NCBI GenBank assembly: GCA_030606485.1 | Contig: JAUWGH010000001.1 | Span: 62,001 to 126,000, forward strand | Length of the DNA stretch: 64,000 bases | Reading direction: 5' to 3' | Origin: Promethearchaeota archaeon | Lineage (GTDB): Archaea > Asgardarchaeota > Lokiarchaeia > Sigyniarchaeales > SOKP01 | Part shown: one piece after another, positions 1 through 64,000 of the stretch | How positions within the stretch are numbered: position 1 is the first letter of the stretch | How the letters are laid out: every line of letters begins with the position of its first letter | Position numbers and translations under genes: made by a program | Notes under the pieces: model-generated | Databases searched by the model: none | What the model saw: only the letters and a program-made list of their open reading frames with translations | Told to the model about the DNA's origin: nothing

Positions 1-268
1 ACGGGCATATGTTTTCATCAATATGCTGGAGTTTACAAGGACAATAAGGAGCTCCTTCTTCTCCAATGAAATGATTCTGTCCCTTCAATAATGCATAAAC
101 TTTTTTCTCTTCGTTCAATTTTATTTTAAAATTTCTCACTTTAAATATTCTCTCAATGATTCGACCATTCTCTAACTGAATGTTAAATTTAAATTCCATT
201 TTTTCATCTTTAAAAGCAGTATTATAAACGTCAACAAACTTTTGACAGTCTTCAAATGTTTTAACCAT
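1..268 (-). CDS. Partial CPC-motif redox protein, ferredoxin-thioredoxin-reductase-like
   Basis: The gene runs off the left edge; only the N-terminal 89 codons are present, starting at the ATG at 268-266. The visible part is a small alpha/beta-looking domain followed by a cysteine motif, YCPCKLQHIDENICP, near residues 76-89. A CPC followed about ten residues later by another CP is the hallmark of the catalytic subunit of ferredoxin-thioredoxin reductase and related archaeal disulfide reductases, which bind a 4Fe-4S cluster beside a redox disulfide. The remaining cysteines would lie outside the window, so the family call is an inference from this motif alone. It could also be an unrelated zinc- or Fe-S-binding protein. 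Confidence 0.5.
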   Translation of the reverse strand, partial: MVKTFEDCQKFVDVYNTAFKDEKMEFKFNIQLENGRIIERIFKVRNFKIKLNEEKKVYALLKGQNHFIGEEGAPYCPCKLQHIDENICP

Positions 269-370
269 ATTTTCTCACTTATTATTGTTCTTAATTAATT
301 AACAATGCGATTTCTTCATTTTATATTTTTTCCTTATTAATTAAAAACGCTTCTTTTATTTTAAAACGCT

Positions 371-958
371 TTATGAATTTTCAATTTGTTTCAATTTCTT
401 ATATTCATACATATGTATGCTTAAAAAGAAGAAATAAATAATAAAGAAATACCAAAATTCACTTGCAAGAAAAAGATTTAATAAAATCATTAAAATAAAA
501 ACAAGAATTTCTAAAATTTTACAGAATTTATTATTATAATATCTAAAAACAAAAAAAGAATGCGCTACTTTATATTTTGAAAGAATTTCCTCCATATTTT
601 TCATATCTTCTGATGAAATTAATAATTTTAATCCAATTGTTTTTCCGGTATAGAATAAATTTGTACCCCAATCAAATGTATCAAAGAAAATATGTATCAA
701 GTAAGCAATTCCACATAATATCAATAAAAGATTGAAAATAATAATTCCCAATATTAAAATTATGATACCTGGCCAGATGGAGTGTGTAATAAGATTTCTG
801 TGATTATGATCTTTTGCATATTTTGAAAAAACAATATCAAAATCTATAATAAATGCACAAAAAATAATCATAAAAAATTCAAATAAATTAATCTGAAGAA
901 AGAAGTGGCTAATCGAGGCAATTATTACTCCAATGGCGTAATGTACATTTATATGCAT
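371..958 (-). CDS. Membrane-bound metal-dependent hydrolase-like protein (YdjM/DUF457-like)
   Basis: A 195-residue polytopic membrane protein with about four to five hydrophobic segments. Conserved-looking polar residues sit in the pattern IDFDIVF (about residues 38-44) and HRNLITHSIW (about 53-62), with a later HIFFDTFDWG (about 89-98). This D-x-D, HR-x3-THS, H-x3-D arrangement is typical of the YdjM/LexA-regulated DUF457 family of inner-membrane putative metal-dependent hydrolases. The substrate is unknown. It stands alone on the minus strand between the partial redox gene and the PfkB kinase. Confidence 0.6.
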   Translation of the reverse strand: MHINVHYAIGVIIASISHFFLQINLFEFFMIIFCAFIIDFDIVFSKYAKDHNHRNLITHSIWPGIIILILGIIIFNLLLILCGIAYLIHIFFDTFDWGTNLFYTGKTIGLKLLISSEDMKNMEEILSKYKVAHSFFVFRYYNNKFCKILEILVFILMILLNLFLASEFWYFFIIYFFFLSIHMYEYKKLKQIENS

Positions 959-1017
959 AACTGTTCATTAAAAAATAATCGTTTTATGATTTTTTTTGGA
1001 TTAATTTTAGTTTTCAA

Positions 1018-2001
1018 TTAGATATATTTTCTATTTTTCATTCGTTTTAAAACCATTTCCTTGGATTGGAACCCTTTCGGTCCTTTCATTTCAACTAAAT
1101 AAGAAGATGCAGCAGAAGCAAAATAACCTGCATTTTTTATTGATTCCCAATCTTTCGAAGATTTTAAAAATTCATACATAAAAACAGACATATAGGCATC
1201 TCCAGCACCTGTTTCATCTACAACAAGATTAGATCTAAATGCAGGGATTTTAATTATTTTCTCTCCTTTTCTTGCAATTAATGAGCCTTTTTCACCAAGA
1301 GTAGTAATTATTAACGAATCATTCATTGTTAATTTATTAATTGATTTAATAGGATCTTTTATTCCTGAAAGTGTCCTCATCTCTTCCTCGGAACCTTTTA
1401 AAATCAGATTGTCATTAATTAAATCACTTATATATGAAATCTTTTTGTTGAAACTTTTATCATATTTTAATGATATTTTCCCAGAATTATCAATTTTTCT
1501 GATAAATCCTTGGAGATCAATGGCAACATAAGAATTCTTCAAATTTTTTACTAAATTTTCTATGTATTCAATATCTATTTCATTACATAATGTGCATAAG
1601 AGAATGGCATCTGGATTTTTTGAAATATAATTTAATGGAAAATTCTTAAAATTGAGATTAGGGCTTTTAGAAATTAAGGTCAAATTTCTGGTATGATTAA
1701 AATAATTTAAAACAAAATTTGTATTTTTTGAATGGCTCCATGATATACCATCTAGATTAATATTTCTTTCTAGAAATTCTCTCAGAAATTCCTTTTTGAA
1801 ATTTATACTTCCTAAATTTGAAACTATTCCAATCCAAGCATCACTAGTATATGTATCTAAAGCGAGTGATCCATATGTAACTCCACCTCCAACGGTTTGC
1901 ATGCTATCCTGATTGAATCTAATAATTTTATCTAATGCAAAATGCCCGCAAAAAATAAATGTGAGTTTTTCCTTTGAGTCAAAGTTTTTTGAATTATTCA
2001 T
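1018..2001 (-). CDS. PfkB-family carbohydrate/nucleoside kinase
   Basis: A 327-residue ribokinase-fold kinase that should transfer the gamma-phosphate of ATP to a sugar or nucleoside hydroxyl in the cytoplasm. The first PfkB signature appears as GGGVTYGSLAL (about residues 38-48) and the second as DETGAGDAYMSVF (about 262-274), where the Asp of GAGD is the catalytic base and the glycines form the anion hole. Length is normal for the family. The protein lacks any feature that tells me the substrate. It is a single gene, followed on the same strand by a membrane protein and preceded by a coiled-coil gene about 50 bases away, so an operon is possible but not shown. Confidence 0.85.
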   Translation of the reverse strand: MNNSKNFDSKEKLTFIFCGHFALDKIIRFNQDSMQTVGGGVTYGSLALDTYTSDAWIGIVSNLGSINFKKEFLREFLERNINLDGISWSHSKNTNFVLNYFNHTRNLTLISKSPNLNFKNFPLNYISKNPDAILLCTLCNEIDIEYIENLVKNLKNSYVAIDLQGFIRKIDNSGKISLKYDKSFNKKISYISDLINDNLILKGSEEEMRTLSGIKDPIKSINKLTMNDSLIITTLGEKGSLIARKGEKIIKIPAFRSNLVVDETGAGDAYMSVFMYEFLKSSKDWESIKNAGYFASAASSYLVEMKGPKGFQSKEMVLKRMKNRKYI

Positions 2002-2050
2002 TAACCCATCAAAATAATTAATTTTTTTTTAAAAAAATAATTAATATCTT

Positions 2051-2977
2051 TTATGATCTTAATTTGGAAATCATTTCATCTTTCTTTTTAACTTCAGATT
2101 TTAATTTATTAATCTTTTTTTGTAAATCCTCGATCAATCCAGCAGGAGCTTCAACTCCTGAACTAACAGTAGTGGAAGCCTCAGTTTGTTTTGAATCAAG
2201 TTGCAGAATAATTGTTTCCTTTTCTTTTAATTGTTCTTCAAGTTCTAAAATTTTATTTGGATCTTTTGAAGTTAATTGAACAGACTCTAATTCCTTTAAT
2301 TTCTGTAATAATCTGTCATTTTTATTTTCAAGTTCTGTAATTCGCTCCAAGGCTGCTTCTTGTCCTTGAATTGACTTTAAATTTCTAAAATCTGCTTCGA
2401 GTCTCTCTGTATATTTTTTGCTTATATTTAATTTGTCTTGTAAATCTTTGCATAATACATTTAAAGAAGCAGATGTTTCAACAACAGGGGTTGGTGCTTC
2501 CGTAATAACCTTGGCAGCTTCTAATTTTTTAATTTGATTTCTTAATTCATTATTAAGATTTGTAAGTTCTGCTATTTGGCTATTTTTTTGCAGAAATTCT
2601 TGTCTAAAATTATTTAATTGTGATTGATCACTTAAGACTGAAGTACTGACCTTTAGTTTCATAATAGAAATTTCATTTTCTCTTTCCTTTATAATATTGT
2701 GTGCATATTTTAATGCATTTTCTTTTTCTTCTAATTCTCTTCTTAATATATTTACTTGCGGTGGCAATTGAGGGATATCACTTTTCTTTTGAGTTTCTAA
2801 AAAAGATACATGGTCTTTTAAATTTTTAATTACATTCTCTGCCTCACTTAATAATTCTACATTCTTCATTATTTTCTGTTTTAATTCTTCGTTTTCTTTA
2901 GTAAGTTGGTTAAATTCAGTCGTTATTTCAGTTAATCTGTCAATAATCCCGGCAACACGATTATCTTTTTCTGCCAT
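2051..2977 (-). CDS. Long coiled-coil protein of unknown function
   Basis: A 308-residue, highly charged protein that is almost entirely predicted coiled coil: heptad-like Leu/Ile spacing runs through most of the length, with one proline-rich break near residues 69-75 (DIPQLPPQV) and two Thr/Ser/Pro/Val-rich linkers (about 160-172 and 265-280). There is no catalytic motif, signal peptide or membrane segment. I do not recognise a specific family; such proteins are common in Asgard archaea and could be scaffolds. Weak plus-strand open frames over the same DNA are judged shadows because this frame shows consistent heptads. Confidence 0.75.
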   Translation of the reverse strand: MAEKDNRVAGIIDRLTEITTEFNQLTKENEELKQKIMKNVELLSEAENVIKNLKDHVSFLETQKKSDIPQLPPQVNILRRELEEKENALKYAHNIIKERENEISIMKLKVSTSVLSDQSQLNNFRQEFLQKNSQIAELTNLNNELRNQIKKLEAAKVITEAPTPVVETSASLNVLCKDLQDKLNISKKYTERLEADFRNLKSIQGQEAALERITELENKNDRLLQKLKELESVQLTSKDPNKILELEEQLKEKETIILQLDSKQTEASTTVSSGVEAPAGLIEDLQKKINKLKSEVKKKDEMISKLRS

Positions 2978-3020
2978 AATAATTATAAAATAGTCTTTTA
3001 TTTTAAAAAAAGTTTAATTT

Positions 3021-3596
3021 TTAGTATATGTTTTCAATATTTTTGTTCTTATTGATTAAATATCCGAATAATAATCCAAAAAGTCCACCAAACAAATGTG
3101 CCCAAATATTAATCTCAGGTCCTATTGATTGAAATAAAAAAAACATTAAATAGATTGCTCCAAATAGTACTGCACTTTTATCATATCTTATATAACTCAT
3201 TATAGCAGCACCAATTAGGCCAAAAACACAACCAGATGCACCTAAACTAATGACATTTAAAGGTAAAAGAAATAGACTAAATAGGTTTCCAATAAAACCG
3301 GACATTAAGTAAATCACAATATATTCAATTCTACGATAATTTGATTCTATTCCAATGCCAAAAAGAAAGAGAAAAATCATATTATTAAAAAGATGCAATA
3401 AATCAGCATGCAAAAACATTGCTGTAAAAAGCCGATAAACTTCTCCCTCATAAACGTTTACATTGATTTGAGAGAGTAATATTACATAATCTTGTCCAAG
3501 TCCAACATTTATTATAAAATAAGCCATTACATTAATAGTTATTAAAACTAGAGTAATTCTAGCTTTTTTTATTGATTCTTCGTCTATAACTAGCAT
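3021..3596 (-). CDS. Rhomboid family intramembrane serine protease
   Basis: A roughly 190-residue membrane protein with six hydrophobic helices, matching the minimal six-TM rhomboid core. The catalytic serine lies in LGASGCVFGLIGA and the catalytic histidine in the last helix (WAHLFGGLFGLLFG); the loop-1/helix-2 signature HADLLHLFNNMIFLF is also present. Rhomboids cleave helices of membrane proteins inside the bilayer. I place the start at the ATG ending at 3596; a TTG at 3617 immediately after the stop of the upstream MEMO1-like gene would add seven residues and give tight translational coupling. The pairing with the MEMO1-like gene suggests co-transcription, with no obvious functional reason. 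Confidence 0.9.
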   Translation of the reverse strand: MLVIDEESIKKARITLVLITINVMAYFIINVGLGQDYVILLSQINVNVYEGEVYRLFTAMFLHADLLHLFNNMIFLFLFGIGIESNYRRIEYIVIYLMSGFIGNLFSLFLLPLNVISLGASGCVFGLIGAAIMSYIRYDKSAVLFGAIYLMFFLFQSIGPEINIWAHLFGGLFGLLFGYLINKNKNIENIY

Positions 3597-3617
3597 TTTA
3601 ATTGCGTTTAAATTCAA

Positions 3618-4529
3618 TTATATCTTCATAATCCCTGAAAAATACCCTACACTATACTCACACGATCCAGTTCCCCCTCCCTTGGCATAACTTGTGTAAT
3701 ATTTTAATACTTCAGGAGTTTTTACATCTAAATTATTACAGATTAGCATTAAAGTAGTTATTGTTTGAGGTCCGCACACTGTTGTTGCTCTAGCGTGATT
3801 AAAAACCTTTTCAGGATTATTCTCCTTAAAACTATCCATAACTTTTTGATCTTTAACCCTCATATCTTCTAAATCTTTTCCTGGGTTCATAGTATCTCTT
3901 GGTTGCTTATGGGTCATGTCAGAAGAAGCAATTACAACGATATCTTTTTTTTCTGACTTAATAACGGTTGCAATATCAACTGCGATATTATTTAATACTT
4001 CAAAATTCATAGAACCTATTGTGATGGGAACTAATTTAGATTTATTATCCGAACAGTAAACAATAAATGGCAATTGGACTTCAATGTTATGCTCACGACT
4101 ATGAGGGAACCCAAAATATGCCGATTGGTCGATTTTTATCGTATTGCTATTCTCTACAATCTTTTTCCCTAATTCCGAATCGATCTCAATATCACCCAAG
4201 GGAGTTTCCCAAAAACCTTCTTCCAATAAAGCAATCTCACTATAGCCTGTATGGGTTGTGCCTAAAACAATAACAGTATCAGGAATTTTCTCTTTAAATA
4301 AATTAAAAAATGTAAAAGATGCACAAGCAGCTGAATATACATATCCAGCATGAGGAGATATTCCTCCATAAATTGTTCTACTTTCTAGATTCTCACATTT
4401 AAAAGGCTTTCCTACACCAAAGTTTTTATCTAAAAAAGACTCTTCAATAATTCCTAATAGATCTGGCTTATAACGAGGATAAAATGAGCCTGCAACACAA
4501 GTTTTTCGTTTTAATACCATATTTTTCAC
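3618..4529 (-). CDS. MEMO1 family protein (AmmeMemoRadiSam system protein B)
   Basis: A 303-residue member of the MEMO family, related in fold to extradiol dioxygenases. Family features are visible from the start: the CVAGSFYP opening, HAGYVYS (about residues 66-72), LGTTHTGY, REHNIEVQLPFI and SSDMTHKQPRD, which supply the conserved histidines and acidic residues of the pocket. In archaea this protein often accompanies AMMECR1 and a radical SAM enzyme; neither is visible here. The physiological reaction is not settled. It directly abuts the rhomboid gene downstream. Two start Mets (4529 and 4520) are possible. Confidence 0.9.
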   Translation of the reverse strand: MKNMVLKRKTCVAGSFYPRYKPDLLGIIEESFLDKNFGVGKPFKCENLESRTIYGGISPHAGYVYSAACASFTFFNLFKEKIPDTVIVLGTTHTGYSEIALLEEGFWETPLGDIEIDSELGKKIVENSNTIKIDQSAYFGFPHSREHNIEVQLPFIVYCSDNKSKLVPITIGSMNFEVLNNIAVDIATVIKSEKKDIVVIASSDMTHKQPRDTMNPGKDLEDMRVKDQKVMDSFKENNPEKVFNHARATTVCGPQTITTLMLICNNLDVKTPEVLKYYTSYAKGGGTGSCEYSVGYFSGIMKI

Positions 4530-4693
4530 TATAAAATATAGAATTTTGTTTTTTATAATGATTATAAAAACGTTAATTTACATTTTAAACATTATTTATT
4601 TTATTTAAATAGGATATCATTTATATTCTATCTAATTTTACTTCTTCAGAAAAAAATTTGCTAACTTTACTCAATAAGATCGAAAAATATTAG

Positions 4694-4700
4694 TATAAAT
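4694..4700 (+). promoter_or_regulatory. Likely archaeal TATA box for endA
   Basis: TATAAAT preceded by AG and followed by AA, about 43 bases before the ATG at 4743. An initiation point some 25-28 bases downstream would give a very short leader, as is usual in archaea. Confidence 0.45.
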
Positions 4701-4742
4701 AAACTCTTAAAATAAATCAAATAATCAGATTTATGATTGTAT

Positions 4743-5336
4743 ATGGTAAAGGAAAACGCAATATCACTTGATGAAATCAAAGAAGAAGATATTCCAGAGG
4801 TTATCCCTGCGAAATTAATCAACTCAAGGGTAATTATCTTTAATTCACTATACGGTTCTTATTTATATGTGAATAATTTTTATGGAAGTCCATTGGGTAT
4901 AAATAAACCCAGATTGGAATATTATTCTAAACCTACGGAACTTTCATTAATTGAAGCACAATATTTGTTGGAATCAGGAAGAATCAGCATATTTGATGTA
5001 GAATTAAATAAAAACCTTACATCAGAAGAATTTTTTGAATTTGCTAAAAATAAACATAATATGTTCGAGGACAAATACAAAATCTATAAAGATTTAAGAG
5101 ATAAAGGATATGTTGTAAGACCAGCTCTGAAGTTTGGTGCAGATTTCGCGGTCTATAAGAAAGGACCTGGACTTGAGCATTCCCCATTTATTATTCAAGT
5201 ATTACGGAGTGACTCCAATATTTCAGCAATAGAATTAGTAAGGGCTGGGAGACTGGCGACATCGGTAAGGAAACGCTTCATTATTGCAAATCCGCAGACT
5301 AAAACATATTATGTTTTAAAATGGTTTAAACCTTAG
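4743..5336 (+). CDS. endA: tRNA-intron splicing endonuclease
   Basis: A 197-residue archaeal EndA that cuts the bulge-helix-bulge at tRNA exon-intron borders. The N-terminal domain is followed by the nuclease domain with the catalytic triad visible: Tyr in FGADFAVYKKGP (Y138), His in GLEHSPFI (H146) and Lys in SVRKRFIIA (K177), numbered from the ATG at 4743. The length fits the single-domain type that assembles as a homotetramer, or as a heteromer if a second subunit exists elsewhere. A TTG at 4737 in the same frame would add two residues; I prefer the ATG. The gene is monocistronic, with convergent DUF47 downstream. Confidence 0.92.
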   Translation: MVKENAISLDEIKEEDIPEVIPAKLINSRVIIFNSLYGSYLYVNNFYGSPLGINKPRLEYYSKPTELSLIEAQYLLESGRISIFDVELNKNLTSEEFFEFAKNKHNMFEDKYKIYKDLRDKGYVVRPALKFGADFAVYKKGPGLEHSPFIIQVLRSDSNISAIELVRAGRLATSVRKRFIIANPQTKTYYVLKWFKP

Positions 5337-5379
5337 AAATTTTGCATTCCGTTAATTTAATGTTTTGTTAAAAATGTTG

Positions 5380-6015
5380 TTAGCTATATGCTATAATTCG
5401 AATTAAATCTGCAATATTTTCAATTAAATCAGCCATTTCTTCAATTTTCTGGACAGCTCCTTTTACTTTCAAAATAGTAATTACATCTAAATCAGTTGAA
5501 TCATATAAATAATTCTCAAAATCTCTATATTCTGAATCTATTTCATGTTCCAGCAAATGCAATTTTTTTGATGTATCAAATGCTTTCTCCCTTGGCCCCA
5601 ATAAGCTTTTAACTGCCAATGTTAATGCTTCTCCCATCTCTATAGATTTTTTTATGATGGAATTGATTCTTTTATTAATATTCTTAGAAAGTTTTTTATC
5701 AATATACAATATTCTATCTGTAAATTCATTTATATAATTTAAAATCCCATCAGTTTTTAGAACTAAATCCAATAATGTACTTAATCCTTGTGATTCTGCT
5801 TCAGCAAATTTTTTTATAATTCTTACTTTTAATTCATCCGCCTGTTCTTCTAAATTGTTTATTTCTTCTTTTTTTTCATTAATTTCTTTTTTATCTCTTG
5901 CTTCAGTCCATAATTTGTAAAATAAATGCATCTCTTTCATACTATTCATAGTAATTCTTACATGTTCTATTAGAATTTCAATTACTTGGTGTTTTAATTG
6001 ATTCAAGTATTCCAT
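5380..6015 (-). CDS. DUF47 family PhoU-like protein
   Basis: A 211-residue all-helical protein with the DUF47/PhoU layout: two three-helix units with acidic metal-binding helices (EEQADELKVRIIKKF and LLEHEIDSEYRDFE, with the family's E/D-x3-D pattern). DUF47 proteins are usually encoded beside a PiT-type phosphate transporter and are thought to modulate it. No transporter is adjacent here; the neighbours are EndA (convergent) and a DedA-like membrane protein (divergent), so the partner must be inferred elsewhere in the genome. Length is normal. Confidence 0.85.
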   Translation of the reverse strand: MEYLNQLKHQVIEILIEHVRITMNSMKEMHLFYKLWTEARDKKEINEKKEEINNLEEQADELKVRIIKKFAEAESQGLSTLLDLVLKTDGILNYINEFTDRILYIDKKLSKNINKRINSIIKKSIEMGEALTLAVKSLLGPREKAFDTSKKLHLLEHEIDSEYRDFENYLYDSTDLDVITILKVKGAVQKIEEMADLIENIADLIRIIAYS

Positions 6016-6055
6016 CCCATCAAAAATTTAGTGATTTGTCTAATAAATTAAAATC

Positions 6056-6064
6056 TATATAAAT
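6056..6064 (+). promoter_or_regulatory. Likely TATA box for the DedA-like gene
   Basis: TATATAAAT about 53 bases before the ATG at 6117, in the divergent gap between the DUF47 gene and the DedA-like gene. Position and sequence fit an archaeal TATA box; no experiment supports it. Confidence 0.4.
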
Positions 6065-6116
6065 CATGAAATTTACTCTTAAAAAAGTTTTTAAATTTTG
6101 AAAGAATCATAATTTT

Positions 6117-6920
6117 ATGTCTTTAGAAGAGAATGAAACGGCAGAAACTAGATGGAATGTTAAAACTTTCGCTTTTGCTGGATTGTTTATCACATTAGTA
6201 ATCATTTCTCTCTACTTATTATATCATATGTTTTTTGTAGATGAGACTTTTCTTTATACAATTGTAATCGAATGGTTTGTTAATCCAATTGCTGTGTTAG
6301 GATTTCTTGGAATCTTAATTTTTATCTTAATTATGGGAATTCAAGGTTTATTAGTACCTATACCTTCTGAAATAGTATTAGTAGCTACTGGAATGATCTG
6401 GGGGCTAATAGGAGGAGGTATTATGGGTATTATTGGATCAATGGTAGCAGCACTCTTATGTTTTTATATAAGCCGTAAAGGTGGAAGACCTTTAGCTGAA
6501 AAATTTGTTGGGGGAAAAGCTTTATTCCTAGCTGATAGATTTATTGAAAAATATGGGATGGGAACAATCATAGTGGCAAGATTTCTACCTTTTATAGCAT
6601 TTGATCCAATCAGTTATGCATCCGGGTTGGTCGATTTGGATGTGAAAAAATATTCAATAGGAACATTTATTGGTTCTATTCCAAGAGCTTTCTTCTACTC
6701 ATGGCTTGGAAGTATTTTATTTCCTCCTGGAATGAGTTTTCCAATTAATTTAGAAGATATACCTCTTGCAGAGTTAGAAGCTTATTCAGCTAATTTCAAT
6801 TTTCTTTTAGTAATAATATTGGGTGTCTTAGTAATACTTTTTGGCATTTATTACGTATTCTCAATATATCTAGAAAGAAAAGCTAAGATAAACCGTGAGA
6901 ATTCAAACGCAAAAGAGTGA
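6117..6920 (+). CDS. DedA/TVP38 family membrane protein (VTT domain)
   Basis: A 267-residue polytopic membrane protein. The VTT (SNARE-associated) core runs from about residue 70 to 200: the PIPSEIVLVATGMIWG re-entrant-like segment, glycine-rich helices, the charged loop FIEKYGMGTIIVARFLPFI with its conserved Arg in the second re-entrant loop, and GTFIGSIPRAFFYSWLG. Members act as lipid scramblases or help in membrane homeostasis. An acidic N-terminal tail precedes the first helix and a basic tail follows the last one. Single gene behind its own TATA box. Confidence 0.85.
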   Translation: MSLEENETAETRWNVKTFAFAGLFITLVIISLYLLYHMFFVDETFLYTIVIEWFVNPIAVLGFLGILIFILIMGIQGLLVPIPSEIVLVATGMIWGLIGGGIMGIIGSMVAALLCFYISRKGGRPLAEKFVGGKALFLADRFIEKYGMGTIIVARFLPFIAFDPISYASGLVDLDVKKYSIGTFIGSIPRAFFYSWLGSILFPPGMSFPINLEDIPLAELEAYSANFNFLLVIILGVLVILFGIYYVFSIYLERKAKINRENSNAKE

Positions 6921-7047
6921 AGATAAATGTTAAATTAATGAAATTATATATTATAATAAATCTCAAGAATATTATTAAATAAAATTAAAATTCCCCCTAA
7001 AAATAGATTTCAAATTTCCTCAAGGAAAATACAGTTAGAAATATAGG

Positions 7048-7830
7048 ATGGATGTAAGAAAAAAAAGTAATAAAAGTATTATTGGGCGCTGGAAACTATA
7101 CTGGGAAATTTCAGAAGTCGGTGCGATTGCTCGTCGATATTTTATTATGAACTTTACAGATGGTCTTTTAACAACGCTGGGAATTATAATTGGAATCTAT
7201 GTTTTATATATAAGAGATCAATCTCTATATTCAACAACTAATATCCTTATTTTACCTGGTATTGCTACAGCAATTGCTATGGGGGTTTCTGGCGTCTCTG
7301 GATCTCTCCTTTCTGAAGAAGCTGAAAGAGCAAAAATCAATTACGACTTGAGAAAAGCGATGGCAATATATCAAGAAAAAGATGATGATTCAGAGGATGA
7401 AGCAAGTGATCTGAATAAAAATGATCAAGTAAAAGAAGAAATATTGAAACATATGATTGGTTTAAGCCGAAAAGCGAAAGAAACCTATATTAAAAAACAA
7501 ATTAAGGTTGATTCAGACGAGAAATCTCATAAGAAAGAAAAGGATATTAATGAGAAAGCAGAAGATTTTGCTTCACGTATTTTGGCTATTATTAATGGAC
7601 TTTCTTCATTCTTAGGAGCATTACTAATGTTGACACCATTTTTTGTTAATCCCAATCTAATATATATACAATTCATAATTTCTTTTATCATAATAATTAT
7701 CACTGTATTCTTTTTAGCTCAATATTTAGCCAGACTGTCTAAGGGATCAGTAATTAAATATTTTATTCATTTCTTAGTAGCCATAATATTAACTATTTCT
7801 CTTACATTAACGATCGGTCAATTTACTTAA
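7048..7830 (+). CDS. VIT1/CCC1-like membrane transporter
   Basis: A 260-residue protein resembling the vacuolar iron transporter (VIT1/CCC1) group. The first helix carries NFTDGLLTTLGIIIGIYV, close to the family's N-x2-DG-x-LT-x-LGI pattern, and a second helix has GVSGVSGSLLSEEAERAK, the helix-to-acidic-domain junction. A long charged stretch (about residues 105-180) would correspond to the cytoplasmic metal-binding domain, followed by three C-terminal helices. The role is presumed divalent metal export or sequestration. Some Asgard relatives are diverged, so metal specificity is open. Single gene. Confidence 0.75.
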   Translation: MDVRKKSNKSIIGRWKLYWEISEVGAIARRYFIMNFTDGLLTTLGIIIGIYVLYIRDQSLYSTTNILILPGIATAIAMGVSGVSGSLLSEEAERAKINYDLRKAMAIYQEKDDDSEDEASDLNKNDQVKEEILKHMIGLSRKAKETYIKKQIKVDSDEKSHKKEKDINEKAEDFASRILAIINGLSSFLGALLMLTPFFVNPNLIYIQFIISFIIIIITVFFLAQYLARLSKGSVIKYFIHFLVAIILTISLTLTIGQFT

Positions 7831-7912
7831 ATAAGAAAGTTTTTATTCTCTTTTCAATTAATTCTAATTAATTTTTACGATTAATGAATAAATAACTCAT
7901 AATATTGATTGT

Positions 7913-8707
7913 ATGAAAACTGTAGGAATAGATATTGGGAGTTTATCTACAAAAATTCTATTATTGGAAAATAATGAGATTAAAAATTATAAAATCGCAA
8001 GATCCACTCATAATTTTCAAAAAATTGGTCATCAATTATTTGATCAAATAATGTCTGAAGAAAATTTACATAGGAAAGATGTTTTTATAATGAGCACTGG
8101 TTATGGACGGCATACTATTGATATTGCTGATCAAAAAGTTACTGAAATCACTGCTCATGCGAAGGGTGTATTATACTTTTTTCCAGATGCAACCTCTGTT
8201 ATTGATATTGGGGGCCAAGATTCCAAAGCAATCTTAATATCTTCAAAAACTAGGAGCCCTATTGACTTTCAAATGAATGATAAGTGTGCAGCTGGCACAG
8301 GACGCTTCTTAGAAGTTATGGCAAATGCTTTAGAGGTACCTATAGAAAAATTAGGTGATTTAGCATTAAGATCAAAAAAACCGGAATCTATCTCATCAAC
8401 TTGTACAGTATTCGCGGAGTCAGAAGTAATATCATTATTTGCACAAGGTGCTAAAAAAGAAGATATTGCAGCTGGTATCCACAAATCAATAGGTAGACGA
8501 GTGGCTTCAATGGCGAAAAGAATTGGAGTAAAGCCACAATTAATTTTTTGCGGAGGAGTTGCTAAAAACCCGGCAGTGAAGGTCTTCTTAGAAAAAGAAC
8601 TTGAGTTTAAGATTGAAATACCACAGTTTAATAATAATAACAATATGGATGCACCTCAGTTGACTGGAGCTTTGGGAGCCGCTTTAATTGCTCGAGAAAA
8701 AGTGTAA
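7913..8707 (+). CDS. 2-hydroxyacyl-CoA dehydratase activator (BcrA/BadF/BadG/HgdC ATPase)
   Basis: A 264-residue ASKHA-fold ATPase. Phosphate-binding GIDIGSLSTK opens the protein, VIDIGGQDSKAI is the second phosphate motif, and the two cysteines that hold a 4Fe-4S cluster between two subunits occur in NDKCAAGTGRF and SSTCTVFAESE; FCGGVAKN is the adenosine motif. Such activators use ATP to inject one low-potential electron into a two-subunit dehydratase during amino acid or aromatic acid fermentation. The dehydratase subunits are not in this window, so the gene is an orphan here. The first 60 residues match single-domain activators rather than the large fused forms. Confidence 0.92.
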   Translation: MKTVGIDIGSLSTKILLLENNEIKNYKIARSTHNFQKIGHQLFDQIMSEENLHRKDVFIMSTGYGRHTIDIADQKVTEITAHAKGVLYFFPDATSVIDIGGQDSKAILISSKTRSPIDFQMNDKCAAGTGRFLEVMANALEVPIEKLGDLALRSKKPESISSTCTVFAESEVISLFAQGAKKEDIAAGIHKSIGRRVASMAKRIGVKPQLIFCGGVAKNPAVKVFLEKELEFKIEIPQFNNNNNMDAPQLTGALGAALIAREKV

Positions 8708-8722
8708 AGCAGTAAAAATTTT

Positions 8723-9307
8723 TTATTTCTTGCCAAATAAATCGCTTGGCTTCATTAAATGTGGTTCTTCTTCTTCCTCCTTTTTCTTTTTCTTCTTCTT
8801 TTTCATACTATCTGGGACATACCCATAAATCTCACCCTCTTCTGCCTGTCCTGTCCCAGGAGGAGGTTGTAATTTTGGTCCACTTTGTGGGTAACTCATT
8901 CCAGCTGAGATTTGTTCTGCAACTGGTTGGGAAAAATCAATTGATACTTTTGGACCTTCTGCTGTAATAGTTTTTAATTCTCTCATAACATTCTCTAGAT
9001 TCATTGATTGAACGCTTTTATTCATAGTGTCCATTATTTCTTTTAATCTATGTGAGGTTTCACGTAATCCTTTTGGATTAATACCTGTCAATAAAGCATC
9101 TAGGCTTGTTTCAATAGTTTTATTCAAATCCATTAAAGAGTTTTGAACTTGTTTCCAATGTTCATTCATTTGATTTGCAATTGCCTTAATCATTTTAACT
9201 GTTTCATTCATAAAAGCTACATGACTTTCGTATCTTTCTGAATCCTTAGCACGCAAATCAGATATTATCATGATGAGTTTTCGAAGTTGTTCTTTATTTT
9301 CACTCAT
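8723..9307 (-). CDS. Helical protein with lysine/glutamate-rich C-terminal tail
   Basis: A 194-residue protein I do not recognise. Residues 1-115 are amphipathic helix with few glycines; residues 120-165 are Pro/Gly/Ser-rich and probably disordered; the end carries a run of eight to nine lysines followed by five glutamates and a short hydrophobic motif (HLMKPSDLFGKK). No membrane segment or catalytic motif is seen. The layout (helical domain, flexible linker, short terminal peptide) suggests an adaptor that docks onto another protein. It is convergent with the dehydratase activator, 15 bases apart. Confidence 0.7.
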   Translation of the reverse strand: MSENKEQLRKLIMIISDLRAKDSERYESHVAFMNETVKMIKAIANQMNEHWKQVQNSLMDLNKTIETSLDALLTGINPKGLRETSHRLKEIMDTMNKSVQSMNLENVMRELKTITAEGPKVSIDFSQPVAEQISAGMSYPQSGPKLQPPPGTGQAEEGEIYGYVPDSMKKKKKKKKEEEEEPHLMKPSDLFGKK

Positions 9308-9563
9308 GATATAATAATTAAGTTACTAATTTTTATATTTATAGCTAATTATTCATGTTTTCTCATAATTAGCTTTGATATTTATGTTTTTCCTATGTAT
9401 TAGCATTTAAATTCTTGTAAATTTAAAACTCCTATTTGATTCTTCTTATTAATGCGTTTTCAGATTTTTATAATAAGATAAGATTTTATTTAGCAAAAAC
9501 TTAATAAAATTCATAAAAAGTCATTTACTTTACCAAATAAGTTTAGAAATAAATGAGAAAATT

Positions 9564-11042
9564 ATGACTCTTGAAAAATTTGATTTAATTTATAAAGATA
9601 ATAGGTGTAAGATAAAAGATAAAGAAAAGATTCTTTCTAAATTAAAGGCTATTTTGGGAGAAGAAAATGTTTCAACCAAAGAAATAGATTTAATTGCTTA
9701 TTCTAAAGATTCTACGCTAATAACCTTAATTTGGAGAATCCAGGGAAAATTAGCAGCATTACCCGATTTTATAACATGGCCTGAAAATAATGATCAAATA
9801 GTTCAGACTCTAAAATTAGCAAATGAGGAAAAAATTCCTGTAATCCCTTATGGTGAAGGTTCAGGTGTTGTTGGTGGTGCGATACCAGTATATGGTGGTA
9901 TTATTATTGACATGAAAAAATTCAATAAAGTATTGGAGATTAATGATAAAGATTTAACTGTTACGGTTCAAACAGGTATAAATGGGATGAATTTAGAGAG
10001 ATATCTCAATGCTAAGGGCTATACTTGTGGACATATTCCCCAATCTATCTATATGTCTTCTGTTGGTGGGTGGATTGCCCACAGAGCAGCAGGTCAATTT
10101 TCTACAAAATATGGAAAAATAGAAGATATCGTCTTGGGGTTAGAAGTTATTTTACCACAAGGTGAAATCATTGAACTAAAAACAATAATCAGAGCAGCAA
10201 CCGGACCCCAATTTGATAAATTATTTATTGGAGGAGAAGGCACATTAGGGATAGTTACTAAAGCAACTTTAAAAATATGGCCATCTCCAGAAAAAAGAGA
10301 ATTAATCTCTTTCGCATTTCCAACTATAGAAGATTCATTAGAAGCTATCAGAAATATTTTAAGGAATCAGATTTATCCTGCAGTGATTCGTATATATGAT
10401 GCCTCTGAAACAGTAAGGCATTTCCCCCAAGTTAAAGAAGCGAAAGATAAAGTTATGGCTGTTTTTGTTTGTGAAGGAAATGAAAGACTTGTAAATTTAG
10501 AAGGAATTATTACAAGAGAAAAATGTGAAGATAATAATGGTGTTAATTGTGGAGAAGAACCAGTAGAACACTGGTTTGAAACAAGATTTAGGGTAACAGA
10601 AACATCATTAATTCCTCCATATAAAATTGTAATTGACACTATTGAAGTATCTGTTATGTGGGAACATGCTGCAGAATTATATCATTTAGTTCTTGATTCA
10701 GTTAAGAAAGTTAAAGGTATTCTTTATATAACCGCTCATGCTTCACATTTTTATCCCAATGGGGTTGGTTTTTATTTTTCATTTGCTGGTGTTGCAACTG
10801 GAGGAAAATCTAATTTTGAGTTTTATCAAGAATGTTGGGATGTTATAATGGATGGATGTGTTAAAGCTGGAGGATCTATTGCTCACCATCATGGGATTGG
10901 CATCAATAGAGCACGTTGGATGGAAAAAGAATGGGGGAAAGCTTTAAGATCACTAATAGATATAAAAAATTTACTTGATCCAAATAATATTTTAAATCCG
11001 GGAAAAACTTACTTTCCCCCTGAAAAGGGAGGTGCTAAATAA
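9564..11042 (+). CDS. FAD-linked oxidase of the GlcD / alkylglycerone-phosphate synthase (AGPS) type
   Basis: A 492-residue flavoprotein of the PCMH/VAO fold. The FAD pyrophosphate loop is PYGEGSGVVGGAIP (about residues 93-106), followed by SVGGWIAHRAAGQ (about 170-182) and IGGEGTLGIVTKATL (about 222-236). The C-terminal half ends with GGSIAHHHGIG (about 437-447), the histidine motif characteristic of AGPS, and LLDPNNILNPGKTY. AGPS makes the ether bond of bacterial and eukaryotic ether lipids, whereas close bacterial relatives annotated as FAD oxidases sit with Fe-S and kinase genes and probably oxidise a 2-hydroxy acid or glycerol phosphate. Here the latter context applies: it is the first gene of a three-gene operon with an Fe-S/CCG protein and a glycerol-kinase-like gene. 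True substrate unknown. Confidence 0.85.
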   Translation: MTLEKFDLIYKDNRCKIKDKEKILSKLKAILGEENVSTKEIDLIAYSKDSTLITLIWRIQGKLAALPDFITWPENNDQIVQTLKLANEEKIPVIPYGEGSGVVGGAIPVYGGIIIDMKKFNKVLEINDKDLTVTVQTGINGMNLERYLNAKGYTCGHIPQSIYMSSVGGWIAHRAAGQFSTKYGKIEDIVLGLEVILPQGEIIELKTIIRAATGPQFDKLFIGGEGTLGIVTKATLKIWPSPEKRELISFAFPTIEDSLEAIRNILRNQIYPAVIRIYDASETVRHFPQVKEAKDKVMAVFVCEGNERLVNLEGIITREKCEDNNGVNCGEEPVEHWFETRFRVTETSLIPPYKIVIDTIEVSVMWEHAAELYHLVLDSVKKVKGILYITAHASHFYPNGVGFYFSFAGVATGGKSNFEFYQECWDVIMDGCVKAGGSIAHHHGIGINRARWMEKEWGKALRSLIDIKNLLDPNNILNPGKTYFPPEKGGAK

Positions 11043-11043
11043 A

Positions 11044-12318
11044 ATGAGTATCTTCGAACAATTAAAAAAGTATAAATATATAATTCCTATCATTACCAAT
11101 GCTGATCGTGATGTTAAAAGAATAATTTTAAAGAGTTTTAGGTTAAAAAAAAAATTTTTTTATCCTCAAGGAGAATATAAAGCTGATGTAAAAAATTTGA
11201 TTAATTGTATGTTATGTCTTAAAATGTGCAGATTTGATTGCAATTCTCTCCAAGGTGCAAAAACTGAAAGAGTAGCACCTGCTTATAAATCCCTAATTGG
11301 CTATTATCTTTCAGTCGGCAAAATCGATCCTTCTAAAGAAGAAAATAAAGACTTTATTAATTTAATGTATGAATGCTGTAATTGCGAAAACTGTAAAATT
11401 TGGTGCCCATTCGATTTTTCAGTAGTTTCATTGCTTGAAACTGTTCGAGATGATATTAATGATAAAGGTTTGACTCCAAATTATATAAAAGAACAAATAG
11501 AAAAATTAAATAAAACTCATACTATAGAAGACACAAATATATTCAAGACTTATGAGGAGAAGGTCATTGCAAATGTCGAATCTGATGGAAATGATGATGT
11601 TTTTTATTATATTGGATGCGAAACGATGAAATACCCAGAAGTTGTTAAAGGCAATATTGAAATATTGAAGAAGGCTGGTATTAAATTCTCAACTAACTTA
11701 GATAAAAGATGGTGTTGTGGTGCCCCATTATTTAATACTCGACATTTGGATTTAGCGAAAGAATATGCAAAGCAAAATATTGATTTGATCACGGGTTCAG
11801 GGGCAAAACTAGTTGTGACTGATTGTCCGGGTTGTGCTGATACTTTACTTAATCGATATGAAAAGATTGGTTTTAAATCAAAGGTAAAAGTGATTCATAT
11901 CTTACAATTATTTAAACAATTAATTGAGGAAAATAAACTCATTCTTAAAAATCAAATTCCTGAAGAATTCAAAAATGTAGTCTATCACGATCCATGCTTG
12001 ATGTCAAGAAATTTAAATGTTATTTCCGAACCAAGAGAAGTTTTGAAGAAAATTCCGGGATTAAATCTATTAGAGCCAATTTGTAATGAAAAATATACAC
12101 ATTGCTGTGGGTATAGCGGTACGCTCCATTGGGCAAATAATGATTTAGCGGTAAAAATCTCGCAAAATAGAGTCAATGAATTGATTGAAACAGGTGCAAA
12201 TATAATCGTTACGGCTTGCCCACTTTGTGAATTAGGATTAGAAAAAGGAATTGAAGAAAATAATAAAAAGAAAATTAAAATAATAGACTTAACTGAATTA
12301 ATTGCAAAAGTTATATAA
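11044..12318 (+). CDS. Fe-S oxidoreductase with two CCG domains (GlpC/HdrD-like)
   Basis: A 424-residue electron-transfer subunit. Two 4Fe-4S sites lie near the N-terminus: CMLCLKMCRFDC (about residues 56-67) and CCNCENCKIWCPFDF (about 111-125). Two cysteine-rich CCG domains follow, each with a CCG core: DKRWCCGAPLFN and YTHCCGYSGTLHW, plus the upstream DCPGCADTLL and ACPLCELGLE segments. This is the plan of GlpC, GlcF and HdrD, which pass electrons between a flavoprotein and the quinone or thiol pool. The ATG at 11044 follows a strong GGGAGGTG site and lies two bases after the upstream stop, indicating coupled translation. It most likely accepts electrons from the AGPS-like oxidase. Confidence 0.9.
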   Translation: MSIFEQLKKYKYIIPIITNADRDVKRIILKSFRLKKKFFYPQGEYKADVKNLINCMLCLKMCRFDCNSLQGAKTERVAPAYKSLIGYYLSVGKIDPSKEENKDFINLMYECCNCENCKIWCPFDFSVVSLLETVRDDINDKGLTPNYIKEQIEKLNKTHTIEDTNIFKTYEEKVIANVESDGNDDVFYYIGCETMKYPEVVKGNIEILKKAGIKFSTNLDKRWCCGAPLFNTRHLDLAKEYAKQNIDLITGSGAKLVVTDCPGCADTLLNRYEKIGFKSKVKVIHILQLFKQLIEENKLILKNQIPEEFKNVVYHDPCLMSRNLNVISEPREVLKKIPGLNLLEPICNEKYTHCCGYSGTLHWANNDLAVKISQNRVNELIETGANIIVTACPLCELGLEKGIEENNKKKIKIIDLTELIAKVI

Positions 12319-12350
12319 ATTTCAAAAGAAAATATAAAAATGTGATAAAA

Positions 12351-13892
12351 ATGGATACATATGTTTTATGCCTTGATATTGGGACTACTAACATTAAAGC
12401 TTTCCTTTTTGAGAAAAATGGTGAAATTTTCGCCCAAGCCAAAAGAAAACCTAAATATATTATGGAAGAAAAGGGTCAAATAGAGCAGGATCCAAAAGAA
12501 ATCTGGGAATTAAGCAGACAAGTTATGGAAGAAGTTATAAAATCAAATAATTTAAGTCCCGAGAATATAGCAGCAATTGGTATTACTACTCAAAGAGCTT
12601 CCTTTCTTTTCTGGGATAAAAATACAGGAAAAATTTATTCTAATATTATCACTTGGCAAGATAAACGATGTGCTTCATATACTGAGAAAAAAAATAAAAG
12701 TTTCTATTTTAGATTTTTACGAGGTATAACAAAATTTATCTACTTATTTACACGCGATATAAAATTATTAACATTTTCAACCATAAAATTCACTACTGAT
12801 CATACATCCATGAGAACAGGATATTTTCTTGAAACACATCCGGAGGTTAAAGAATTAATTAGCAATCCCAATACTAACGTAGTATGGGGGACAATTGATA
12901 CTTGGATATTATGGAATTTAACTGAAGGGAGGGTTTTTGCTACTGACTATTCAAATGCTCATACCGGTTTGGTTGATCCATTTAAATTAGAATACAATTC
13001 TATTTATTTAAAAGCAATGGGAATTCCAGAATATATATTACCAGAAATTAGAGATACTAGAGGAGATTTCGGAAAAACAAAAATTTTTGGCGGCGAAATA
13101 CCCATTACATGTTTAATTGGAGATCAAATGGCCAGTTTATTCGGACAGTGCTGTTTTAACAAAGGATCAATGAAAGTTACAAATGGTACGGGCTCATTTG
13201 TAGATCTTAATACAGGACAAAAATGTTATGCTTCAAAAAGAAAATTATACCCACTAATTGCTTGGCATATCAATGAACAAACCACTTATATGACGGAAGG
13301 AATGTCTCATAACGCCGGTAATATCATAGATTGGTTACAGAATGAACTGGGACTATATAATGATCCCTCCGAAACAGAAAAAATGGCATTAAGTGTGGAT
13401 TCAACAGAGGGCGTTTATTTTTTACCAACATTTACAACCGGCATCTCATTTCCATATTGGGATTCAACTGCACGAGGAAATATTTTTGGTGTAGACTTAG
13501 ATACTAAAAAAGAACATATTGTAAGAGCAGTTCTAGAAGGATTTTGTTTTAGAATAAAAGATATCGTTGAAGGGATTATTAAAGACACAAAAATTCAAAT
13601 AGAAAAAATAAAAGCTGATGGGGGAGTATCTCAAAATAAATTTCTTCTTCAGTTTTTAAGCGATATATTAGAAATGGATGTTGAACTTACAGGTAACCCT
13701 GAAACTACTGCATTAGGTGCTGCTTTTATGGCTGGACTAGCAGTTGGATATTGGAAGTCTGAAGAAGAACTCTTGCAGATAAGAAGAGTAGAAAAAACCT
13801 ATAAACCTCAGATGACAGAAGAAGAACGTAATAGGAAATATATGATATGGAAAGATATAGTGGCAAGATCTCTAGACTGTGTTTATTATTAA
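12351..13892 (+). CDS. FGGY-family kinase, glycerol-kinase-like
   Basis: A 513-residue two-domain ASKHA sugar kinase. The N-terminal phosphate loop is CLDIGTTNIKAFLF; GITTQRASFLFWD and NIITWQDKRC match the glycerol-kinase version of the FGGY signature (usually TNQRE and WQD-R). NGTGSFVDLNTG and the C-terminal IKADGGVSQNKFLLQFLSD and TALGAAFMAGLA supply the ATP site. A stretch near residues 105-150 is longer than in typical GlpK. It follows the Fe-S gene by 32 bases, so the operon could take up glycerol or a related polyol, phosphorylate it and oxidise it. A GTG at 12342 could be an alternative start. Confidence 0.85.
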   Translation: MDTYVLCLDIGTTNIKAFLFEKNGEIFAQAKRKPKYIMEEKGQIEQDPKEIWELSRQVMEEVIKSNNLSPENIAAIGITTQRASFLFWDKNTGKIYSNIITWQDKRCASYTEKKNKSFYFRFLRGITKFIYLFTRDIKLLTFSTIKFTTDHTSMRTGYFLETHPEVKELISNPNTNVVWGTIDTWILWNLTEGRVFATDYSNAHTGLVDPFKLEYNSIYLKAMGIPEYILPEIRDTRGDFGKTKIFGGEIPITCLIGDQMASLFGQCCFNKGSMKVTNGTGSFVDLNTGQKCYASKRKLYPLIAWHINEQTTYMTEGMSHNAGNIIDWLQNELGLYNDPSETEKMALSVDSTEGVYFLPTFTTGISFPYWDSTARGNIFGVDLDTKKEHIVRAVLEGFCFRIKDIVEGIIKDTKIQIEKIKADGGVSQNKFLLQFLSDILEMDVELTGNPETTALGAAFMAGLAVGYWKSEEELLQIRRVEKTYKPQMTEEERNRKYMIWKDIVARSLDCVYY

Positions 13893-13910
13893 AATTTAAA
13901 ATTTCTAACC

Positions 13911-13918
13911 TTTTTTTT
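13911..13918 (+). terminator. Oligo-T terminator after the kinase operon
   Basis: Eight thymines 19 bases after the kinase stop, in the + orientation, following ACC. Archaeal termination commonly needs only such a T-run. Confidence 0.35.
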
Positions 13919-14052
13919 ACAATTACCTGAAAAAATAAATTTTGATTTAAATTATAATTAAATTGAATTCTTATTCTCATATTAAAAATATATAAAACTT
14001 TTTATTCTAAATAATTAAAATTCTATCCTTAAATTTTTTCCTTCTTTTCCAA

Positions 14053-14310
14053 TTAAATTATTCTAAAGTAATGCAGACCGTAATCTGGACCACATACAAT
14101 CAAAAGAATACCTGCAAAGATAAGAAATTTTGCACCATTCTTATTAATAGTTTTTTTACCTAATAAACAAATTATTCCGAAAACGCCCAGTAATAAACCT
14201 AACATGGAGCCAAATGCACGCACAAAATTCAACAGATCTCCAAATGTATTAGGCAATTCATTAAAAAAAACTTCTAATAAATCAGGAAATTGAAAAATTT
14301 GATAATCCAT
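14053..14310 (-). CDS. Small two-helix membrane protein
   Basis: An 85-residue protein with a short polar N-terminus, a glycine-rich helix (about residues 36-50, GLLLGVFGIICLLG), a basic loop KKTINKNG, and a second helix (about 58-74). The helix-basic loop-helix layout is the same as in the next two genes upstream. There is no recognisable family; the layout resembles VirB2/TrbC pilin subunits, but it is also what any small membrane protein looks like. It is the last gene of the minus-strand surface cluster. Confidence 0.6.
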   Translation of the reverse strand: MDYQIFQFPDLLEVFFNELPNTFGDLLNFVRAFGSMLGLLLGVFGIICLLGKKTINKNGAKFLIFAGILLIVCGPDYGLHYFRII

Positions 14311-14442
14311 TTTGTTTTTTACACCCTTATCTAAATTTTTTCCTATACAAATTCAAATAATTGATTCTATTACGATTGTAAAAGGAATATATTTAAAGGA
14401 AAAAAGAAATCATTGTTTTTTTTCTGAGTTGATTAGGTAAAT

Positions 14443-14724
14443 TCAACGCCACCTATTTCCTAGGAATGGTAATTCTGGAAATGAACCGAATAATTCTGCG
14501 AGATTTATAGACAGACCTCCCGTAATAGTAAGTATCGTTATCCCAATTATTAAGTAAAGTGCATCTTTAAAGATCCAGCCAACTTTTTTACTAAGAATAG
14601 AAATAACTATATACATAACTCCGATTATTGAAAAAATACTGCCAATTATGGTAATCAACACAGAAAAAAATGAGAAATCCGTAATAACAAATAAATTTAT
14701 TCCTTGGAAAATAATCAAATTCAT
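14443..14724 (-). CDS. Small multi-helix membrane protein
   Basis: A 93-residue protein with two to three hydrophobic segments, a basic loop SKKVGWIFKD between helices and a polar C-terminus ending near FLGNRWR. No conserved family is apparent. The ATG is preceded by an AGAGGTG ribosome-binding site. It sits between two other tiny membrane proteins downstream of a large anchored surface protein, and shares their helix-basic loop-helix plan. Confidence 0.6.
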   Translation of the reverse strand: MNLIIFQGINLFVITDFSFFSVLITIIGSIFSIIGVMYIVISILSKKVGWIFKDALYLIIGITILTITGGLSINLAELFGSFPELPFLGNRWR

Positions 14725-14745
14725 ATGATTTTCACCTCTTATTAC

Positions 14746-15087
14746 TTAATGCCAACCCTTCGGTGTGTCTCTTCCAAAAATTACCCAACTAAATAAATTT
14801 TCGATACCAAATGGAGAACCTAAGTATAAGCCAAAAAGCAAACAAATTAGTCCTAAAATAATTTTACCTGCTCTGCCTTTTTTATTTATTAAACCAGCAA
14901 CCAAATAAACACAACCCATTATGAATAAGACTGCTGGAAAAAAAGAAAAAATTGTCTCAAAAATATCTTTTAAAGGATTAACTAGACTGAGCATAATATT
15001 CTCTTGAAAATAAGTTAAAGCCGCAATACAGCCAATTATAATTAATGTTATGGTTGTAAATGATCCTGATTTTTTCAAGTTAGACAA
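14746..15087 (-). CDS. Small multi-helix membrane protein
   Basis: A 113-residue protein with three hydrophobic segments (about residues 10-28, 46-64 and 74-92) separated by a basic loop NKKGRAGK. The start lies two bases from the stop of the large DNRLRE protein, so the two are probably translated from one message. The ends are polar; there is no cysteine or catalytic motif. The repeated presence of such small membrane proteins beside a cell-surface protein suggests a structural or anchoring role, but I cannot name the family. Confidence 0.65.
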   Translation of the reverse strand: MSNLKKSGSFTTITLIIIGCIAALTYFQENIMLSLVNPLKDIFETIFSFFPAVLFIMGCVYLVAGLINKKGRAGKIILGLICLLFGLYLGSPFGIENLFSWVIFGRDTPKGWH

Positions 15088-15089
15088 TT

Positions 15090-16592
15090 TTACCTCCCCT
15101 TTTTAACCATTATTGCAATTATTACTAAACCTCCAAAAAATATAAACGTCAATATTATATTCAATTCCTCGATTCCGATATTGATTTCATTGTTCCAGAA
15201 TTCCCTATGAATTGTATATATGATATCATCACTTTTTGGTTGAGTTTCTCCAAAAATATTTCGAAACTTCGCATAGATTGAATATTTTTTTCCATCCTCA
15301 GATCCTTCTAAATATAAATTTTTTGTGGTATTATAGGGTTCCCAAGATGTCCAAACCCCATCTGTTCCGTTCCTAAAGCACATCTCTTGTGCTAACTCTG
15401 CTGTTATATCAAGTGTAATAAACATAGAGTATGTATTATCTGAGCCATTATTTATTTTTATTATCGCGTTGAAAGGTTGAGAATATATAATTTGAATACT
15501 ATCATTTACTGAATATAATATCTCACCGGCTTCATTCCGAAATTTTGCATAAATTGAATAAGTTAATCTGTTTCTTGTACCTGCCAAAAATAATTTTTTA
15601 GTTGTATTATAAGGCTCCCAATTACTCCAATTTTTTGCTGTGAAATTACTAAAACACATTTCTTCCGCGTCTTTAGCAAAAATAGATACATTTACTAAAG
15701 ATGTTAAAGTGTATTGAGCACCATCATTTATCTGAATCTGTGGATTTGTGGGTAAATACCCAATATATAAAATACCATCATTAGCTATATTAGATTCTCC
15801 TATCGAATTACTAAATTTCACACAAATTGTATATTCAGAATTGTTTACTGGGTCTATTAGATATATGTTTTTACTTGTTTTATACGGTTCCCAGGAAGTC
15901 CAAGCACCAGTTCCATATTTAAAACACATTTCATCAGCATCATTTGCGGAAAGTGTTAAATTTACTGATTTAGAATTAGTAATCTCTGCATTATTATTTA
16001 TTTTAATCTTGGGATTTGTAGGTGGAGTCTCATATGTCCAAATCAATCGTGGCACTTTATTCGCAGGACCTTCTCTACTACTTCCTATTAGCCAATTTGC
16101 ATTATTTATAGTAGGATCATGAATTAAAATAGAAAACCCATCTTCACCCTGTATAAAATCCGTAACATCAAAAGTGTAGAAGCCATTTTCTGAAATTTCA
16201 TCCTTTAGTATAAAGGTCTCCCCTATAGGTGCATTAAACCAATTAATCGTATCCTCTTCCCAATCTACGTTTACCGTAAAGATTTGAATATCTATAGGAT
16301 CATATTGAATTTTAAAGTAAATCCTTATCTCAACCTTTATAACATTATCTGGTTTATCTGTGAAAGGAAAATGTAGGAATGCGGTGCGCTTTCCCATTAA
16401 AATCGTAAGATCCCACATTACCCAAAAATCTTCCTCAGAACCATAATTGCCTAAAGGTAGAAGGTCTATTACATAAGAATCCTTATCCGCTATTGTCGAA
16501 ACAGTCGCAATTCCAGCACTACCCTGAACAGGATTAATATTATGATCTATTCCGTATAAAAATGAAAACATTCCAATTAAGAGAATAATCAT
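15090..16592 (-). CDS. Cell-surface protein: DNRLRE domain, three repeats, C-terminal anchor
   Basis: A 500-residue secreted, membrane-anchored protein. Residues 1-25 form a hydrophobic signal segment; residues 25-190 match the DNRLRE beta-sandwich plan, with DKDSYVIDLLPLGNYGSEED, an Arg/Phe-rich core strand (RTAFLHFPF), WEEDTINWFNAP and FDVTDFIQ. Three tandem repeats of about 90 residues follow (about 195-283, 284-374 and 375-465), each with an EMCF...W-x-WEPY core and a Ser/Tyr-Ile-x-x-KF strand, resembling Ig-like bacterial surface repeats. A single C-terminal helix (about 475-495) ends in KKGR. The ATG is preceded by AGGAG. It heads a cluster of tiny membrane genes and is probably part of an outer surface layer or adhesin. 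Confidence 0.8.
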   Translation of the reverse strand: MIILLIGMFSFLYGIDHNINPVQGSAGIATVSTIADKDSYVIDLLPLGNYGSEEDFWVMWDLTILMGKRTAFLHFPFTDKPDNVIKVEIRIYFKIQYDPIDIQIFTVNVDWEEDTINWFNAPIGETFILKDEISENGFYTFDVTDFIQGEDGFSILIHDPTINNANWLIGSSREGPANKVPRLIWTYETPPTNPKIKINNNAEITNSKSVNLTLSANDADEMCFKYGTGAWTSWEPYKTSKNIYLIDPVNNSEYTICVKFSNSIGESNIANDGILYIGYLPTNPQIQINDGAQYTLTSLVNVSIFAKDAEEMCFSNFTAKNWSNWEPYNTTKKLFLAGTRNRLTYSIYAKFRNEAGEILYSVNDSIQIIYSQPFNAIIKINNGSDNTYSMFITLDITAELAQEMCFRNGTDGVWTSWEPYNTTKNLYLEGSEDGKKYSIYAKFRNIFGETQPKSDDIIYTIHREFWNNEINIGIEELNIILTFIFFGGLVIIAIMVKKGR

Positions 16593-16608
16593 AAAAATTG
16601 ACTTACTC

Positions 16609-16881
16609 CTAATAATTCACCACCTTTATTTCATTAAAAGTATTAAACGGGATTCTAAAACCAGAAAAATTACTAAAAAATTCAAACATTTTATTCAAAT
16701 TAAATAGACAAACTGCAATTAAAAAGGATAAAAGCGAAATTTTAAGATATCTATTAAAACACTCCTCTTTTCTGTGTAATATTAAACGTATTAAAAAAAC
16801 AAATCCAAAAAATTCCAAGATAAATGAAGTAATTATTAAAATTATCAAGAACCAAACGCTTGTAAAACTTAAAATGTCCAT
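16609..16881 (-). CDS. Small two-helix membrane protein
   Basis: A 90-residue protein with two hydrophobic segments (about residues 8-32 and 46-62) and a basic loop containing HRKEEC. It ends in a polar tail with FNTFNEIKVVNY. No family recognised. It is the first gene of the minus-strand surface cluster, 16 bases before the large DNRLRE protein, so it may be co-transcribed. A longer open frame on the same strand in another phase (16754-17098) overlaps it and is judged non-coding. Confidence 0.55.
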   Translation of the reverse strand: MDILSFTSVWFLIILIITSFILEFFGFVFLIRLILHRKEECFNRYLKISLLSFLIAVCLFNLNKMFEFFSNFSGFRIPFNTFNEIKVVNY

Positions 16882-16937
16882 TTTTATCTTGTTTATTTAT
16901 TATACTAAATTGACTTAGAACTAAAATAAAATGAGGA

Positions 16938-16946
16938 TATATAAAG
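16938..16946 (+). promoter_or_regulatory. Possible TATA box for the candidate RNA
   Basis: TATATAAAG on the plus strand, with no plus-strand protein gene for the next kilobase. Transcription would begin near 16965-16972, at the 5' side of the G-rich, hairpin-bearing stretch described next. Confidence 0.35.
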
Positions 16947-16960
16947 AAAAAAATGAGAAA

Positions 16961-17090
16961 ATGGGTGATTATAATACGATATATTGATAAATAGGAGGAT
17001 AAAGCAAAAGTTTCTAGTGTTTCTCCGCCCATCAACAAATAGGGGGAGGAGGAGGGTAATAATAAGTGTAGAATCAATCTACACCAACCA
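16961..17090 (+). ncRNA. Candidate structured non-coding RNA (G-rich)
   Basis: This plus-strand stretch lies in a gene-free gap of about 340 bases. ATGGGTG at 16961-16967 can pair with CGCCCAT at 17026-17032 (one G-U). A G-tract with spacing GGGGG-A-GG-A-GG-A-GGG lies at 17042-17056, in a region otherwise near a quarter GC. A perfect seven-base stem GTGTAGA/TCTACAC with loop ATCAA occupies 17066-17084. A TATA box sits about 25 bases upstream. No convincing ORF follows the GGAGG at 16994. It is a candidate only; the G-tract could alternatively act in DNA as a quadruplex. Confidence 0.3.
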
Positions 17091-17221
17091 AAAGACAAAA
17101 ATCCAGTATGGGGGGAGATGCAACTTTTGACTTTATCCTTACCAATATTATTTTAAAACTAACTATAAAAAGATTACCATTCCATTTTTTTGTTTAAAAA
17201 AGTACAATGAGATAATGAAAT

Positions 17222-17497
17222 TTAATAATTATCATTTAATACAGAACCCACTTGTATCGCTAGATAATTTAAGATAACATCGTAATCTTCAGGTGTTATC
17301 TCTTTGGTCTTAAGAACAAATTTTTTTATGCTATTAATACAGGAGAGTTGTGTTCTAATCTTTTCAGATTGGAATTTATTATGAAGAAAGGATTCTTGAT
17401 TCCTAATCTCACATATTAACTTATCTCTTAATTCCTCAAATTGTGGATTAACTGCAATATTTTCAATTCCCATGTTATTAATTCTAAAATTCATCAT
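17222..17497 (-). CDS. Small helical hypothetical protein
   Basis: A 91-residue soluble protein, mainly helical, with a polar N-terminus (two adjacent Met codons), Glu/Lys-rich middle and the end VILNYLAIQVGSVLNDNY. No metal-binding, membrane or DNA-binding motif is seen and I do not recognise a family. It lies alone between the candidate RNA and the TPR gene, on the strand of the surface cluster. Confidence 0.5.
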   Translation of the reverse strand: MMNFRINNMGIENIAVNPQFEELRDKLICEIRNQESFLHNKFQSEKIRTQLSCINSIKKFVLKTKEITPEDYDVILNYLAIQVGSVLNDNY

Positions 17498-17624
17498 TAT
17501 AATTTCAGATTAAATTCTAATTATTTAAATAAAAAAGGACTGGAAAGATACTATAAAGAAAGAGATATAACAAAATAACTAAGACTATATTTTCATAGAA
17601 TAAAAAAAAATAAAAAGAATAGAC

Positions 17625-17702
17625 TTATCTTGCAAAGAAATATTCTATAAGGGCTTTTGTGAAACCATCCAGCCACTCATTATTAATCTCGGCCCATTTT
17701 AT
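17625..17702 (-). other. Candidate 25-residue peptide with strong ribosome site but no normal start
   Basis: A GGAGGT element (complement of 17711-17716) lies 8 bases upstream of an ATA (17702-17700) that opens a frame reading IKWAEINNEWLDGF and ending in EYFFAR before TAA at 17627-17625. No ATG, GTG or TTG is in this frame; the ATG present one frame over gives only four residues. A TTTATATA box is on the same strand about 60 bases further upstream. Either initiation is non-standard, the peptide is decayed, or the element regulates something else. Nothing else was seen in the 17498-18028 gap. Confidence 0.2.
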
Positions 17703-18028
17703 GATTTTTCACCTCCTACAATTTTATATTCAAAATTTGAAAAAATTGTATTGAATCATATTTTTAATAAAGATATATAAAGAAAAAATGAAGACCAAGA
17801 GAGATTAAATTGAATAAAACTCACTTTCTCTCTAAAAAAGCAATTGTTTTATATCAATTGGGACAATATTATTATGAATTATGCAATTTTAGTTTATTTC
17901 CGATATGATTCCACTCTAGTTCTATATTTAAAGAAAGAAAATAATTGTTGAAAGATTTTTTTCTCTTTAAATAGATTTATTTTAAGAAGAGTATAGCAAT
18001 TAATTTTCTATAAAAATCGGAATTTATT

Positions 18029-19057
18029 ATGAGTAAAATCAATCGAGAGAAAAAAAATAATAAATGGAATACATCACAAAATGAAGAAGTAAAAAGATAT
18101 TATTTATTGGGTAATAAATTTCTTGAACAAAGAAATTTCCAAGAAGCAATAATCTATTATAAAAAAGCATTAGAAATTGATCCCCAAGATATCTCAACTC
18201 TTGCTAATTTAGGTCGAGCATATCATCATCAGTCTGTTCTTCAATCATCAACTAAAGATCTGAGTTTATTGGACAATTCTGAAGCTTGTTATCTAGAAGC
18301 AACGAAAATAGATCCCAATTTCTGGTTATCATACTTCACTTTGGGAGTAATTAAAATTGAACGGAAAGAATTTTTAAAAGCACTAATATATCATCTGAAA
18401 TTTCTTACTGTCTATGAAAAAGCGAAAGTAAAAAACTTCAAAATGTATAATCATGCAACCAATTATATTGTAGAATCCATTAAAAAAGGAAAGATTTCTG
18501 TAGAATATTACAAAAAATTATTAAATATCTCAATTTCTAAAGAAATATGGACACTATTGGGATACGGTTTGCTACATAATCAATTATATGAATACTCCGA
18601 AGAATGCTTTCTTAAAGTAATCGAAAAACACCCGGATTATTCTAGTGGATATATTGATTTGGGAAATGTGTATATGGAAATGATTAAAAATATTCCCGAT
18701 TATTGTCCTGATTTGAATAAAATAAAAAAATATCTTAAAAAAGCAGTTGAACTTGACACTAATAATGAAATTGCTTGGAATAATTTGGGAACATATTATA
18801 CATTTGTTGATTACTATGAAAAAGCAAAATTGTGCTATAAAACAGCAATTAAACTCAAAAATGATTACAAAATATCATGGTATAGTCTTGCAAGTATTCT
18901 GGTCAAGAAGGGTTTATATAAAGAAGCAATAAAATATCTAAAAAAGGTCATTCAAATCGACCCAAATTATACTCCTGCTAAAAAAGCGTTAGATCTACTT
19001 AAAAATAATACCAACGAACAATTATCCAAAAAAAGAATAGAACTGAAAATAATATAA
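18029..19057 (+). CDS. Tetratricopeptide repeat protein
   Basis: A 342-residue soluble protein built of TPR units, for example FQEAIIYYKKALEIDPQD (about residues 37-54), and a last unit LYKEAIKYLKKVIQIDP (about 294-310), with the small-residue and Pro-32 pattern of the family. It should be a protein-protein scaffold. Residues 132-342 are closely matched by a second gene at 21174, so part of this gene has been copied. The N-terminal segment is charged and probably disordered. Its partner is unknown; the genes between the two copies encode membrane-bound receiver and small membrane proteins on the other strand. Confidence 0.85.
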   Translation: MSKINREKKNNKWNTSQNEEVKRYYLLGNKFLEQRNFQEAIIYYKKALEIDPQDISTLANLGRAYHHQSVLQSSTKDLSLLDNSEACYLEATKIDPNFWLSYFTLGVIKIERKEFLKALIYHLKFLTVYEKAKVKNFKMYNHATNYIVESIKKGKISVEYYKKLLNISISKEIWTLLGYGLLHNQLYEYSEECFLKVIEKHPDYSSGYIDLGNVYMEMIKNIPDYCPDLNKIKKYLKKAVELDTNNEIAWNNLGTYYTFVDYYEKAKLCYKTAIKLKNDYKISWYSLASILVKKGLYKEAIKYLKKVIQIDPNYTPAKKALDLLKNNTNEQLSKKRIELKII

Positions 19058-19389
19058 TGCATTCTCTTTATTAATACATTTATCCATTTTTAAATTAATT
19101 AGAATAGGGAAATTGTTGGTTAAAATTATAATCATTGATTTCTATATTTCTTAAAATAATAAAATATTTCAAGTCGACATAAGAAAAATTAATTCTTTTA
19201 GAATGTGCAAGCGAAAAGTCTTAAAAGAAATAATTTTGGTCGTCTATAAACAACATTCTTATCTAATTATTTAATTTTCATTGTAATTTAAAATTAAGTA
19301 TAAAATATTAAGTATACATATACACTCCACTCAACCACACATACTATAAAAAAAAGAATATAAACTCTTTTCAGGTAATAGATTGATGA
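19058..19389. other. Gene-free AT-rich stretch between TPR and receiver genes
   Basis: I find no ORF with a credible start, no stem-loop of note and no tRNA. It holds short A/T runs and a few CA-rich bases (CACTCCACTCAACCACAC near 19325), and would contain the 3' ends of both convergent genes. Confidence 0.5.
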
Positions 19390-20172
19390 TTATTTAATTC
19401 TGGTAGGTTTCTTTTCTGATCTAACTTTTATGGGGTTTGAACGAACTTCTGAAAGGATCATTATAATATTGTTCAGCAACCCCTCAATCGTGTTGGATAT
19501 TTCAGCTTTTGGACGAATTTCTCTTGCGGGTTTGGTGAATTTTTTGAGTCGATCCCAACTATATGCTGCATAAAACGCCACAGGAAGTGTTTTAATAATG
19601 AGATCTTTGTGATTACGGAGCTTAACTATGAAATTTACTCCCTCGTGTATTTGTATTCCATTATTTAGCTTATAACTCGTACCTTTTCTCTGTACATCTG
19701 AGATAATCATGTCAAAGTCGTTGTCTATATTAAGTATTTCTTCCGCCATTTCACTAGATATTACCATAACCACCTCAAGACCTAATTCCCTAAGTAATCG
19801 TCTTTCACCGATGAGGTTGTGTGGATTGTCATCTATCCAAAGAATGCGACTTCCTTTTATTAGTTCGATCTCTGATGCTTTACTTAAAAGCATTTCCTTT
19901 AATTGTTTGTTTTCCATTCGATCTAGATCTAAACCTTTTAAAGCTCTTTCAGCCTGTTTTTTATTCAATGATAGTTCTATTCCTCCCGCTTTAATAGATT
20001 CTAACCTCTCCCATGGTAAGATAAGAATAGCAACGGCTGAAGCTAATAAAAATAGGAAAATAGGATCTATTTTTTCACCAAGTGTGTCAAAAAAAATAAA
20101 TCGGATAATTGCAAGTAGTATAACACTTATAGAGAGTAAGATTTTTACGATTGGAGGTTTAATATTTTTCAT
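19390..20172 (-). CDS. Membrane-anchored response-regulator receiver protein
   Basis: A 260-residue protein with two N-terminal transmembrane helices (about residues 8-28 and 36-54), a linker helix with coiled-coil character (about 65-105), and a receiver domain (about 106-225). Receiver landmarks: acidic pair in ILWIDDNPHN (D114, D115), phospho-acceptor Asp in DMIISDVQ (D159), and the switch Ser/Tyr region AFYAAYS. The conserved Lys is less clear. A basic tail ends the protein. It lacks a DNA-binding output domain, so it may signal at the membrane. It is probably in an operon with the upstream 165-aa membrane protein, though 130 bases separate them. No histidine kinase is nearby. Confidence 0.7.
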   Translation of the reverse strand: MKNIKPPIVKILLSISVILLAIIRFIFFDTLGEKIDPIFLFLLASAVAILILPWERLESIKAGGIELSLNKKQAERALKGLDLDRMENKQLKEMLLSKASEIELIKGSRILWIDDNPHNLIGERRLLRELGLEVVMVISSEMAEEILNIDNDFDMIISDVQRKGTSYKLNNGIQIHEGVNFIVKLRNHKDLIIKTLPVAFYAAYSWDRLKKFTKPAREIRPKAEISNTIEGLLNNIIMILSEVRSNPIKVRSEKKPTRIK

Positions 20173-20303
20173 AAAATCACTTTTTATAATTTATTTTAAA
20201 ATTTTTTGGATTATAATTGAGATTTATCGCTACTCGTTATTAGAGAGACCAATTAGTAAATCATTTAGGAAAAAAAAAATATAAATTAAATTTTCATTAA
20301 TAA

Positions 20304-20801
20304 TTATCTGGGTTTTGGCTTGACTATTGGTTCAATAGATATAGTACTGTTATTAACTATTTGGTTATATTTATTGATAAATGCAATCATTGCTGCAGCA
20401 GAAATTTTATTATCATAACTAGCTCCAAATGCACCGATTCCATTGATTAACTCATTAAAATCTTTATATGTATTATACTCTTTATAAATATAGAAATTAT
20501 ATATTGAAATCAATATCATCAAAACTATGCTTATTATTGATAAAAACAGATCATAAGAGGCTTCAGGTAATAGAATCTTAAATAAAAGACTTGCAATAAC
20601 AATTGGAATTAAATAATTTAAAATTAAAATAATAAGAGAAAGCCCTTTAAATAAGTCACGTTTTTTTGCTATTTTTTCTTGATATTCAATTAATTCTTGG
20701 TTACTTGGTTTTCTACCATTTTTATATCTAAAGTGAAGAAAATATATTTTGTCTATAAAGCTATCACAATCATATACATTATCAGTACTCATATTATTCA
20801 T
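20304..20801 (-). CDS. Small two-helix membrane protein
   Basis: A 165-residue protein: polar N-terminus (about residues 1-50), two hydrophobic helices (about 52-75 and 83-105), and a soluble C-terminal half ending PIVKPKPR. Residues 20-45, with FRYKNGRKPSNQELIEYQEK, look like an exposed helix pair. No known domain is recognised. It is preceded on the same strand by a 46-residue charged ORF and followed by the membrane-bound receiver gene, suggesting a small membrane signalling cassette. Confidence 0.65.
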   Translation of the reverse strand: MNNMSTDNVYDCDSFIDKIYFLHFRYKNGRKPSNQELIEYQEKIAKKRDLFKGLSLIILILNYLIPIVIASLLFKILLPEASYDLFLSIISIVLMILISIYNFYIYKEYNTYKDFNELINGIGAFGASYDNKISAAAMIAFINKYNQIVNNSTISIEPIVKPKPR

Positions 20802-20812
20802 TTTCCTCTTTC

Positions 20813-20953
20813 TTATTTTTTAGATTGATAGAATATATTCGAAAATTCGAATATATCTTCCTCTTCCTTTTCCTCTTCAAGCTTTTTCTTGATCGTAAAT
20901 TCAATTTTTTCTTTTTTCTCCTTATCATTACTTTCTTTATTATTTGAATTCAT
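20813..20953 (-). CDS. Small charged 46-residue protein
   Basis: The frame from ATG 20953-20951 to TAA 20815-20813 encodes a peptide starting MNSNNKESNDKEKKEK and ending FSNIFYQSKK. It is dominated by Lys and Glu and is likely helical or disordered. It ends 12 bases before the start of the 165-residue membrane protein, whose AGAGGAAA ribosome site lies in the gap, so the two are likely co-translated. The coding assignment is uncertain because low-complexity A-rich DNA easily yields such frames. An 11-base palindrome lies inside it. Confidence 0.4.
   Translation of the reverse strand: MNSNNKESNDKEKKEKIEFTIKKKLEEEKEEEDIFEFSNIFYQSKK
20833..20856. repeat. Perfect palindrome (operator-like)
   Basis: ATATATTCGAA, two-base spacer AA, TTCGAATATAT. 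Eleven complementary bases in each arm. It lies within the 46-residue ORF about 30 bases upstream of the 165-aa gene start. It could be a regulator site or a hairpin in the message; it may also be a coincidence of AT-rich coding sequence. Confidence 0.35.
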
Positions 20954-21173
20954 TTTTTCTAGCTCTTTTCCTTTTTTTTTTTTTTGATTTTTTTTTTTAA
21001 AATCGAGAATTTATATCTTTTATTTACTTTTACTAGAGAATTTCTATTATTTAACATAGAAGTTAAATATCTTAATAAATCTAATTATTATTTTCTACTC
21101 CATTCTTATCCAAATTATATATAGAAAATGGAGATTGGCGTAGAAATAGGAAAAATCTAACTCAATCAACGTG

Positions 21174-21827
21174 ATGAATACTTTAGAAATTATGAAGGAG
21201 GACAAACATCTTTCCGATAATCATGCAATTGACTATATTGTAGAGTCTATAAAAAAAGGAAAGATTTCTGTAGAATCATTCAAGAAATTATTAAATATCT
21301 CAATTTCTAGAGAAATATGGTCACTATTGGGTTATGGCTTCTTACATAATCAATTATATGAATCTGCCGAATTATGCTTTCTTAAAGTAATCGAAAAACA
21401 TCCAGATTATTCTAATGGATATATTGATTTGGGAAATGTGTATATGGAGATGATTAAAAATATTCCAGATTATTGTCCTGATTTGAATATAATTGAAAAA
21501 TTTCTTGAAAAAGCCGTCGAGCTTGACACCAACAATGAAATTGCATGGAATAATCTGGGAACATATTATACATTTATTGATGATTTTGAAAAAGCGAAAT
21601 TTTGCTATGAAACATCAATTAAACTTAAAAATTATCACATAACACTATGGTATAGTCTATCAAGTATCTATGTCAAAAAGGGTCTATATAAAGAGTCAAT
21701 AAAATGCCTAAAAAAAGTTGTTCCAATTGATCCAAATTATACCCCTGCTAAAGAAGCGTTGGACATACTTAAGAATAATACTAAGGAACAATTATCCAAG
21801 AAAAGAATTGAATTAAGAATAAATTAA
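21174..21827 (+). CDS. TPR protein, partial duplicate of the upstream TPR gene
   Basis: A 217-residue protein. From residue 18 to the end it aligns without gaps to residues 132-342 of the gene at 18029, with roughly four in five residues identical, including NIPDYCPDLN, ELDTNNEIAWNNLGTYYTF and the shared tail NEQLSKKRIEL. The first 17 residues (MNTLEIMKEDKHLSDN) are unrelated, so the copy acquired a new start. A GTG at 21171 could extend it by one residue. It retains an intact frame and TPR pattern, so it is probably expressed rather than a relic. Confidence 0.75.
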   Translation: MNTLEIMKEDKHLSDNHAIDYIVESIKKGKISVESFKKLLNISISREIWSLLGYGFLHNQLYESAELCFLKVIEKHPDYSNGYIDLGNVYMEMIKNIPDYCPDLNIIEKFLEKAVELDTNNEIAWNNLGTYYTFIDDFEKAKFCYETSIKLKNYHITLWYSLSSIYVKKGLYKESIKCLKKVVPIDPNYTPAKEALDILKNNTKEQLSKKRIELRIN

Positions 21828-21828
21828 A

Positions 21829-22095
21829 TCAATCAGTTAAACTTACCAAGAATTTACAATTCTTGCAATATATAAAAGGACTATGAACCTTCAATTGCAG
21901 CGGACTTTCACACATGGGACTAAGATTCCTTCTTTTTGGAATAAGACTCACAATAAACTTACACTCGCTGCAATAAATGAAGGGTTTCTGAATCTTTATT
22001 TTGAATGGTCTCCCACAATCAGGACATTTGGCTTTATAATCTTCAAAAAGAGTATTGATCTTTTCAATATTGCTAATATTCTTTTGTATAATGAT
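21829..22095 (-). pseudogene. Zinc-ribbon ORF lacking a normal start codon
   Basis: An open frame of 88 codons downstream of the nuclease gene, bounded upstream by two TAA codons (22101-22096) and ending with TGA at 21831-21829. It encodes two related halves: CPDC...IYCSEC with KPF, then a degenerate CESP...IYCKNC with HSPF, each followed by KFIVSL or KFLVSL. The first half has an intact four-cysteine zinc ribbon; the second has lost one cysteine pair. No ATG, GTG or TTG precedes the first ribbon, only ATC, ATT and ATA codons. It is best read as a 5'-truncated gene; an unusual start cannot be excluded. A plus-strand frame over the same bases is a shadow. Confidence 0.5.
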
Positions 22096-22169
22096 TTATT
22101 AAAAATTTTTAATGTTATTAAATTATTGATTTTAATTTATAAGATAAACAAGAAAGTTTGTTATTAATC

Positions 22170-23255
22170 TTATGAGCGAAAGATTAAAGATTTAAACTTA
22201 TTATCTATATAATCATTTATTTCTGCATCTAAACCTAGTCTAGAAAGCTCTACAAGCTCAATAATATCATCATCGCTAAGAAATATAATATATTTATCAT
22301 CGTCTAAATAACTTTGACATCTTTCAAGTATAATCTTTTTATTTTTTACTTTTCTAAATACTAAAATGCCAAAATTGCCCACCTTTTTATTTAATCTACT
22401 AGCAAGTTGATCAAATTCTGGATTTTCTGGATCATAGCTATAATTCTTAGCTTCCATTATGACGTAATTACATATTATAATGTTATTCTTTTCGGGAAGA
22501 TTTTTAAAAAATCCTGTTTGAGCAGAATTAGTATAGATTGTATCAATATATTTCCTACCTTTGTGAATTCCTCTTTCAAATTCCATATTTCTAAAAGATT
22601 TTCTAAAAATGTATGCGATAATCTTTGAAATTAATTTATGATACTTATGTGCTTCCTTTTCTCCTGGTTTAATTTCTAATAAAAGATTTAAATTTCTTAA
22701 AATTTCAGGAATTATTTTTTTCGAAAAAAGAAGATTCCAAATTTTTTCTATATCTTTCTCACTAAATATACATGGTTTCCATTTTCTTAATTCTTTAATA
22801 ATTTCTTTTTTTAAATTATATTTTCCCTCATTGATTAATTGAAGCATAGATGCAGTTAGTTCTATTGATTTTAACTCCTTCAATTCATTATTAAATAAAT
22901 CTTCTGTTTTACATATTGCCATACCTTCTTCTGAATTTAATCTTAGGCTATATCCCTTTCTATTGAAATAATTTTCAATCTTTTCCTTATTTGCAATAAT
23001 CCTATTTTTATTATAATAATTTTCAATATTGATAAAATTTTTTTTTTCAAAGAAAACTATTTCATTCTCTAACTCGAAACTATAGGGACCAAATTCATGT
23101 CTTTGAAAGTTATAATTTAAATTTTTTATACCAAAATATTTAAGAATGAAAATAGTCTTCTGAAAAATGAATTTTCCCTTTATTTCTTCTATATTATACA
23201 AAATTTTAAGAAGTTCAAGCCTTTTTTGCCATAGATTATGCGAGAAATCATGCAT
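22170..23255 (-). CDS. SocA/Panacea-like N-terminus with restriction-endonuclease-fold C-terminus
   Basis: A 361-residue protein. Residues 8-80 (QKTIFILKYFG, then FQRHEFGPYSFELE) resemble the SocA/Panacea antitoxin-type winged-helix domain with its conserved GPYS. The C-terminal part has a PD-(D/E)XK-like core: GRKYIDTIYTN (D238), then YVIMEAKNYS (E268, K270), a helix and a Gln (FDQLASRLNKK) and a strand FGILVF. The fold would be a nuclease on DNA; the antitoxin-like domain might be the regulator. No close partner gene is next to it except the broken zinc-ribbon ORF 75 bases downstream on the same strand. It is a candidate defence or toxin protein. Confidence 0.55.
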   Translation of the reverse strand: MHDFSHNLWQKRLELLKILYNIEEIKGKFIFQKTIFILKYFGIKNLNYNFQRHEFGPYSFELENEIVFFEKKNFINIENYYNKNRIIANKEKIENYFNRKGYSLRLNSEEGMAICKTEDLFNNELKELKSIELTASMLQLINEGKYNLKKEIIKELRKWKPCIFSEKDIEKIWNLLFSKKIIPEILRNLNLLLEIKPGEKEAHKYHKLISKIIAYIFRKSFRNMEFERGIHKGRKYIDTIYTNSAQTGFFKNLPEKNNIIICNYVIMEAKNYSYDPENPEFDQLASRLNKKVGNFGILVFRKVKNKKIILERCQSYLDDDKYIIFLSDDDIIELVELSRLGLDAEINDYIDNKFKSLIFRS

Positions 23256-23742
23256 GAAATGAATTTTTTTTTTTATTAAATACTATAAAATTTTATTTTT
23301 TAAGATCGATAATTTCTCAAATATTTAAATATCAAGAGAGTGGAATGATTTTCTAAATATTAATTCACTATCTTATAATTGAGTCATCTATTTTAAAATA
23401 ATAAATCCAGCTATTGATAAATATATATCCCGAATTCAACGAAATTCTCTCAAATCCATATTTTTAAGCTAAAAAGAATAATATAGGGTTCCTAAATATT
23501 TATTAGAATAAAAAAAAATAGAATCATTATATTATTGAGAGTGAAAGGAGACTATGATTGTTTTTTATAATATTTCTCAAAGATGTAATGTTATCATATA
23601 TATTTGAATGTATTCTACTTTTATGATTATTAAATATAATATTTGATAAAAATTTGTTATTGAGATTAATACTAAATATTTAAATCTCTAAATAATTAAT
23701 ATTTTAATAGTAAAAACTGTTGTGATATTAATCCAATTGTAA
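23256..23742. other. Gene-free AT-rich stretch upstream of the NLR-like genes
   Basis: No credible protein gene. One 17-codon frame follows an AAAGGAGA element (ATG 23554, stop 23605-23607) but is too short to support. The rest is A/T-rich leader or promoter DNA between the divergent nuclease gene and the small TM gene. Confidence 0.4.
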
Positions 23743-23787
23743 TTGAAATATTTAAGATTTAAGAATATTAAAGGAAGAATAATTCAT

Positions 23788-23985
23788 ATGGGACCTATAA
23801 AAAGACTTGCAAAAATTAAATTCAGAGGTCATAGAATGCATCAAATAGGTAGTAAATTCCGTGTAAAATATCTTTTAATACCTTTTGTATTAATTAATAT
23901 TGTAGTTTTAGGGATTATTTTTTGGTATATAGAAAAATTATTCATTAAAGGTGTGGTTTTATTTGGGAGGACCAGAAGCAATTAG
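23788..23985 (+). CDS. Small basic single-helix membrane protein
   Basis: A 65-residue protein from the ATG at 23788 (a TTG at 23743 would extend it). Residues 1-27 are strongly basic (KRLAKIKFRGHRMHQ), and one hydrophobic helix spans about residues 28-50 (LLIPFVLINIVVLGIIFWYI). The last 35 bases overlap the GTG start of the NACHT gene in another frame, which suggests translational coupling. The polarity, positive inside and one helix, is that of a small membrane effector or anchor. I know of no family name. The coding call rests on the overlap and composition. Confidence 0.4.
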   Translation: MGPIKRLAKIKFRGHRMHQIGSKFRVKYLLIPFVLINIVVLGIIFWYIEKLFIKGVVLFGRTRSN

Positions 23986-26900
23986 GGGTTATTTAATTCA
24001 GACTATTATATCTCTTATAGAATCTTTAGAAAAAGATGAAGAATGGACAAGACTTGAACTAGAACCGAAAAATGAATCTGAAAAAGTAGATATTTGCTTT
24101 CATTATCCCAATAAAAAAAGAGTAATTCAAGTAAAATCCTCAGAAAATCAAATAAATTTAAATAAAATAAAAAAATGGTGTGAAGATCTAAAGAATTCCA
24201 CTGAGGCTGATGAATATGAATTAAAGTTGGTTGGAACTTCTTTTACTAAAGGTGCTTTAAATCAAATTAAATCTGGTCATTATATTGATGTCAAATTACC
24301 TGAACCTGAAACAATTAGCCTTGATAGATTGATTGAAATAAGCTCACATAGACTCTCCAAATATGTATTAAATACAGGAAATCTAATAACACCAATACTT
24401 AGTGAAAAAATTATAATCAATTTGATAACAGAATTACTTTTAAAATCCACCACTGGAGAGTGTATTCCAAGAGAGGATTTTAGACATAAAATTTTAAAAT
24501 TTTTTGCTTCAAATAAAGATGTATTTCGGGTAAAAATTTCAGATGACCTCTTAAAGGAAATAGAATATCACTATTTTACTTTCTTAATTGAGGAAATTAA
24601 TGAAAATCCTTTCATTGGAATCCCTACAGATATTAAAAGTGCATCAAAAAAATTAAATCTAGTGGATTATTTTGTTCCAATTCAGCTTCAAAAATATAAT
24701 TTTTCTCCAAAAGATAATGAGGAAAAACCCAAGATAGCAAATAAGCGATTTAAAATAAATTCAGTTTTAAGAGATAATGATAAATTAATAATTTTATCAC
24801 CTCCAGGGAGTGGTAAGACCACTCTCTTAAAAAGAATATTGTTACAATGTGTTGGTCCCGAAATTAGTAAAAAGATTCCTGATAATCTTGAAATAGATTA
24901 TATTCCATTGTATTTAAGATGTAGAAATATAAAAGTCAATCATTTCAATAATTTCTTAGAAAATCTTTACAATTTAGCAAATACAGCTGAAATGTTTGAA
25001 TTTAGTGATGAATTCAAATATTATATCAATTATTTAATTTTCAATAAGAATATTATTTTAATTATTGATGGATTGGATGAAATTTCAGATGAGCAATTTC
25101 GAGTTAGGTTTATAAAATATCTTTTGAGGTTTATTAGAAGGATAAGTACTATTAAGGTAATAGTAACATCTAGAGAACCGGGTTTTCGAATTTTAAAGGA
25201 TTATGTTACTGATGATTTTAATTTTTATACGATTACAGATTTAGATAAAGATGGTATCTTTAATTTAACAATTAAATGGTATGAAATTTTTGTAGGTATA
25301 AAAGAAAAACATCAAAAAGAAGCAAGAAATCTGGTTGAAGAAATCATAAAAACAGAGAATATATTTGAATTAGCAAAAAATCCACTTTTACTTACTACTT
25401 TACTATTTTTAAAGCGTTCTTTAGGTATAATACCTGCGAATAAGACAACTCTATACGATCAAGCGATACAATTATTAATTAAAACATGGAACGTGGAAGG
25501 GTTTAAACCCCTAAATTTAATTGATATTAGAGCACAACTTTCATTTCTATCTTATATAATGACAATCCAAGGAAAAAGCCAACTATTTCATCAAGAATTA
25601 ATGAAAATTATTCAACAAGCTCGTGAACAAATGCCAGAAGTGCTTGATTATTCAGAATTAAGCCCTTCAGATTTTCTTGAACGAGTAGAGTCTCGAACTT
25701 CATTGATCATACTTTCTGGTCGTGATCTAAAAAATGGTCTTTTAAAGGAAAAATATGAATTTAGACATAAGACTTTTCAAGAATATTTAACAGCTTTTGC
25801 AATTGTTAATGGTTATTATCCAAATCGTAAATCTACAGATAGCATTATATCTATTCTTGAACCTTATTTTGCAAACGATAATTGGGTAGAAATCATACCT
25901 ATGGTAGCAGTGTTAATGGGAAGGGATGCATATCAATTAATTAAGACCTTAATTAAATTTATAAGAAATTGGGAAGAAAAAAATAGAAGAACTCCTCTTA
26001 TATTTATGAATCCTTCAACAAAGGCTTTAATACAGTCTATTTTGGATGAGGCACAAATTCCTAAAAAATTAGTAAAAAAGGCTTTTACTATTTTACTAGA
26101 ATACTCAGCAAGGGTTTATATGCAACCAGAAAAATTATTTCTGTTTTTAAAATGTAAATATAAAGATATTTTTATAGAATTGGTTGAATCTTTTTTTATG
26201 ACAAAAGAAAATCTCCTTGATTTCGGGGATTTACTAGCCAGAATTTATAGAAGCTTTTTGAGTGAGGAAAAAGATTTCTTCCCATCAGAATTTGTGAAAG
26301 AGAGATTAAATTCTGAATATTCACTAAATCAAATTAAGAGTCTATTATTATTGATGATTTTTGCAGCAGATCTAAAAAATATTCATCAATTATCTTCAAG
26401 CCAAAAGAAAGAATTGTTTAATTTAGGCAATAAAATAGTTAATTTATTGTTAGATTCTAAAGAAAAGATAATATATTTTTCTGCAAGTTGGGCAATTACA
26501 CATTTTTTAATTAAAGGATTATGGACTCCAATTGATAATTATGAAATTTATCAGAGATTATTGAATTTATGGATAAATGAAGAAAGTGAGGATATTAAGT
26601 ATATTTTAAGTTGGGCAATTACCTCACTACCAATTATTGATAAATCATTATCCCCATTTATTTATAATAAAAGGATAGAACAACTTATATTAGAAAATTT
26701 AGAAAAAAAACCTTATGACGTCTATAAATATTATAAATTAAAAAAGCCCTTTCATGCTGCTTTAATTTTCTCGCATTATCTAAACATTCTAGAAGCAAAA
26801 GACATTGTAAAAAGTATTATTTCTTATTTTAAAATTTTAATCAGTACTACTGAGATATGTTATGAATCAAAAGATGTGATTATTAGAGACTTTAAACCAT

Positions 26901-27046
26901 TTATACCGCTTCTAAAGGCAGTAGGAGAGTCTGGAAAACCTTTATTAGATGAAATAGAAAAAATTAAAAATCTTAAAAAAGGAATGAGTTTTTATTCCAA
27001 TCTTTTGACTAAGGAAATAGACTATTTTCAATTTTTAAGTATCTAG
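23951..27046 (+). CDS. NLR-like defence protein: Cap4-type nuclease domain, NACHT ATPase, helical sensor
   Basis: A 1031-residue protein starting at GTG 23951. Residues 6-100 resemble the DUF4297/Cap4 restriction-nuclease domain: GGPEAIRGYLIQ, then D47 in EKVDICF and a QVK catalytic strand (Q60, K62) in KRVIQVKSS. Residues 265-430 form the NACHT ATPase: Walker A PPGSGKTT (286-291 for GSGKTT), Walker B LIIDGLDE (D373, D376, E377) and the sensor-like VIVTSREPG. Residues 450-1031 are helical repeat-like and probably detect an invader. This is the plan of bacterial Avs/bNACHT proteins, where detection triggers oligomerisation and DNA cutting. A small TM protein overlaps its start. The function is inferred from domain order. 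Confidence 0.75.
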   Translation: MWFYLGGPEAIRGYLIQTIISLIESLEKDEEWTRLELEPKNESEKVDICFHYPNKKRVIQVKSSENQINLNKIKKWCEDLKNSTEADEYELKLVGTSFTKGALNQIKSGHYIDVKLPEPETISLDRLIEISSHRLSKYVLNTGNLITPILSEKIIINLITELLLKSTTGECIPREDFRHKILKFFASNKDVFRVKISDDLLKEIEYHYFTFLIEEINENPFIGIPTDIKSASKKLNLVDYFVPIQLQKYNFSPKDNEEKPKIANKRFKINSVLRDNDKLIILSPPGSGKTTLLKRILLQCVGPEISKKIPDNLEIDYIPLYLRCRNIKVNHFNNFLENLYNLANTAEMFEFSDEFKYYINYLIFNKNIILIIDGLDEISDEQFRVRFIKYLLRFIRRISTIKVIVTSREPGFRILKDYVTDDFNFYTITDLDKDGIFNLTIKWYEIFVGIKEKHQKEARNLVEEIIKTENIFELAKNPLLLTTLLFLKRSLGIIPANKTTLYDQAIQLLIKTWNVEGFKPLNLIDIRAQLSFLSYIMTIQGKSQLFHQELMKIIQQAREQMPEVLDYSELSPSDFLERVESRTSLIILSGRDLKNGLLKEKYEFRHKTFQEYLTAFAIVNGYYPNRKSTDSIISILEPYFANDNWVEIIPMVAVLMGRDAYQLIKTLIKFIRNWEEKNRRTPLIFMNPSTKALIQSILDEAQIPKKLVKKAFTILLEYSARVYMQPEKLFLFLKCKYKDIFIELVESFFMTKENLLDFGDLLARIYRSFLSEEKDFFPSEFVKERLNSEYSLNQIKSLLLLMIFAADLKNIHQLSSSQKKELFNLGNKIVNLLLDSKEKIIYFSASWAITHFLIKGLWTPIDNYEIYQRLLNLWINEESEDIKYILSWAITSLPIIDKSLSPFIYNKRIEQLILENLEKKPYDVYKYYKLKKPFHAALIFSHYLNILEAKDIVKSIISYFKILISTTEICYESKDVIIRDFKPFIPLLKAVGESGKPLLDEIEKIKNLKKGMSFYSNLLTKEIDYFQFLSI

Positions 27047-27407
27047 TTTTAATCTAATAAATCTTTTTAAAAAAAATTAGTGCTTTAAAAATTTTTCATA
27101 CTTTTTTTAATCTCTCAACTATTTTTAATGCCTTATTAACTTACAATTGAAAATCATTTAATTTTTCCTTTTTCTTCTTCTTAACCTCAATTAATCTAGG
27201 CATGAGCGGATTATTATATTCTGTATTCTCTATACGATTTGAAACCATTTTAATCATTTGATTTTTTAATTACTTGTGGGCATGAAGTTAGATTAAGGAT
27301 AATTATATTTTTTATTTTTCAAGAAAATTTTAACTATCTAATTAATTTCAGAAAGTTTCTTGATTCCTAAACAAATCATTTAAAAAGTTTAATTATTTTA
27401 TTACCAT
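27047..27407. other. Intergenic stretch with a possible small minus-strand ORF
   Basis: The gap between the NLR and the NYN genes. A minus-strand frame 27257-27141 gives 38 residues (beginning MIKMVSNRIENTEYNNPL, ending KEKLNDFQL) with a Lys-rich run before its stop. The same frame continues past TAA for some 20 codons, so it looks like a truncated relic. I see no promoter or RNA of note. Confidence 0.35.
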
Positions 27408-27935
27408 ATGATGTCAAAATATAAATCAAAATTTAGACCTGAAGAAACTGAAATTTACAAAGTAGCAAATTTTACAGACTATCTTAATATAGAAATTCCG
27501 ATTAGTAAATTAGGAACAGGAAAACATTTTAATTATGTATATATCAATAGACTTGCCCGTTCTCTTGGTGAAACAATCATTTCCAAAATATACGGACCAT
27601 GGAATTACTATAAAATGGCCGCAGAACATCTTAAATCTTTTAATGTTGAGTTAGTTAATACTTATTTTTATTCAGATCTTAAACACAGAAAGGACATAAC
27701 AGATACACAGATGACAACAGATATATTAGATACATTATACAATAATCCAGATATAAATCTTTATATAATTGTCTCAGGAGATTTAGATTTTAAACCAGCA
27801 CTAATGAAAATTAAAAATGAACAGGAAAAGAAAGTAATTATAATATCTGATAAATTTTCTCTTAATCATCGGTTAAAGAAAATAGCAGATAAAGTATTAA
27901 GTTATCAAGATTTAGTAAAAATGTTTGAATTATAA
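27408..27935 (+). CDS. NYN/LabA-like domain protein (PIN-like ribonuclease fold)
   Basis: A 175-residue protein of the NYN (N4BP1, YacP-like nuclease) type. The N-terminus has ANFTDYLNI (about residues 20-28), in place of the usual D-G-N-N/S strand, with D24 as a possible metal ligand. A conserved-looking DTQMTTDILDTLY (about 100-112) and IIVSGDLDFKPALMKI (about 120-135) supply the acidic residues typical of the active site, and VIIISDKFSLNHRL follows. NYN proteins cut RNA or act in defence toxins. The gene is 26 bases upstream of the 1027-residue partner, so the pair is almost certainly one operon. The lost canonical first-strand Asn makes activity uncertain. Confidence 0.7.
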   Translation: MMSKYKSKFRPEETEIYKVANFTDYLNIEIPISKLGTGKHFNYVYINRLARSLGETIISKIYGPWNYYKMAAEHLKSFNVELVNTYFYSDLKHRKDITDTQMTTDILDTLYNNPDINLYIIVSGDLDFKPALMKIKNEQEKKVIIISDKFSLNHRLKKIADKVLSYQDLVKMFEL

Positions 27936-27961
27936 TTAGGCATGTAAGGTAGAGTTTAGAA

Positions 27962-30900
27962 ATGATTTTAAGTAGTAAGGATACGGAAAGATTTCTTTTT
28001 TTTAAAAATTTGTTTTCTGAATTATTTTCAATTAATAAAATTTATGAAGAGAAACAAACTCTAAATAAAAGTTATATAATACCAATTTTAGAAGAAGGAC
28101 TTTCAAAAAGTATATATTTATCTGCGTTACTTGTACGGAGCCAACCCATAGAGGTTTTAGAACGAGAATTTCAAAAATATTTAGACACAATGGATTTTAA
28201 TATTCAATATGGATATAGACTAAATGAAGTTTTAAAATCTTATTATAATGGTTATGTCAATTTATTACTTTTTGAATCTGAACGATTTCATTTCACCGTA
28301 CATATAAAATTTAATAAAAATCTAACTGATACATATAATCTTAGAGTGATTTTTACTTTTTGGTATGAAAATCTAAAAAAAAGAAATGATTTCGATTTAA
28401 ATTATTTACATGGAATCTATGATGATTTCATATTAGGTCATAAAATATCAAATTCTCTTGAATCCATTGGTTATTCAAAGATTCAGTTAATCGACATTGA
28501 TAATTATAACCCTCAGACATATGTAAGTCAAAAGCCAAAAAATTTCTGGGTTGAGGAGAGACCTTTTATGTGTATAACAATGATGATTGAATTGCTTAAT
28601 GCGAATCCAATTAAATTAATTAATGATTTAGTTGAACATGTCTCAAGTGTAGAAAAGATTATTATTAATAATCGTGAAAAAACTTATGGAACATCCATAC
28701 AATTCTTTAAGGAATTTTCAATTGAATTACAAAATTTTATTGCAAAGGGAAATGAATTATTTAGAATTGCGGTTGATTCGAGTGAAACAGTATCAGAAAG
28801 AGGGATTCAAGCACAAAAAAAAGAAGACCTTTTAGAAGAGGAAAGTAAAACAAGAACATTAACACCACAAATAATAATTGAGTTATTTCAAAAAGCGTAT
28901 GAACAGGATCTGAAAAAAAATGAATCCAGAGAGGATAGAGGGTTCCGCTCATTAAGTACACTTTATGAAGAATATGGGAAAAGTTACCATTTTTCACGAG
29001 CAACATTGTATAATTGCTTTAATAATTCAAAATTAGAATTATTATTAGAAAAAAAAGAAAGAAAAAAACAAGGTGGTGGTTTTAAATTCAGAATAAAAGA
29101 TAGAGAATTATATGAAGAGATTAATGAAGAAAATCTTGAAGATCAGTTTATGAAAGAGAAAATGGAAATTGAAAAAGCATTATATCATTATAATAAAGAA
29201 GAGCCTGATCTTACAATAAAAATTCTTAAAAAAGTCTTAAGATCTTCAAGTAAACAATTACAAAAGGATCATAATTTATTTTTGGGCGCAAAATTTTATT
29301 TGTCAAAATGTTATTACCAAAAAGAGACTTATCAGCAATCATATGAGCTATGTGAACAGATACTGAGGGAGGATGATTCTCTTATAGATGTAAAACATTT
29401 AAAAGTCAAATCTCTCTTTAAATTACGAAAATTTGATGAGATAAATAATCTTTTAAAATCTTATATAAATGAGATAGAAAAAATATTCAAAATTTATGAT
29501 TTTTATTATGAGAAACATAAAAAATTGATAATTGGAAAATTTACTCCTAGCTATGAATATGCGAAAGAATTTTTTAAAAAATTAAATGAAGCAGATGACT
29601 TAACCAAATTTGTCTTATTGATCAATAAAGCTGAGTTCGACAATCGAATACATTTTACCGGGCGGAGAAAAAAACTGACCTTCTATAATAATAATACGAT
29701 AATTTTTGAAAAATTATTTAGATTTCTGGCAGAATATCTAATAATAAATATTGAACTTCACCGAAGGAAATTTTTCAGTCTAATTTTGGAAAATGATTTG
29801 GAAAAAATTAGAAAATCATTATCCGAGTTTATTTATATGTTAAAAAGTGAAAGATATGATAATTTATTTGAAGATGACTATTTTTTATATTACCTATATT
29901 ACTTTAGAAATATCTTAAATATATATATCGGGGAATCCGAATTATTGCTATTTGACAAGGAGTTAAAAGATAAATTTCCTAATTTTAACTTTAGAAGATT
30001 ACCTATCGGTAGGTTTCCCAATGATCTTGCCGAAATCAGCAAATTTATAAACAAAGTAGGAAGTTATTATAGGTTTGAAAGATTACATTATTTCGATTTT
30101 CCTGATTTAGATTTTGATTTTCAGATAAGTTTTAGAGATCCTGAATTAATTATTGAGTTAAGACATATTGAAGCGAATAAAAAGGAAGGAATAAAGGCCA
30201 TTGAACATCTTATTCAACATGTAAGTACCGAATTAGAAAATGAAGAACTAATTAATAGTAATGACATTGAATTACTAAATACGAGATGGTGGAAGTATAG
30301 CTTTTCTTCTTTATATGTAGCACCAACTAAATTCCTAAAATTAATTGAAGTGGCCAAAAATCTTTGTAAACAATATAACATAAGTGATTTTATTAACCAG
30401 TTTAGTAATATATATAAAAATCTTGAACAAAAAGTAAAAAATTTGAATCAATTTAGAGCAAAAGGAAAAAGATTGATATTAAATAGGCTATTTGAATTAT
30501 TATCACTCAAGTTTTCCCTTGTCAAGGAAGAAGAATTTACATTAAACTTTAATACTATTCCTAAAGGTGTTAAAAAAGAAGATTTCTTCTATGATACTGT
30601 GATACCTGAAATTGAGACTACTATTCGAAATTATCAAGAGAAGAGATTTAAATTGACTATCAATTTACCTAGTAAATATTTTACTCAAAATATTCCAAAA
30701 CACTTGAAAACATTCAATTGGAAGTCTTCAGATGGATTATACAATTCATTAACCTTTGAGAATGTTTCAGACAAAAATTTATTAATAAAACCTGCATGTA
30801 TTTGTGGGATTTATGGAGATGAACTCTTTAAAAATAATTTAGACTCTTTACTTTACTACATTACTAGACTTCTGGAATCCAATTCAAATGAGATGATAAT

Positions 30901-31045
30901 TGAATTAAGAAGATCTAAAAATAGAAAATCTTTTGAGGATTTTTTACAACAGTTTCCAGAAGAATTGAAAAATAATTATTTTTCATTTGATATTGAAGAA
31001 TTATCAGAACCTAATAGGGTTAAAGTATTAGTAAGAAAATTATAA
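27962..31045 (+). CDS. Large 1027-residue protein with central helix-turn-helix and TPR-like region
   Basis: I do not recognise a family for the whole protein. Residues 1-270 are mixed alpha/beta without motif. Near residues 300-380 the sequence SFSRATLYNCFNN-like pattern (HFSRATLYNCFNNSKLE) resembles the recognition helix of a winged or homeodomain-like HTH, flanked by charged linkers. Residues 395-490 fit two or three TPR units (ALYHYNKEEPDLTIKILKKV and SYELCEQILREDDSL). The C-terminal half, about 550-1027, is alpha-rich with beta strands near the end, and has no Walker motif or obvious nuclease signature. Its tight linkage to a NYN nuclease suggests a sensor or scaffold that controls the nuclease. 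No signal peptide or membrane segment. Confidence 0.65.
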   Translation: MILSSKDTERFLFFKNLFSELFSINKIYEEKQTLNKSYIIPILEEGLSKSIYLSALLVRSQPIEVLEREFQKYLDTMDFNIQYGYRLNEVLKSYYNGYVNLLLFESERFHFTVHIKFNKNLTDTYNLRVIFTFWYENLKKRNDFDLNYLHGIYDDFILGHKISNSLESIGYSKIQLIDIDNYNPQTYVSQKPKNFWVEERPFMCITMMIELLNANPIKLINDLVEHVSSVEKIIINNREKTYGTSIQFFKEFSIELQNFIAKGNELFRIAVDSSETVSERGIQAQKKEDLLEEESKTRTLTPQIIIELFQKAYEQDLKKNESREDRGFRSLSTLYEEYGKSYHFSRATLYNCFNNSKLELLLEKKERKKQGGGFKFRIKDRELYEEINEENLEDQFMKEKMEIEKALYHYNKEEPDLTIKILKKVLRSSSKQLQKDHNLFLGAKFYLSKCYYQKETYQQSYELCEQILREDDSLIDVKHLKVKSLFKLRKFDEINNLLKSYINEIEKIFKIYDFYYEKHKKLIIGKFTPSYEYAKEFFKKLNEADDLTKFVLLINKAEFDNRIHFTGRRKKLTFYNNNTIIFEKLFRFLAEYLIINIELHRRKFFSLILENDLEKIRKSLSEFIYMLKSERYDNLFEDDYFLYYLYYFRNILNIYIGESELLLFDKELKDKFPNFNFRRLPIGRFPNDLAEISKFINKVGSYYRFERLHYFDFPDLDFDFQISFRDPELIIELRHIEANKKEGIKAIEHLIQHVSTELENEELINSNDIELLNTRWWKYSFSSLYVAPTKFLKLIEVAKNLCKQYNISDFINQFSNIYKNLEQKVKNLNQFRAKGKRLILNRLFELLSLKFSLVKEEEFTLNFNTIPKGVKKEDFFYDTVIPEIETTIRNYQEKRFKLTINLPSKYFTQNIPKHLKTFNWKSSDGLYNSLTFENVSDKNLLIKPACICGIYGDELFKNNLDSLLYYITRLLESNSNEMIIELRRSKNRKSFEDFLQQFPEELKNNYFSFDIEELSEPNRVKVLVRKL

Positions 31046-31127
31046 AAAATTCTAAATACATGTATTAAGTATTATTATAAAAATGAAAAGATAAGATCTT
31101 TAAGAATTATTAGAATTGAATTAGTAT

Positions 31128-32144
31128 ATGACAAGTGAAAAAGAATATTTGAACTTGCCGAAGAGAAAAAAAGAAATGATTCGGGAATTCGAAAGCTTGT
31201 TTGGTATTAAGCTCTCTAGAGAGTCAAGAGGATTCGATAAATGGGTTATAGAACGGCATATGTTGTTCGAGATTTGGTATTCGAACAAGACAGGTTATTC
31301 GAAAATAAAAAATGAACTCATGAAATTTTACGAAGAAACAGAACATAAGATATCAATAAGATCCTATGATAAACTCACCAAACAGTATATGAAATGGAAA
31401 TCGAAACATATTCCGAGATTTATTGAAAAAATGAGCGAAGATTTCGAGAAATTCGTAAAAAAAATCTTTCTCGATTATTTAAAATATCCTCCTAAAAATA
31501 TTAAACAAATTCTTAAATCACCCGAGTGGGAAATGGTCTTTTGGGAGGACTACACTCATACTCACATTGACAATTTTAAGGAGTGGTATATGGAATGGGT
31601 AAAAAAAAAGATGCCCATCAAGCGAGTTGGCGGTGAGGCTATTGTTGAATATCGTCCTACTAAATTAATAATTGATAATTCCGTTTTTGAAGATTATAGC
31701 AAATCCATCAAAAAAATCGGATATGTGGGGGAAGAATATGTGTTCTACGAAATACTTCCAAGAGAGCTGGAAAAAAATTACCCCAATTGCGACATAAAAG
31801 TGGAAGAAAATATATTGCATGTGTTAATTGACGGAGAATTAAAGGTTAAAATTGTCTGGAACAATAAATTTCGAGAATCCGGATTATCGTTCGATTTAAA
31901 AATGGATATTAATGGAAACGAATATTTCATAGAGGTTAAGGCAACTAAGTCTAACGACACTAATTTTACAATGAGCCTTGACGAGTTTAATCTTGTTAAA
32001 GAGAAAAAGGACAAATACATTCTTTATTTAGTGAACAACCTCGGCACAGCCAACCAAAGTTATTATCGATTCGAAAATTTCTTTAAGCATTACGAAGAAG
32101 GATATCTCGAAAAGCGCGATATAAGCTTTCGAATAAAGAGATAA
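31128..32144 (+). CDS. DUF3883-domain (NO VEIN-like) nuclease-fold protein
   Basis: A 338-residue protein. The C-terminal domain from about residue 196 (IGYVGEEYVFYEIL) to 310 matches DUF3883, a PD-(D/E)XK-like fold: conserved GEE, then SGLSFDLKM (D256), EYFIEVKATKS (E269, K271) and a final strand with KYILYLVNN. DUF3883 domains occur in defence and restriction proteins. The N-terminal two-thirds (about 1-180) is charged, helical, Trp-rich and of no family I know. Codon use differs sharply from its neighbours: it is rich in TTCG/TCGA-containing codons (TTC GAG, TTC GAA), a strong hint of recent transfer. The gap of 82 bases to the upstream gene leaves co-transcription open. Confidence 0.65.
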   Translation: MTSEKEYLNLPKRKKEMIREFESLFGIKLSRESRGFDKWVIERHMLFEIWYSNKTGYSKIKNELMKFYEETEHKISIRSYDKLTKQYMKWKSKHIPRFIEKMSEDFEKFVKKIFLDYLKYPPKNIKQILKSPEWEMVFWEDYTHTHIDNFKEWYMEWVKKKMPIKRVGGEAIVEYRPTKLIIDNSVFEDYSKSIKKIGYVGEEYVFYEILPRELEKNYPNCDIKVEENILHVLIDGELKVKIVWNNKFRESGLSFDLKMDINGNEYFIEVKATKSNDTNFTMSLDEFNLVKEKKDKYILYLVNNLGTANQSYYRFENFFKHYEEGYLEKRDISFRIKR

Positions 32145-32240
32145 ACTAAGATATTAAACGTACATATGGAAAATATTAAAATATATTGATAATTTTAATA
32201 ATGAAACAAGAATTGCTCTAAAAATAAATAATAAAAATTT

Positions 32241-34130
32241 CTAAATCCTTTTTGAAATGAAAGGATACTTCTTTAAAGCACTTAGCGGAATAATTTTTAC
32301 TGCTTCATCTTCAAATAAATCTCTAGTCAAGGATTCTTCAAAAGTAGTTATTATTAATTGCTTGATTAAGCCTACCTCATGTATTCTTTTTAAATATTCA
32401 ATTATTTGAGCTCTATTTTCAACATCAAGGTGTTCAAGAGGTTCATCCATTATCACGAAATTTAGGTTTGAAAAATGATGCATTATTAGAGTTTTTGTTA
32501 TTATCGTTAGGATTGTCTTCTCTCCGCCACTTAACCCTTCAAAACCTATTTCTCCTTGATCATTTTTAAGAATAGGATTCAATTTTTCATCGAAAGAAAC
32601 AAAACGGTCTTGATCGTTAAATAATTTACGCCAAATTTCCGTGATTTCTTGCGTTAATGGATGCAAATAATCAAGTTTAACCTTATATAATATTCTTCCT
32701 ATTACTTCTTGTAAGATATCGATTAAATACAGGCTGTATTTTATGTTTTGTTTCTTATCTTGAATATAAGAAGGATCTAAATCTCTTTTTTTAGCTTCTT
32801 TTCTTGCCATTTTATATATTTTATCATTAATTTCATCGATTTCATTTGTAAGATCATATTTTTTTTTTAAATTCACTTGGATTTGGTATTTTATTTCATC
32901 GAAATGCTCTTTCATTACTTTATATTTTTTGATATTTACTTTCCAATCAGGTAAATATTCTTGGATTTTATTGAACAGATAATCTTTTCTATTTAATTCA
33001 TCTTCAATATCATTTTGTTCATTTTTTAAATCACTTGTTTGCGATTTGATTTTATCAAAATTAGATTTTAAATTTCTAAAAAGATCAGCTTTCTCTCTAT
33101 AAATTTCTTCATATTCATTCGATTTAAATGTCTTATTGCAGATGGGGCAAGGTTGTTGGTTTATATCCATATCGTAATATATTTTTTCTAAATCTTTCAA
33201 TACTCCAAAAATTTTATCTAGTATTCTTAATTCTTTATCAAGTTCTTCTTTTTTAAAGTCTAATTTTTGAATTTTCTTTAGGGATTCTTCCCTCTTCTTT
33301 TTTAATTTAACAAGGTCAAGGCCAAGTTGAGTATTAATATTTAAAATATCTACATCAAAAACTTTCAAGTTAAGAATTGTACGAAACGCATCTTCCAAAT
33401 CTTCAAATTTCTTTATTTTAATACTTAAGGAATTATATTCTCTCTTTAAGTTAGATAAGATTTTTTCTACTTTGATTAATTCTCTAGATTTTTCATCCTT
33501 CTTTTGACTAAAAATGGAGATTCTTTCTGTTGGAACAGTTTCTAAAGTATCTGTTATTAGGTCTTCGATTAATATATCCAATTTCTTTCCCTCTTTTCTA
33601 TAGAACGCTTGTAGCTCCTTAATATCCACGTTAAATTCCTTCAATTGTTGGATCCCTATTAAACCTTCAATATACTCTTTGAAATTGAATTTTCTTCTTG
33701 GATATGAAAAACCTCTAAAAATATCCCCTTCACCAAAATAAACCATTCTCTTTAAAAAAACTCTTTTAGTGTGAAATAGGCTTAAAATTTTATTTTCAAT
33801 ATCTGATTTTTTATGATACACTTCGAATTGAGTAAAAAGAGAATGTTTTGACGATTTTTCATCAAATTTTCTTTCGATGCTTAATTTTTCACTATTATGA
33901 ATCATCTCCAATCGTATGAGAGTTGGTTCAGAAGCCCCTATTCGTCTCACTTTATTGAGAGAGCTTCTTCTAAGATCTCCTGTAATAGCATAATAAATTG
34001 CTTCTAATAATGAAGTCTTTCCAATAGCATTTGGACCAATTATGAAATTTAAACCTGACTTAAATTTGAAATTTAAATTTTCATGTAATTTCCAATTCCT
34101 AATCATAATACTTTCTAACATAATAATCAA
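32241..34130 (-). CDS. SMC/Rad50-like ATPase with zinc hook
   Basis: A 629-residue ABC-type ATPase. Walker A is IGPNAIGKTSLLEA (about residues 31-44), followed by a long coiled-coil arm, a CPIC zinc hook at about residues 328-331 (only one CxxC is seen, as in Rad50 hooks), a second arm, and the ABC signature LSGGEKTILT with Walker B FVIMDEPLEHLD near the C-terminus. This is the plan of SMC-type subunits of Rad50 and of the Lamassu (LmuB) defence ATPase. It abuts the next gene upstream and is the third gene of a three-gene minus-strand operon. A short open reading on the plus strand over its C-terminus is a shadow. A later Met at residue 4 could be the start. Confidence 0.85.
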   Translation of the reverse strand: MIIMLESIMIRNWKLHENLNFKFKSGLNFIIGPNAIGKTSLLEAIYYAITGDLRRSSLNKVRRIGASEPTLIRLEMIHNSEKLSIERKFDEKSSKHSLFTQFEVYHKKSDIENKILSLFHTKRVFLKRMVYFGEGDIFRGFSYPRRKFNFKEYIEGLIGIQQLKEFNVDIKELQAFYRKEGKKLDILIEDLITDTLETVPTERISIFSQKKDEKSRELIKVEKILSNLKREYNSLSIKIKKFEDLEDAFRTILNLKVFDVDILNINTQLGLDLVKLKKKREESLKKIQKLDFKKEELDKELRILDKIFGVLKDLEKIYYDMDINQQPCPICNKTFKSNEYEEIYREKADLFRNLKSNFDKIKSQTSDLKNEQNDIEDELNRKDYLFNKIQEYLPDWKVNIKKYKVMKEHFDEIKYQIQVNLKKKYDLTNEIDEINDKIYKMARKEAKKRDLDPSYIQDKKQNIKYSLYLIDILQEVIGRILYKVKLDYLHPLTQEITEIWRKLFNDQDRFVSFDEKLNPILKNDQGEIGFEGLSGGEKTILTIITKTLIMHHFSNLNFVIMDEPLEHLDVENRAQIIEYLKRIHEVGLIKQLIITTFEESLTRDLFEDEAVKIIPLSALKKYPFISKRI

Positions 34131-34868
34131 TCAAAAAGTTTTTAATCCTAAATTATCTAAAAAATCTCTAAATTCTTTTTTCCTATCCTTATCTGATTCT
34201 AGATATTTTTCAAAAACAGTAATTAATTTTTTAATTTTAATATCATCTAATTTAGACAATAAGTCCTTTTTCTCCGCTCCTAGTCGTCTTGATTCCTCAA
34301 TGAGTATAATATCTTTTAAGTATTTTTCAAAACTATTAATTATATCAGATATTTTAAAGTCATGAAACATTATTTTTGGAAAGTTATAACACTTTTCAGA
34401 AGTCAGAGTATCAAGTAAATTATCTAATTTTTTAAATTTATCTTGGATAAATTCCTTGAAATTAGAAAAATCTATAAAGCCTGAATAAAGATCATCACTT
34501 CGTAAAAGCAGAGAATGTAAATAATCATCATTGAAAATAATAAGGATACCGTCTATTCTCGGACTTTTTACAAAAATCTTGAAATACATCTTTAGATCTT
34601 TATGAGATAGTTCGATAGGTTTTTTATTTATCAAAACCACAGAATACATTTTATCTTTAATTATAATGAGAAAATTTATATAATCTAAAGAATATCTATC
34701 TGTTCTTAAATTTATTACTTTTGGTTTAATTTCCAACTTATGTATTTTTTCACTGAATTTATCAAAAATTTCCAAAAATCTTATATAAAAATCGATTAAA
34801 TCTGATAATAACCCACTTTCCTTAATTTCCATACGTCTATCTATTTCTGAAAATTCATTATCAAACAC
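34131..34868 (-). CDS. Unknown partner of the SMC-like ATPase
   Basis: A 245-residue protein with no family I can name. Residues 45-120 contain alternating hydrophobic strands and charged turns (LDYINFLIIIKDKM, VVLINKKPIEL, IDGILIIFND) that could belong to a restriction-nuclease-like fold, but no D...ExK triad is clear. The C-terminal part (about 150-245) is helical and charged, ending LDNLGLKTF. Its stop is immediately before the SMC start, and its start overlaps the end of the PIN-like gene by eight bases, so the three genes are translated as a unit. By position it could correspond to the Lamassu LmuC/accessory subunit; this is inference. Confidence 0.65.
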   Translation of the reverse strand: MFDNEFSEIDRRMEIKESGLLSDLIDFYIRFLEIFDKFSEKIHKLEIKPKVINLRTDRYSLDYINFLIIIKDKMYSVVLINKKPIELSHKDLKMYFKIFVKSPRIDGILIIFNDDYLHSLLLRSDDLYSGFIDFSNFKEFIQDKFKKLDNLLDTLTSEKCYNFPKIMFHDFKISDIINSFEKYLKDIILIEESRRLGAEKKDLLSKLDDIKIKKLITVFEKYLESDKDRKKEFRDFLDNLGLKTF

Positions 34869-35685
34869 TAATATTCCCCTCTTTTTTTGATTTAAGAATT
34901 ATATAATAGGCAATGTCAGAAGCAGAAGAATTACTTAATCGAACTTTTGCTTGTAGTGTTTCAACATTCCTGACTTCTCCTACAAATCTATTTTGCTCTG
35001 TTTCATAGAATTTAATTAATTCTCTAATAAAATGAAACTTACAATCGTTATAAATAGGTAATAAAAAAGAGATATAACCTTTAGAAATAGTATTTTTTGT
35101 CTTCAAGACATTTCCTTCATTACTAATAAATTGAGATAAACGATTTATTTTTTTTTCTAAAACAATCTTTAATTTTATATCTTCAGTTACAATTATACTT
35201 TTAAATTTTCTATTTGTAGATTCTCTTAATCCTAATAAAATTAAAGATAAATCATTTTTACTTGGCGTTTTCCTTCGAAATATAGGATATACGATAGATT
35301 TTATTTCATTTAAATCAATTTGATTTAATTGGATTATTTCAAAGTTTTTTTCAATTAATCTTTTAACTTTTTTTATATAATTGATTTTTGGATGATTTTT
35401 ATAATTTCTAAAAAAAACCGAATTATAAACTAGACTAACATCTCTACCACCTCTTAATTTGTTGGTTGTATTGAGCTCCCCATCATAAAATAATTTAGAT
35501 ACATTTATCTTACCATTAATAGAACATTTTGTAACCCAAGAAAGGAATTGTCCAAATTGAGTTAAAAAATTACTGTCAGTATTATTATTTCTTTTAAAAA
35601 TAAAATCCATTATATAGATGAGAAAATTACAATCACAAATAATAAATCCGTAATTTTCACATTTCTTACAATCTGGCATTTCCAT
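34861..35685 (-). CDS. PIN-like ribonuclease-fold protein of the SMC operon
   Basis: A 274-residue protein. It begins with a cysteine-rich start (CKKCENYGFIICDC; about residues 5-18), a possible zinc knuckle that leads straight into a PIN-type strand IICDCNFLIYIMDF with a first acidic residue. Further acidic positions in PIN order are LFYDGEL (about 66-72), SKNDLSLILLGLR (about 140-152) and SIIVTEDIKLK (about 160-170), matching D, E, D, D of the metal site. The rest of the domain is helical. PIN domains are ribonucleases and are frequent effectors. It is the first gene of the operon, so it may be the effector (LmuA-like position) of an SMC-based system. The fold is inferred from motif order; residue identity is weak. 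Confidence 0.55.
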   Translation of the reverse strand: MEMPDCKKCENYGFIICDCNFLIYIMDFIFKRNNNTDSNFLTQFGQFLSWVTKCSINGKINVSKLFYDGELNTTNKLRGGRDVSLVYNSVFFRNYKNHPKINYIKKVKRLIEKNFEIIQLNQIDLNEIKSIVYPIFRRKTPSKNDLSLILLGLRESTNRKFKSIIVTEDIKLKIVLEKKINRLSQFISNEGNVLKTKNTISKGYISFLLPIYNDCKFHFIRELIKFYETEQNRFVGEVRNVETLQAKVRLSNSSASDIAYYIILKSKKEGNISV

Positions 35686-35907
35686 AATAATAAATTAATT
35701 TTAATTTAATTAAAGAAATATATAAAATTTTGTCGATTACTGTAAAAAACAAGACATTTTTTCTATTAAAATTTATTGCAAATTGATTTTTAAATCTCTA
35801 TAATAAGAATCTGACTTAATTATTTTTGAAATAATTTTTTTATGATCCATTTTAAATAGTTCCAAGAACTTTTTTGATAATTTCTGCTTAATTTTATTGA
35901 ACATAGC

Positions 35908-36327
35908 TTAATAGTAGTAAATATCTCTTACTGCGCTACAAAAATGGGTATCAAAAACACCTTCTAACGCTTGTGCGTTTAAAGGTTCTAATTTTAATAT
36001 ATCCCCTCCGCTTCTTTTAAGAATCTCTCTTATAATTGCGGAAATTTTCTTCCATCCTAATTTTTAACATGCTAAATATCTTCGCTGTCCCACAATTAAT
36101 TCGTTTTAATTCGTTCTATTCCATCTAAATTATTATCGACGCAATTTTGAAAAAATAAATTTCCACTTTCGTAGCCAATTGATTTTCCAATCATATCATT
36201 ATAAATTCTTAAAATAATGCTGGTCATAAAAAGACAACTTATTATCAACTGAGAAAATTGGTATTAAACCGGATTCAAAATTTGGATTTTCATATTTTGT
36301 ATTCCATTTATATATTGATATTACCAT
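35908..36327 (-). pseudogene. Decayed ParB-like gene
   Basis: On the minus strand, translation of 36327-35908 gives recognisable pieces in more than one frame. The clearest is ELIVGQRRYLAC, then an in-frame TAA at 36066-36064, then KLGWKKISAIIREI, which match the ParB nuclease-like motif (GQRR-x-A-x-K-x-LGW-x-x-I-x-A-I-I-R). Upstream in another frame is DGIERIKTN, with a preceding piece starting MVISIYKWNTKYENPNF. A tail QALEGVFDTHFCSAVRDIYYY ends with TAA at 35910. Frameshifts and a stop make it a relic. It probably once belonged to the same kind of element as the intact ParB genes at 39020 and 43636. Confidence 0.6.
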
Positions 36328-36672
36328 TTTTCTCTAATAAAACTTATGGTAGATGTCTGTTGGAAATAGAAAAGAAATTTAAATATTTCAATTATACAAA
36401 TAAGATTTATATATTAAAGAAAACAAGACAAGTCTAAAGGAAATCAAATTTTAAGATCTTTTGTTATTGTTTAATTTAAGAAAATTTTGTATAAATACAA
36501 TAATTTAAAAATATTTATAACGTATTAAATAATTTCACAAAACTACATAATGATTATAATTGTAAATTGTTTTTAGTGCTTAATAATTAAGGATCAAAAA
36601 ACTTAGTATTTACTTATTTTTTAATCTAATAAGACTGATAAAAGAAAATAAACCCATTTCAAAAAAGGAAAT

Positions 36673-36822
36673 TTATTCTGGGGTAATTTCATCTAAATCT
36701 GATAAATCCAACCCTGAATCCATCTCGGAATGAACCTCCGCTAAAAATTCATTCAATAATTCTTTTAACTCCTCCCCACTCTGATAAATTAGGGAAACCC
36801 ACTTATATAAAAATTCAAATCC
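36673..36822 (-). pseudogene. Fragment of a protein-coding gene
   Basis: An open frame of about 49 codons, EFLYKWVSLIYQSGEELK and an acidic end LDLSDLDEITPE, then TAA at 36675-36673. Its upstream limit is a TAA with no start codon. The acidic, compositionally normal tail looks like a genuine C-terminus that has lost its gene. No family recognised. Confidence 0.35.
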
Positions 36823-37049
36823 TTACTTTATTTAATCTCTATTTTTAAAAAGAGTTATATAAAAAATCCTTTTAATAATAGTCTTAAAATTTGTCTAAAG
36901 TTTAAATATTAATAACTTAATAAAGTTGTTATTTAATTAAATAGAAGTTTGTAAAAAAATAGATATTTGATTCAATCGTTTTAAAAGAGTTTAAAATATC
37001 AAGTCTTTTTAAGGAAAATAACACTGATTTAAAAGAATTATACAATTTT

Positions 37050-37151
37050 ATGAGCAATTATATGACACCAAGACCAGATAAGATAAATGAAATTGAGAGT
37101 AAAAGAGATTTTATCGTAAAAATTAAGGATGAGATAAGGAGAAATGTCTGA
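37050..37151 (+). CDS. Possible 33-residue protein upstream of the 93-aa ORF
   Basis: ATG 37050 to TGA 37149-37151, encoding a charged peptide with MTPRPDKINEIESKRDF and KIKDEIRRNV. Its stop overlaps the start of the next ORF (ATGTCTGA). The frame is also open upstream to 36960 without a start codon, so it may be the 3' end of a truncated larger gene. Kept with low confidence. Confidence 0.3.
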   Translation: MSNYMTPRPDKINEIESKRDFIVKIKDEIRRNV

Positions 37152-37425
37152 TTTACTAGAAATGATTGATAATATGTTAAATAAGAAAAAAGAAACATAT
37201 CAAGAAATTCAACTGAAAAAAAATGATCTTCAGGAAGAGATCGAAATTCCAAATGCAAAAAAGGAATCTAAATATGAAAGAAACGACTTAATATTACCCG
37301 ATTCCGATACACTAAGAAAATTTTGTAGAGATTTAGGATTTAGAGGTAAAAATCTTAGGCTTGTTAATAGAGGACATACCAAATTAATTATTGAATATTT
37401 AATGAAAATACTTTTATATCTTTAG
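37144..37425 (+). CDS. Small hypothetical protein at the edge of the ParB module
   Basis: A 93-residue charged protein, probably helical in residues 1-45 (SDLLEMIDNMLNKKKETYQE) with a small C-terminal domain (LRKFCRDLGFRGKNLRLVNRGHT). No family recognised. Its ATG overlaps the stop of a 33-residue frame by the sequence ATGTCTGA, a pattern of coupled genes. The final residues MKILLYL are hydrophobic. It is followed by a 173-residue gene 80 bases away. Confidence 0.45.
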   Translation: MSDLLEMIDNMLNKKKETYQEIQLKKNDLQEEIEIPNAKKESKYERNDLILPDSDTLRKFCRDLGFRGKNLRLVNRGHTKLIIEYLMKILLYL

Positions 37426-37505
37426 AAAAAGCTAATTATCCAAGATTAATAGAATAACTCTTTAATAAAAATATTTAAAAATATGAAATTGGTGGAAATT
37501 AATTA

Positions 37506-38027
37506 ATGGTTAGTGAATTACATAAGGAAAGGACTGAATATGTAAAGAAATATTTTGAGAATTATAATAATGGTAGAACTCCATTTAAGGAAGCTCATAT
37601 AGAAAAATTCCAAAAGGAACTTATAAAATCAAGCAAAAAAAACAAACGTATTAAACCAGATTTATTAATGTTGTATCACCACGACCAAGACTTAAACCTT
37701 TCAATAAATACAAAAAAGATACCACCTTATATTGGTGTTAAATGGATTGAAGTTATTGATAGTAATTTTAATGAGTTTCCTAAAGTAGAAGATGTAGAAG
37801 AGGCGTTATGTCGAAGTATAACTTGGAGAGATTTATATGAACGAGAGAATCTACAAAAAGGTTTATCTGGAGAAAAAATAAATACAAGAATGAGCCTTTA
37901 TGATGTCTTAAAAGAAAGGTGTACTTTTAAAATAATGTTTTATCTTGTTCAAGATGGTTCCATTTGGAATTGTGAGCAAATAGATAAGAATGAAGATTAT
38001 CTCAATTTTAAATTTGAGGATATCTAG
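37506..38027 (+). CDS. Hypothetical protein, unknown
   Basis: A 173-residue soluble protein, starting MVSELHKERTEYVKKY and ending FKFEDI. It has KPDLLMLYHHDQ, PPYIGVKWIEVIDS and acidic pairs, and is balanced alpha/beta, but nothing identifies a family. A D/K/E arrangement in KPDLLM and WIEVID would allow a nuclease-like fold, but that is speculation. It precedes the relic region at 38041 and ends just before an imperfect direct repeat. Confidence 0.5.
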   Translation: MVSELHKERTEYVKKYFENYNNGRTPFKEAHIEKFQKELIKSSKKNKRIKPDLLMLYHHDQDLNLSINTKKIPPYIGVKWIEVIDSNFNEFPKVEDVEEALCRSITWRDLYERENLQKGLSGEKINTRMSLYDVLKERCTFKIMFYLVQDGSIWNCEQIDKNEDYLNFKFEDI

Positions 38028-38040
38028 TAGTAAAGATACC

Positions 38041-38079
38041 CTTAGTTTGTGCTCTATAGAATGATTATGCTATGACAAG
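38041..38079 (+). repeat. Imperfect direct repeat, left copy
   Basis: CTTAGTT, four variable bases, CTCTATAGAATG, then TAT and CTAT shared at fixed spacing with 42036-42074; about 30 of 39 positions agree. The two copies are 3,995 bases apart in the same orientation and bracket the RHH-ParB-HTH-DUF3800 module. Might be attachment or boundary sequence. Confidence 0.4.
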
Positions 38080-38176
38080 TTATCATTATAAAAAATGCCC
38101 GACAAAACCCCATTTTCAAACAATTTAAAGCTTCATAGTATAGAAAACACTATAAAAGCCAAAATAATATCCTTAA

Positions 38177-38431
38177 AACGAGTTTAATCTTTATAAGAAA
38201 GCTTACCATAAATATAGAGCGAGAGTTAGATATAAATCTGGTTATATCTTTAAATATTAAAGAGATAATAGACATAAATTTAAAGAGTATTAACAAATTC
38301 AATTAAAAAAATATTATTTATCAATATTAATTAGAGCAATTTCATTGATTAATAGTATATTAAAAAACGGTCATTTATTAACGTTGGATTTCTGGAGAGG
38401 TCAAAAATTTAACTATGATAATTTTATTTGA
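38177..38431 (+). pseudogene. Decayed coding relic (possible transposase C-terminus)
   Basis: The plus-strand frame begins after TAA at 38174-38176 and reads NEFNLYKKAYHKYRARVRY, then stops twice (TAA near 38232 and 38268), and continues QLKKYYLSILIRAISLINS and LLTLDFWRGQK before TGA at 38429-38431. The YHKYRARVRYKSG segment is reminiscent of the Y-x2-R-W/x-I-E region of DDE transposases, though the key residues are not intact. The rest of the 38028-38585 gap has no usable ORF. Confidence 0.35.
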
Positions 38432-38585
38432 AATGAGAAAAACCTAGATTATATCTTTTTTTTATTTATTTTTTACTTTTCTTTTACACTCTTTATTTAT
38501 TAATTCTTTAACAAAAGAATATTTATTGAATTATTTTTTTATTATTATTAGTAAAATAGTAAAAAAATTGAACGTTGATATAAAA

Positions 38586-38738
38586 ATGGGTAAAATTGTA
38601 ACAAGTATTAATATAGATGAAGATCTTTTGAAACAAGCAAAGCATTATGCTATAGAGGAGAATTTAACTATAACATCTCTCATAGAAAAGGTATTAAAAA
38701 AAGAATTAAAACAAGAAGACAAAAAAAATAAAGAGTGA
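38586..38738 (+). CDS. Ribbon-helix-helix DNA-binding protein
   Basis: A 50-residue protein from the ATG at 38586: beta strand KIVTSINIDED, helix LLKQAKHYAIEEN, turn, helix TSLIEKVLKKEL, the standard RHH plan of antitoxins, plasmid partition (ParG/SegB-like) and repressor proteins. It opens a four-gene plus-strand cluster with an unknown 90-aa protein, ParB and a HTH protein, so it may autoregulate the cluster or bind its centromere-like site. Its coding frame extends upstream without start codons, but the ATG at 38586 gives the normal family N-terminus. Confidence 0.75.
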   Translation: MGKIVTSINIDEDLLKQAKHYAIEENLTITSLIEKVLKKELKQEDKKNKE

Positions 38739-38745
38739 TATAAAA

Positions 38746-39018
38746 ATGGTAGAATTTGAAGTAAAAAAAGATGGAGCGTTTTATATCTTAAGAGTTGAGA
38801 AAGAGGAAAGCTTTACAGTACTTGAAGATTTAGATTCTGCAGTTGTATATATAAAAAATTTGATTGAAGATAAAGAGAAAAATGTTTCAACAAATGATAT
38901 AGAATTAATGGGAATGAAACTAGATAAAAATAAAATTAGTGCTGGACAAGTTTCGTGGGCTACAATTGCAGAAAAGATAATTTTCTTAGGAAAAAAAGGT
39001 GGGAAAGATACAAACTGA
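38746..39018 (+). CDS. Small hypothetical protein between RHH and ParB
   Basis: A 90-residue alpha/beta protein: strands FEVKKDGAFYILRVEK, acidic helix VVYIKNLIEDKEKN, and a C-terminal part with GMKLDKNKISAGQVSWATIAEKI. No family recognised. Seven bases separate it from the RHH gene, and its stop lies just before the ParB start at 39020, so the genes form a tight operon. By place it may be an adaptor between the RHH and ParB proteins. Confidence 0.55.
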   Translation: MVEFEVKKDGAFYILRVEKEESFTVLEDLDSAVVYIKNLIEDKEKNVSTNDIELMGMKLDKNKISAGQVSWATIAEKIIFLGKKGGKDTN

Positions 39019-39019
39019 A

Positions 39020-40024
39020 ATGGTTAAAAGAAAAGCAAAAGATTTAAAACCTGATTTTAATCAACCAAGAAAAGTATTTGATGAAGAAAGTATAGAATTA
39101 TTAGCAGAAACTTATAAAACCCAAGGAATTATTAATCCTATTGAAATTGATGAAAATAATATGATTATTACAGGTGAAATGCGATGGAGAGCTGCAAAAG
39201 AAGCTGGCTTAGAAGAAATTGAATGTAGATTAATTAATGGTTTATCTGAGATCGAAAAGATAGAAAGACAAGTTATCGAAAATGAACATTTACATAGATT
39301 AACATCAATTGAAAGGGAAAATGTTATTTATAATCTCTGGAATAGCGGAAAATATAAAACTAAAAAAGAACTTGCTAATATACTAGGTATAAATTCTAGT
39401 ACTATTTCATATCTTATTGGTGGTAAAAAATCAAGAGAAAAATTGAGAGCGAAAAATATTCCAACTGATGGAATCTCTACTACGACTTTAACTACTATAA
39501 TTGGATTGAAAAGCAGTGAACAAGAAAAAGTAATAAATAAAATAATTAAGGGTGAAATAGAAAGTGGAAAGCTTCTGGAATATGTTCAAACTATTAAGAA
39601 ACTCCCTTCCGACCTTAAAGAAGAAGTTTTAAAAATTGATAGTAAAATAAGTCCTGAATTAGCATTAACTATTGCAGAATTCTCGTCTCCAGAAAAAAGA
39701 GGAGAAATAATTAATGAAATAAAAAAGACACATAAGGTTCTTGAAGAAGATATTGAATACATTTTTGATGTTGCTAAAGGAGAAAGAAAAGCAGAAATAA
39801 AATTTATTGATACAATATATACCAAAGTAGAGATATTTCAGAATATTGCATTTAGAGTTTTCAATCGAATAATTGCTGAGTCTATAGGAGTCCTTCCACG
39901 TTCAGCAAAAGACACATGCATAAGATTAATGCAAGAAATGGTTAGTCATTTGAATAGAGAATTAGAGAAATTAAACAGAATTATAATAATAAAAAAAGAG
40001 GCTAATTTAATTGAGAATGAGTAG
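39020..40024 (+). CDS. ParB-like partition/nuclease-domain protein
   Basis: A 334-residue ParB family protein. The N-terminal ParB domain has LKPDFNQPRKVFDEESIELLAE, GIINPIEID and the nucleotide-binding motif TGEMRWRAAKEAG (GE-x-RWRA), which in ParB binds CTP. A central helix-turn-helix (KKELANILGINSSTISYLIGG; about residues 112-131) would recognise parS-like DNA, and a long helical C-terminus follows. No ParA ATPase is encoded nearby, so classic plasmid partition is not obvious; RHH and HTH neighbours suggest a plasmid- or virus-derived module. A GTG at 38999 would add seven residues and overlap the upstream gene; the ATG after the stop is preferred. Confidence 0.85.
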   Translation: MVKRKAKDLKPDFNQPRKVFDEESIELLAETYKTQGIINPIEIDENNMIITGEMRWRAAKEAGLEEIECRLINGLSEIEKIERQVIENEHLHRLTSIERENVIYNLWNSGKYKTKKELANILGINSSTISYLIGGKKSREKLRAKNIPTDGISTTTLTTIIGLKSSEQEKVINKIIKGEIESGKLLEYVQTIKKLPSDLKEEVLKIDSKISPELALTIAEFSSPEKRGEIINEIKKTHKVLEEDIEYIFDVAKGERKAEIKFIDTIYTKVEIFQNIAFRVFNRIIAESIGVLPRSAKDTCIRLMQEMVSHLNRELEKLNRIIIIKKEANLIENE

Positions 40025-40559
40025 AAAAGAAAGAGATGATATTAAATTAAAAATACTAGAACAATATCAAGAAGATAGAAGTTCTTTAGGCTCAGTTCCT
40101 AGAATATGTGATTTAATAGGATTGAAATCAGAAAATAGAAAGATTGTGCAAAGAGTTCGTAATATCATTGTGAAACAGAGAAACTATGTAAAAAAACGTA
40201 TATTGGCACCAAAAATGAGAATTGAAATTGGATCTAAGGATAAAGATTATGAAAAGTGTTATCAAGAGACTCTAAAGATTGCAAATGAAGATAAAAGACT
40301 CTTTCTTTATTTTGATAAGGATTTAGGTTATTATACGATTCCTGAGAGTTTAATAGATTTTATAGCAATAAATATATATACTCTTGAGAAAATATCCAGA
40401 GGATTATTAAATATAACAAGAACCCTAGGTGAATGTGATGCAATGATTCCGTATACTGGTAAAAAAATTAAAGAATTATTTTACAAATCTGTTATTATGT
40501 TGGATGATTATTTGGATAGAGATTTTATAAAGTTCTTAGAAACAGATTATAAAAAATAG
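40017..40559 (+). CDS. HTH-containing hypothetical protein
   Basis: A 180-residue protein. An N-terminal part includes RDDIKLKILEQYQEDRSSLG and PRICDLIGLKSENRKIVQRV, which resembles a helix-turn-helix with a recognition helix. The C-terminal part is helical with KISRGLLNITRTLGECDAM and YTGKKIKELFYKS. The ATG at 40017 overlaps the end of the ParB gene by eight bases, so it is translated with ParB. No known family; it could be a co-regulator or partition accessory. Confidence 0.55.
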   Translation: MSRKERDDIKLKILEQYQEDRSSLGSVPRICDLIGLKSENRKIVQRVRNIIVKQRNYVKKRILAPKMRIEIGSKDKDYEKCYQETLKIANEDKRLFLYFDKDLGYYTIPESLIDFIAINIYTLEKISRGLLNITRTLGECDAMIPYTGKKIKELFYKSVIMLDDYLDRDFIKFLETDYKK

Positions 40560-40602
40560 CTTTTTTAATTTAATCTGCCGTTATTATTTTGATGATCGAA
40601 AA

Positions 40603-40893
40603 TTGCTAGGTTTTGTGAGTCTAGGATTAGATGTAAAAATATATGATAATAATTCGGGAATACAACTTTTTAATGATGGAAATCTCTATAATTCTGATGG
40701 AAAATCGCTAATTCAGAATTACAATGAAATAAAGAAAGAAGAATTAGAATTTATTAAAAATTATTTAAAAGGATTGCGTAAATATTGGAATAAAAGAAAT
40801 AGGAAAATTTCTTATAGAACTAAATTAAAATCTAAACTTGACTTTAATAAATTAACAGATTTTTTATCTAATCTTACAATTTTATTTTTTTGA
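40603..40893 (+). pseudogene. Possible C-terminal fragment of a lost gene
   Basis: A 96-codon frame with only a TTG at 40603 as start; the frame is open upstream into the preceding gene without ATG or GTG. It reads FVSLGLDVKIYDNNSGIQ, a segment of strands and turns, then a helical EEIKKEELEFI-like part and a basic stretch YWNKRNRKISYR. No family. Its lack of a normal start and of a ribosome site suggests a relic, but a functional TTG start cannot be ruled out. Confidence 0.3.
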
Positions 40894-41031
40894 TAAAATT
40901 AATAAAAATTAATTAGATCTTATTTCTCTAATCTGTTTTTTGTTGCAAAAAATTAAAATTTTAATTAAAAAGAATATATTATAATTAAAAACTCAAAGAA
41001 ATTCTTTATTATTAGCCTAAGGTAAAATTTA

Positions 41032-41838
41032 ATGTATTTAATTTATATTGATGAATCTGGAACTTCTGTTAAATATAATAAAGATCCAAAACATTTTTCT
41101 TTAACTGCTTGTATAATAAATGAAAATGATTGGATTTTGATTAATGAAGCTATAGTGGTGCTTAAGAGAAAATATTTTAGAAGATATGACCCATATAGTA
41201 TCGAATTACATGCAAAGAATATATTTCATAAAAAAGGGCTTTTTATTCGAGAATTAAGAGGGAATCGGAATTTTGATCTATTGGATGAATTTTATGATGT
41301 AGTTTCTATTTTACCGATTGTTATTATAACGGTAGTAATAGATAAAAAAGCTTTAGAACATAAACAAAGCGTCAGTTCATTTATAGTAAATTATACTCCT
41401 TATCAATTATGTTGGCATTACTTAATAGAAAGAATATGCAAATATTTAAATAAAAAGAATTTCGAATTTGATAACAGGGGTGAGGGCAATCAATTTGGAC
41501 TCTTATTAATTGATAAACAAAGTAATAAAAAACTGAATCGAAAAGTAAGAACCACTATTCTTAATTATATTAGAGGTAAAAAATTTATAAAAATAGGAAG
41601 AAAATACATATCTACAAGATACCTTCTAAAAGAAGTTCATTTTTTAGAATCTGAATTTTATAATCTATCCCAAATAACAGATTTAATAGCATATACAGTT
41701 AATAGAAAATATTCATCAAAAAATAAAAATTCAAAAATTGATCGATATAATGAGAAATATTATCAAAAAATTGAAAAATTGTTTGATACAAATGTAAATG
41801 GAATTAAAGAAGGATCTGGAATAAAAATTTATCCATAA
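41032..41838 (+). CDS. DUF3800 protein (RNase H-like fold)
   Basis: A 268-residue protein of the DUF3800 family. The N-terminus MYLIYIDESGTSV carries the conserved D-E pair of the RNase H-like active site, HFSLTACIIN and ELHAKNIFHKKG follow, and the later DKQSNKKLN and LLKEVHFLESEFYNLSQITDLIAYTV supply the usual helix with Asp. DUF3800 proteins are frequent cargo on mobile elements and in defence islands; their substrate is not established. The gene is followed by a hairpin pair and lies inside the repeat-bracketed module. Own promoter likely in the 130-base gap upstream. Confidence 0.85.
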   Translation: MYLIYIDESGTSVKYNKDPKHFSLTACIINENDWILINEAIVVLKRKYFRRYDPYSIELHAKNIFHKKGLFIRELRGNRNFDLLDEFYDVVSILPIVIITVVIDKKALEHKQSVSSFIVNYTPYQLCWHYLIERICKYLNKKNFEFDNRGEGNQFGLLLIDKQSNKKLNRKVRTTILNYIRGKKFIKIGRKYISTRYLLKEVHFLESEFYNLSQITDLIAYTVNRKYSSKNKNSKIDRYNEKYYQKIEKLFDTNVNGIKEGSGIKIYP

Positions 41839-41851
41839 AATAAAAAGGGTG

Positions 41852-41912
41852 GTAGGTTAGAAGCGATAAACGCTACAATAGCCTACTATTTAATTGCGAT
41901 AAACGCAATTAA
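41852..41912 (+). repeat. Two hairpins sharing the apical sequence GCG-ATAAA-CGC
   Basis: The 11-mer GCGATAAACGC occurs at 41863-41873 and 41896-41906, exactly 33 bases apart. The second is the tip of a perfect nine-base stem (TTAATTGCG/CGCAATTAA, 41890-41912). The first is the tip of a longer bulged stem: outer arms GTAGGTTA (41852-41859) and TAGCCTAC (41879-41886) with one G-U pair. Both follow the DUF3800 stop within 75 bases. They could be an RNA structure, transcription end or protein-binding sites. Confidence 0.6.
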
Positions 41913-42035
41913 GCCACAATTATTATAAGGTTAATTAAATATTTAAATTTGATCACTATTGAAAATTACTAATTTCTAATTTTTTAACATATTATAAAGA
42001 ATAATTATTTTTATTTTTATTATTTTTTCCCCTAT

Positions 42036-42074
42036 CTTAGTTATTACTCTATAGAATGTCTATACTATTATAAC
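42036..42074 (+). repeat. Imperfect direct repeat, right copy
   Basis: Second copy of the 38041-38079 repeat, with the 12-mer CTCTATAGAATG and the shared CTTAGTT, TAT and CTAT segments at the same spacing. Confidence 0.4.
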
Positions 42075-42092
42075 CTTTCACATTGATACCAT

Positions 42093-42287
42093 TTATTTAA
42101 TTTTGTCGGCACTAAATTTCATTTCGATATATGAAATATCATCTAAAGTAAAAATAATTGTGTTAAAATCCATAAAAAATTTTTTGGTAGCAAACATTTT
42201 TTCCCAGATTAAATGATCAACTTCCTGCCCTTGCCATACTCTTCTTAATCGTGCCAATTTCGTTTTATCATTTATTCTTAATATCAG
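42093..42287 (-). pseudogene. Coding relic without start
   Basis: The minus-strand frame 42287-42093, open between TAA codons, encodes about 64 residues including RINDKTKLARLRRVWQGQ, EVDHLIWEKMFATKKFF and LDDISYIEMKFSADKIK before TAA at 42095. The composition is protein-like and the only starts are CTG, TTG or an internal ATG. Probably the 3' part of a lost gene; family unknown. Confidence 0.4.
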
Positions 42288-42401
42288 TTAGTATTCCATC
42301 TTTTAAATGAGATTAGACCAAACAATTAGTGAATTATGACAAAAAATCAGTTTATTTTTCGAGTATACATTTTTATAAAATATTCTGGGAATAGAAAAAT
42401 T

Positions 42402-42825
42402 ATGGATAAAGAAGAATTTGAAAAGAGAAAAAATCGCTTAGTCAGAAATGGATTAAATATTATAAATGGATTAAAGGAAACCTTTCAAGCTTTATTGGAT
42501 AATGATTGGTATGGAAAATTTGAATACCCCGAAATTGAAGTTGCAGATGGTACTACCATTAAACCAGAGTCAGTGGATATACAGATATTATTTAAAAGGA
42601 TAATATCACTTAATACTGAACTTGTAAAATACCATCATAAACTTAAATCTTTATGGGAAGAAGGTTTGAAATAGGATTTATAATGGCACAATTGAAAATA
42701 TTTTAACTTATCAGACAATTGAAAATAGTAAAGAAACTTTTGAAGGAATACTCTTAGAAATGATAAATCATGCAAAAAAATATTATGGATTGAATTTAAA
42801 TGAGAAATTAGCCAAGATTAATTAA
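42402..42825 (+). pseudogene. Small gene broken by a one-base frameshift
   Basis: From ATG 42402 (an in-frame ATG at 42336 would add 22 residues) the protein reads MDKEEFEKRKNRLVRNGL to LVKYHHKLKSLWEEGLK and stops at 42672-42674. In the +1 frame, coding continues directly across the stop: NRIYNGTIENILTYQTIENS, EGILLEMINHAKKYYG, LNEKLAKIN, ending at 42823-42825. The second part has no start of its own. A single extra A in the AAA before TAG would explain it. Total would be about 140 residues, unknown family. Either a recent mutation, an assembly error or programmed frameshifting. Confidence 0.55.
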
Positions 42826-42847
42826 ATATTGAAAAAGGAACTAAAAA

Positions 42848-43621
42848 ATGTGGGAGAAAAAGAAAATTTTAATTTTAGTTAAAGCCTATCCTGAAAGAAG
42901 TAAAAGGTATGGATCAGTAATTTGTATGGCAGGTTTAACTAAAGAAGGAGAATTTATAAGAATTTATCCCGTAGAATTTGATTATTTTATCAAAAAGTTA
43001 AAAATTAAAAAGTTTTCATGGATAGAAGCTCAAGTTAAAAAAACTAGTGAAAAATTAATGAGAAAAGAAAGTTATAAAGTAAAAAGAAATACAATTAAAG
43101 TTTTAGATAATTCTTTATCAAAATTAAAGGGAAGCTATACTGAGAAAATAAAAATTTGGCAAGAAAGAAAAAAATTAATATTACCTCATGTTAATACTTC
43201 AATAGAAGAATTAATGCAAAAGTGGGAAAAAGATCGAACCTCTTTAGGTCTTATAAAACCAAATTTGATTAAATTTAATTTTAGAAAACCTATAAAGGAT
43301 ATAAAAATTGAACATCAAAAAATACTTCAAAAAACATTAAATAATGAATATATTCATGTTGCAGATAAAATAGAACATATTATTAGTTATAATTTTAAAT
43401 GTAATGATCCTACATGTAAAGGTCACGATTTGACTTGTGAAGATTGGGAACTATTTGAAGCAATAAGGAAATGGAAATATCCTCCAAAAGAAAAAGAATT
43501 GAAAATAAAAAAAAAATTTTTTGATTGGATGAAAAAAAGAGATATATACTTTTATGTAGGAATGCTTTCGACATTTCCAAATTGGATTATAATTGGACTT
43601 TTTTATCCACCAAAAATATAA
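42848..43621 (+). CDS. Conserved unknown protein commonly found near DUF488/ParB genes
   Basis: A 257-residue protein beginning MWEKKKILILVKAYPERSKRYGS; the ILVKAYPE, YGSVICMAG and EFIRIYPVEF segments are recurrent in a widespread uncharacterised family I recall from accessory regions. A C-terminal cysteine cluster KCNDPTCKGHDLTCEDWE (C-x4-C-x6-C) could bind zinc, and the last third has GMLSTFPNWIIIGLFYP. Strands at the N-terminus suggest a PD or OB-type nucleic-acid fold, unproven. It is followed 14 bases later by a ParB-DUF488 fusion, so the two are one operon and probably act together. Confidence 0.6.
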   Translation: MWEKKKILILVKAYPERSKRYGSVICMAGLTKEGEFIRIYPVEFDYFIKKLKIKKFSWIEAQVKKTSEKLMRKESYKVKRNTIKVLDNSLSKLKGSYTEKIKIWQERKKLILPHVNTSIEELMQKWEKDRTSLGLIKPNLIKFNFRKPIKDIKIEHQKILQKTLNNEYIHVADKIEHIISYNFKCNDPTCKGHDLTCEDWELFEAIRKWKYPPKEKELKIKKKFFDWMKKRDIYFYVGMLSTFPNWIIIGLFYPPKI

Positions 43622-43635
43622 AGAGAGTTGATAAA

Positions 43636-44700
43636 ATGAAAATAAAAATTAATAAAATAGAAGTTGGAAAATATTCTATTAGGGAGAAATCTGATGAAGA
43701 GTATTTAAAAGAACTTAAAGAGAGCTTAAAGATTGATGGACAATGGAATCCCATAATTATAAGACCTATTGAAAAGGGAAAATATGAATTAATTTCAGGA
43801 CATTATCGTTTGCAGGCAGCTAAAGAATTAGGTTGGGAAGAAATTGAGGCAAATGTAAAAGATTTACAAGACCTTGAGGCTAATGTGTTATCTATGAAAA
43901 CTAATTTAATAAGAATGGAAATGTCGCCAAGAGAACAAGGTAAAGTCTTACATAAGATAATTACAGAATATGGGATTACTCAAAATGAATTAGCAAAAAA
44001 AATAGGGATGAGTCAATCTAAAATTAGTCAATTATTAACAATTGTCTTGAAATTAGATAAATCTGTTGTTGAAGCTCTAAATTCAAAGAAAATAAATTAT
44101 GGAATTGCATCAATTATTGGCAGTTTAAGTATAGAACAGCAATCTAAATTTTTAAAAATCCTTTTAGATCGCAAAATATCATCTCCAGCGTTGGCAACAC
44201 AGATTAAAAATAAATATTTAAACGATACAATATATACAATAGGTTATCAAGGTCGAAATTTGCAAAATTTTATTGAAATTTTGAAAAAAAATGAAATCAA
44301 ACTTGTTGTGGATGTTAGAAGTTCCGCAAAATCAGAAAAAAAGCCAGAATTCAATGAAGATATTTTAAAACGTGAATTAGAAAGAAATAAATTAAAATAT
44401 AAACATTATCCAGAATTAGGAATTCCATTTTTGCTTCAAGAACCTTATAAGAATGGTAAATTTTCTTACGATTGTTTAAAGCAGTGGTATAATTGGCATA
44501 TCGAAGAAAAAGTCGAATTAGAAGAAATAATAAAATTTTTAAAAGATTCGGGACAATCAGCTATAATGTGTATGGAAAGGTACGCAAAACCAATAAAGGA
44601 ACAAAAATATGCATGTCATAGAGATATTCTTGCAAATTTAATATTAAATCTCAAAGTTTCAGATCCATTACTTGATTTTAATAAGAGAAAAGATTTATAA
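43636..44700 (+). CDS. ParB-DUF488 fusion protein
   Basis: A 354-residue protein. Residues 1-100 form a ParB nucleotidase domain (NPIIIRPIEKGKYELISG, then GHYRLQAAKELGWEEIEA). Residues 115-145 form a helix-turn-helix (GITQNELAKKIGMSQSKISQ). Residues 195-340 form DUF488: YTIGYQGRNLQNFIEIL, VVDVRSSAKSEKK, and the final motif AIMCMERYAKPIKE with YACHRDILAN, whose C-M-E and C-H-R are the family's conserved residues. DUF488 is uncharacterised but common in genome-defence and stress loci. The fusion of ParB with DUF488 is unusual to me. The ATG at 43636 is preferred; the upstream extension overlaps the neighbour's end. Confidence 0.8.
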   Translation: MKIKINKIEVGKYSIREKSDEEYLKELKESLKIDGQWNPIIIRPIEKGKYELISGHYRLQAAKELGWEEIEANVKDLQDLEANVLSMKTNLIRMEMSPREQGKVLHKIITEYGITQNELAKKIGMSQSKISQLLTIVLKLDKSVVEALNSKKINYGIASIIGSLSIEQQSKFLKILLDRKISSPALATQIKNKYLNDTIYTIGYQGRNLQNFIEILKKNEIKLVVDVRSSAKSEKKPEFNEDILKRELERNKLKYKHYPELGIPFLLQEPYKNGKFSYDCLKQWYNWHIEEKVELEEIIKFLKDSGQSAIMCMERYAKPIKEQKYACHRDILANLILNLKVSDPLLDFNKRKDL

Positions 44701-44844
44701 GAATATTTTTAAAATTAATATAATTTAAATAAAATTCACGGATTTAATACCCGATAAAAATAGTTTAAACTGCTAATTTCACTATGAAAATATAATCATA
44801 ATATTGAAGTGTATGTTGTAGTTATCTGATTCTTATTATCATTA

Positions 44845-45240
44845 TTATTTTAAACTTTTCATAGCTTTTAATTCATCCACTATAGTATTGTATATCTTTG
44901 GTAACCATTCGTTAATTTCTCTATTAGAAAACCCAAGAATCTTAAGAATTGTTTTATCTAATTCAATTCTTGCATTGAAACGGTTTTCTATTTGACTCAT
45001 AATTGAAGGAAAATTTAAGTCTTTTAACTTTTCATAAAGATTAAACATGATTTCTTTCTCAGAATCGGTAAGATCATTGAAATTAAAAATTTTCATTAAA
45101 ACTAAATCCCATGTCATTATATGAAGGTATTGTCCCGAGGTTTCTTCTCTATTAATTAAAATCTGTGAAAAAAATATAGAATTATTAAATGAGATAGAAT
45201 CGGCATATAGTTGGCAATTAGATAGAATTCTCACCAAAAT
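44845..45240 (-). pseudogene. C-terminal relic of a DNA methyltransferase
   Basis: The minus-strand frame (the open frame extends to 45336 with a non-coding-like start) ends with the run FNDLTDSEKEIMFNLYEKL, FPSIMSQIENRF, ELDKTILKILGFSNREI and YNTIVDELKAMKSL. From memory this matches the C-terminus of class-I SAM-dependent DNA methyltransferases (BREX/Eco57I-like), where an S-E-x-E...FPS-x-x-Q-L...R-x-E-x-D-x-x-x-L...LG motif precedes the last helix. The catalytic domain is missing and residues upstream of about 45240 look like noise, so the gene has been cut. It points to a former restriction-modification or BREX-type locus. Confidence 0.45.
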
Positions 45241-45297
45241 CGTCAAAGTTACGAATGAAATTAAGAGAGTTGATGATTTGGTTATTAAGGAAAATCT

Positions 45298-45504
45298 ATG
45301 AAAACAACAGAAGATATTGGAACAACGATAGTACAAACGGAATCAAGGGTATTGGGAAAAAAAAGCGAAATTGCGAAAAAGTTGTTTATTCTTTATGGAA
45401 TTCAATTAAATCATATTCTATTTACCATTGAGCTTGTGGAGAGAATTCAACATCCTTATCTTTATACTTGTTTTTTGCCATTGCCTTATATTTGGTATAT
45501 CTGA
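45298..45504 (+). pseudogene. Plus-strand ORF fragment at a rearrangement junction
   Basis: A 68-codon frame from ATG 45298 (KTTEDIGTTIVQTESRV, SEIAKKLFILYGIQLNHIL) overlaps by ATGA the stop of another plus-strand frame that reads EIESAYSWQLDRILTKIVK and VDDLVIKENL (stop 45299-45301, no start). Two coupled plus-strand genes thus end inside, and head-on with, minus-strand genes on both sides. Composition of both is protein-like. They look like the end of an operon that was cut and joined to the methyltransferase relic, though they may simply be chance frames. Confidence 0.3.
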
Positions 45505-46171
45505 TTTTTTTCAAATTAAAATTAATCAAATTCAGCATGTGAGTCAATCCCATTCCCGAATATTTTACTACGTAATAGAAACCCATTGAGAGCATCGACA
45601 ACACAACCAAAAAATCGAACATAAAAATTTCATAATAAATTATTATAAGGTAGGAAATTGCAAGCGCTATAATAAGTACAATCGTTTGTATGAGTGCATA
45701 TTTTCTAAACAATTTCAGGGATGTGAAAATATATTGTATATCGGCTCCGCTGGGACTTATCTGCGTAAGAATTGAAATTGCAACATAAATTAGGATTGCC
45801 GCGATTGTATAATTAACACCGGGGCTTGCGATATAATGAATAATAAATCCAATGATATAAGTTCCAACAAACAACGGTGCAAAACCGATTAACAACGCCT
45901 GTAGAAAACTTGGTTGCTGAACAGGCTTAATAAACGCTGTAAGACAGCCATCTTCATCCCTATCTGGGAGGATTCTCGCTTTCTCTACAGGTACGTGTGT
46001 TAAAAGACACATCAAGTAATGGCTTAATTCATGCACCACAATCCCGAGAAAGAAAAATGTCATAAAAATCTTTTGCGAAGTCGGGCTTCTCGAGAAAAAA
46101 GTTAGCACACAAGAGGCAATAAATGATAAAATCCAAATGCAGAGAAATATCCAAATATACTCGATTATCAT
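45422..46171 (-). CDS. M50-like site-2-protease-type membrane metalloprotein
   Basis: A 249-residue polytopic membrane protein. The second helix carries VVHELSHYLMCLL (about residues 45-57), the H-E-x-x-H zinc motif of M50/site-2 proteases, followed by a loop with ARILPDRDEDGC, further helices, and SILTQISPSGADIQYI (about 134-149), where Asp of SGAD may be the third ligand. Helices at about 10-28, 95-115, 118-135 and 165-210 complete the bundle. The C-terminal tail is charged. It would cleave membrane proteins. GC content is higher than in surrounding genes, a possible sign of transfer. Divergent from the large HerA-like gene. Confidence 0.65.
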   Translation of the reverse strand: MIIEYIWIFLCIWILSFIASCVLTFFSRSPTSQKIFMTFFFLGIVVHELSHYLMCLLTHVPVEKARILPDRDEDGCLTAFIKPVQQPSFLQALLIGFAPLFVGTYIIGFIIHYIASPGVNYTIAAILIYVAISILTQISPSGADIQYIFTSLKLFRKYALIQTIVLIIALAISYLIIIYYEIFMFDFLVVLSMLSMGFYYVVKYSGMGLTHMLNLINFNLKKIRYTKYKAMAKNKYKDKDVEFSPQAQW

Positions 46172-46288
46172 TGTTGATAATTCTATAAAATATTTCTATA
46201 TAAAGAAAAAATAATTTTTTCAAATTATTTTTCTTCTTGTTCAATCGAATTTTTTTATTTAAATATAAACAATTTATTTTATCTTAAA

Positions 46289-49200
46289 ATGTTGGAATCA
46301 GCAAGATCAACTAGCGATAATAGTGAGCAATTTAAAAAACCAGATAACGACGAGTCCCAGAAATATAGTGCTAATGATATACTTAATATCTGGAGGGATC
46401 GTCCAGCAAAGAGAGATATTAAATACTGGACAAATGCCATTAAAGTTCTATTCATCGGCTTTATTTGGGGTGCATTATTTTCAATATCATATTTTAGCAG
46501 TGGGCTACTAATAACTTCTTTTTTGTTTTCAAGCATAATGGTAATCTCCTTTATCATAGTCTCTTTTGGGAACATATTCTTTTTTTATGAGAAGGTGCGT
46601 TTTAGGGGAGGAAAAAGAATCGATTTATTTGAGGATTTAAATTTTAGAATTAGAGATAAGAATTCGGACACGCTTTTTATTTTCAATAGGAAGGGATACG
46701 GGACAACAGGCTTAAAAATATTTAAAATAGACATCATTCCTGAGACGGTTCATGGCAATGTAAAGCGATTTTTAAGGTCCTTAGATAGATTGGGAGTTCC
46801 ATATACTTATCAAATTATTCAAACTTCTAATATTCAATTGATTGAGAATTCTGCAGAATTATTCGATAAAGAAGAAAGAAAGAAGGCGAGATCTCAATTG
46901 TTAAATTCACAGAATTCTTTAATAACATCGTTATATTTATCAACATCATACTGGGGTAAGACTCTATATTTCTCAGCTACTTTAGATAATATTCAGAAGC
47001 AGTTAGATAGTTATTCAAAAGTGATATTTTCTTCTTTTACCTCGACTTTCCCGCATCATCACTTATCAGAATTAAAGGGTTTGGATTTAATTGACGCCCT
47101 TTACGCACTCTTTTTTAAGACTAAAGTAGCGCCAAAAAATAAACAAGAAAGTATTGAGGAATTGAAGAATAATAGACTCATGATTTCTATGATAGTTAGA
47201 AGTATTTATCTAATGATTTTTTCAGTTCTCAATGTATTCATTATTCAAAGTTTAGGCGTTCCTTTTAGTTATAATATTTTAATAACCCTAACCTGTAATT
47301 TTCTTATTATATACATCTTCTGGAAAGATTTACTTAGTCCCTTGGCAGATAAGTTCATTTTTAGAGATTTTTACAGACTCAATCTTTTTACGGATTTTAA
47401 ATTTTTTATGCGAACAGGAATTCCCGATACTTTATTTGTTTGGAATCAGAAATTGAATTTATTATTAGGCACCAAGATGCTTGCTGTAAAGCAAATTAGG
47501 TCGAATGGTTATAATGAACCTGACCAATTTTTTCGGGGAATTGCTCCCTTACAGTTATCATTTTCATATACAACGATTCAATCGCCCTTCTCTTGTCTAG
47601 ATCTTAAACATGGGTTTATGAAACATCTTAATGAACCTAATCAACGGTATCTAATTAAATATGCTGGAAATAAGGGTCGTTTAATAGATTGGCTTTCAAT
47701 GAGGGCAAGTATTTGGTGGTTTATGTTCTTTATTTCCGCGAATTCATACAAATTTACTTCTATCATCAATAATAATGTAATTGACAGTTTAGAAGAAGAA
47801 TTACAGGATAAGTTTGATGAGATTGATTTAGTTTTTCGGACATACTTTAGTAATTATCCACGTGTTGTATTAAAAGACCGTAAATTATTATCCGGACTAA
47901 AAGTGATTCTCTTAAAAAATAAGTTTTTCAGGCGAGAAGGGACATATTTGCCCTATACACTGATTCAAGGAGTAGTTCTATCTAACATTAATAAGATCAT
48001 GGATGAATTAAAGAAAAGTATAAAGACTCAAGTCGCTGCTGAATTTAACACGCCTTTAAATTTACAAAATCAAATCATCGTAGGAAATACGATTAATACC
48101 GAATTTTGTAGGGAAGAGATTTCATTTGGTTTTAAACTTGATCAAGTTAGAAACCTTCTCATAAGTGGAGGGAAAAATTCTCAAAGAGATAATGTCGCTA
48201 TGAATATTATCTCGGAATTAGTGAAAAATAATGTTCCTTCAATTATATTTGATTTCAAAGGAAATTACAGTAAAATAATTAATTCATTTTCAAAAACTCA
48301 ATTTAAAAACGACTTCCACTATTTCAAATTGGGACAATCTTTTCAAATTTCCTTATTAAAGTCAGATATAAAGAATGATATTGATAATACTAAATATTTA
48401 GATTATGTTTTTGAATGCCTTGGAATGGTGTTTAAATTAGATGATAAGGCACTTTTAGATTTAAAAAAGGAAGTTAAATCGCTAGATTTGGAAGTAAAGT
48501 CGCTAGAACTCGATGATGAATTAAAAAAGGCTTATGAGAAGAACCGTAAATTAGAACAATCAATGTCAAAGCTTACAGAATTTTTAGATCTGACTCGATC
48601 AACCATTAGTGCCTTGGGATTACCGGAAGGAACAATAACTTCAGAAGATTTTCTAAAAGATGGTAAAACGGTAATTATTGATTTGAGTTTATTAAGACCG
48701 CCTTATAATCTATTTGGGATGTTTGTAATTATTTCAAAAATAATTAGATATATTGAAGAATTTGAAGAATTCCAGCCAAAAATGTTGATTATGCCCAATA
48801 TTGAATATTTTTTTGATAAATATTATTTAGATAGGTGGATAAAATCTCCTATTATCGATTTATTTCTCGATCCATTAGCCGAAAAGGGGTTCGGGTTTTT
48901 ATTCTTGGTTAATGAAATAAATAAACTCCACCCAGCCGTTTATAATTATTTAGAAAATTTCATTGCACTAAAGACAGTCAATAGTTATGATTTTCAAGTA
49001 TTAAAGAATTTGTTTAATCTTCAGGAAATTCAAGGGCAGGGCTATTATACCAATAAGAGAAAAAACACTTATCAAATAGATTTCTTAAAGCAGTTAAGAG
49101 AAGATATGGCCATAGTAAAGCGAGATGATTACGACCAACCATTTCCTGTTAAATTTAGGTTAGATAAGATAAAGAATTTAACTCCTTTACAGTATGAAGA

Positions 49201-50170
49201 GCTCATCTCTTATATGAGACAATTCGGCTATGATTTCCAGAAAACTGAAAAACAAATAGAGCAGTCCCTCAAAAAAACCTTTTTTCAAAAAGATTTTGAA
49301 GGATATTATTATTTAATTGATGAGATAAAAAATTTTCTCCTAACTTTAAAAGTAACAGATACTATTGCCGGTATAGATGAGCATAAACTCAAAGGATCAC
49401 TCTTTAAATTTATACATAATAAATTAACTTCTAAAAACTATAAAAAAAAAGATATTATTAAGATAAGAAATGAATTATTTAATCTTCTTCTGAGTCATCG
49501 ATATATAATCGAAAGTCATCCCAGAACTGCAGGTAATACTGAAAGTCTCCGGACAAGTTATCGAGTTGGTCCTCAATATGATAAGGCATTGGGGGATGAA
49601 CCAAAATCTATGCAGCTATTTAATATGGATGTTAATATGGAGCCTATTGAACTTTACAATAATGATTTCGAGAGCGTTACGCCTAAAAAGAAAGAAGTCA
49701 AAAAGTATTGGAATCCTTCAGATAAGAGTCAAGAAAAAATAAATGAGTATGAAATTGAAATTAACAGTGAGCACTTAAATTCTAGGGAAAATATACCTTG
49801 GAAAAAATTAGTTGGTGGTTTTTTAATACCTGAAACGGCTCGAGTCGGTACAAAAATAAACAATAAGAATTATAGAGAAGCAATTCTTTCCGTTAAAACA
49901 ATAATTCCAGAATTCTTATATAAATTATATAATCGAGATTTTAAGATTAGGAGTAATAAGAATATTGCTATTGAGGATTTTGAAAAATCAATTGAATTTA
50001 TTATTAATTCCAAGATTATTCCATTTGATCGACAAGAATTAGAGAAAATTCTAAAAAAAATTAATGTCGAAAAGTATAAACCAAACGATTTAGAGAATAT
50101 CGCAAATGAAAATTACAAAATCCTTTATAATTTCTCAGCAAAAATTTTGATGGCTTTAACTGAAATATAA
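46289..50170 (+). CDS. Large membrane-bound HerA/VirB4-like pseudo-ATPase
   Basis: A 1293-residue protein. Two hydrophobic hairpins lie near residues 48-95 and 300-350, so it is probably anchored in the membrane on both sides of a soluble domain. Residues 590-920 have the HerA/FtsK/VirB4 layout, with SIIFDFKGNYSKII in the strand that usually reads DWKGEY. But the expected Walker A (G-x4-GKS/T) reads LLISGGKNSQRDNVA and the Walker B D-E reads KMLIMPNIEYFF, so both catalytic signatures are lost. The central coiled coil (about 730-775) is an insertion. It would then be a structural or regulatory relative of conjugation ATPases. The last 250 residues are charged, without motif. It stands alone and divergent from the M50-like gene. 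Confidence 0.65.
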   Translation: MLESARSTSDNSEQFKKPDNDESQKYSANDILNIWRDRPAKRDIKYWTNAIKVLFIGFIWGALFSISYFSSGLLITSFLFSSIMVISFIIVSFGNIFFFYEKVRFRGGKRIDLFEDLNFRIRDKNSDTLFIFNRKGYGTTGLKIFKIDIIPETVHGNVKRFLRSLDRLGVPYTYQIIQTSNIQLIENSAELFDKEERKKARSQLLNSQNSLITSLYLSTSYWGKTLYFSATLDNIQKQLDSYSKVIFSSFTSTFPHHHLSELKGLDLIDALYALFFKTKVAPKNKQESIEELKNNRLMISMIVRSIYLMIFSVLNVFIIQSLGVPFSYNILITLTCNFLIIYIFWKDLLSPLADKFIFRDFYRLNLFTDFKFFMRTGIPDTLFVWNQKLNLLLGTKMLAVKQIRSNGYNEPDQFFRGIAPLQLSFSYTTIQSPFSCLDLKHGFMKHLNEPNQRYLIKYAGNKGRLIDWLSMRASIWWFMFFISANSYKFTSIINNNVIDSLEEELQDKFDEIDLVFRTYFSNYPRVVLKDRKLLSGLKVILLKNKFFRREGTYLPYTLIQGVVLSNINKIMDELKKSIKTQVAAEFNTPLNLQNQIIVGNTINTEFCREEISFGFKLDQVRNLLISGGKNSQRDNVAMNIISELVKNNVPSIIFDFKGNYSKIINSFSKTQFKNDFHYFKLGQSFQISLLKSDIKNDIDNTKYLDYVFECLGMVFKLDDKALLDLKKEVKSLDLEVKSLELDDELKKAYEKNRKLEQSMSKLTEFLDLTRSTISALGLPEGTITSEDFLKDGKTVIIDLSLLRPPYNLFGMFVIISKIIRYIEEFEEFQPKMLIMPNIEYFFDKYYLDRWIKSPIIDLFLDPLAEKGFGFLFLVNEINKLHPAVYNYLENFIALKTVNSYDFQVLKNLFNLQEIQGQGYYTNKRKNTYQIDFLKQLREDMAIVKRDDYDQPFPVKFRLDKIKNLTPLQYEELISYMRQFGYDFQKTEKQIEQSLKKTFFQKDFEGYYYLIDEIKNFLLTLKVTDTIAGIDEHKLKGSLFKFIHNKLTSKNYKKKDIIKIRNELFNLLLSHRYIIESHPRTAGNTESLRTSYRVGPQYDKALGDEPKSMQLFNMDVNMEPIELYNNDFESVTPKKKEVKKYWNPSDKSQEKINEYEIEINSEHLNSRENIPWKKLVGGFLIPETARVGTKINNKNYREAILSVKTIIPEFLYKLYNRDFKIRSNKNIAIEDFEKSIEFIINSKIIPFDRQELEKILKKINVEKYKPNDLENIANENYKILYNFSAKILMALTEI

Positions 50171-50457
50171 AATCTTTTTTATAATTTAATTATTAGATTA
50201 AGATTTAAGGGATTTTGTTATTTTCTAGAATTTAATATTATAGAATGATTACAAAAAAATGAGTAAATTCTAAACAATCTTAAACTTCTTTTTTATACAT
50301 TTTCTCAAAAAAAACCCGAAATAATAGTAATTATTTTTAAAATTATTGTTTTGCTCACATTTTAAAACTATTTACAATTTTAACTCCATGATTTCAATAA
50401 AATATTTTAAAAATCAAATATTTTTAATAATAGAATTGAAAAAAAATAGAAGAAGTT

Positions 50458-51291
50458 ATGCCATTCTTTCGAAATAAGGATTCTCTAAGCATTTATTTTG
50501 AGGATATCAATGACGATCCTAAGAATTTCCCCATTATATTTTTACACGGGCAAGCTTCTTCTGTTATTTTCTTCAAACATCAAATCTCATTTCTAAAGAA
50601 AAAAAAATACCGGTCAATTTGTATAGATCCCATAGGTTTAGGACGTAGTTTTAAGCCAATTAGCATAAATCTAAAGGGTCATTTAAGGGAAACTTATATA
50701 AGAGACATTGAGGATTTATTAAAACATTTAAAAATTAATAACAAATTTGGTATTTTGGCCCATTCTTTAGTTGGTGGCATGATAGCTCAACTTTTCACTA
50801 AAAAGCATCCTGATAAAGTTAAATTCTTAATTCTTTTGAACTCTGGAGACTTAATGATTGATAATGACATCCGAAGTTCATTTTGGAATGTTTTGCCTTA
50901 CAATGTCAGAATTAATTTCCTCCAGATTGTAGAAAATTCTCTTGATGACGTTTTAAACCGTACAATCCCATTTATAAAGCTAGCTTTTAAGGAGGATCCT
51001 GTTTATAAAGATTACACGGATCAAGAATTAGAGGAAATTATCGAAGAGGAAATATTTGATATGGTAAAAGAAGCAAAATCCTTTGATCCTTCTGATATTA
51101 AATGCCCTACATTGATCGTGAGTGGGATGTTAGATAATTACAGTCCTATGACTTTTTCTGAAAGATTAGCAGAAAAGATTCCTAATTCTGAATTGATTGC
51201 AGTAGAAATTGCTGGGCATCTTGCTCCATCACAAATCTATAAAGAGATAAATGGTCTTATTGGCAATTTTCTTAAAAAAATAGCCAAATAA
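50458..51291 (+). CDS. Alpha/beta hydrolase
   Basis: A 277-residue alpha/beta hydrolase. Oxyanion region FLHGQASSVIFF (about residues 29-40), nucleophile elbow AHSLVGGM (Ser about 101, with S-x-x-G, where the usual glycine before His is Ala), acid in SGMLDNYSP (Asp about 223) and histidine AGHLAPSQ (about 256). The cap region (about 135-210) is helical and acidic. It resembles esterase, C-C hydrolase and haloperoxidase-type members; substrate unknown. Single gene, followed 26 bases later by a MazG-like gene. Confidence 0.85.
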   Translation: MPFFRNKDSLSIYFEDINDDPKNFPIIFLHGQASSVIFFKHQISFLKKKKYRSICIDPIGLGRSFKPISINLKGHLRETYIRDIEDLLKHLKINNKFGILAHSLVGGMIAQLFTKKHPDKVKFLILLNSGDLMIDNDIRSSFWNVLPYNVRINFLQIVENSLDDVLNRTIPFIKLAFKEDPVYKDYTDQELEEIIEEEIFDMVKEAKSFDPSDIKCPTLIVSGMLDNYSPMTFSERLAEKIPNSELIAVEIAGHLAPSQIYKEINGLIGNFLKKIAK

Positions 51292-51325
51292 TAAATTTTT
51301 TTAAATATCATTTTTTGTGTTTATT

Positions 51326-51709
51326 ATGAATTTAGAAAAAAGCAGTATTATTTTTAATGATGGTCATCAAACAATTTCTTTTTTAAAAAAAGAGGTCGAA
51401 AAATTTGTAAAAGAAAGAAAATGGAATAAATATCATACTCTTAAGGAGCTAGCGCAAGCAATTTCCATTGAGAGTGCAGAATTATTAGAATTATTCCTTT
51501 TTAAAAACCTCGCTCTTGATGAAATATTGAATGATTCTGATCTTATCTCAAAGATCTCTGAGGAATTTGCTGATATCTTTATTTATCTTCTTAGTTTTGC
51601 AAATGTAATTAATTTAGATATCTCCTATGCTTTTCAAAAAAAAATAGAAAAAAATCGTAAAAAATATCCGCTAAGTGAGTTTTCTAATGGTACATATAAA
51701 AAGAAATGA
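51326..51709 (+). CDS. MazG-like nucleotide pyrophosphohydrolase
   Basis: A 127-residue all-helical protein of the MazG/RS21-C6/iMazG group that hydrolyses (deoxy)nucleoside triphosphates to monophosphate and diphosphate. The metal-binding pattern is present: KELAQAISIESAELLELFLF (E-x-x-E-x2-E type), then the second helix ISEEFADIFIYLLSFA with E-x3-D, and the tail KKIEKNRKKYPL. A GTG at 51317 would add three residues. It lies between the hydrolase and purC; a link to nucleotide pool cleaning is plausible. Confidence 0.85.
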   Translation: MNLEKSSIIFNDGHQTISFLKKEVEKFVKERKWNKYHTLKELAQAISIESAELLELFLFKNLALDEILNDSDLISKISEEFADIFIYLLSFANVINLDISYAFQKKIEKNRKKYPLSEFSNGTYKKK

Positions 51710-51778
51710 CTTCTTTAAATATTTACCACTTGATTAATAATCTACCTTATAAGGCATAACAAATAAAATAAGAATGAA

Positions 51779-52747
51779 ATGATTGACGAAATATTAAATG
51801 AACAGATAAGATATACTCTTAAAAAAACTAATTTTCCAAATTTGGGTAAACTCTATAGAGGCAAAGTTAGAGATAACTACATTAAAGAAGAAAAAAGGAT
51901 TATTATAGCTACTGATAGGTTGTCTTCCTTTGACCGAGTTATCACCACTATTCCATTTAAGGGACAAATTTTAAATCAGCTCTCATCATTTTGGTTTGAA
52001 AAATCTAAAAATGTGGTAAAAAATCATTTGATTTCTGTTCCGGATCCTAATGTTTCAGTTGTTCATGAATGCAAGACAGTTCCAATAGAAATGGTGATTC
52101 GTGGTTATATTACTGGAAGCTTGTGGCGTGCTTATCAAAAAGAAGAAAAATTCTCTGGGATTGAATTTCCAAAGGGATTAAGAAAGAATCAAAAATTTGA
52201 TGAACCAATAATTACTCCCTCAACTAAAGCCACTCACGGTCATGATATCTATCTCTCTAAAAAAGAAATTTTAGATAAAAATTTGGTATCAAAATCCATT
52301 TATGAACAGATGGAAGAAGATACCATTAAATTATTTGAATTTGGGCAAAATTTTAGTAAAAAAAATAATCTAATATTAGTAGACACAAAGTATGAATTTG
52401 GATTAAAGGATGATGAGCTTTTAGTTATTGATGAGATTCATACACCTGATTCATCAAGATTTTGGATTGCTGAAACATACGAGGACTTATTTGGTAAATC
52501 TGAGGAACCTGAAATTCTTGATAAAGAATTTTTTAGAGGTTATCTTATGGAAACTTTTCCCGAAACGTTTCCTAATATTAAACCAGATGAAAATATCCCC
52601 GAAATTCCAAATGATATAAAAGTAAAGTTAGCAAAACGTTATATTAACAATTTCGAAAGAATAATTGGGGTGCAATTTAATCCTGATACTAAAAAGGATC
52701 CTATTGAACGAATTAAAAATAATTTAAAAAATGCTGGTTATTTATAA
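51779..52747 (+). CDS. purC: Phosphoribosylaminoimidazole-succinocarboxamide (SAICAR) synthase
   Basis: A 322-residue PurC, joining CAIR and aspartate with ATP in purine synthesis. Signature segments are LYRGKVRDNYI, IATDRLSSFDRV, IPFKGQILNQLSSFWF, VIRGYITGSLWRAYQK, ITPSTKATHGHD and VIDEIHTPDSSRFW. The protein is longer than the short bacterial form (about 240) and resembles the archaeal/yeast type. It stands about 230 bases before purS, and the remaining cluster is purS-purQ-purL-purF. The ATG at 51779 is chosen because the motif region begins at residue 20 or so and no earlier start exists in frame. Confidence 0.93.
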   Translation: MIDEILNEQIRYTLKKTNFPNLGKLYRGKVRDNYIKEEKRIIIATDRLSSFDRVITTIPFKGQILNQLSSFWFEKSKNVVKNHLISVPDPNVSVVHECKTVPIEMVIRGYITGSLWRAYQKEEKFSGIEFPKGLRKNQKFDEPIITPSTKATHGHDIYLSKKEILDKNLVSKSIYEQMEEDTIKLFEFGQNFSKKNNLILVDTKYEFGLKDDELLVIDEIHTPDSSRFWIAETYEDLFGKSEEPEILDKEFFRGYLMETFPETFPNIKPDENIPEIPNDIKVKLAKRYINNFERIIGVQFNPDTKKDPIERIKNNLKNAGYL

Positions 52748-52977
52748 TTTTTAGATGAAAAAACCAATGAATTGATAAGAATTTTGATTGGGATCAAACT
52801 GGAGTTTCTTTTTCTATATTAAATCGTTTAAATGATTAAAGATTTTTGTCGGTATAAGATGCTCTTTAAAATCATTTTATTTTTCCTTTAATAAAAATTA
52901 ATAAAAATTAATAAAAGGCATTAAATATTTTGTTAATTATTAGAATCTTGAAGGATTACATAAAGGAATAGAATATT

Positions 52978-53241
52978 ATGGAATTTATCGTAGAAATTGT
53001 CTTAGAAAACAAACCGGCGGCACGAGATCCGGTAGGTTCCACTATTCAGAAAGATTTGATGGCTAAGCAAGGATATGATATGGTTTCAAATGTCAGAACA
53101 GGGCAATATTTAAGGATTTATGTAGACGCCGAAAATGAGCAATCAGCAGAAAAACTCGTGGAAAAAATGTGTAATGATCTTAGGATTTTTAATCCAGTGA
53201 CCCAAAATCTAACAGTTCTAAGTGTTAAAAAGAAAAATTAA
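52978..53241 (+). CDS. purS: Phosphoribosylformylglycinamidine synthase subunit PurS
   Basis: An 87-residue PurS with the family pattern: a first strand IVEIVLENKPAARDPVG, then TIQKDLMAKQGYDMVSNVRTG, and a last helix and strand AEKLVEKMCNDLRIFNP. PurS bridges PurQ and PurL in the FGAR amidotransferase of archaea and Gram-positive bacteria. It is 17 bases before purQ and 230 after purC, with an AAAGGAAT site before the ATG. Confidence 0.92.
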   Translation: MEFIVEIVLENKPAARDPVGSTIQKDLMAKQGYDMVSNVRTGQYLRIYVDAENEQSAEKLVEKMCNDLRIFNPVTQNLTVLSVKKKN

Positions 53242-53258
53242 AAAATATTTTTAAAAAA

Positions 53259-53969
53259 ATGAGTATAAGAATTGCTGTTATCCAATTCCCAGGGTCAAAT
53301 TGCGACCGTGATGCAACTCATGTATTAAACAATGTTATTGGCATCCAAGCGGATTTGATTTGGCACACTAATTTTAAAGAAAGAAAATATGATGGTTGTA
53401 TTCTTCCAGGTGGTTTTTCTTTCGGGGATTATTTACGTGGCGGAATTATTGCAGCTCATAGTCCTGCTATAAAGGAAGCTGAGATAATGCTTAAAGATGG
53501 ACGTCCTGTATTAGGGATTTGCAATGGTTTTCAAATTCTTACAGAAGCTGAATTTTTACCTGGTGCACTTTTAAGAAATGACACTTTAAAATTTGAATGT
53601 AGGTGGGTGCATTTAAGGGTTGAAAATAATGAAACAGCATTCACAAATCAAATGAATAAAGATGCTATAATCGATATTCCTATTGCTCATGCTGAGGGAA
53701 GATATTTTTATGATAACTTAAAAGAATTATATGATAATGATCAAATTGTTTTTAAATATGTTTCAAAAGAGGGGCTTCTTAATGAAGAATCAAATCCAAA
53801 CGGCTCATTCGATAATATTGCTGGAGTTTGCAATTTAGAACGAAACTGTGTTGGTTTAATGCCTCATCCTGAAAGAGCTTCAGAAGAAATCTTAAGCCCA
53901 TTTAAGAATACTCATGGGATAAAATTATTTAATTCAATGATTAATTTCATAAAATCCAGAAAATTTTGA
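53259..53969 (+). CDS. purQ: Phosphoribosylformylglycinamidine synthase subunit PurQ (glutaminase)
   Basis: A 236-residue class-I glutamine amidotransferase that supplies ammonia to PurL. Substrate and nucleophile motifs: FPGSNCDRDA (about residues 8-17), GGFSFGDYLRGG, GICNGFQIL with nucleophile Cys, and the His/Glu pair in LMPHPERAS near the C-terminus. Its stop is seven bases before purL. Length is normal for PurQ. Confidence 0.94.
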   Translation: MSIRIAVIQFPGSNCDRDATHVLNNVIGIQADLIWHTNFKERKYDGCILPGGFSFGDYLRGGIIAAHSPAIKEAEIMLKDGRPVLGICNGFQILTEAEFLPGALLRNDTLKFECRWVHLRVENNETAFTNQMNKDAIIDIPIAHAEGRYFYDNLKELYDNDQIVFKYVSKEGLLNEESNPNGSFDNIAGVCNLERNCVGLMPHPERASEEILSPFKNTHGIKLFNSMINFIKSRKF

Positions 53970-53976
53970 TAATCAA

Positions 53977-56220
53977 ATGCCTATAGTTGGAAATGAAAGA
54001 GATACAGTCGAGGTTGCTTTAACAGAAAGGGAAATAGAAAAAATCAAATCACTTCTAGGAAGAGATCCTTATATTACGGAATGGGGAATGTTTGATGTAA
54101 TGGGAAGCGAGCATTGTTCTTATAAATCTTCTCGCCCTAAATTAAAGTTATTTGAACCTGCCGAAGAGAATTATGATTATGTTCTAGCGGGTCCCGGACA
54201 AGATGCAGGTGTTGTAGATATTGGAGATGATTATTGCATTGCATTTCGAATTGAGTCTCATAATCATCCTTCTGCAATAGAACCATATCATGGTGCAGCT
54301 ACGGGTATAGGGGGCATAATTAGAGATATTTTATGTATGGGTATGCGTCCAATAGCATTATTAGATCCCCTTCGATTTGGAAGATTAGAAAATAACTCTC
54401 ATTCTCAATGGCTACTAAAATATGTTGTAAAGGGAATTGCTGATTATGGAAATTGTACTGGAATTCCTACAATTGGTGGAGAAGTTGAATTTGATGATAG
54501 TTTTGAAAATAATTGCTTAGTTAATGTAGCATGCATTGGTGTTGGCAAAGTTGAAGATTTAGCTCCAAGTAGAGCATCGAAACCTGGAGATTATGCTGTA
54601 TTAATGGGAAATTCAACTGGGAGAGATGGTATTCATGGAGTTACTTTTGCTTCCAGAACTTTAACACAACAATCTGAATCAGATCGACCAGCGGTTCAAA
54701 TTGCTGATCCCTTTAGTAAAAAATTAATTATTGAGGCAACGGTTGAGGCAGTGAAGACTGGATATGTAAGAGGATTAAAAGATTTGGGAGGTGGGGGACT
54801 TTCTTGTGCCTCAAGTGAATTAACGGGAGATGGAGGTACTGGGATTGAATTTGATGTTAATAAAATTTTTACTCGCGAACCCAATATGACTCCATTTGAG
54901 ATAATGCTCTCAGAATCACAAGAAAGAATGATGTTTATAATAAAAGCTGAAGGCTTAGAAACTATTCTTGATATATTTAAAAAGTATGAGACCCCCCATG
55001 CCGTATTAGGAAGAATTGATAATTCAAAATTACTAAGAGTTAAAGATGCTGATAAAATAGTAGTTGAGCTAGATCCTACTCTATTATCAGACTTTCCGGT
55101 TATTATTAGAGAAGAGAAACGCCCAGATTTTCTGAATGATTTAATTAATCAGAAAACTCCTGAAAGAACATTAAAATTTGATGAGATAATATATCAACTA
55201 ATTGCGTCCGAAAATATTTGTAGCAAAGAATGGATTTATAGACAATATGATCATGAAGTAGGCGTAAGGTCAGTAGTAAAATGTGGAGATGGAGATTCGG
55301 GCGTATTAAGAATAATTGGAACAAATAAATATATATCTGCTAGCGCTGGGTGTAATTCTAAACATTGTTTTCTCGATCCGTATGAAGGAGCAAAAGGTGC
55401 AGTAGTCGAAATTGGATGTAACATTGTTTCTAATGGCTTAAAACCTATTGCAATGGTTAATTGCTGTAATTTTGGCAATCCTGAGAAGCCAACATCTTTT
55501 TGGTATTTCTCTGAATGTGTTAAAGGTATGGCAGATAGTATAAAATTTCTAAATATCCCTTGTGTTGGGGGAAATGTTTCTTTTTATAATGAGGATGAAG
55601 TTCTTCAAAAAGTAATCAAACCAACACCCATTATCATGCTGTTAGGGTATATTGAAGGTCAAGAAAATATAATCACATTACCTTTTAAGAAATCAGGTAA
55701 TCCAATCTTTTTAATTGGAGAAACAAAAAATGAATTAGGGGGTTCGGAATATCACTCAGTTATTTACAATATTGAAGGAGGTACTCCACCAAAAGTGAAT
55801 CTCGATTCCGCTAAAAGGACATGGGACTTTCTATTGGATGCCAATAAAAAAGGTTTTATTAAATCCGCTCATGATGTTAATAAGGGAGGATTTTTAATTA
55901 CTATTTTAGAAATGAGTTTTCCAAATGAATTGGGAGCTGATCTAAATCTTTATGATTGTTTTGATAAAGATTTAACTTCCGAGCAATTTTTATTTAGTGA
56001 GTCGGTTGGAAGATTCATAATAGAAGTAGACGCTGATAAAATAAAAGAATTTATAGCATTAATTAAAAAGTGTAAACTCTATTTTAAAGAAATCGGTGTT
56101 ATAATGGAAGAAAAGCAAATTATGATTAAAGGACTTGAAGAAAATTTTAATTTAGATATGATAATAGGTAAAAATTTATTCAATTCAACATTACCTAGAA
56201 TCATGGAAGGAGATATGTGA
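53977..56220 (+). CDS. purL: Phosphoribosylformylglycinamidine synthase subunit PurL
   Basis: A 747-residue small-type PurL that makes FGAM from FGAR, ATP and ammonia supplied by PurQ. Motifs include MFDVMGSEHCSYKSSRP (about residues 36-52), FRIESHNHPSAIEPYHGAATG, GRDGIHGVTFASR, DLGGGGLSCASSEL and KSAHDVNKGGFL. The last few codons overlap the ATG of the following gene by a base. A second, decayed copy of its last about 60 codons occurs further downstream at 57618-57806, which shows the following gene entered between purL and purF. Confidence 0.94.
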   Translation: MPIVGNERDTVEVALTEREIEKIKSLLGRDPYITEWGMFDVMGSEHCSYKSSRPKLKLFEPAEENYDYVLAGPGQDAGVVDIGDDYCIAFRIESHNHPSAIEPYHGAATGIGGIIRDILCMGMRPIALLDPLRFGRLENNSHSQWLLKYVVKGIADYGNCTGIPTIGGEVEFDDSFENNCLVNVACIGVGKVEDLAPSRASKPGDYAVLMGNSTGRDGIHGVTFASRTLTQQSESDRPAVQIADPFSKKLIIEATVEAVKTGYVRGLKDLGGGGLSCASSELTGDGGTGIEFDVNKIFTREPNMTPFEIMLSESQERMMFIIKAEGLETILDIFKKYETPHAVLGRIDNSKLLRVKDADKIVVELDPTLLSDFPVIIREEKRPDFLNDLINQKTPERTLKFDEIIYQLIASENICSKEWIYRQYDHEVGVRSVVKCGDGDSGVLRIIGTNKYISASAGCNSKHCFLDPYEGAKGAVVEIGCNIVSNGLKPIAMVNCCNFGNPEKPTSFWYFSECVKGMADSIKFLNIPCVGGNVSFYNEDEVLQKVIKPTPIIMLLGYIEGQENIITLPFKKSGNPIFLIGETKNELGGSEYHSVIYNIEGGTPPKVNLDSAKRTWDFLLDANKKGFIKSAHDVNKGGFLITILEMSFPNELGADLNLYDCFDKDLTSEQFLFSESVGRFIIEVDADKIKEFIALIKKCKLYFKEIGVIMEEKQIMIKGLEENFNLDMIIGKNLFNSTLPRIMEGDM

Positions 56221-57617
56221 TGGGTGGTCTTTTTGGAGTCTTTTCAAATAGTGATTGTATAGAGGATCTTTTTTACGGGACTGATTATCATTCCCATTTA
56301 GGAACCAGAAGAGGCGGATTGACCGTAAAAAATTTTGGTGGATTTCAAAGATATATTAAGGATATCACAACAACTCAATTCAGGTCGAAATTCGAGGATG
56401 ATATCAAGAAAATGCACGGGAATAAAGGCATCGGAGTGATCAGTGATTATGACGATCAACCTTTGATAATCAGCTCACGCTTAGGTGTATTCGCCATTGC
56501 TACAGTTGGTAGAATTAACAATTTGGAAAAGCTAGCAAAGGAAGCGTTAAAGAATGGATCACATTTCTCAGAAATGCATGGAGGGGAAATCAACCCCACG
56601 GAAATGGTCGCAACTATAATTAGCCAAGGTTCTACCTATGAAGAAGGAATTCAGAAAGTCCTAGATATGATTGATGGTTCTTGTACTATGCTTATATTAA
56701 CAGATGAAGGTATCTATGCAGTACGAGATAAATTGGGTAGGACACCTCTCATCATAGGGGAAAAATTAGGATCTTATGCCGTTGCAATGGAAACTTGTGC
56801 ATTCCCAAATATCGAGTATAAAATAACAAAATACCTTGGACCAGGTGAAGTAATTTTCATAAGTGAGAAAGGTCTTGAACAGAGAATCGCACCTGGTGAC
56901 CGGATGCAAATTTGTGCTTTCTTATGGGTATATTATGGATATCCAGCGTCTAATTATGAGGGTATTAATGTTGAGGTTGTTCGTTACAAATGCGGTTCTT
57001 ACTTGGCAAAGAAAGATGATGTGGAAATTGATCTCGTAGCGGGTATCCCGGATTCTGGAACACCGCATGGCTTGGGTTATTCTAGTGAAGCAAAAATTCC
57101 TTTTTCACGACCCTTTGTAAAATACACCCCAACATGGCCACGGAGTTTCATGCCTCAAGATCAATCCATTAGAGAACTCGTTGCGAAGATGAAACTCATC
57201 CCGATTAAAGAACTCATTGATGGTAAGCGTCTACTTTTCTGTGAAGACTCAATCGTGAGAGGAACGCAACTTAGAGATACAATTCAAAGGCTGTACAATT
57301 CTGGGGCTAAGGAAGTTCACATGCGACCAGCATGCCCTCCGCTTATTTATAGCTGCAAATTCCTTAATTTCTCCCGCTCTCGTTCTGAGTTAGATTTAGC
57401 AGGACGCTGGGGCATAAGAGAACTAATTGGAAAGGATATCGACGATCCTGCCGAATATATCGACCCTGAGTCTGATAATTATAAAGCCATGGTTGATGTT
57501 ATACGTAAAAGGTTGCAGTTGACAACGTTAAAATACCAGAAACTTGAAGACCTAGTTAAAGCTATTGGTCTACCCAAGGAAAAACTGTGTACGTATTGCT
57601 GGGATGGCGTAGAATAA
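56220..57617 (+). CDS. PurF-like amidophosphoribosyltransferase homologue lacking the catalytic N-terminal Cys
   Basis: A 465-residue protein with the PurF domain order: an N-terminal Ntn-type glutaminase domain and a C-terminal phosphoribosyltransferase domain with LLFCEDSIVRGTQLRDTI. The first residues are MGGLFGVFS where PurF has M-C-G-x-F-G, so the N-terminal nucleophile Cys is a Gly and the glutaminase half should be dead. It ends KLCTYCWDG, resembling the Fe-S cysteine end of PurF. From memory, a bacterial subgroup (Bacteroidetes and Clostridia) has the same MGG start. GC content is clearly higher than the neighbouring genes. Starting at GTG 56217 would only add one residue. Its real job is unknown; possibly an ammonia-dependent or regulatory form. 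Confidence 0.8.
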   Translation: MGGLFGVFSNSDCIEDLFYGTDYHSHLGTRRGGLTVKNFGGFQRYIKDITTTQFRSKFEDDIKKMHGNKGIGVISDYDDQPLIISSRLGVFAIATVGRINNLEKLAKEALKNGSHFSEMHGGEINPTEMVATIISQGSTYEEGIQKVLDMIDGSCTMLILTDEGIYAVRDKLGRTPLIIGEKLGSYAVAMETCAFPNIEYKITKYLGPGEVIFISEKGLEQRIAPGDRMQICAFLWVYYGYPASNYEGINVEVVRYKCGSYLAKKDDVEIDLVAGIPDSGTPHGLGYSSEAKIPFSRPFVKYTPTWPRSFMPQDQSIRELVAKMKLIPIKELIDGKRLLFCEDSIVRGTQLRDTIQRLYNSGAKEVHMRPACPPLIYSCKFLNFSRSRSELDLAGRWGIRELIGKDIDDPAEYIDPESDNYKAMVDVIRKRLQLTTLKYQKLEDLVKAIGLPKEKLCTYCWDGVE

Positions 57618-57806
57618 TTGTTAAAGAATTCCAAGCATTAACTGAAAATTTTGATATTCCATCAAAAAAATTGGAGTTATTATTAATCAAAAAGAAATTT
57701 AAGTTTAGATTCTTAATGAAATTTTTAATTTGGATATTATCAACACAAAAAATTTATACTATTCAACATTTCCTAGAATAATGGAAGAAGCAAATTCGAA
57801 AATATG
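57618..57806 (+). pseudogene. Decayed second copy of the purL 3' end
   Basis: Translated in up to two frames this interval reads VKEFQALTENFDIPSKK, GVIINQKEI, stops (TAA, TAG), then ILNEIFNLDIINTKNLYYS and TFPRIMEEANSKI, ending TGA that overlaps the purF ATG (ATGA). It lines up with the purL tail KEFIALIKK, GVIMEEKQI, EENFNLDMIIGKNLFNS and TLPRIMEGDM. So a purL end once directly preceded purF, coupled by ATGA, and the purF-like gene now sits between. It is non-functional. Confidence 0.75.
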
Positions 57807-59390
57807 AGTAGTTTAAATTTTTATTCAAATTGTTTTAAAAATTGCAACTCTTGTTCAAAAGATAATTTTTTTAATAAAGATTTTAAAACAAAACTTCTTT
57901 ATTCCTCTCCCTTAATGATTGATAAACCTCGAGATCACTGCGGAGTTTTCGGTATTTCAACACCAGATACGGAATATAACATTGCTCAGGAATTATATTT
58001 AGGACTAATGGGTGTTCAACATAGAGGTCAAGAAGCAGTTGGCATCTCTATTGTAAATGGACATAATAAAATTCATTCTTATAAAAATCGTGGATTGGCT
58101 GCGCAATCTTTAAATCAAGAACTTTTAAAACAATATTGGGGAAATGTTGGAATCGGTCATGTGAGATATGGCACAACTGAAACTTCGAATATTCTTTTTG
58201 CTCAGCCGTACCAGTTTTGTTCTAACCAGATTGAATATTCTTTTGGTTTTAATGGTACTATTGCAAACTATATGAAATTAAAAATACAATTAGCAGAAAA
58301 AGGAATAATAATCAATAGTAATAGTGATACTGAAGTAGTTGCAAATTTATTTGCTTCTTTAAGTATTGGTACTAAAGATTGGATTGAAATCTTTAGAATT
58401 GCTGCAAAATTTCTCGATGGATCTTATTCTCTCACTTTATTAACGCCAGAGGGCGATATTTATGCTGTAAGAGATCCGTATGGATTTAAACCTTTATGTT
58501 ATGGAGTAGTTGATGATGATAATCGAATTAAAAATGTTGTAGCATCAGAAAGTTGCGCAATAGATGCTGTTAATGGCAAATTAATTGATGATGTAAAACC
58601 AGGACAAGTTGTTCATTTTGAACCTACAGGTAATATTAATAAGGAAACCTTTGCGAATTCAGAAAGAACAGCATTATGCCAATTTGAATTTGTTTACTTC
58701 GCACGACCTGATTCGATAGTTGATGGAGTTCCTGTAAATAAAGCAAGAGAAAATTTAGGCATAAATTTGGCAAAAGAACACCCTTGTGATTTATATAATA
58801 CTATTATTGTTCCAGTTCCTGATTCTGGGAGAAGTGCAGCATCAGGATATGCTAAAGAATCTGGATTTCCTTATGAAGAAGGTTTAATGAAGAATAGATA
58901 TATTTGGCGAACTTTTATTATGCCTAGTCAAAAGAAACGTGAGAACGCAGTTTCTGAAAAATTAAATCCTATTAGATCTATTATAAATGGAAAAAATGTC
59001 GTTTTAGTTGATGATTCCATTGTAAGAGGAACAACAATGGCTCAGATCGTATCACTTCTTAGAAAGGGCGGAGCAAAATCAGTTCATGTGCGAATCTCCG
59101 CACCACCAATAAAAGCACCATGCTATATGGGAATTGATTTTCCCTCTTCTTCTGAATTATTGGCTGGACGGATGGAATATATAGATAAAGATAATTATAT
59201 AGAACTTGTTCGACAAAAAATTGGAGCTGACTCATTAAATTATCAAAGTATTGATGGTCTGGTAAGAGCTATAGGATTAAGAAAGGATCAACTTTGTTTA
59301 GCATGTTTAAATGAAGAATATGTAATTAAGAGTGCTTCAGAATTACAAAATTTAGAGAAATATTTTGTGAGAACGCATGATCACCCTTAA
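57804..59390 (+). CDS. purF: Amidophosphoribosyltransferase
   Basis: A 528-residue PurF that makes phosphoribosylamine from PRPP and glutamine. The mature N-terminal nucleophile is C46 (DHCGVFGIST), so a 45-residue propeptide must be removed; it is Cys-rich (CFKNCNSC at residues 10-17), an unusual feature. The PRTase motif is VVLVDDSIVRGTTMAQI, the glutaminase loop has GIGHVRYGTTE and GFNGTIANY, and the C-terminus has KDQLCLACLNEEY with the cysteines that commonly hold a 4Fe-4S cluster in PurF. The ATG overlaps the stop of the preceding purL-tail relic. Length is slightly over the usual 470-510 because of the propeptide. Confidence 0.93.
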   Translation: MSSLNFYSNCFKNCNSCSKDNFFNKDFKTKLLYSSPLMIDKPRDHCGVFGISTPDTEYNIAQELYLGLMGVQHRGQEAVGISIVNGHNKIHSYKNRGLAAQSLNQELLKQYWGNVGIGHVRYGTTETSNILFAQPYQFCSNQIEYSFGFNGTIANYMKLKIQLAEKGIIINSNSDTEVVANLFASLSIGTKDWIEIFRIAAKFLDGSYSLTLLTPEGDIYAVRDPYGFKPLCYGVVDDDNRIKNVVASESCAIDAVNGKLIDDVKPGQVVHFEPTGNINKETFANSERTALCQFEFVYFARPDSIVDGVPVNKARENLGINLAKEHPCDLYNTIIVPVPDSGRSAASGYAKESGFPYEEGLMKNRYIWRTFIMPSQKKRENAVSEKLNPIRSIINGKNVVLVDDSIVRGTTMAQIVSLLRKGGAKSVHVRISAPPIKAPCYMGIDFPSSSELLAGRMEYIDKDNYIELVRQKIGADSLNYQSIDGLVRAIGLRKDQLCLACLNEEYVIKSASELQNLEKYFVRTHDHP

Positions 59391-59433
59391 AGATTAATCA
59401 TTATATTAATTCAAAAATAATTAGGAAAAAAAA

Positions 59434-59440
59434 TATAAAT
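59434..59440 (+). promoter_or_regulatory. Likely TATA box for the small zinc-finger gene
   Basis: TATAAAT after a run of A, about 64 bases before ATG 59498 and 76 before ATG 59510. Confidence 0.35.
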
Positions 59441-59509
59441 TATCCATCTTTTTATTAATTAGGACTTTTAAAAATTAAGTCTGGGTTGAGACTGGTTATG
59501 AGTTTCATA

Positions 59510-59692
59510 ATGGTAAGAGCATGTCATAGATGTAAAGAATATGTAGTTATTAACCCTGCTAACCCATCTAATCAAAAAATAATTAAGAAATTTGAATTAA
59601 AACATGCAAGACATGCACTTGTATCGCTTTCAATTTCGGAAGTAAAAGGCTATTATGAAAATGTCGGAAAAAAATTATTAGAAGAACAATAA
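59510..59692 (+). CDS. Small archaeal zinc-finger-like protein
   Basis: A 60-residue protein, MVRACHRCKEYVVINPANPS, with a C-x2-C pair at the N-terminus and a second half FELKHARHALVSLSISEVKGYYENVG where two histidines (H-x3-H) could complete a zinc site. An in-frame ATG at 59498 gives a four-residue extension. The plan (C-x2-C then H-x3-H) recurs in short archaeal hypothetical proteins. Function unknown. It probably belongs to the same neighbourhood as the RHH regulator downstream. Confidence 0.65.
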   Translation: MVRACHRCKEYVVINPANPSNQKIIKKFELKHARHALVSLSISEVKGYYENVGKKLLEEQ

Positions 59693-59820
59693 CTCTTTTT
59701 CTTTTAAGATTTTATTTGATTTTTAATAAACTCAATTTAATAATATCTACATAATATCCCATTTTTAATTTGATATTACTGGAGTATATATTAAAAAAAT
59801 ATGTAGGTGTAGTTGAAAAA

Positions 59821-59982
59821 GTGAAGTTAATAACAGTTCATGTTCCGGAAGTTTATATACGTGGAATAGAAGAATTGGTAAATTCTAACGTTTATCCAAA
59901 TAGATCGGAAGTTATTCGTGTAGCAATTAGAGATTTACTGAAAAGTGAATTAGGATCCCTAGTTACTATTACCTCACAATAA
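59821..59982 (+). CDS. Ribbon-helix-helix transcription regulator
   Basis: From GTG 59821: about 53 residues with the RHH pattern, strand KLITVHVPEVYIRGIEELV, turn VYPNRSEVIRVAIRDLLK. NRSE-x-x-R-x-A is the usual second-helix signature of archaeal CopG/NikR-like regulators. The upstream open frame to a TTG at 59770 is translated as ILLEYILKKYVGVVEK, but RHH domains normally begin at KLITVHV, so the short form is preferred. The ribosome site is weak. Its target is unknown. Confidence 0.7.
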   Translation: MKLITVHVPEVYIRGIEELVNSNVYPNRSEVIRVAIRDLLKSELGSLVTITSQ

Positions 59983-60089
59983 TCTCTTATTTTTTTTATT
60001 GTTTTAGGCGTTGCTAAATAAATTTAACTTAATAATAGAAATATGCAAATAGATTTCCAAATATTAAATATATCTTTATCTTGTTATAA

Positions 60090-60671
60090 ATGTTATTTAG
60101 AGTGAAAAAATTTTCAGAAAAGCTTCTACTTCCTTTAGGTACAAAGTTATCAAAGATTCCAGCAAATTACATTAGTATTTTTGGTTTTATTTCTGCAATT
60201 TTAGTATTTATAGGATTCTCTTTTAAATGGATTTTATTAGATATTATATTCCTCTGTTTTATCTTTTTACTTGATCAACTAGACGGTGTGATCGCTCGAC
60301 TCCAAGGAGCTACAAAATTCGGAGGATTTTTAGATTCAACATTAGATCGATATTCAGATATATTGATCTTTGTTGGAATTATACTTGGAGAATATACTGA
60401 GATAATAATTGGATTTATTGTTATTTTCGGTGCATTCTTAACCTCTTATACTAGAGCAAAAATAGAAGCTCTGGGTATTGTAAGTTTAAGTGGTGTGGGG
60501 TTATTGGAACGGACAGACAGGATTCCAATACTTATTATTGGAACAATAATCCAAATCTGGATCCCATTTGCTATTTGGTGGACAATGGTAATATTAGCAA
60601 TTGGAACTCACCTAACTGCAATTCAACGATTTATTTTTGCGTATAAAAATTTATCTCATAAATCAGAGTAG
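60090..60671 (+). CDS. CDP-alcohol phosphatidyltransferase
   Basis: A 193-residue membrane enzyme with the family motif D-x2-DG-x2-AR-x8-G-x3-D-x3-D seen in LDQLDGVIARLQGATKFGG and then FLDSTLDRYSD (about residues 62-92). It transfers an archaeal CDP-lipid onto a polar alcohol such as myo-inositol phosphate or glycerol phosphate, in archaeal lipid head-group synthesis. Five to six hydrophobic helices surround the motif. Which alcohol it uses cannot be read from the sequence. The gene is monocistronic, with convergent 60694 gene. Confidence 0.88.
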   Translation: MLFRVKKFSEKLLLPLGTKLSKIPANYISIFGFISAILVFIGFSFKWILLDIIFLCFIFLLDQLDGVIARLQGATKFGGFLDSTLDRYSDILIFVGIILGEYTEIIIGFIVIFGAFLTSYTRAKIEALGIVSLSGVGLLERTDRIPILIIGTIIQIWIPFAIWWTMVILAIGTHLTAIQRFIFAYKNLSHKSE

Positions 60672-60693
60672 ATTTTTAAATGTATCTCCTTTA

Positions 60694-61401
60694 TTACATT
60701 TTATCTTTTAAAGTATCTGTTACCTTTAAGATTTTTTCTCGAAACCAGTGTTCGTCTGGTTCCTTGTGTTGAGTACTAATAAAATTTATTACAGAAGAAA
60801 ACAATGGAAAGTAAAAATTTGTTATGGAATACTTAATTCTATCGAGTTCAAAAGGGATTTTTCCGTTTTCATCATAATAATTCTTTGAAAAACTACAGTT
60901 CAATGTGTTTATATTATTTCTCCATTGATGACCTAAAATTCTATAAATATTAACATCATTTTTAATCTTCCGTAAGGGTTGTACCAATTCAATCTGATGC
61001 TTTTTTAATAAGGATTTATACAAATCTAAAATCTCAGAAATTTGATTCAACTTTTCAACGGAATTATGAGACTCCCTTTCACCTGTTATGATTTTTTGAA
61101 TATTATAAAAATTTGCTATAGGAATTCTCATCATATGAAGAAATAAATGACATGCTGGACATGGGGTAAAATATCCGAAATATTTTTGAACTATAGCAAT
61201 ATTTTGTAAAATTAATTGTTCAAATAAATTTCCGACATCGAGATAAATAAAGGGCATGAAATCTAATTTTTTTAATAAATACAACTTTACTAGATAATCG
61301 AAATTTTCCCAAGGTTCATTTTTATTACCATATAAAACCCGATGATATAAACTAATTCCTAGCAATGACTTTACTTCGTTCTCCTTAAATAATTGAATCA
61401 C
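60694..61401 (-). CDS. Unknown protein; true N-terminus probably further upstream
   Basis: From GTG 61401, a 235-residue protein; the frame stays open for another 47 codons upstream to TAG 61545-61543, reading NPPILLDVNSNRFIAEIAGKDSIAAV just before the GTG. No ATG, GTG or TTG lies in that part, but IAEIAGKDSIAA looks like a nucleotide-binding PP-loop (S/G-G-K-D-S) N-terminus, so the real start may use a rare codon or may be lost. In the body, YFGYFTPCPACHLFLHMMR supplies C-x2-C and two His, and a hydrophobic stretch follows. PP-loop plus Cys suggests a tRNA- or small-molecule-modifying adenylase, low certainty. Confidence 0.45.
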   Translation of the reverse strand: MIQLFKENEVKSLLGISLYHRVLYGNKNEPWENFDYLVKLYLLKKLDFMPFIYLDVGNLFEQLILQNIAIVQKYFGYFTPCPACHLFLHMMRIPIANFYNIQKIITGERESHNSVEKLNQISEILDLYKSLLKKHQIELVQPLRKIKNDVNIYRILGHQWRNNINTLNCSFSKNYYDENGKIPFELDRIKYSITNFYFPLFSSVINFISTQHKEPDEHWFREKILKVTDTLKDKM

Positions 61402-61542
61402 TGCAGCAATACTGTCTTTTCCTGCAATTTCGGCAATAAATCGATTTGAATTAACATCAAGTAGAATTGGAGGATTTTTAAAGAAATCTACATATTTTAT
61501 TATTTGTATTTTAGTGGGTATGTTGATGCACCATAAATTAGG

Positions 61543-61697
61543 CTATAGCAAAAATTTTTGTTAATTTAATAGTTAATTCCAAGTCAAAAATATTTTTTGA
61601 TTTTCTATTTATTTATAAATTAATAATTATTTATTTTCAAAATAAATTAATAAATACTTAAAAAATCAAGAAAATGTTATAAAGGTGAGATAAATAA
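61543..61697. promoter_or_regulatory. Upstream region of mch with ribosome site
   Basis: AT-rich; TTAATAAATACTTAAA at about 61648-61663 is a plausible TATA-like box. AAAGGTGAG at 61681-61689 sits 10 bases before the ATG and would be a good ribosome-binding site. Confidence 0.35.
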
Positions 61698-62696
61698 ATG
61701 GCATTTTTGAGTGTAAATAAATTAGCATTAGAGATTGTAAAAAAAGTTACTTCAAATAAGGAAATATTAAACATTTCAGTTGAAACTTTGTCAAATGACG
61801 CCACAGTATTAGATTTTAGTAAAGGATCTTATGGGGCTGGTAAATTCTTATCTGAAATTTGTCTAGGAGGTCTTGGAATTGTCAAATTTACAAATTATAT
61901 GCTGGATAAACATTATATTCCTGCTGTTACTGTCAATACTTCTGAGCCAATAATTTCTTGCATGGCATCTCAATTCGCAGGGTGGAATGTAAAACTAAAA
62001 AAAGAAGTGGAAATTGACGGAGAAATCAAAAAGAAGAAGGTTTTTGAATCTTTAGGTTCTGGCCCCGCTAGAGCGCTATCACGAGTTGAAAAAGATTTAT
62101 ATGAAGAATTGGGGTATAAAGATGATGCCGATTGTGCAATTTTAGTATTTGAAACAGCAAAATTACCCAATGAGGAAGTAATGGAATTAGTAGCTAAAAA
62201 ATGCGGAGTGAGTCCCAGTAATACTTATGCATGTTGTGCACCCACAGCATGTTTGTGTGGCTCAATTCAAGTAGCATCAAGAATTGTAGAAACGGGTATT
62301 CATAAACTGCATGAGTTACATTTTCCGTTAGATGTGATTAAATATGGTTTTGGAACGACCACAATTGCCCCTATTGCAAAAGATGATTTAAAAGCGATGG
62401 GAGTTACTAACGACTCATTAATTGCAACTGGAAGTGTATATTATACAATTGAAGCTGACAAAGAAAAACAAGAAGAGTTATGGGAACTTATTAAAAAAGC
62501 ACCCTCAAACACATCTTCCAGCTATGGAAAACCTTTCATTGAAACCTTTAAAGAAGTCGACTATAAATTCTATGATATTGACCCAGGACTTTTCGCTCCA
62601 GCATTATATACTGTAAATAATTCAAAAACTGGGAAAACAATATCGGCTGGAGCTATAAATAACGACCTTCTTAAATTATCTTATGGTTTATCTTAA
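61698..62696 (+). CDS. mch: Methenyl-tetrahydromethanopterin cyclohydrolase
   Basis: A 332-residue Mch, interconverting methenyl- and formyl-tetrahydromethanopterin in the C1 branch of the archaeal Wood-Ljungdahl or methanogenesis pathway. Recognised segments: SYGAGKFLSEICLGGLG, ASQFAGWNVKL, SLGSGPARALSRVEKDLYEE, DCAILVFETAKLPNEEV, SPSNTYACCAPTACLCGSIQV and FGTTTIAPIAKDD. Length is normal (about 320). It is unlinked to other C1 genes in this window. Presence supports H4MPT-based carbon metabolism in the organism. Confidence 0.94.
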   Translation: MAFLSVNKLALEIVKKVTSNKEILNISVETLSNDATVLDFSKGSYGAGKFLSEICLGGLGIVKFTNYMLDKHYIPAVTVNTSEPIISCMASQFAGWNVKLKKEVEIDGEIKKKKVFESLGSGPARALSRVEKDLYEELGYKDDADCAILVFETAKLPNEEVMELVAKKCGVSPSNTYACCAPTACLCGSIQVASRIVETGIHKLHELHFPLDVIKYGFGTTTIAPIAKDDLKAMGVTNDSLIATGSVYYTIEADKEKQEELWELIKKAPSNTSSSYGKPFIETFKEVDYKFYDIDPGLFAPALYTVNNSKTGKTISAGAINNDLLKLSYGLS

Positions 62697-62698
62697 AA

Positions 62699-62709
62699 TT
62701 TTTTTTTTT
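62699..62709 (+). terminator. T-run after mch
   Basis: Eleven consecutive thymines two bases after the mch stop, in plus orientation, preceding the convergent gene; typical of archaeal intrinsic termination. Confidence 0.45.
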
Positions 62710-62725
62710 AATTTTTACTTTTGTA

Positions 62726-63325
62726 TTACCCTCTAAAATTCTGCTTTGCTCCAACTAACGTAGTAGTTTCTTCCATAATTGTTGATAACTCATTCTCGCT
62801 ACGTAAATTAGTAATAATTTTATCTAATTCATTAAGTTTGGAAAATGATATAGCTACCAATAAATCCCAGCCTCCATAAATCGGAGAAGTATATGTAATT
62901 AACCAATCTTCTCCATACTCGGTTGATCTTAAATCTTTTATCTTATTTACAATTTCATCTTCTAATCCAATTTTTCTTAATCTCACAAGAACGTAAGCAC
63001 GATAATATAGATTTTGAGATTTTATTTTTGTAGCATCAAAATTATTCTTTATACTAATAAATGTTATAGATTCTTCGATCATCTTAGATAATTCCTCATC
63101 GATGTTAAAAAAAGTTTTCAAGTTATCTAATTCTTCATGCTTTGAAAGACATATCTCCAATAAAATATCCCACGATCCAAATATGGGCGTACAATAAAAA
63201 ACATACCAATCTTCATCTTCATCATCTTCTCTTGATTTTAAATTTCTAACTTTCTCCACTACTTTCCATTCTGAACCTGTCTCCCGTAGTCTTAAAAGAA
63301 TGTATCCTTTGTAATATTTTGGCAT
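62726..63325 (-). CDS. Protein with two tandem Lrp/AsnC-type RAM domains
   Basis: A 199-residue protein built from two similar halves of about 95 residues: YYKGYILLRLRETGSEWKVVEKV and WDILLEICLSKHEELDNLK; then YYRAYVLVRLRKIGLEDEIVNKI and GGWDLLVAISFSKLNELDKI. Each fits the beta-alpha-beta-beta-alpha-beta RAM effector domain of Lrp/AsnC, with I-x-G-x-W-D in the core. There is no DNA-binding helix-turn-helix, so it is probably a stand-alone sensor (SrpA/RAM-only type) that may bind an amino acid or partner regulator. Duplication within one polypeptide would form the RAM dimer internally. Confidence 0.8.
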   Translation of the reverse strand: MPKYYKGYILLRLRETGSEWKVVEKVRNLKSREDDEDEDWYVFYCTPIFGSWDILLEICLSKHEELDNLKTFFNIDEELSKMIEESITFISIKNNFDATKIKSQNLYYRAYVLVRLRKIGLEDEIVNKIKDLRSTEYGEDWLITYTSPIYGGWDLLVAISFSKLNELDKIITNLRSENELSTIMEETTTLVGAKQNFRG

Positions 63326-63416
63326 GTTAGGAAATATTTTTTTGTGTTTATTACTATTTATTATATTTAATTAAATTATAAAATTTAGCTAATAATTAGA
63401 AGTAATTTAGAAAAAT

Positions 63417-64000
63417 ATGATAAACCGTGAAGAGATAGAAAAATCTATTTGGATTGAAGGCCTCAAAAATGCTATAAAATTTGAAGGTATCGCCCAAAGA
63501 AAAGCAATTATCGGTAAGTTAATAGCTTTAAATGGTGAAATTCGTCTAAAATTAAAAAATATAATGCCATTAATAGATTCAATAATTGAGGAAATCAATA
63601 ATTTATCATTAAATGCACAAAAAGAAAAATTATTCTCTTTAGCGCCATCTGCTTTAGAGAAAATGAAAGAAAAAGTAGAAGAATTTAAAACATTACCAGA
63701 ATTGCCAAATGTAGAGAATTATAAAAAAGTAGTAATGCGACTTGCACCATATCCAAGTGGGGCTCTTCATATCGGTAATGCTCGGATGATTATTCTGAAT
63801 GATGAGTATGTAAAAAGATACAATGGAGAACTAATTTTATTTTATGATGACACGATTGGTAGTTCTAAAGCTAAAAGAAATGATCCAAAAGCAAAATATA
63901 TTCTTCCTGAGGCGTATGACTTAATCAAGGAAGGATTGGAATGGTTAGGAGTAAAATATAATAAGGAATATTATAAGAGTGATCGATTGGAAATTTACTA
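63417..64000 (+). CDS. gltX: Glutamyl-tRNA synthetase, 5' part
   Basis: The first 194 codons of an archaeal-type GluRS, running off the right edge. The class-I HIGH motif appears as LHIGNARM (about residues 118-125), preceded by RLAPYPSGA (usual RFAPNPSG). An N-terminal extension of about 95 residues with helical character precedes it, as in archaeal GluRS. LILFYDDTIGSSKAKR replaces the usual FEDTDP, and DLIKEGLEWLGVKYNKEYYKSDR matches the family. The enzyme charges tRNA-Glu, and in archaea also tRNA-Gln. The ATG at 63417 is the first in frame after a stop. Confidence 0.88.
   Translation, partial: MINREEIEKSIWIEGLKNAIKFEGIAQRKAIIGKLIALNGEIRLKLKNIMPLIDSIIEEINNLSLNAQKEKLFSLAPSALEKMKEKVEEFKTLPELPNVENYKKVVMRLAPYPSGALHIGNARMIILNDEYVKRYNGELILFYDDTIGSSKAKRNDPKAKYILPEAYDLIKEGLEWLGVKYNKEYYKSDRLEIY

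Follow-up and report, generated by a model that had tools for sequence, protein, structure and literature searches.

In a 64,000-nucleotide stretch of DNA from a Promethearchaeota archaeon (the window in the following) a gene for a predicted NYN ribonuclease is directly followed by a gene for a 1027-residue protein, whose family is new as judged from sequence searches. At both other loci that carry a full-length homologue of the large protein a NYN gene is again its neighbour, yet this gene belongs to a different NYN class. Across the loci the partnership persists with a changing nuclease class, such that the recurring unit is the large protein plus some NYN. A conserved partner combined with an exchangeable nuclease would fit a pattern that is familiar from conflict systems. 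With moderate confidence we interpret the pair as an accessory, horizontally variable two-gene conflict module, antiviral or directed against mobile elements, of Lokiarchaeota-group archaea.

The gene pair and its predicted nuclease

The window belongs to an archaeal genome (G000) of 3.75 Mb in 13 contigs, which shares its GTDB family with two Candidatus Lokiarchaeota MAGs. Both genes lie on the same strand and are separated by 26 nt (Table 1), which confirms the two open reading frames and the spacing that the initial annotation of this region (27408-31045) had described. The long frame of 1027 codons is coding, since two homologues align across most of its length. The NYN identity that had been assigned to the small gene is borne out by a PF01936 match above the cut-off, with 62.3 bits compared to a gathering score of 24.2. 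The Zc3h12a-type family PF11977 gave no match for this protein, for which only PF01936 and one sub-threshold DUF were found.

Table 1. Coordinates of the gene pair, of the domains of the large protein and of neighbouring features in the window
Feature	Position	Strand	Remarks
NYN gene	27408..27935	+	175 aa; predicted NYN (PIN-like) ribonuclease; PF01936 E 9.4e-17
Predicted active site of the NYN protein	D24, N27, D99, D105, D125, D127		alignment columns
Large-protein gene	27962..31045	+	1027 aa; unnamed family; partner of NYN
N-terminal conserved domain, ~residues 1-290	27962..28831	+	conserved in all three homologues; candidate sensor
Winged helix-turn-helix, residues 302-378	28865..29095	+	model pLDDT ~77-81; alignment of three homologues
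TPR-like helices, ~residues 395-490	29144..29431	+	PF12895 E 5e-4 (below cut-off); Foldseek
C-terminal alpha/beta domain, residues 857-1027	30530..31045	+	alignment and model; missing in L007 homologue
AT-rich island carrying the pair	13860..50214	.	~36.4 kb; missing in four congeners; empty-site alignments
DarG/PDC-M36A-like protein	22170-23255	-	resembles DarG C-terminal part
NACHT protein	23951-27046	+	N-terminal PADLOC effector-endonuclease match PDLC00735 E 1.5e-17; weak EruA match
NOV_C protein	31128-32144		82 nt downstream of large gene
Rad50/LmuB/Mad3-like SMC ATPase	32241-34130	-	

The AF2 model of the window NYN (pLDDT 84.9) has a NYN/PIN-like fold. Its closest structure is VPA0982 (2qip; E 3e-9, TM 0.76), and it also matches the NYN domain of MARF1 (5yaa, E 1e-5; 6fdl), whose acidic patch serves as active site in an endoribonuclease that has been verified experimentally (PMC6294520). 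We aligned the window NYN with 14 Asgard relatives. Among these 15 sequences D24, N27, G54, D99, G124, D125 and D127 were invariant and D105 was nearly so. The initial annotation had considered the usual first-strand motif to be missing. This description was rejected by the alignment, in which the first strand VANFTDYLN pairs with VAIFWDYEN of the relatives: only the glutamate of DYEN is replaced (L26), while the aspartate and the asparagine (D24 and N27) are retained. The acidic set is present in full, i.e. the first-strand D and N followed by D, D and SGDxDF. Judged from these alignment columns the catalytic residues are intact, and the protein is predicted to be a metal-dependent endoribonuclease. 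The earlier argument that a defective NYN might depend on its partner for activity falls, because the catalytic set is complete.

Fold and active-site set are common to the window NYN and the LabA-like/MARF1 proteins of PF01936, some of which carry OST-HTH/LOTUS domains. The nearest Asgard relatives are NYN proteins of 240-390 aa, one of them with a weak LOTUS match. In contrast, the window NYN is a bare domain of 175 aa, with the winged helix and the scaffold residing on a separate partner. The PADLOC NYN profile PDLC01154 matches it weakly (E 2e-8). Like the CRISPR-associated NYN of B. fragilis (type III; PMC11346440) it is a NYN RNase of prokaryotes that lies in defence surroundings; however, no cas gene was present among the window genes scanned, and the partner is unrelated.

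The large protein combines a winged helix with TPR-like helices

The statement of the initial annotation that the large protein belongs to no recognised family was supported: neither Pfam nor NCBIfam contained a match above curated cut-offs, and PADLOC v2 returned no family for the protein or its two homologues. A test for STAND/NACHT proteins found no NTPase family in Pfam, and no recognisable enzyme domain was detected. For the N-terminal domain together with the winged helix, a Pfam search for wider families returned nothing even at an E-value of 10.

The AF2 model of the whole protein, built on three sequences, was poor (pLDDT 44.8), and residues 1-300 were modelled unreliably. Structure prediction, which had been suggested earlier, thus delivered the winged helix and the TPR-like helices but no reliable model for most of the protein. 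The best-modelled part is the winged helix, which carries an invariant GFR, a T.YN.F motif and a GGG wing in all three homologues. It falls where a possible HTH had been placed (about 300-380). TPR units had been proposed at about 395-490, and according to the model and Foldseek TPR-like helices probably start at residue 395. For Foldseek we set aside the full-length fold matches and used the TPR segment alone, which matched TPR structures over ~90 columns with an rmsd of 2.1-2.3 and a probability of 1.00. Weak TPR-like Pfam signals at ~444-494 were all sub-threshold, as were the TPR hits of both homologues at the corresponding position. Transcriptional regulators just as typically carry TPRs behind a winged helix, which counts against the conflict-module reading.

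Homologues are rare

The large protein has full-length homologues in genome G140 (L006:3245-6511; 1088 aa, 28% identity) and in genome G107 (L007:8090-10651; 853 aa, 20% identity). The latter is devoid of the C-terminal ~200 residues; because this protein is paired as well, that part is not essential to pairing. G140 contains in addition a C-terminal relative on another short contig (L008:309-1073), which is not a full gene. The distribution is sporadic: the family occurs in 3 of the 228 genomes of the phylum, all within one GTDB family, and is missing in the four congeners of G000. When 85k species genomes were scanned, the same two Candidatus Lokiarchaeota MAGs alone were detected (JAHLWS010000077.1 and JAHPZI010000030.1), and searching with a profile built from N-terminal domain and winged helix likewise gave three genomes only. 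Among viral contigs (IMG/VR), phages and plasmids no relatives of the large protein were found.

Some weaker matches were attributed to chance. A match in G130 (E 0.008) overlaps a gene that resembles phosphoribosylamine-glycine ligase, as read by eye from the translation. Additional weak hits of the A1 profile covered the TPR part only (chance or generic TPR), and an N-terminal match of this profile in G054 contained three stops; both disappeared with the N-terminal plus winged-helix profile.

Each full-length homologue adjoins a NYN gene

At all three full-length loci (3/3) an adjacent NYN gene lies on the same strand, with gaps of 26 nt in the window, 41 nt in L006 and 24 nt in L007. The L006 neighbour is a PF11977 protein of 143 aa encoded upstream of the large gene, and that of L007 a PF11977 protein of 154 aa encoded downstream, such that the NYN gene comes first in the window and in L006 and second in L007. 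Both matches exceed the gathering score of 23 (L006: E 3e-11, 43.6 bits; L007: E 3e-8, 33.9 bits), and both nucleases keep D23/N26, D94 and N111-D112 (D-x-x-N, KAD and ND motifs). Whereas these two proteins belong to PF11977, the window NYN belongs to PF01936 and is not orthologous to them.

The initial annotation had proposed to look for the same pair in other genomes and for defence genes among its neighbours, and had named as contrary outcomes a large protein that stands alone in housekeeping contexts or genes that are never found together elsewhere. The search yielded two more loci, both beside defence-type genes, and neither contrary outcome occurred. The claim of an undescribed pair of a NYN protein with a large winged-helix/TPR protein therefore stands as far as the recurrence at two other loci is concerned, but not for this particular NYN class. 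A search of open-licence literature did not bring up any report of such a pair. In a term search of an archaeal immunity survey (PMC12988326) no mention of NYN was found, and one of an Asgard defence survey (PMC11291487) did not yield this pair.

That two unrelated accessory genes were merely packed side by side in a defence island is highly improbable. Islands do shuffle genes, there are three loci only, and the nuclease of the window has no ortholog at the other two. However, the neighbouring NYN gene is the sole PF11977 gene detected genome-wide in G140, and likewise in G107, and in both genomes this single gene shares the strand of the large gene and lies at most 41 nt from it. Assuming a few thousand genes per genome, a chance adjacency in both would occur with a probability of ~1e-6 or less, and it is therefore very unlikely. 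Against the conflict-module reading count the small number of independent loci, which come from one GTDB family, as well as the variation of nuclease class and gene order among them.

The pair resides on accessory DNA in defence-type surroundings

In the window the pair is located on an island with a GC content of 26.2%, compared to 29.3% and 30.8% in the flanks. The genes for an FGGY kinase (window 12342-13892) and a SAICAR synthetase (51779-52747) are only ~1.6 kb apart in G096, G094 and G097. At the empty site of G096, G094 and G095 the window flanks abut, separated by a few to ~40 nt; in G097, which is more divergent, the flanks that can be aligned are ~0.3 kb apart. Attachment-site repeats were not found at the island ends, nor were Rfam matches within the island. 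A sigma-70-type promoter scan, a type of scan unsuited to archaea, stayed near the shuffle expectation. At the second locus (L007), flanks that are ~91-93% identical in the congener G106 enclose 14 kb in G107, in place of which G106 holds 6 kb of unrelated metabolic genes. For G140 one flanking gene was tested for synteny and was missing from 20 congeners. These data are most simply read as an insertion that the carriers acquired, and a loss in the relatives is possible. The island of the window also contains a ParB_N-HTH-DUF488 protein (43525-44700, +), and two TPR genes of the window share 300 nt with 89% identity at a spacing of 2770 nt (18447-18746 and 21217-21516), pointing to a recent duplication.

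Several neighbours of the pair resemble defence genes (Table 1). For the DarG-like protein no match to the N-terminal part of the antitoxin DarG was found. The NOV_C gene was considered as a third member of the module and discarded, as it is not conserved at the other loci. The SMC ATPase is part of a group on the minus strand (32241-35685) together with a 245-aa protein and a 274-aa protein with PIN-like motifs by eye, which is possibly Lamassu-like. L006 is accompanied by an HNH protein with similarity to type IV restriction enzymes as well as by a DUF4209 protein of PDC-S39-like type, and L007 by a GmrSD_N-KTSC protein (NsnA E 7e-71, PD-T4-2_A E 4e-39) with a RiboL-PSP HEPN. All three loci thus lie in defence-type surroundings, which for the function is suggestive only; defence-like genes are generally common in these genomes.

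A small nuclease and a DNA-binding-type partner that form a tight operon within a mobile island would also suit a toxin-antitoxin-type module, and PIN-like toxins are known in such systems. The large partner would then silence a toxic NYN RNase and autoregulate the operon via its winged helix, and partner loss would lead to defence or addiction. We consider this unlikely, since the partner has six times the size of the toxin and contains other conserved domains besides its TPR scaffold, the nuclease gene comes second in L007, and one partner family serves two NYN classes.

We consider it decidedly improbable that the pair serves RNA processing or regulation and takes no part in conflict. In this case the large protein would act as a regulator or an RNA-binding scaffold, and the NYN protein would process a specific cellular RNA. 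MARF1-type NYN enzymes do act in RNA turnover (PMC6294520), and the CRISPR-associated NYN of B. fragilis was proposed to trim crRNA (PMC11346440). A presence in 3/228 genomes, the absence from all four congeners and the location on an island argue against such a cellular function.

Proposed mechanism and comparison with known systems

For the conflict module we infer a physical interaction of the two proteins as well as a direction of control, a trigger, an RNA target and an antiviral effect as follows. The large protein would recognise a sign of invasion, either invader nucleic acid via the winged helix or a ligand via the N-terminal domain. Its TPR scaffold would hold or recruit the NYN protein, and the large protein would license the interchangeable nuclease for RNA cutting. 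The NYN protein may then cut transcripts of the invader, or it may cut host RNA and thereby arrest growth in response.

In its proposed working alone this scheme resembles mammalian ZAP-KHNYN, where the non-catalytic sensor ZAP recruits a separate endoribonuclease with NYN/PIN domain, KHNYN, against viral RNA (PMC12709174; PMC6615859). ZC3H12 PIN domains have been reported as structural neighbours of the KHNYN domain (PMC12709174/PMC6615859). The nucleases of L006 and L007 fall in the Zc3h12a-like family PF11977, while that of the window is a PF01936 protein. ZAP zinc fingers and KH domains were not seen in the pair, and a sequence relation was not found. A second comparison is provided by the bacterial two-gene defence system DS-5 (DefensePredictor), which needs both the catalysis of its PIN ribonuclease and a DUF5830/AcrIF4-like partner that does not act as an antitoxin (PMC13092281). 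The partner domains differ and the host here is archaeal; Pfam detected no DUF5830 in the large protein. By the tests made, the pair belongs to neither ZAP-KHNYN nor DS-5.

NYN genes of the PF11977 type beside other large proteins

PF11977 domains occur in 95 of the 228 genomes of the phylum, and several adjoin or are fused with large ATPase, helicase or TPR proteins. At three loci of the Lokiarchaeota group (L091:2613-6138, L086:2786-6578 and L087:6279-11368) a short Zc3h12a-type NYN gene lies beside genes for proteins of 951, 1095 and 1546 aa, respectively. TPRs are present in the large proteins of L091 and L087, and an N-terminal winged-helix-like segment was seen by eye in those of L086 and L091. 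These pairs share with the window pair the combination of a short NYN with a large neighbour of winged-helix/TPR type; however, the large proteins have no similarity to the window family, and the L086 and L091 pairs are divergently transcribed. They perhaps represent a wider theme of NYN plus scaffold.

At L094:5604-8672 and L095:985-4014 (both on the minus strand), from two genomes of the same family, the PF11977 NYN domain is part of a protein of 1010-1022 aa with a P-loop-like GKNGVGKS motif at its start (ABC/SMC-like by eye), and a similar gene of 201-217 aa lies directly downstream. This arrangement is a possible ATPase-NYN module. In a 1327-aa protein of L096 (4857-8840, -) a Zc3h12a-type NYN is fused to a UPF1-type SF1 helicase (AAA_11/AAA_12), and two more very large genes flank this gene. 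The genome of the window holds a ParB-like protein near a Zc3h12a-type NYN gene (L092:6412-8917).

Implications

As a long shot, the locus could serve Asgard immunity by means of non-catalytic sensors of a new family, which recruit an interchangeable NYN protein, LabA/MARF1-like or Regnase/KHNYN-like, against invader RNA. It would thereby be a prokaryotic counterpart of ZAP-KHNYN-type immunity among the archaea related to eukaryotes. If the pair operates as the conflict-module reading suggests, an RNA-targeting, partner-licensed NYN system would join the little-tested Asgard defence repertoire. The two NYN classes on one partner would offer a direct test of the large protein as specificity and licensing subunit. 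Since PF11977 is widespread in the phylum, with several members beside or fused to large proteins, the locus may exemplify a broader undescribed use of Regnase-type nucleases in archaea.
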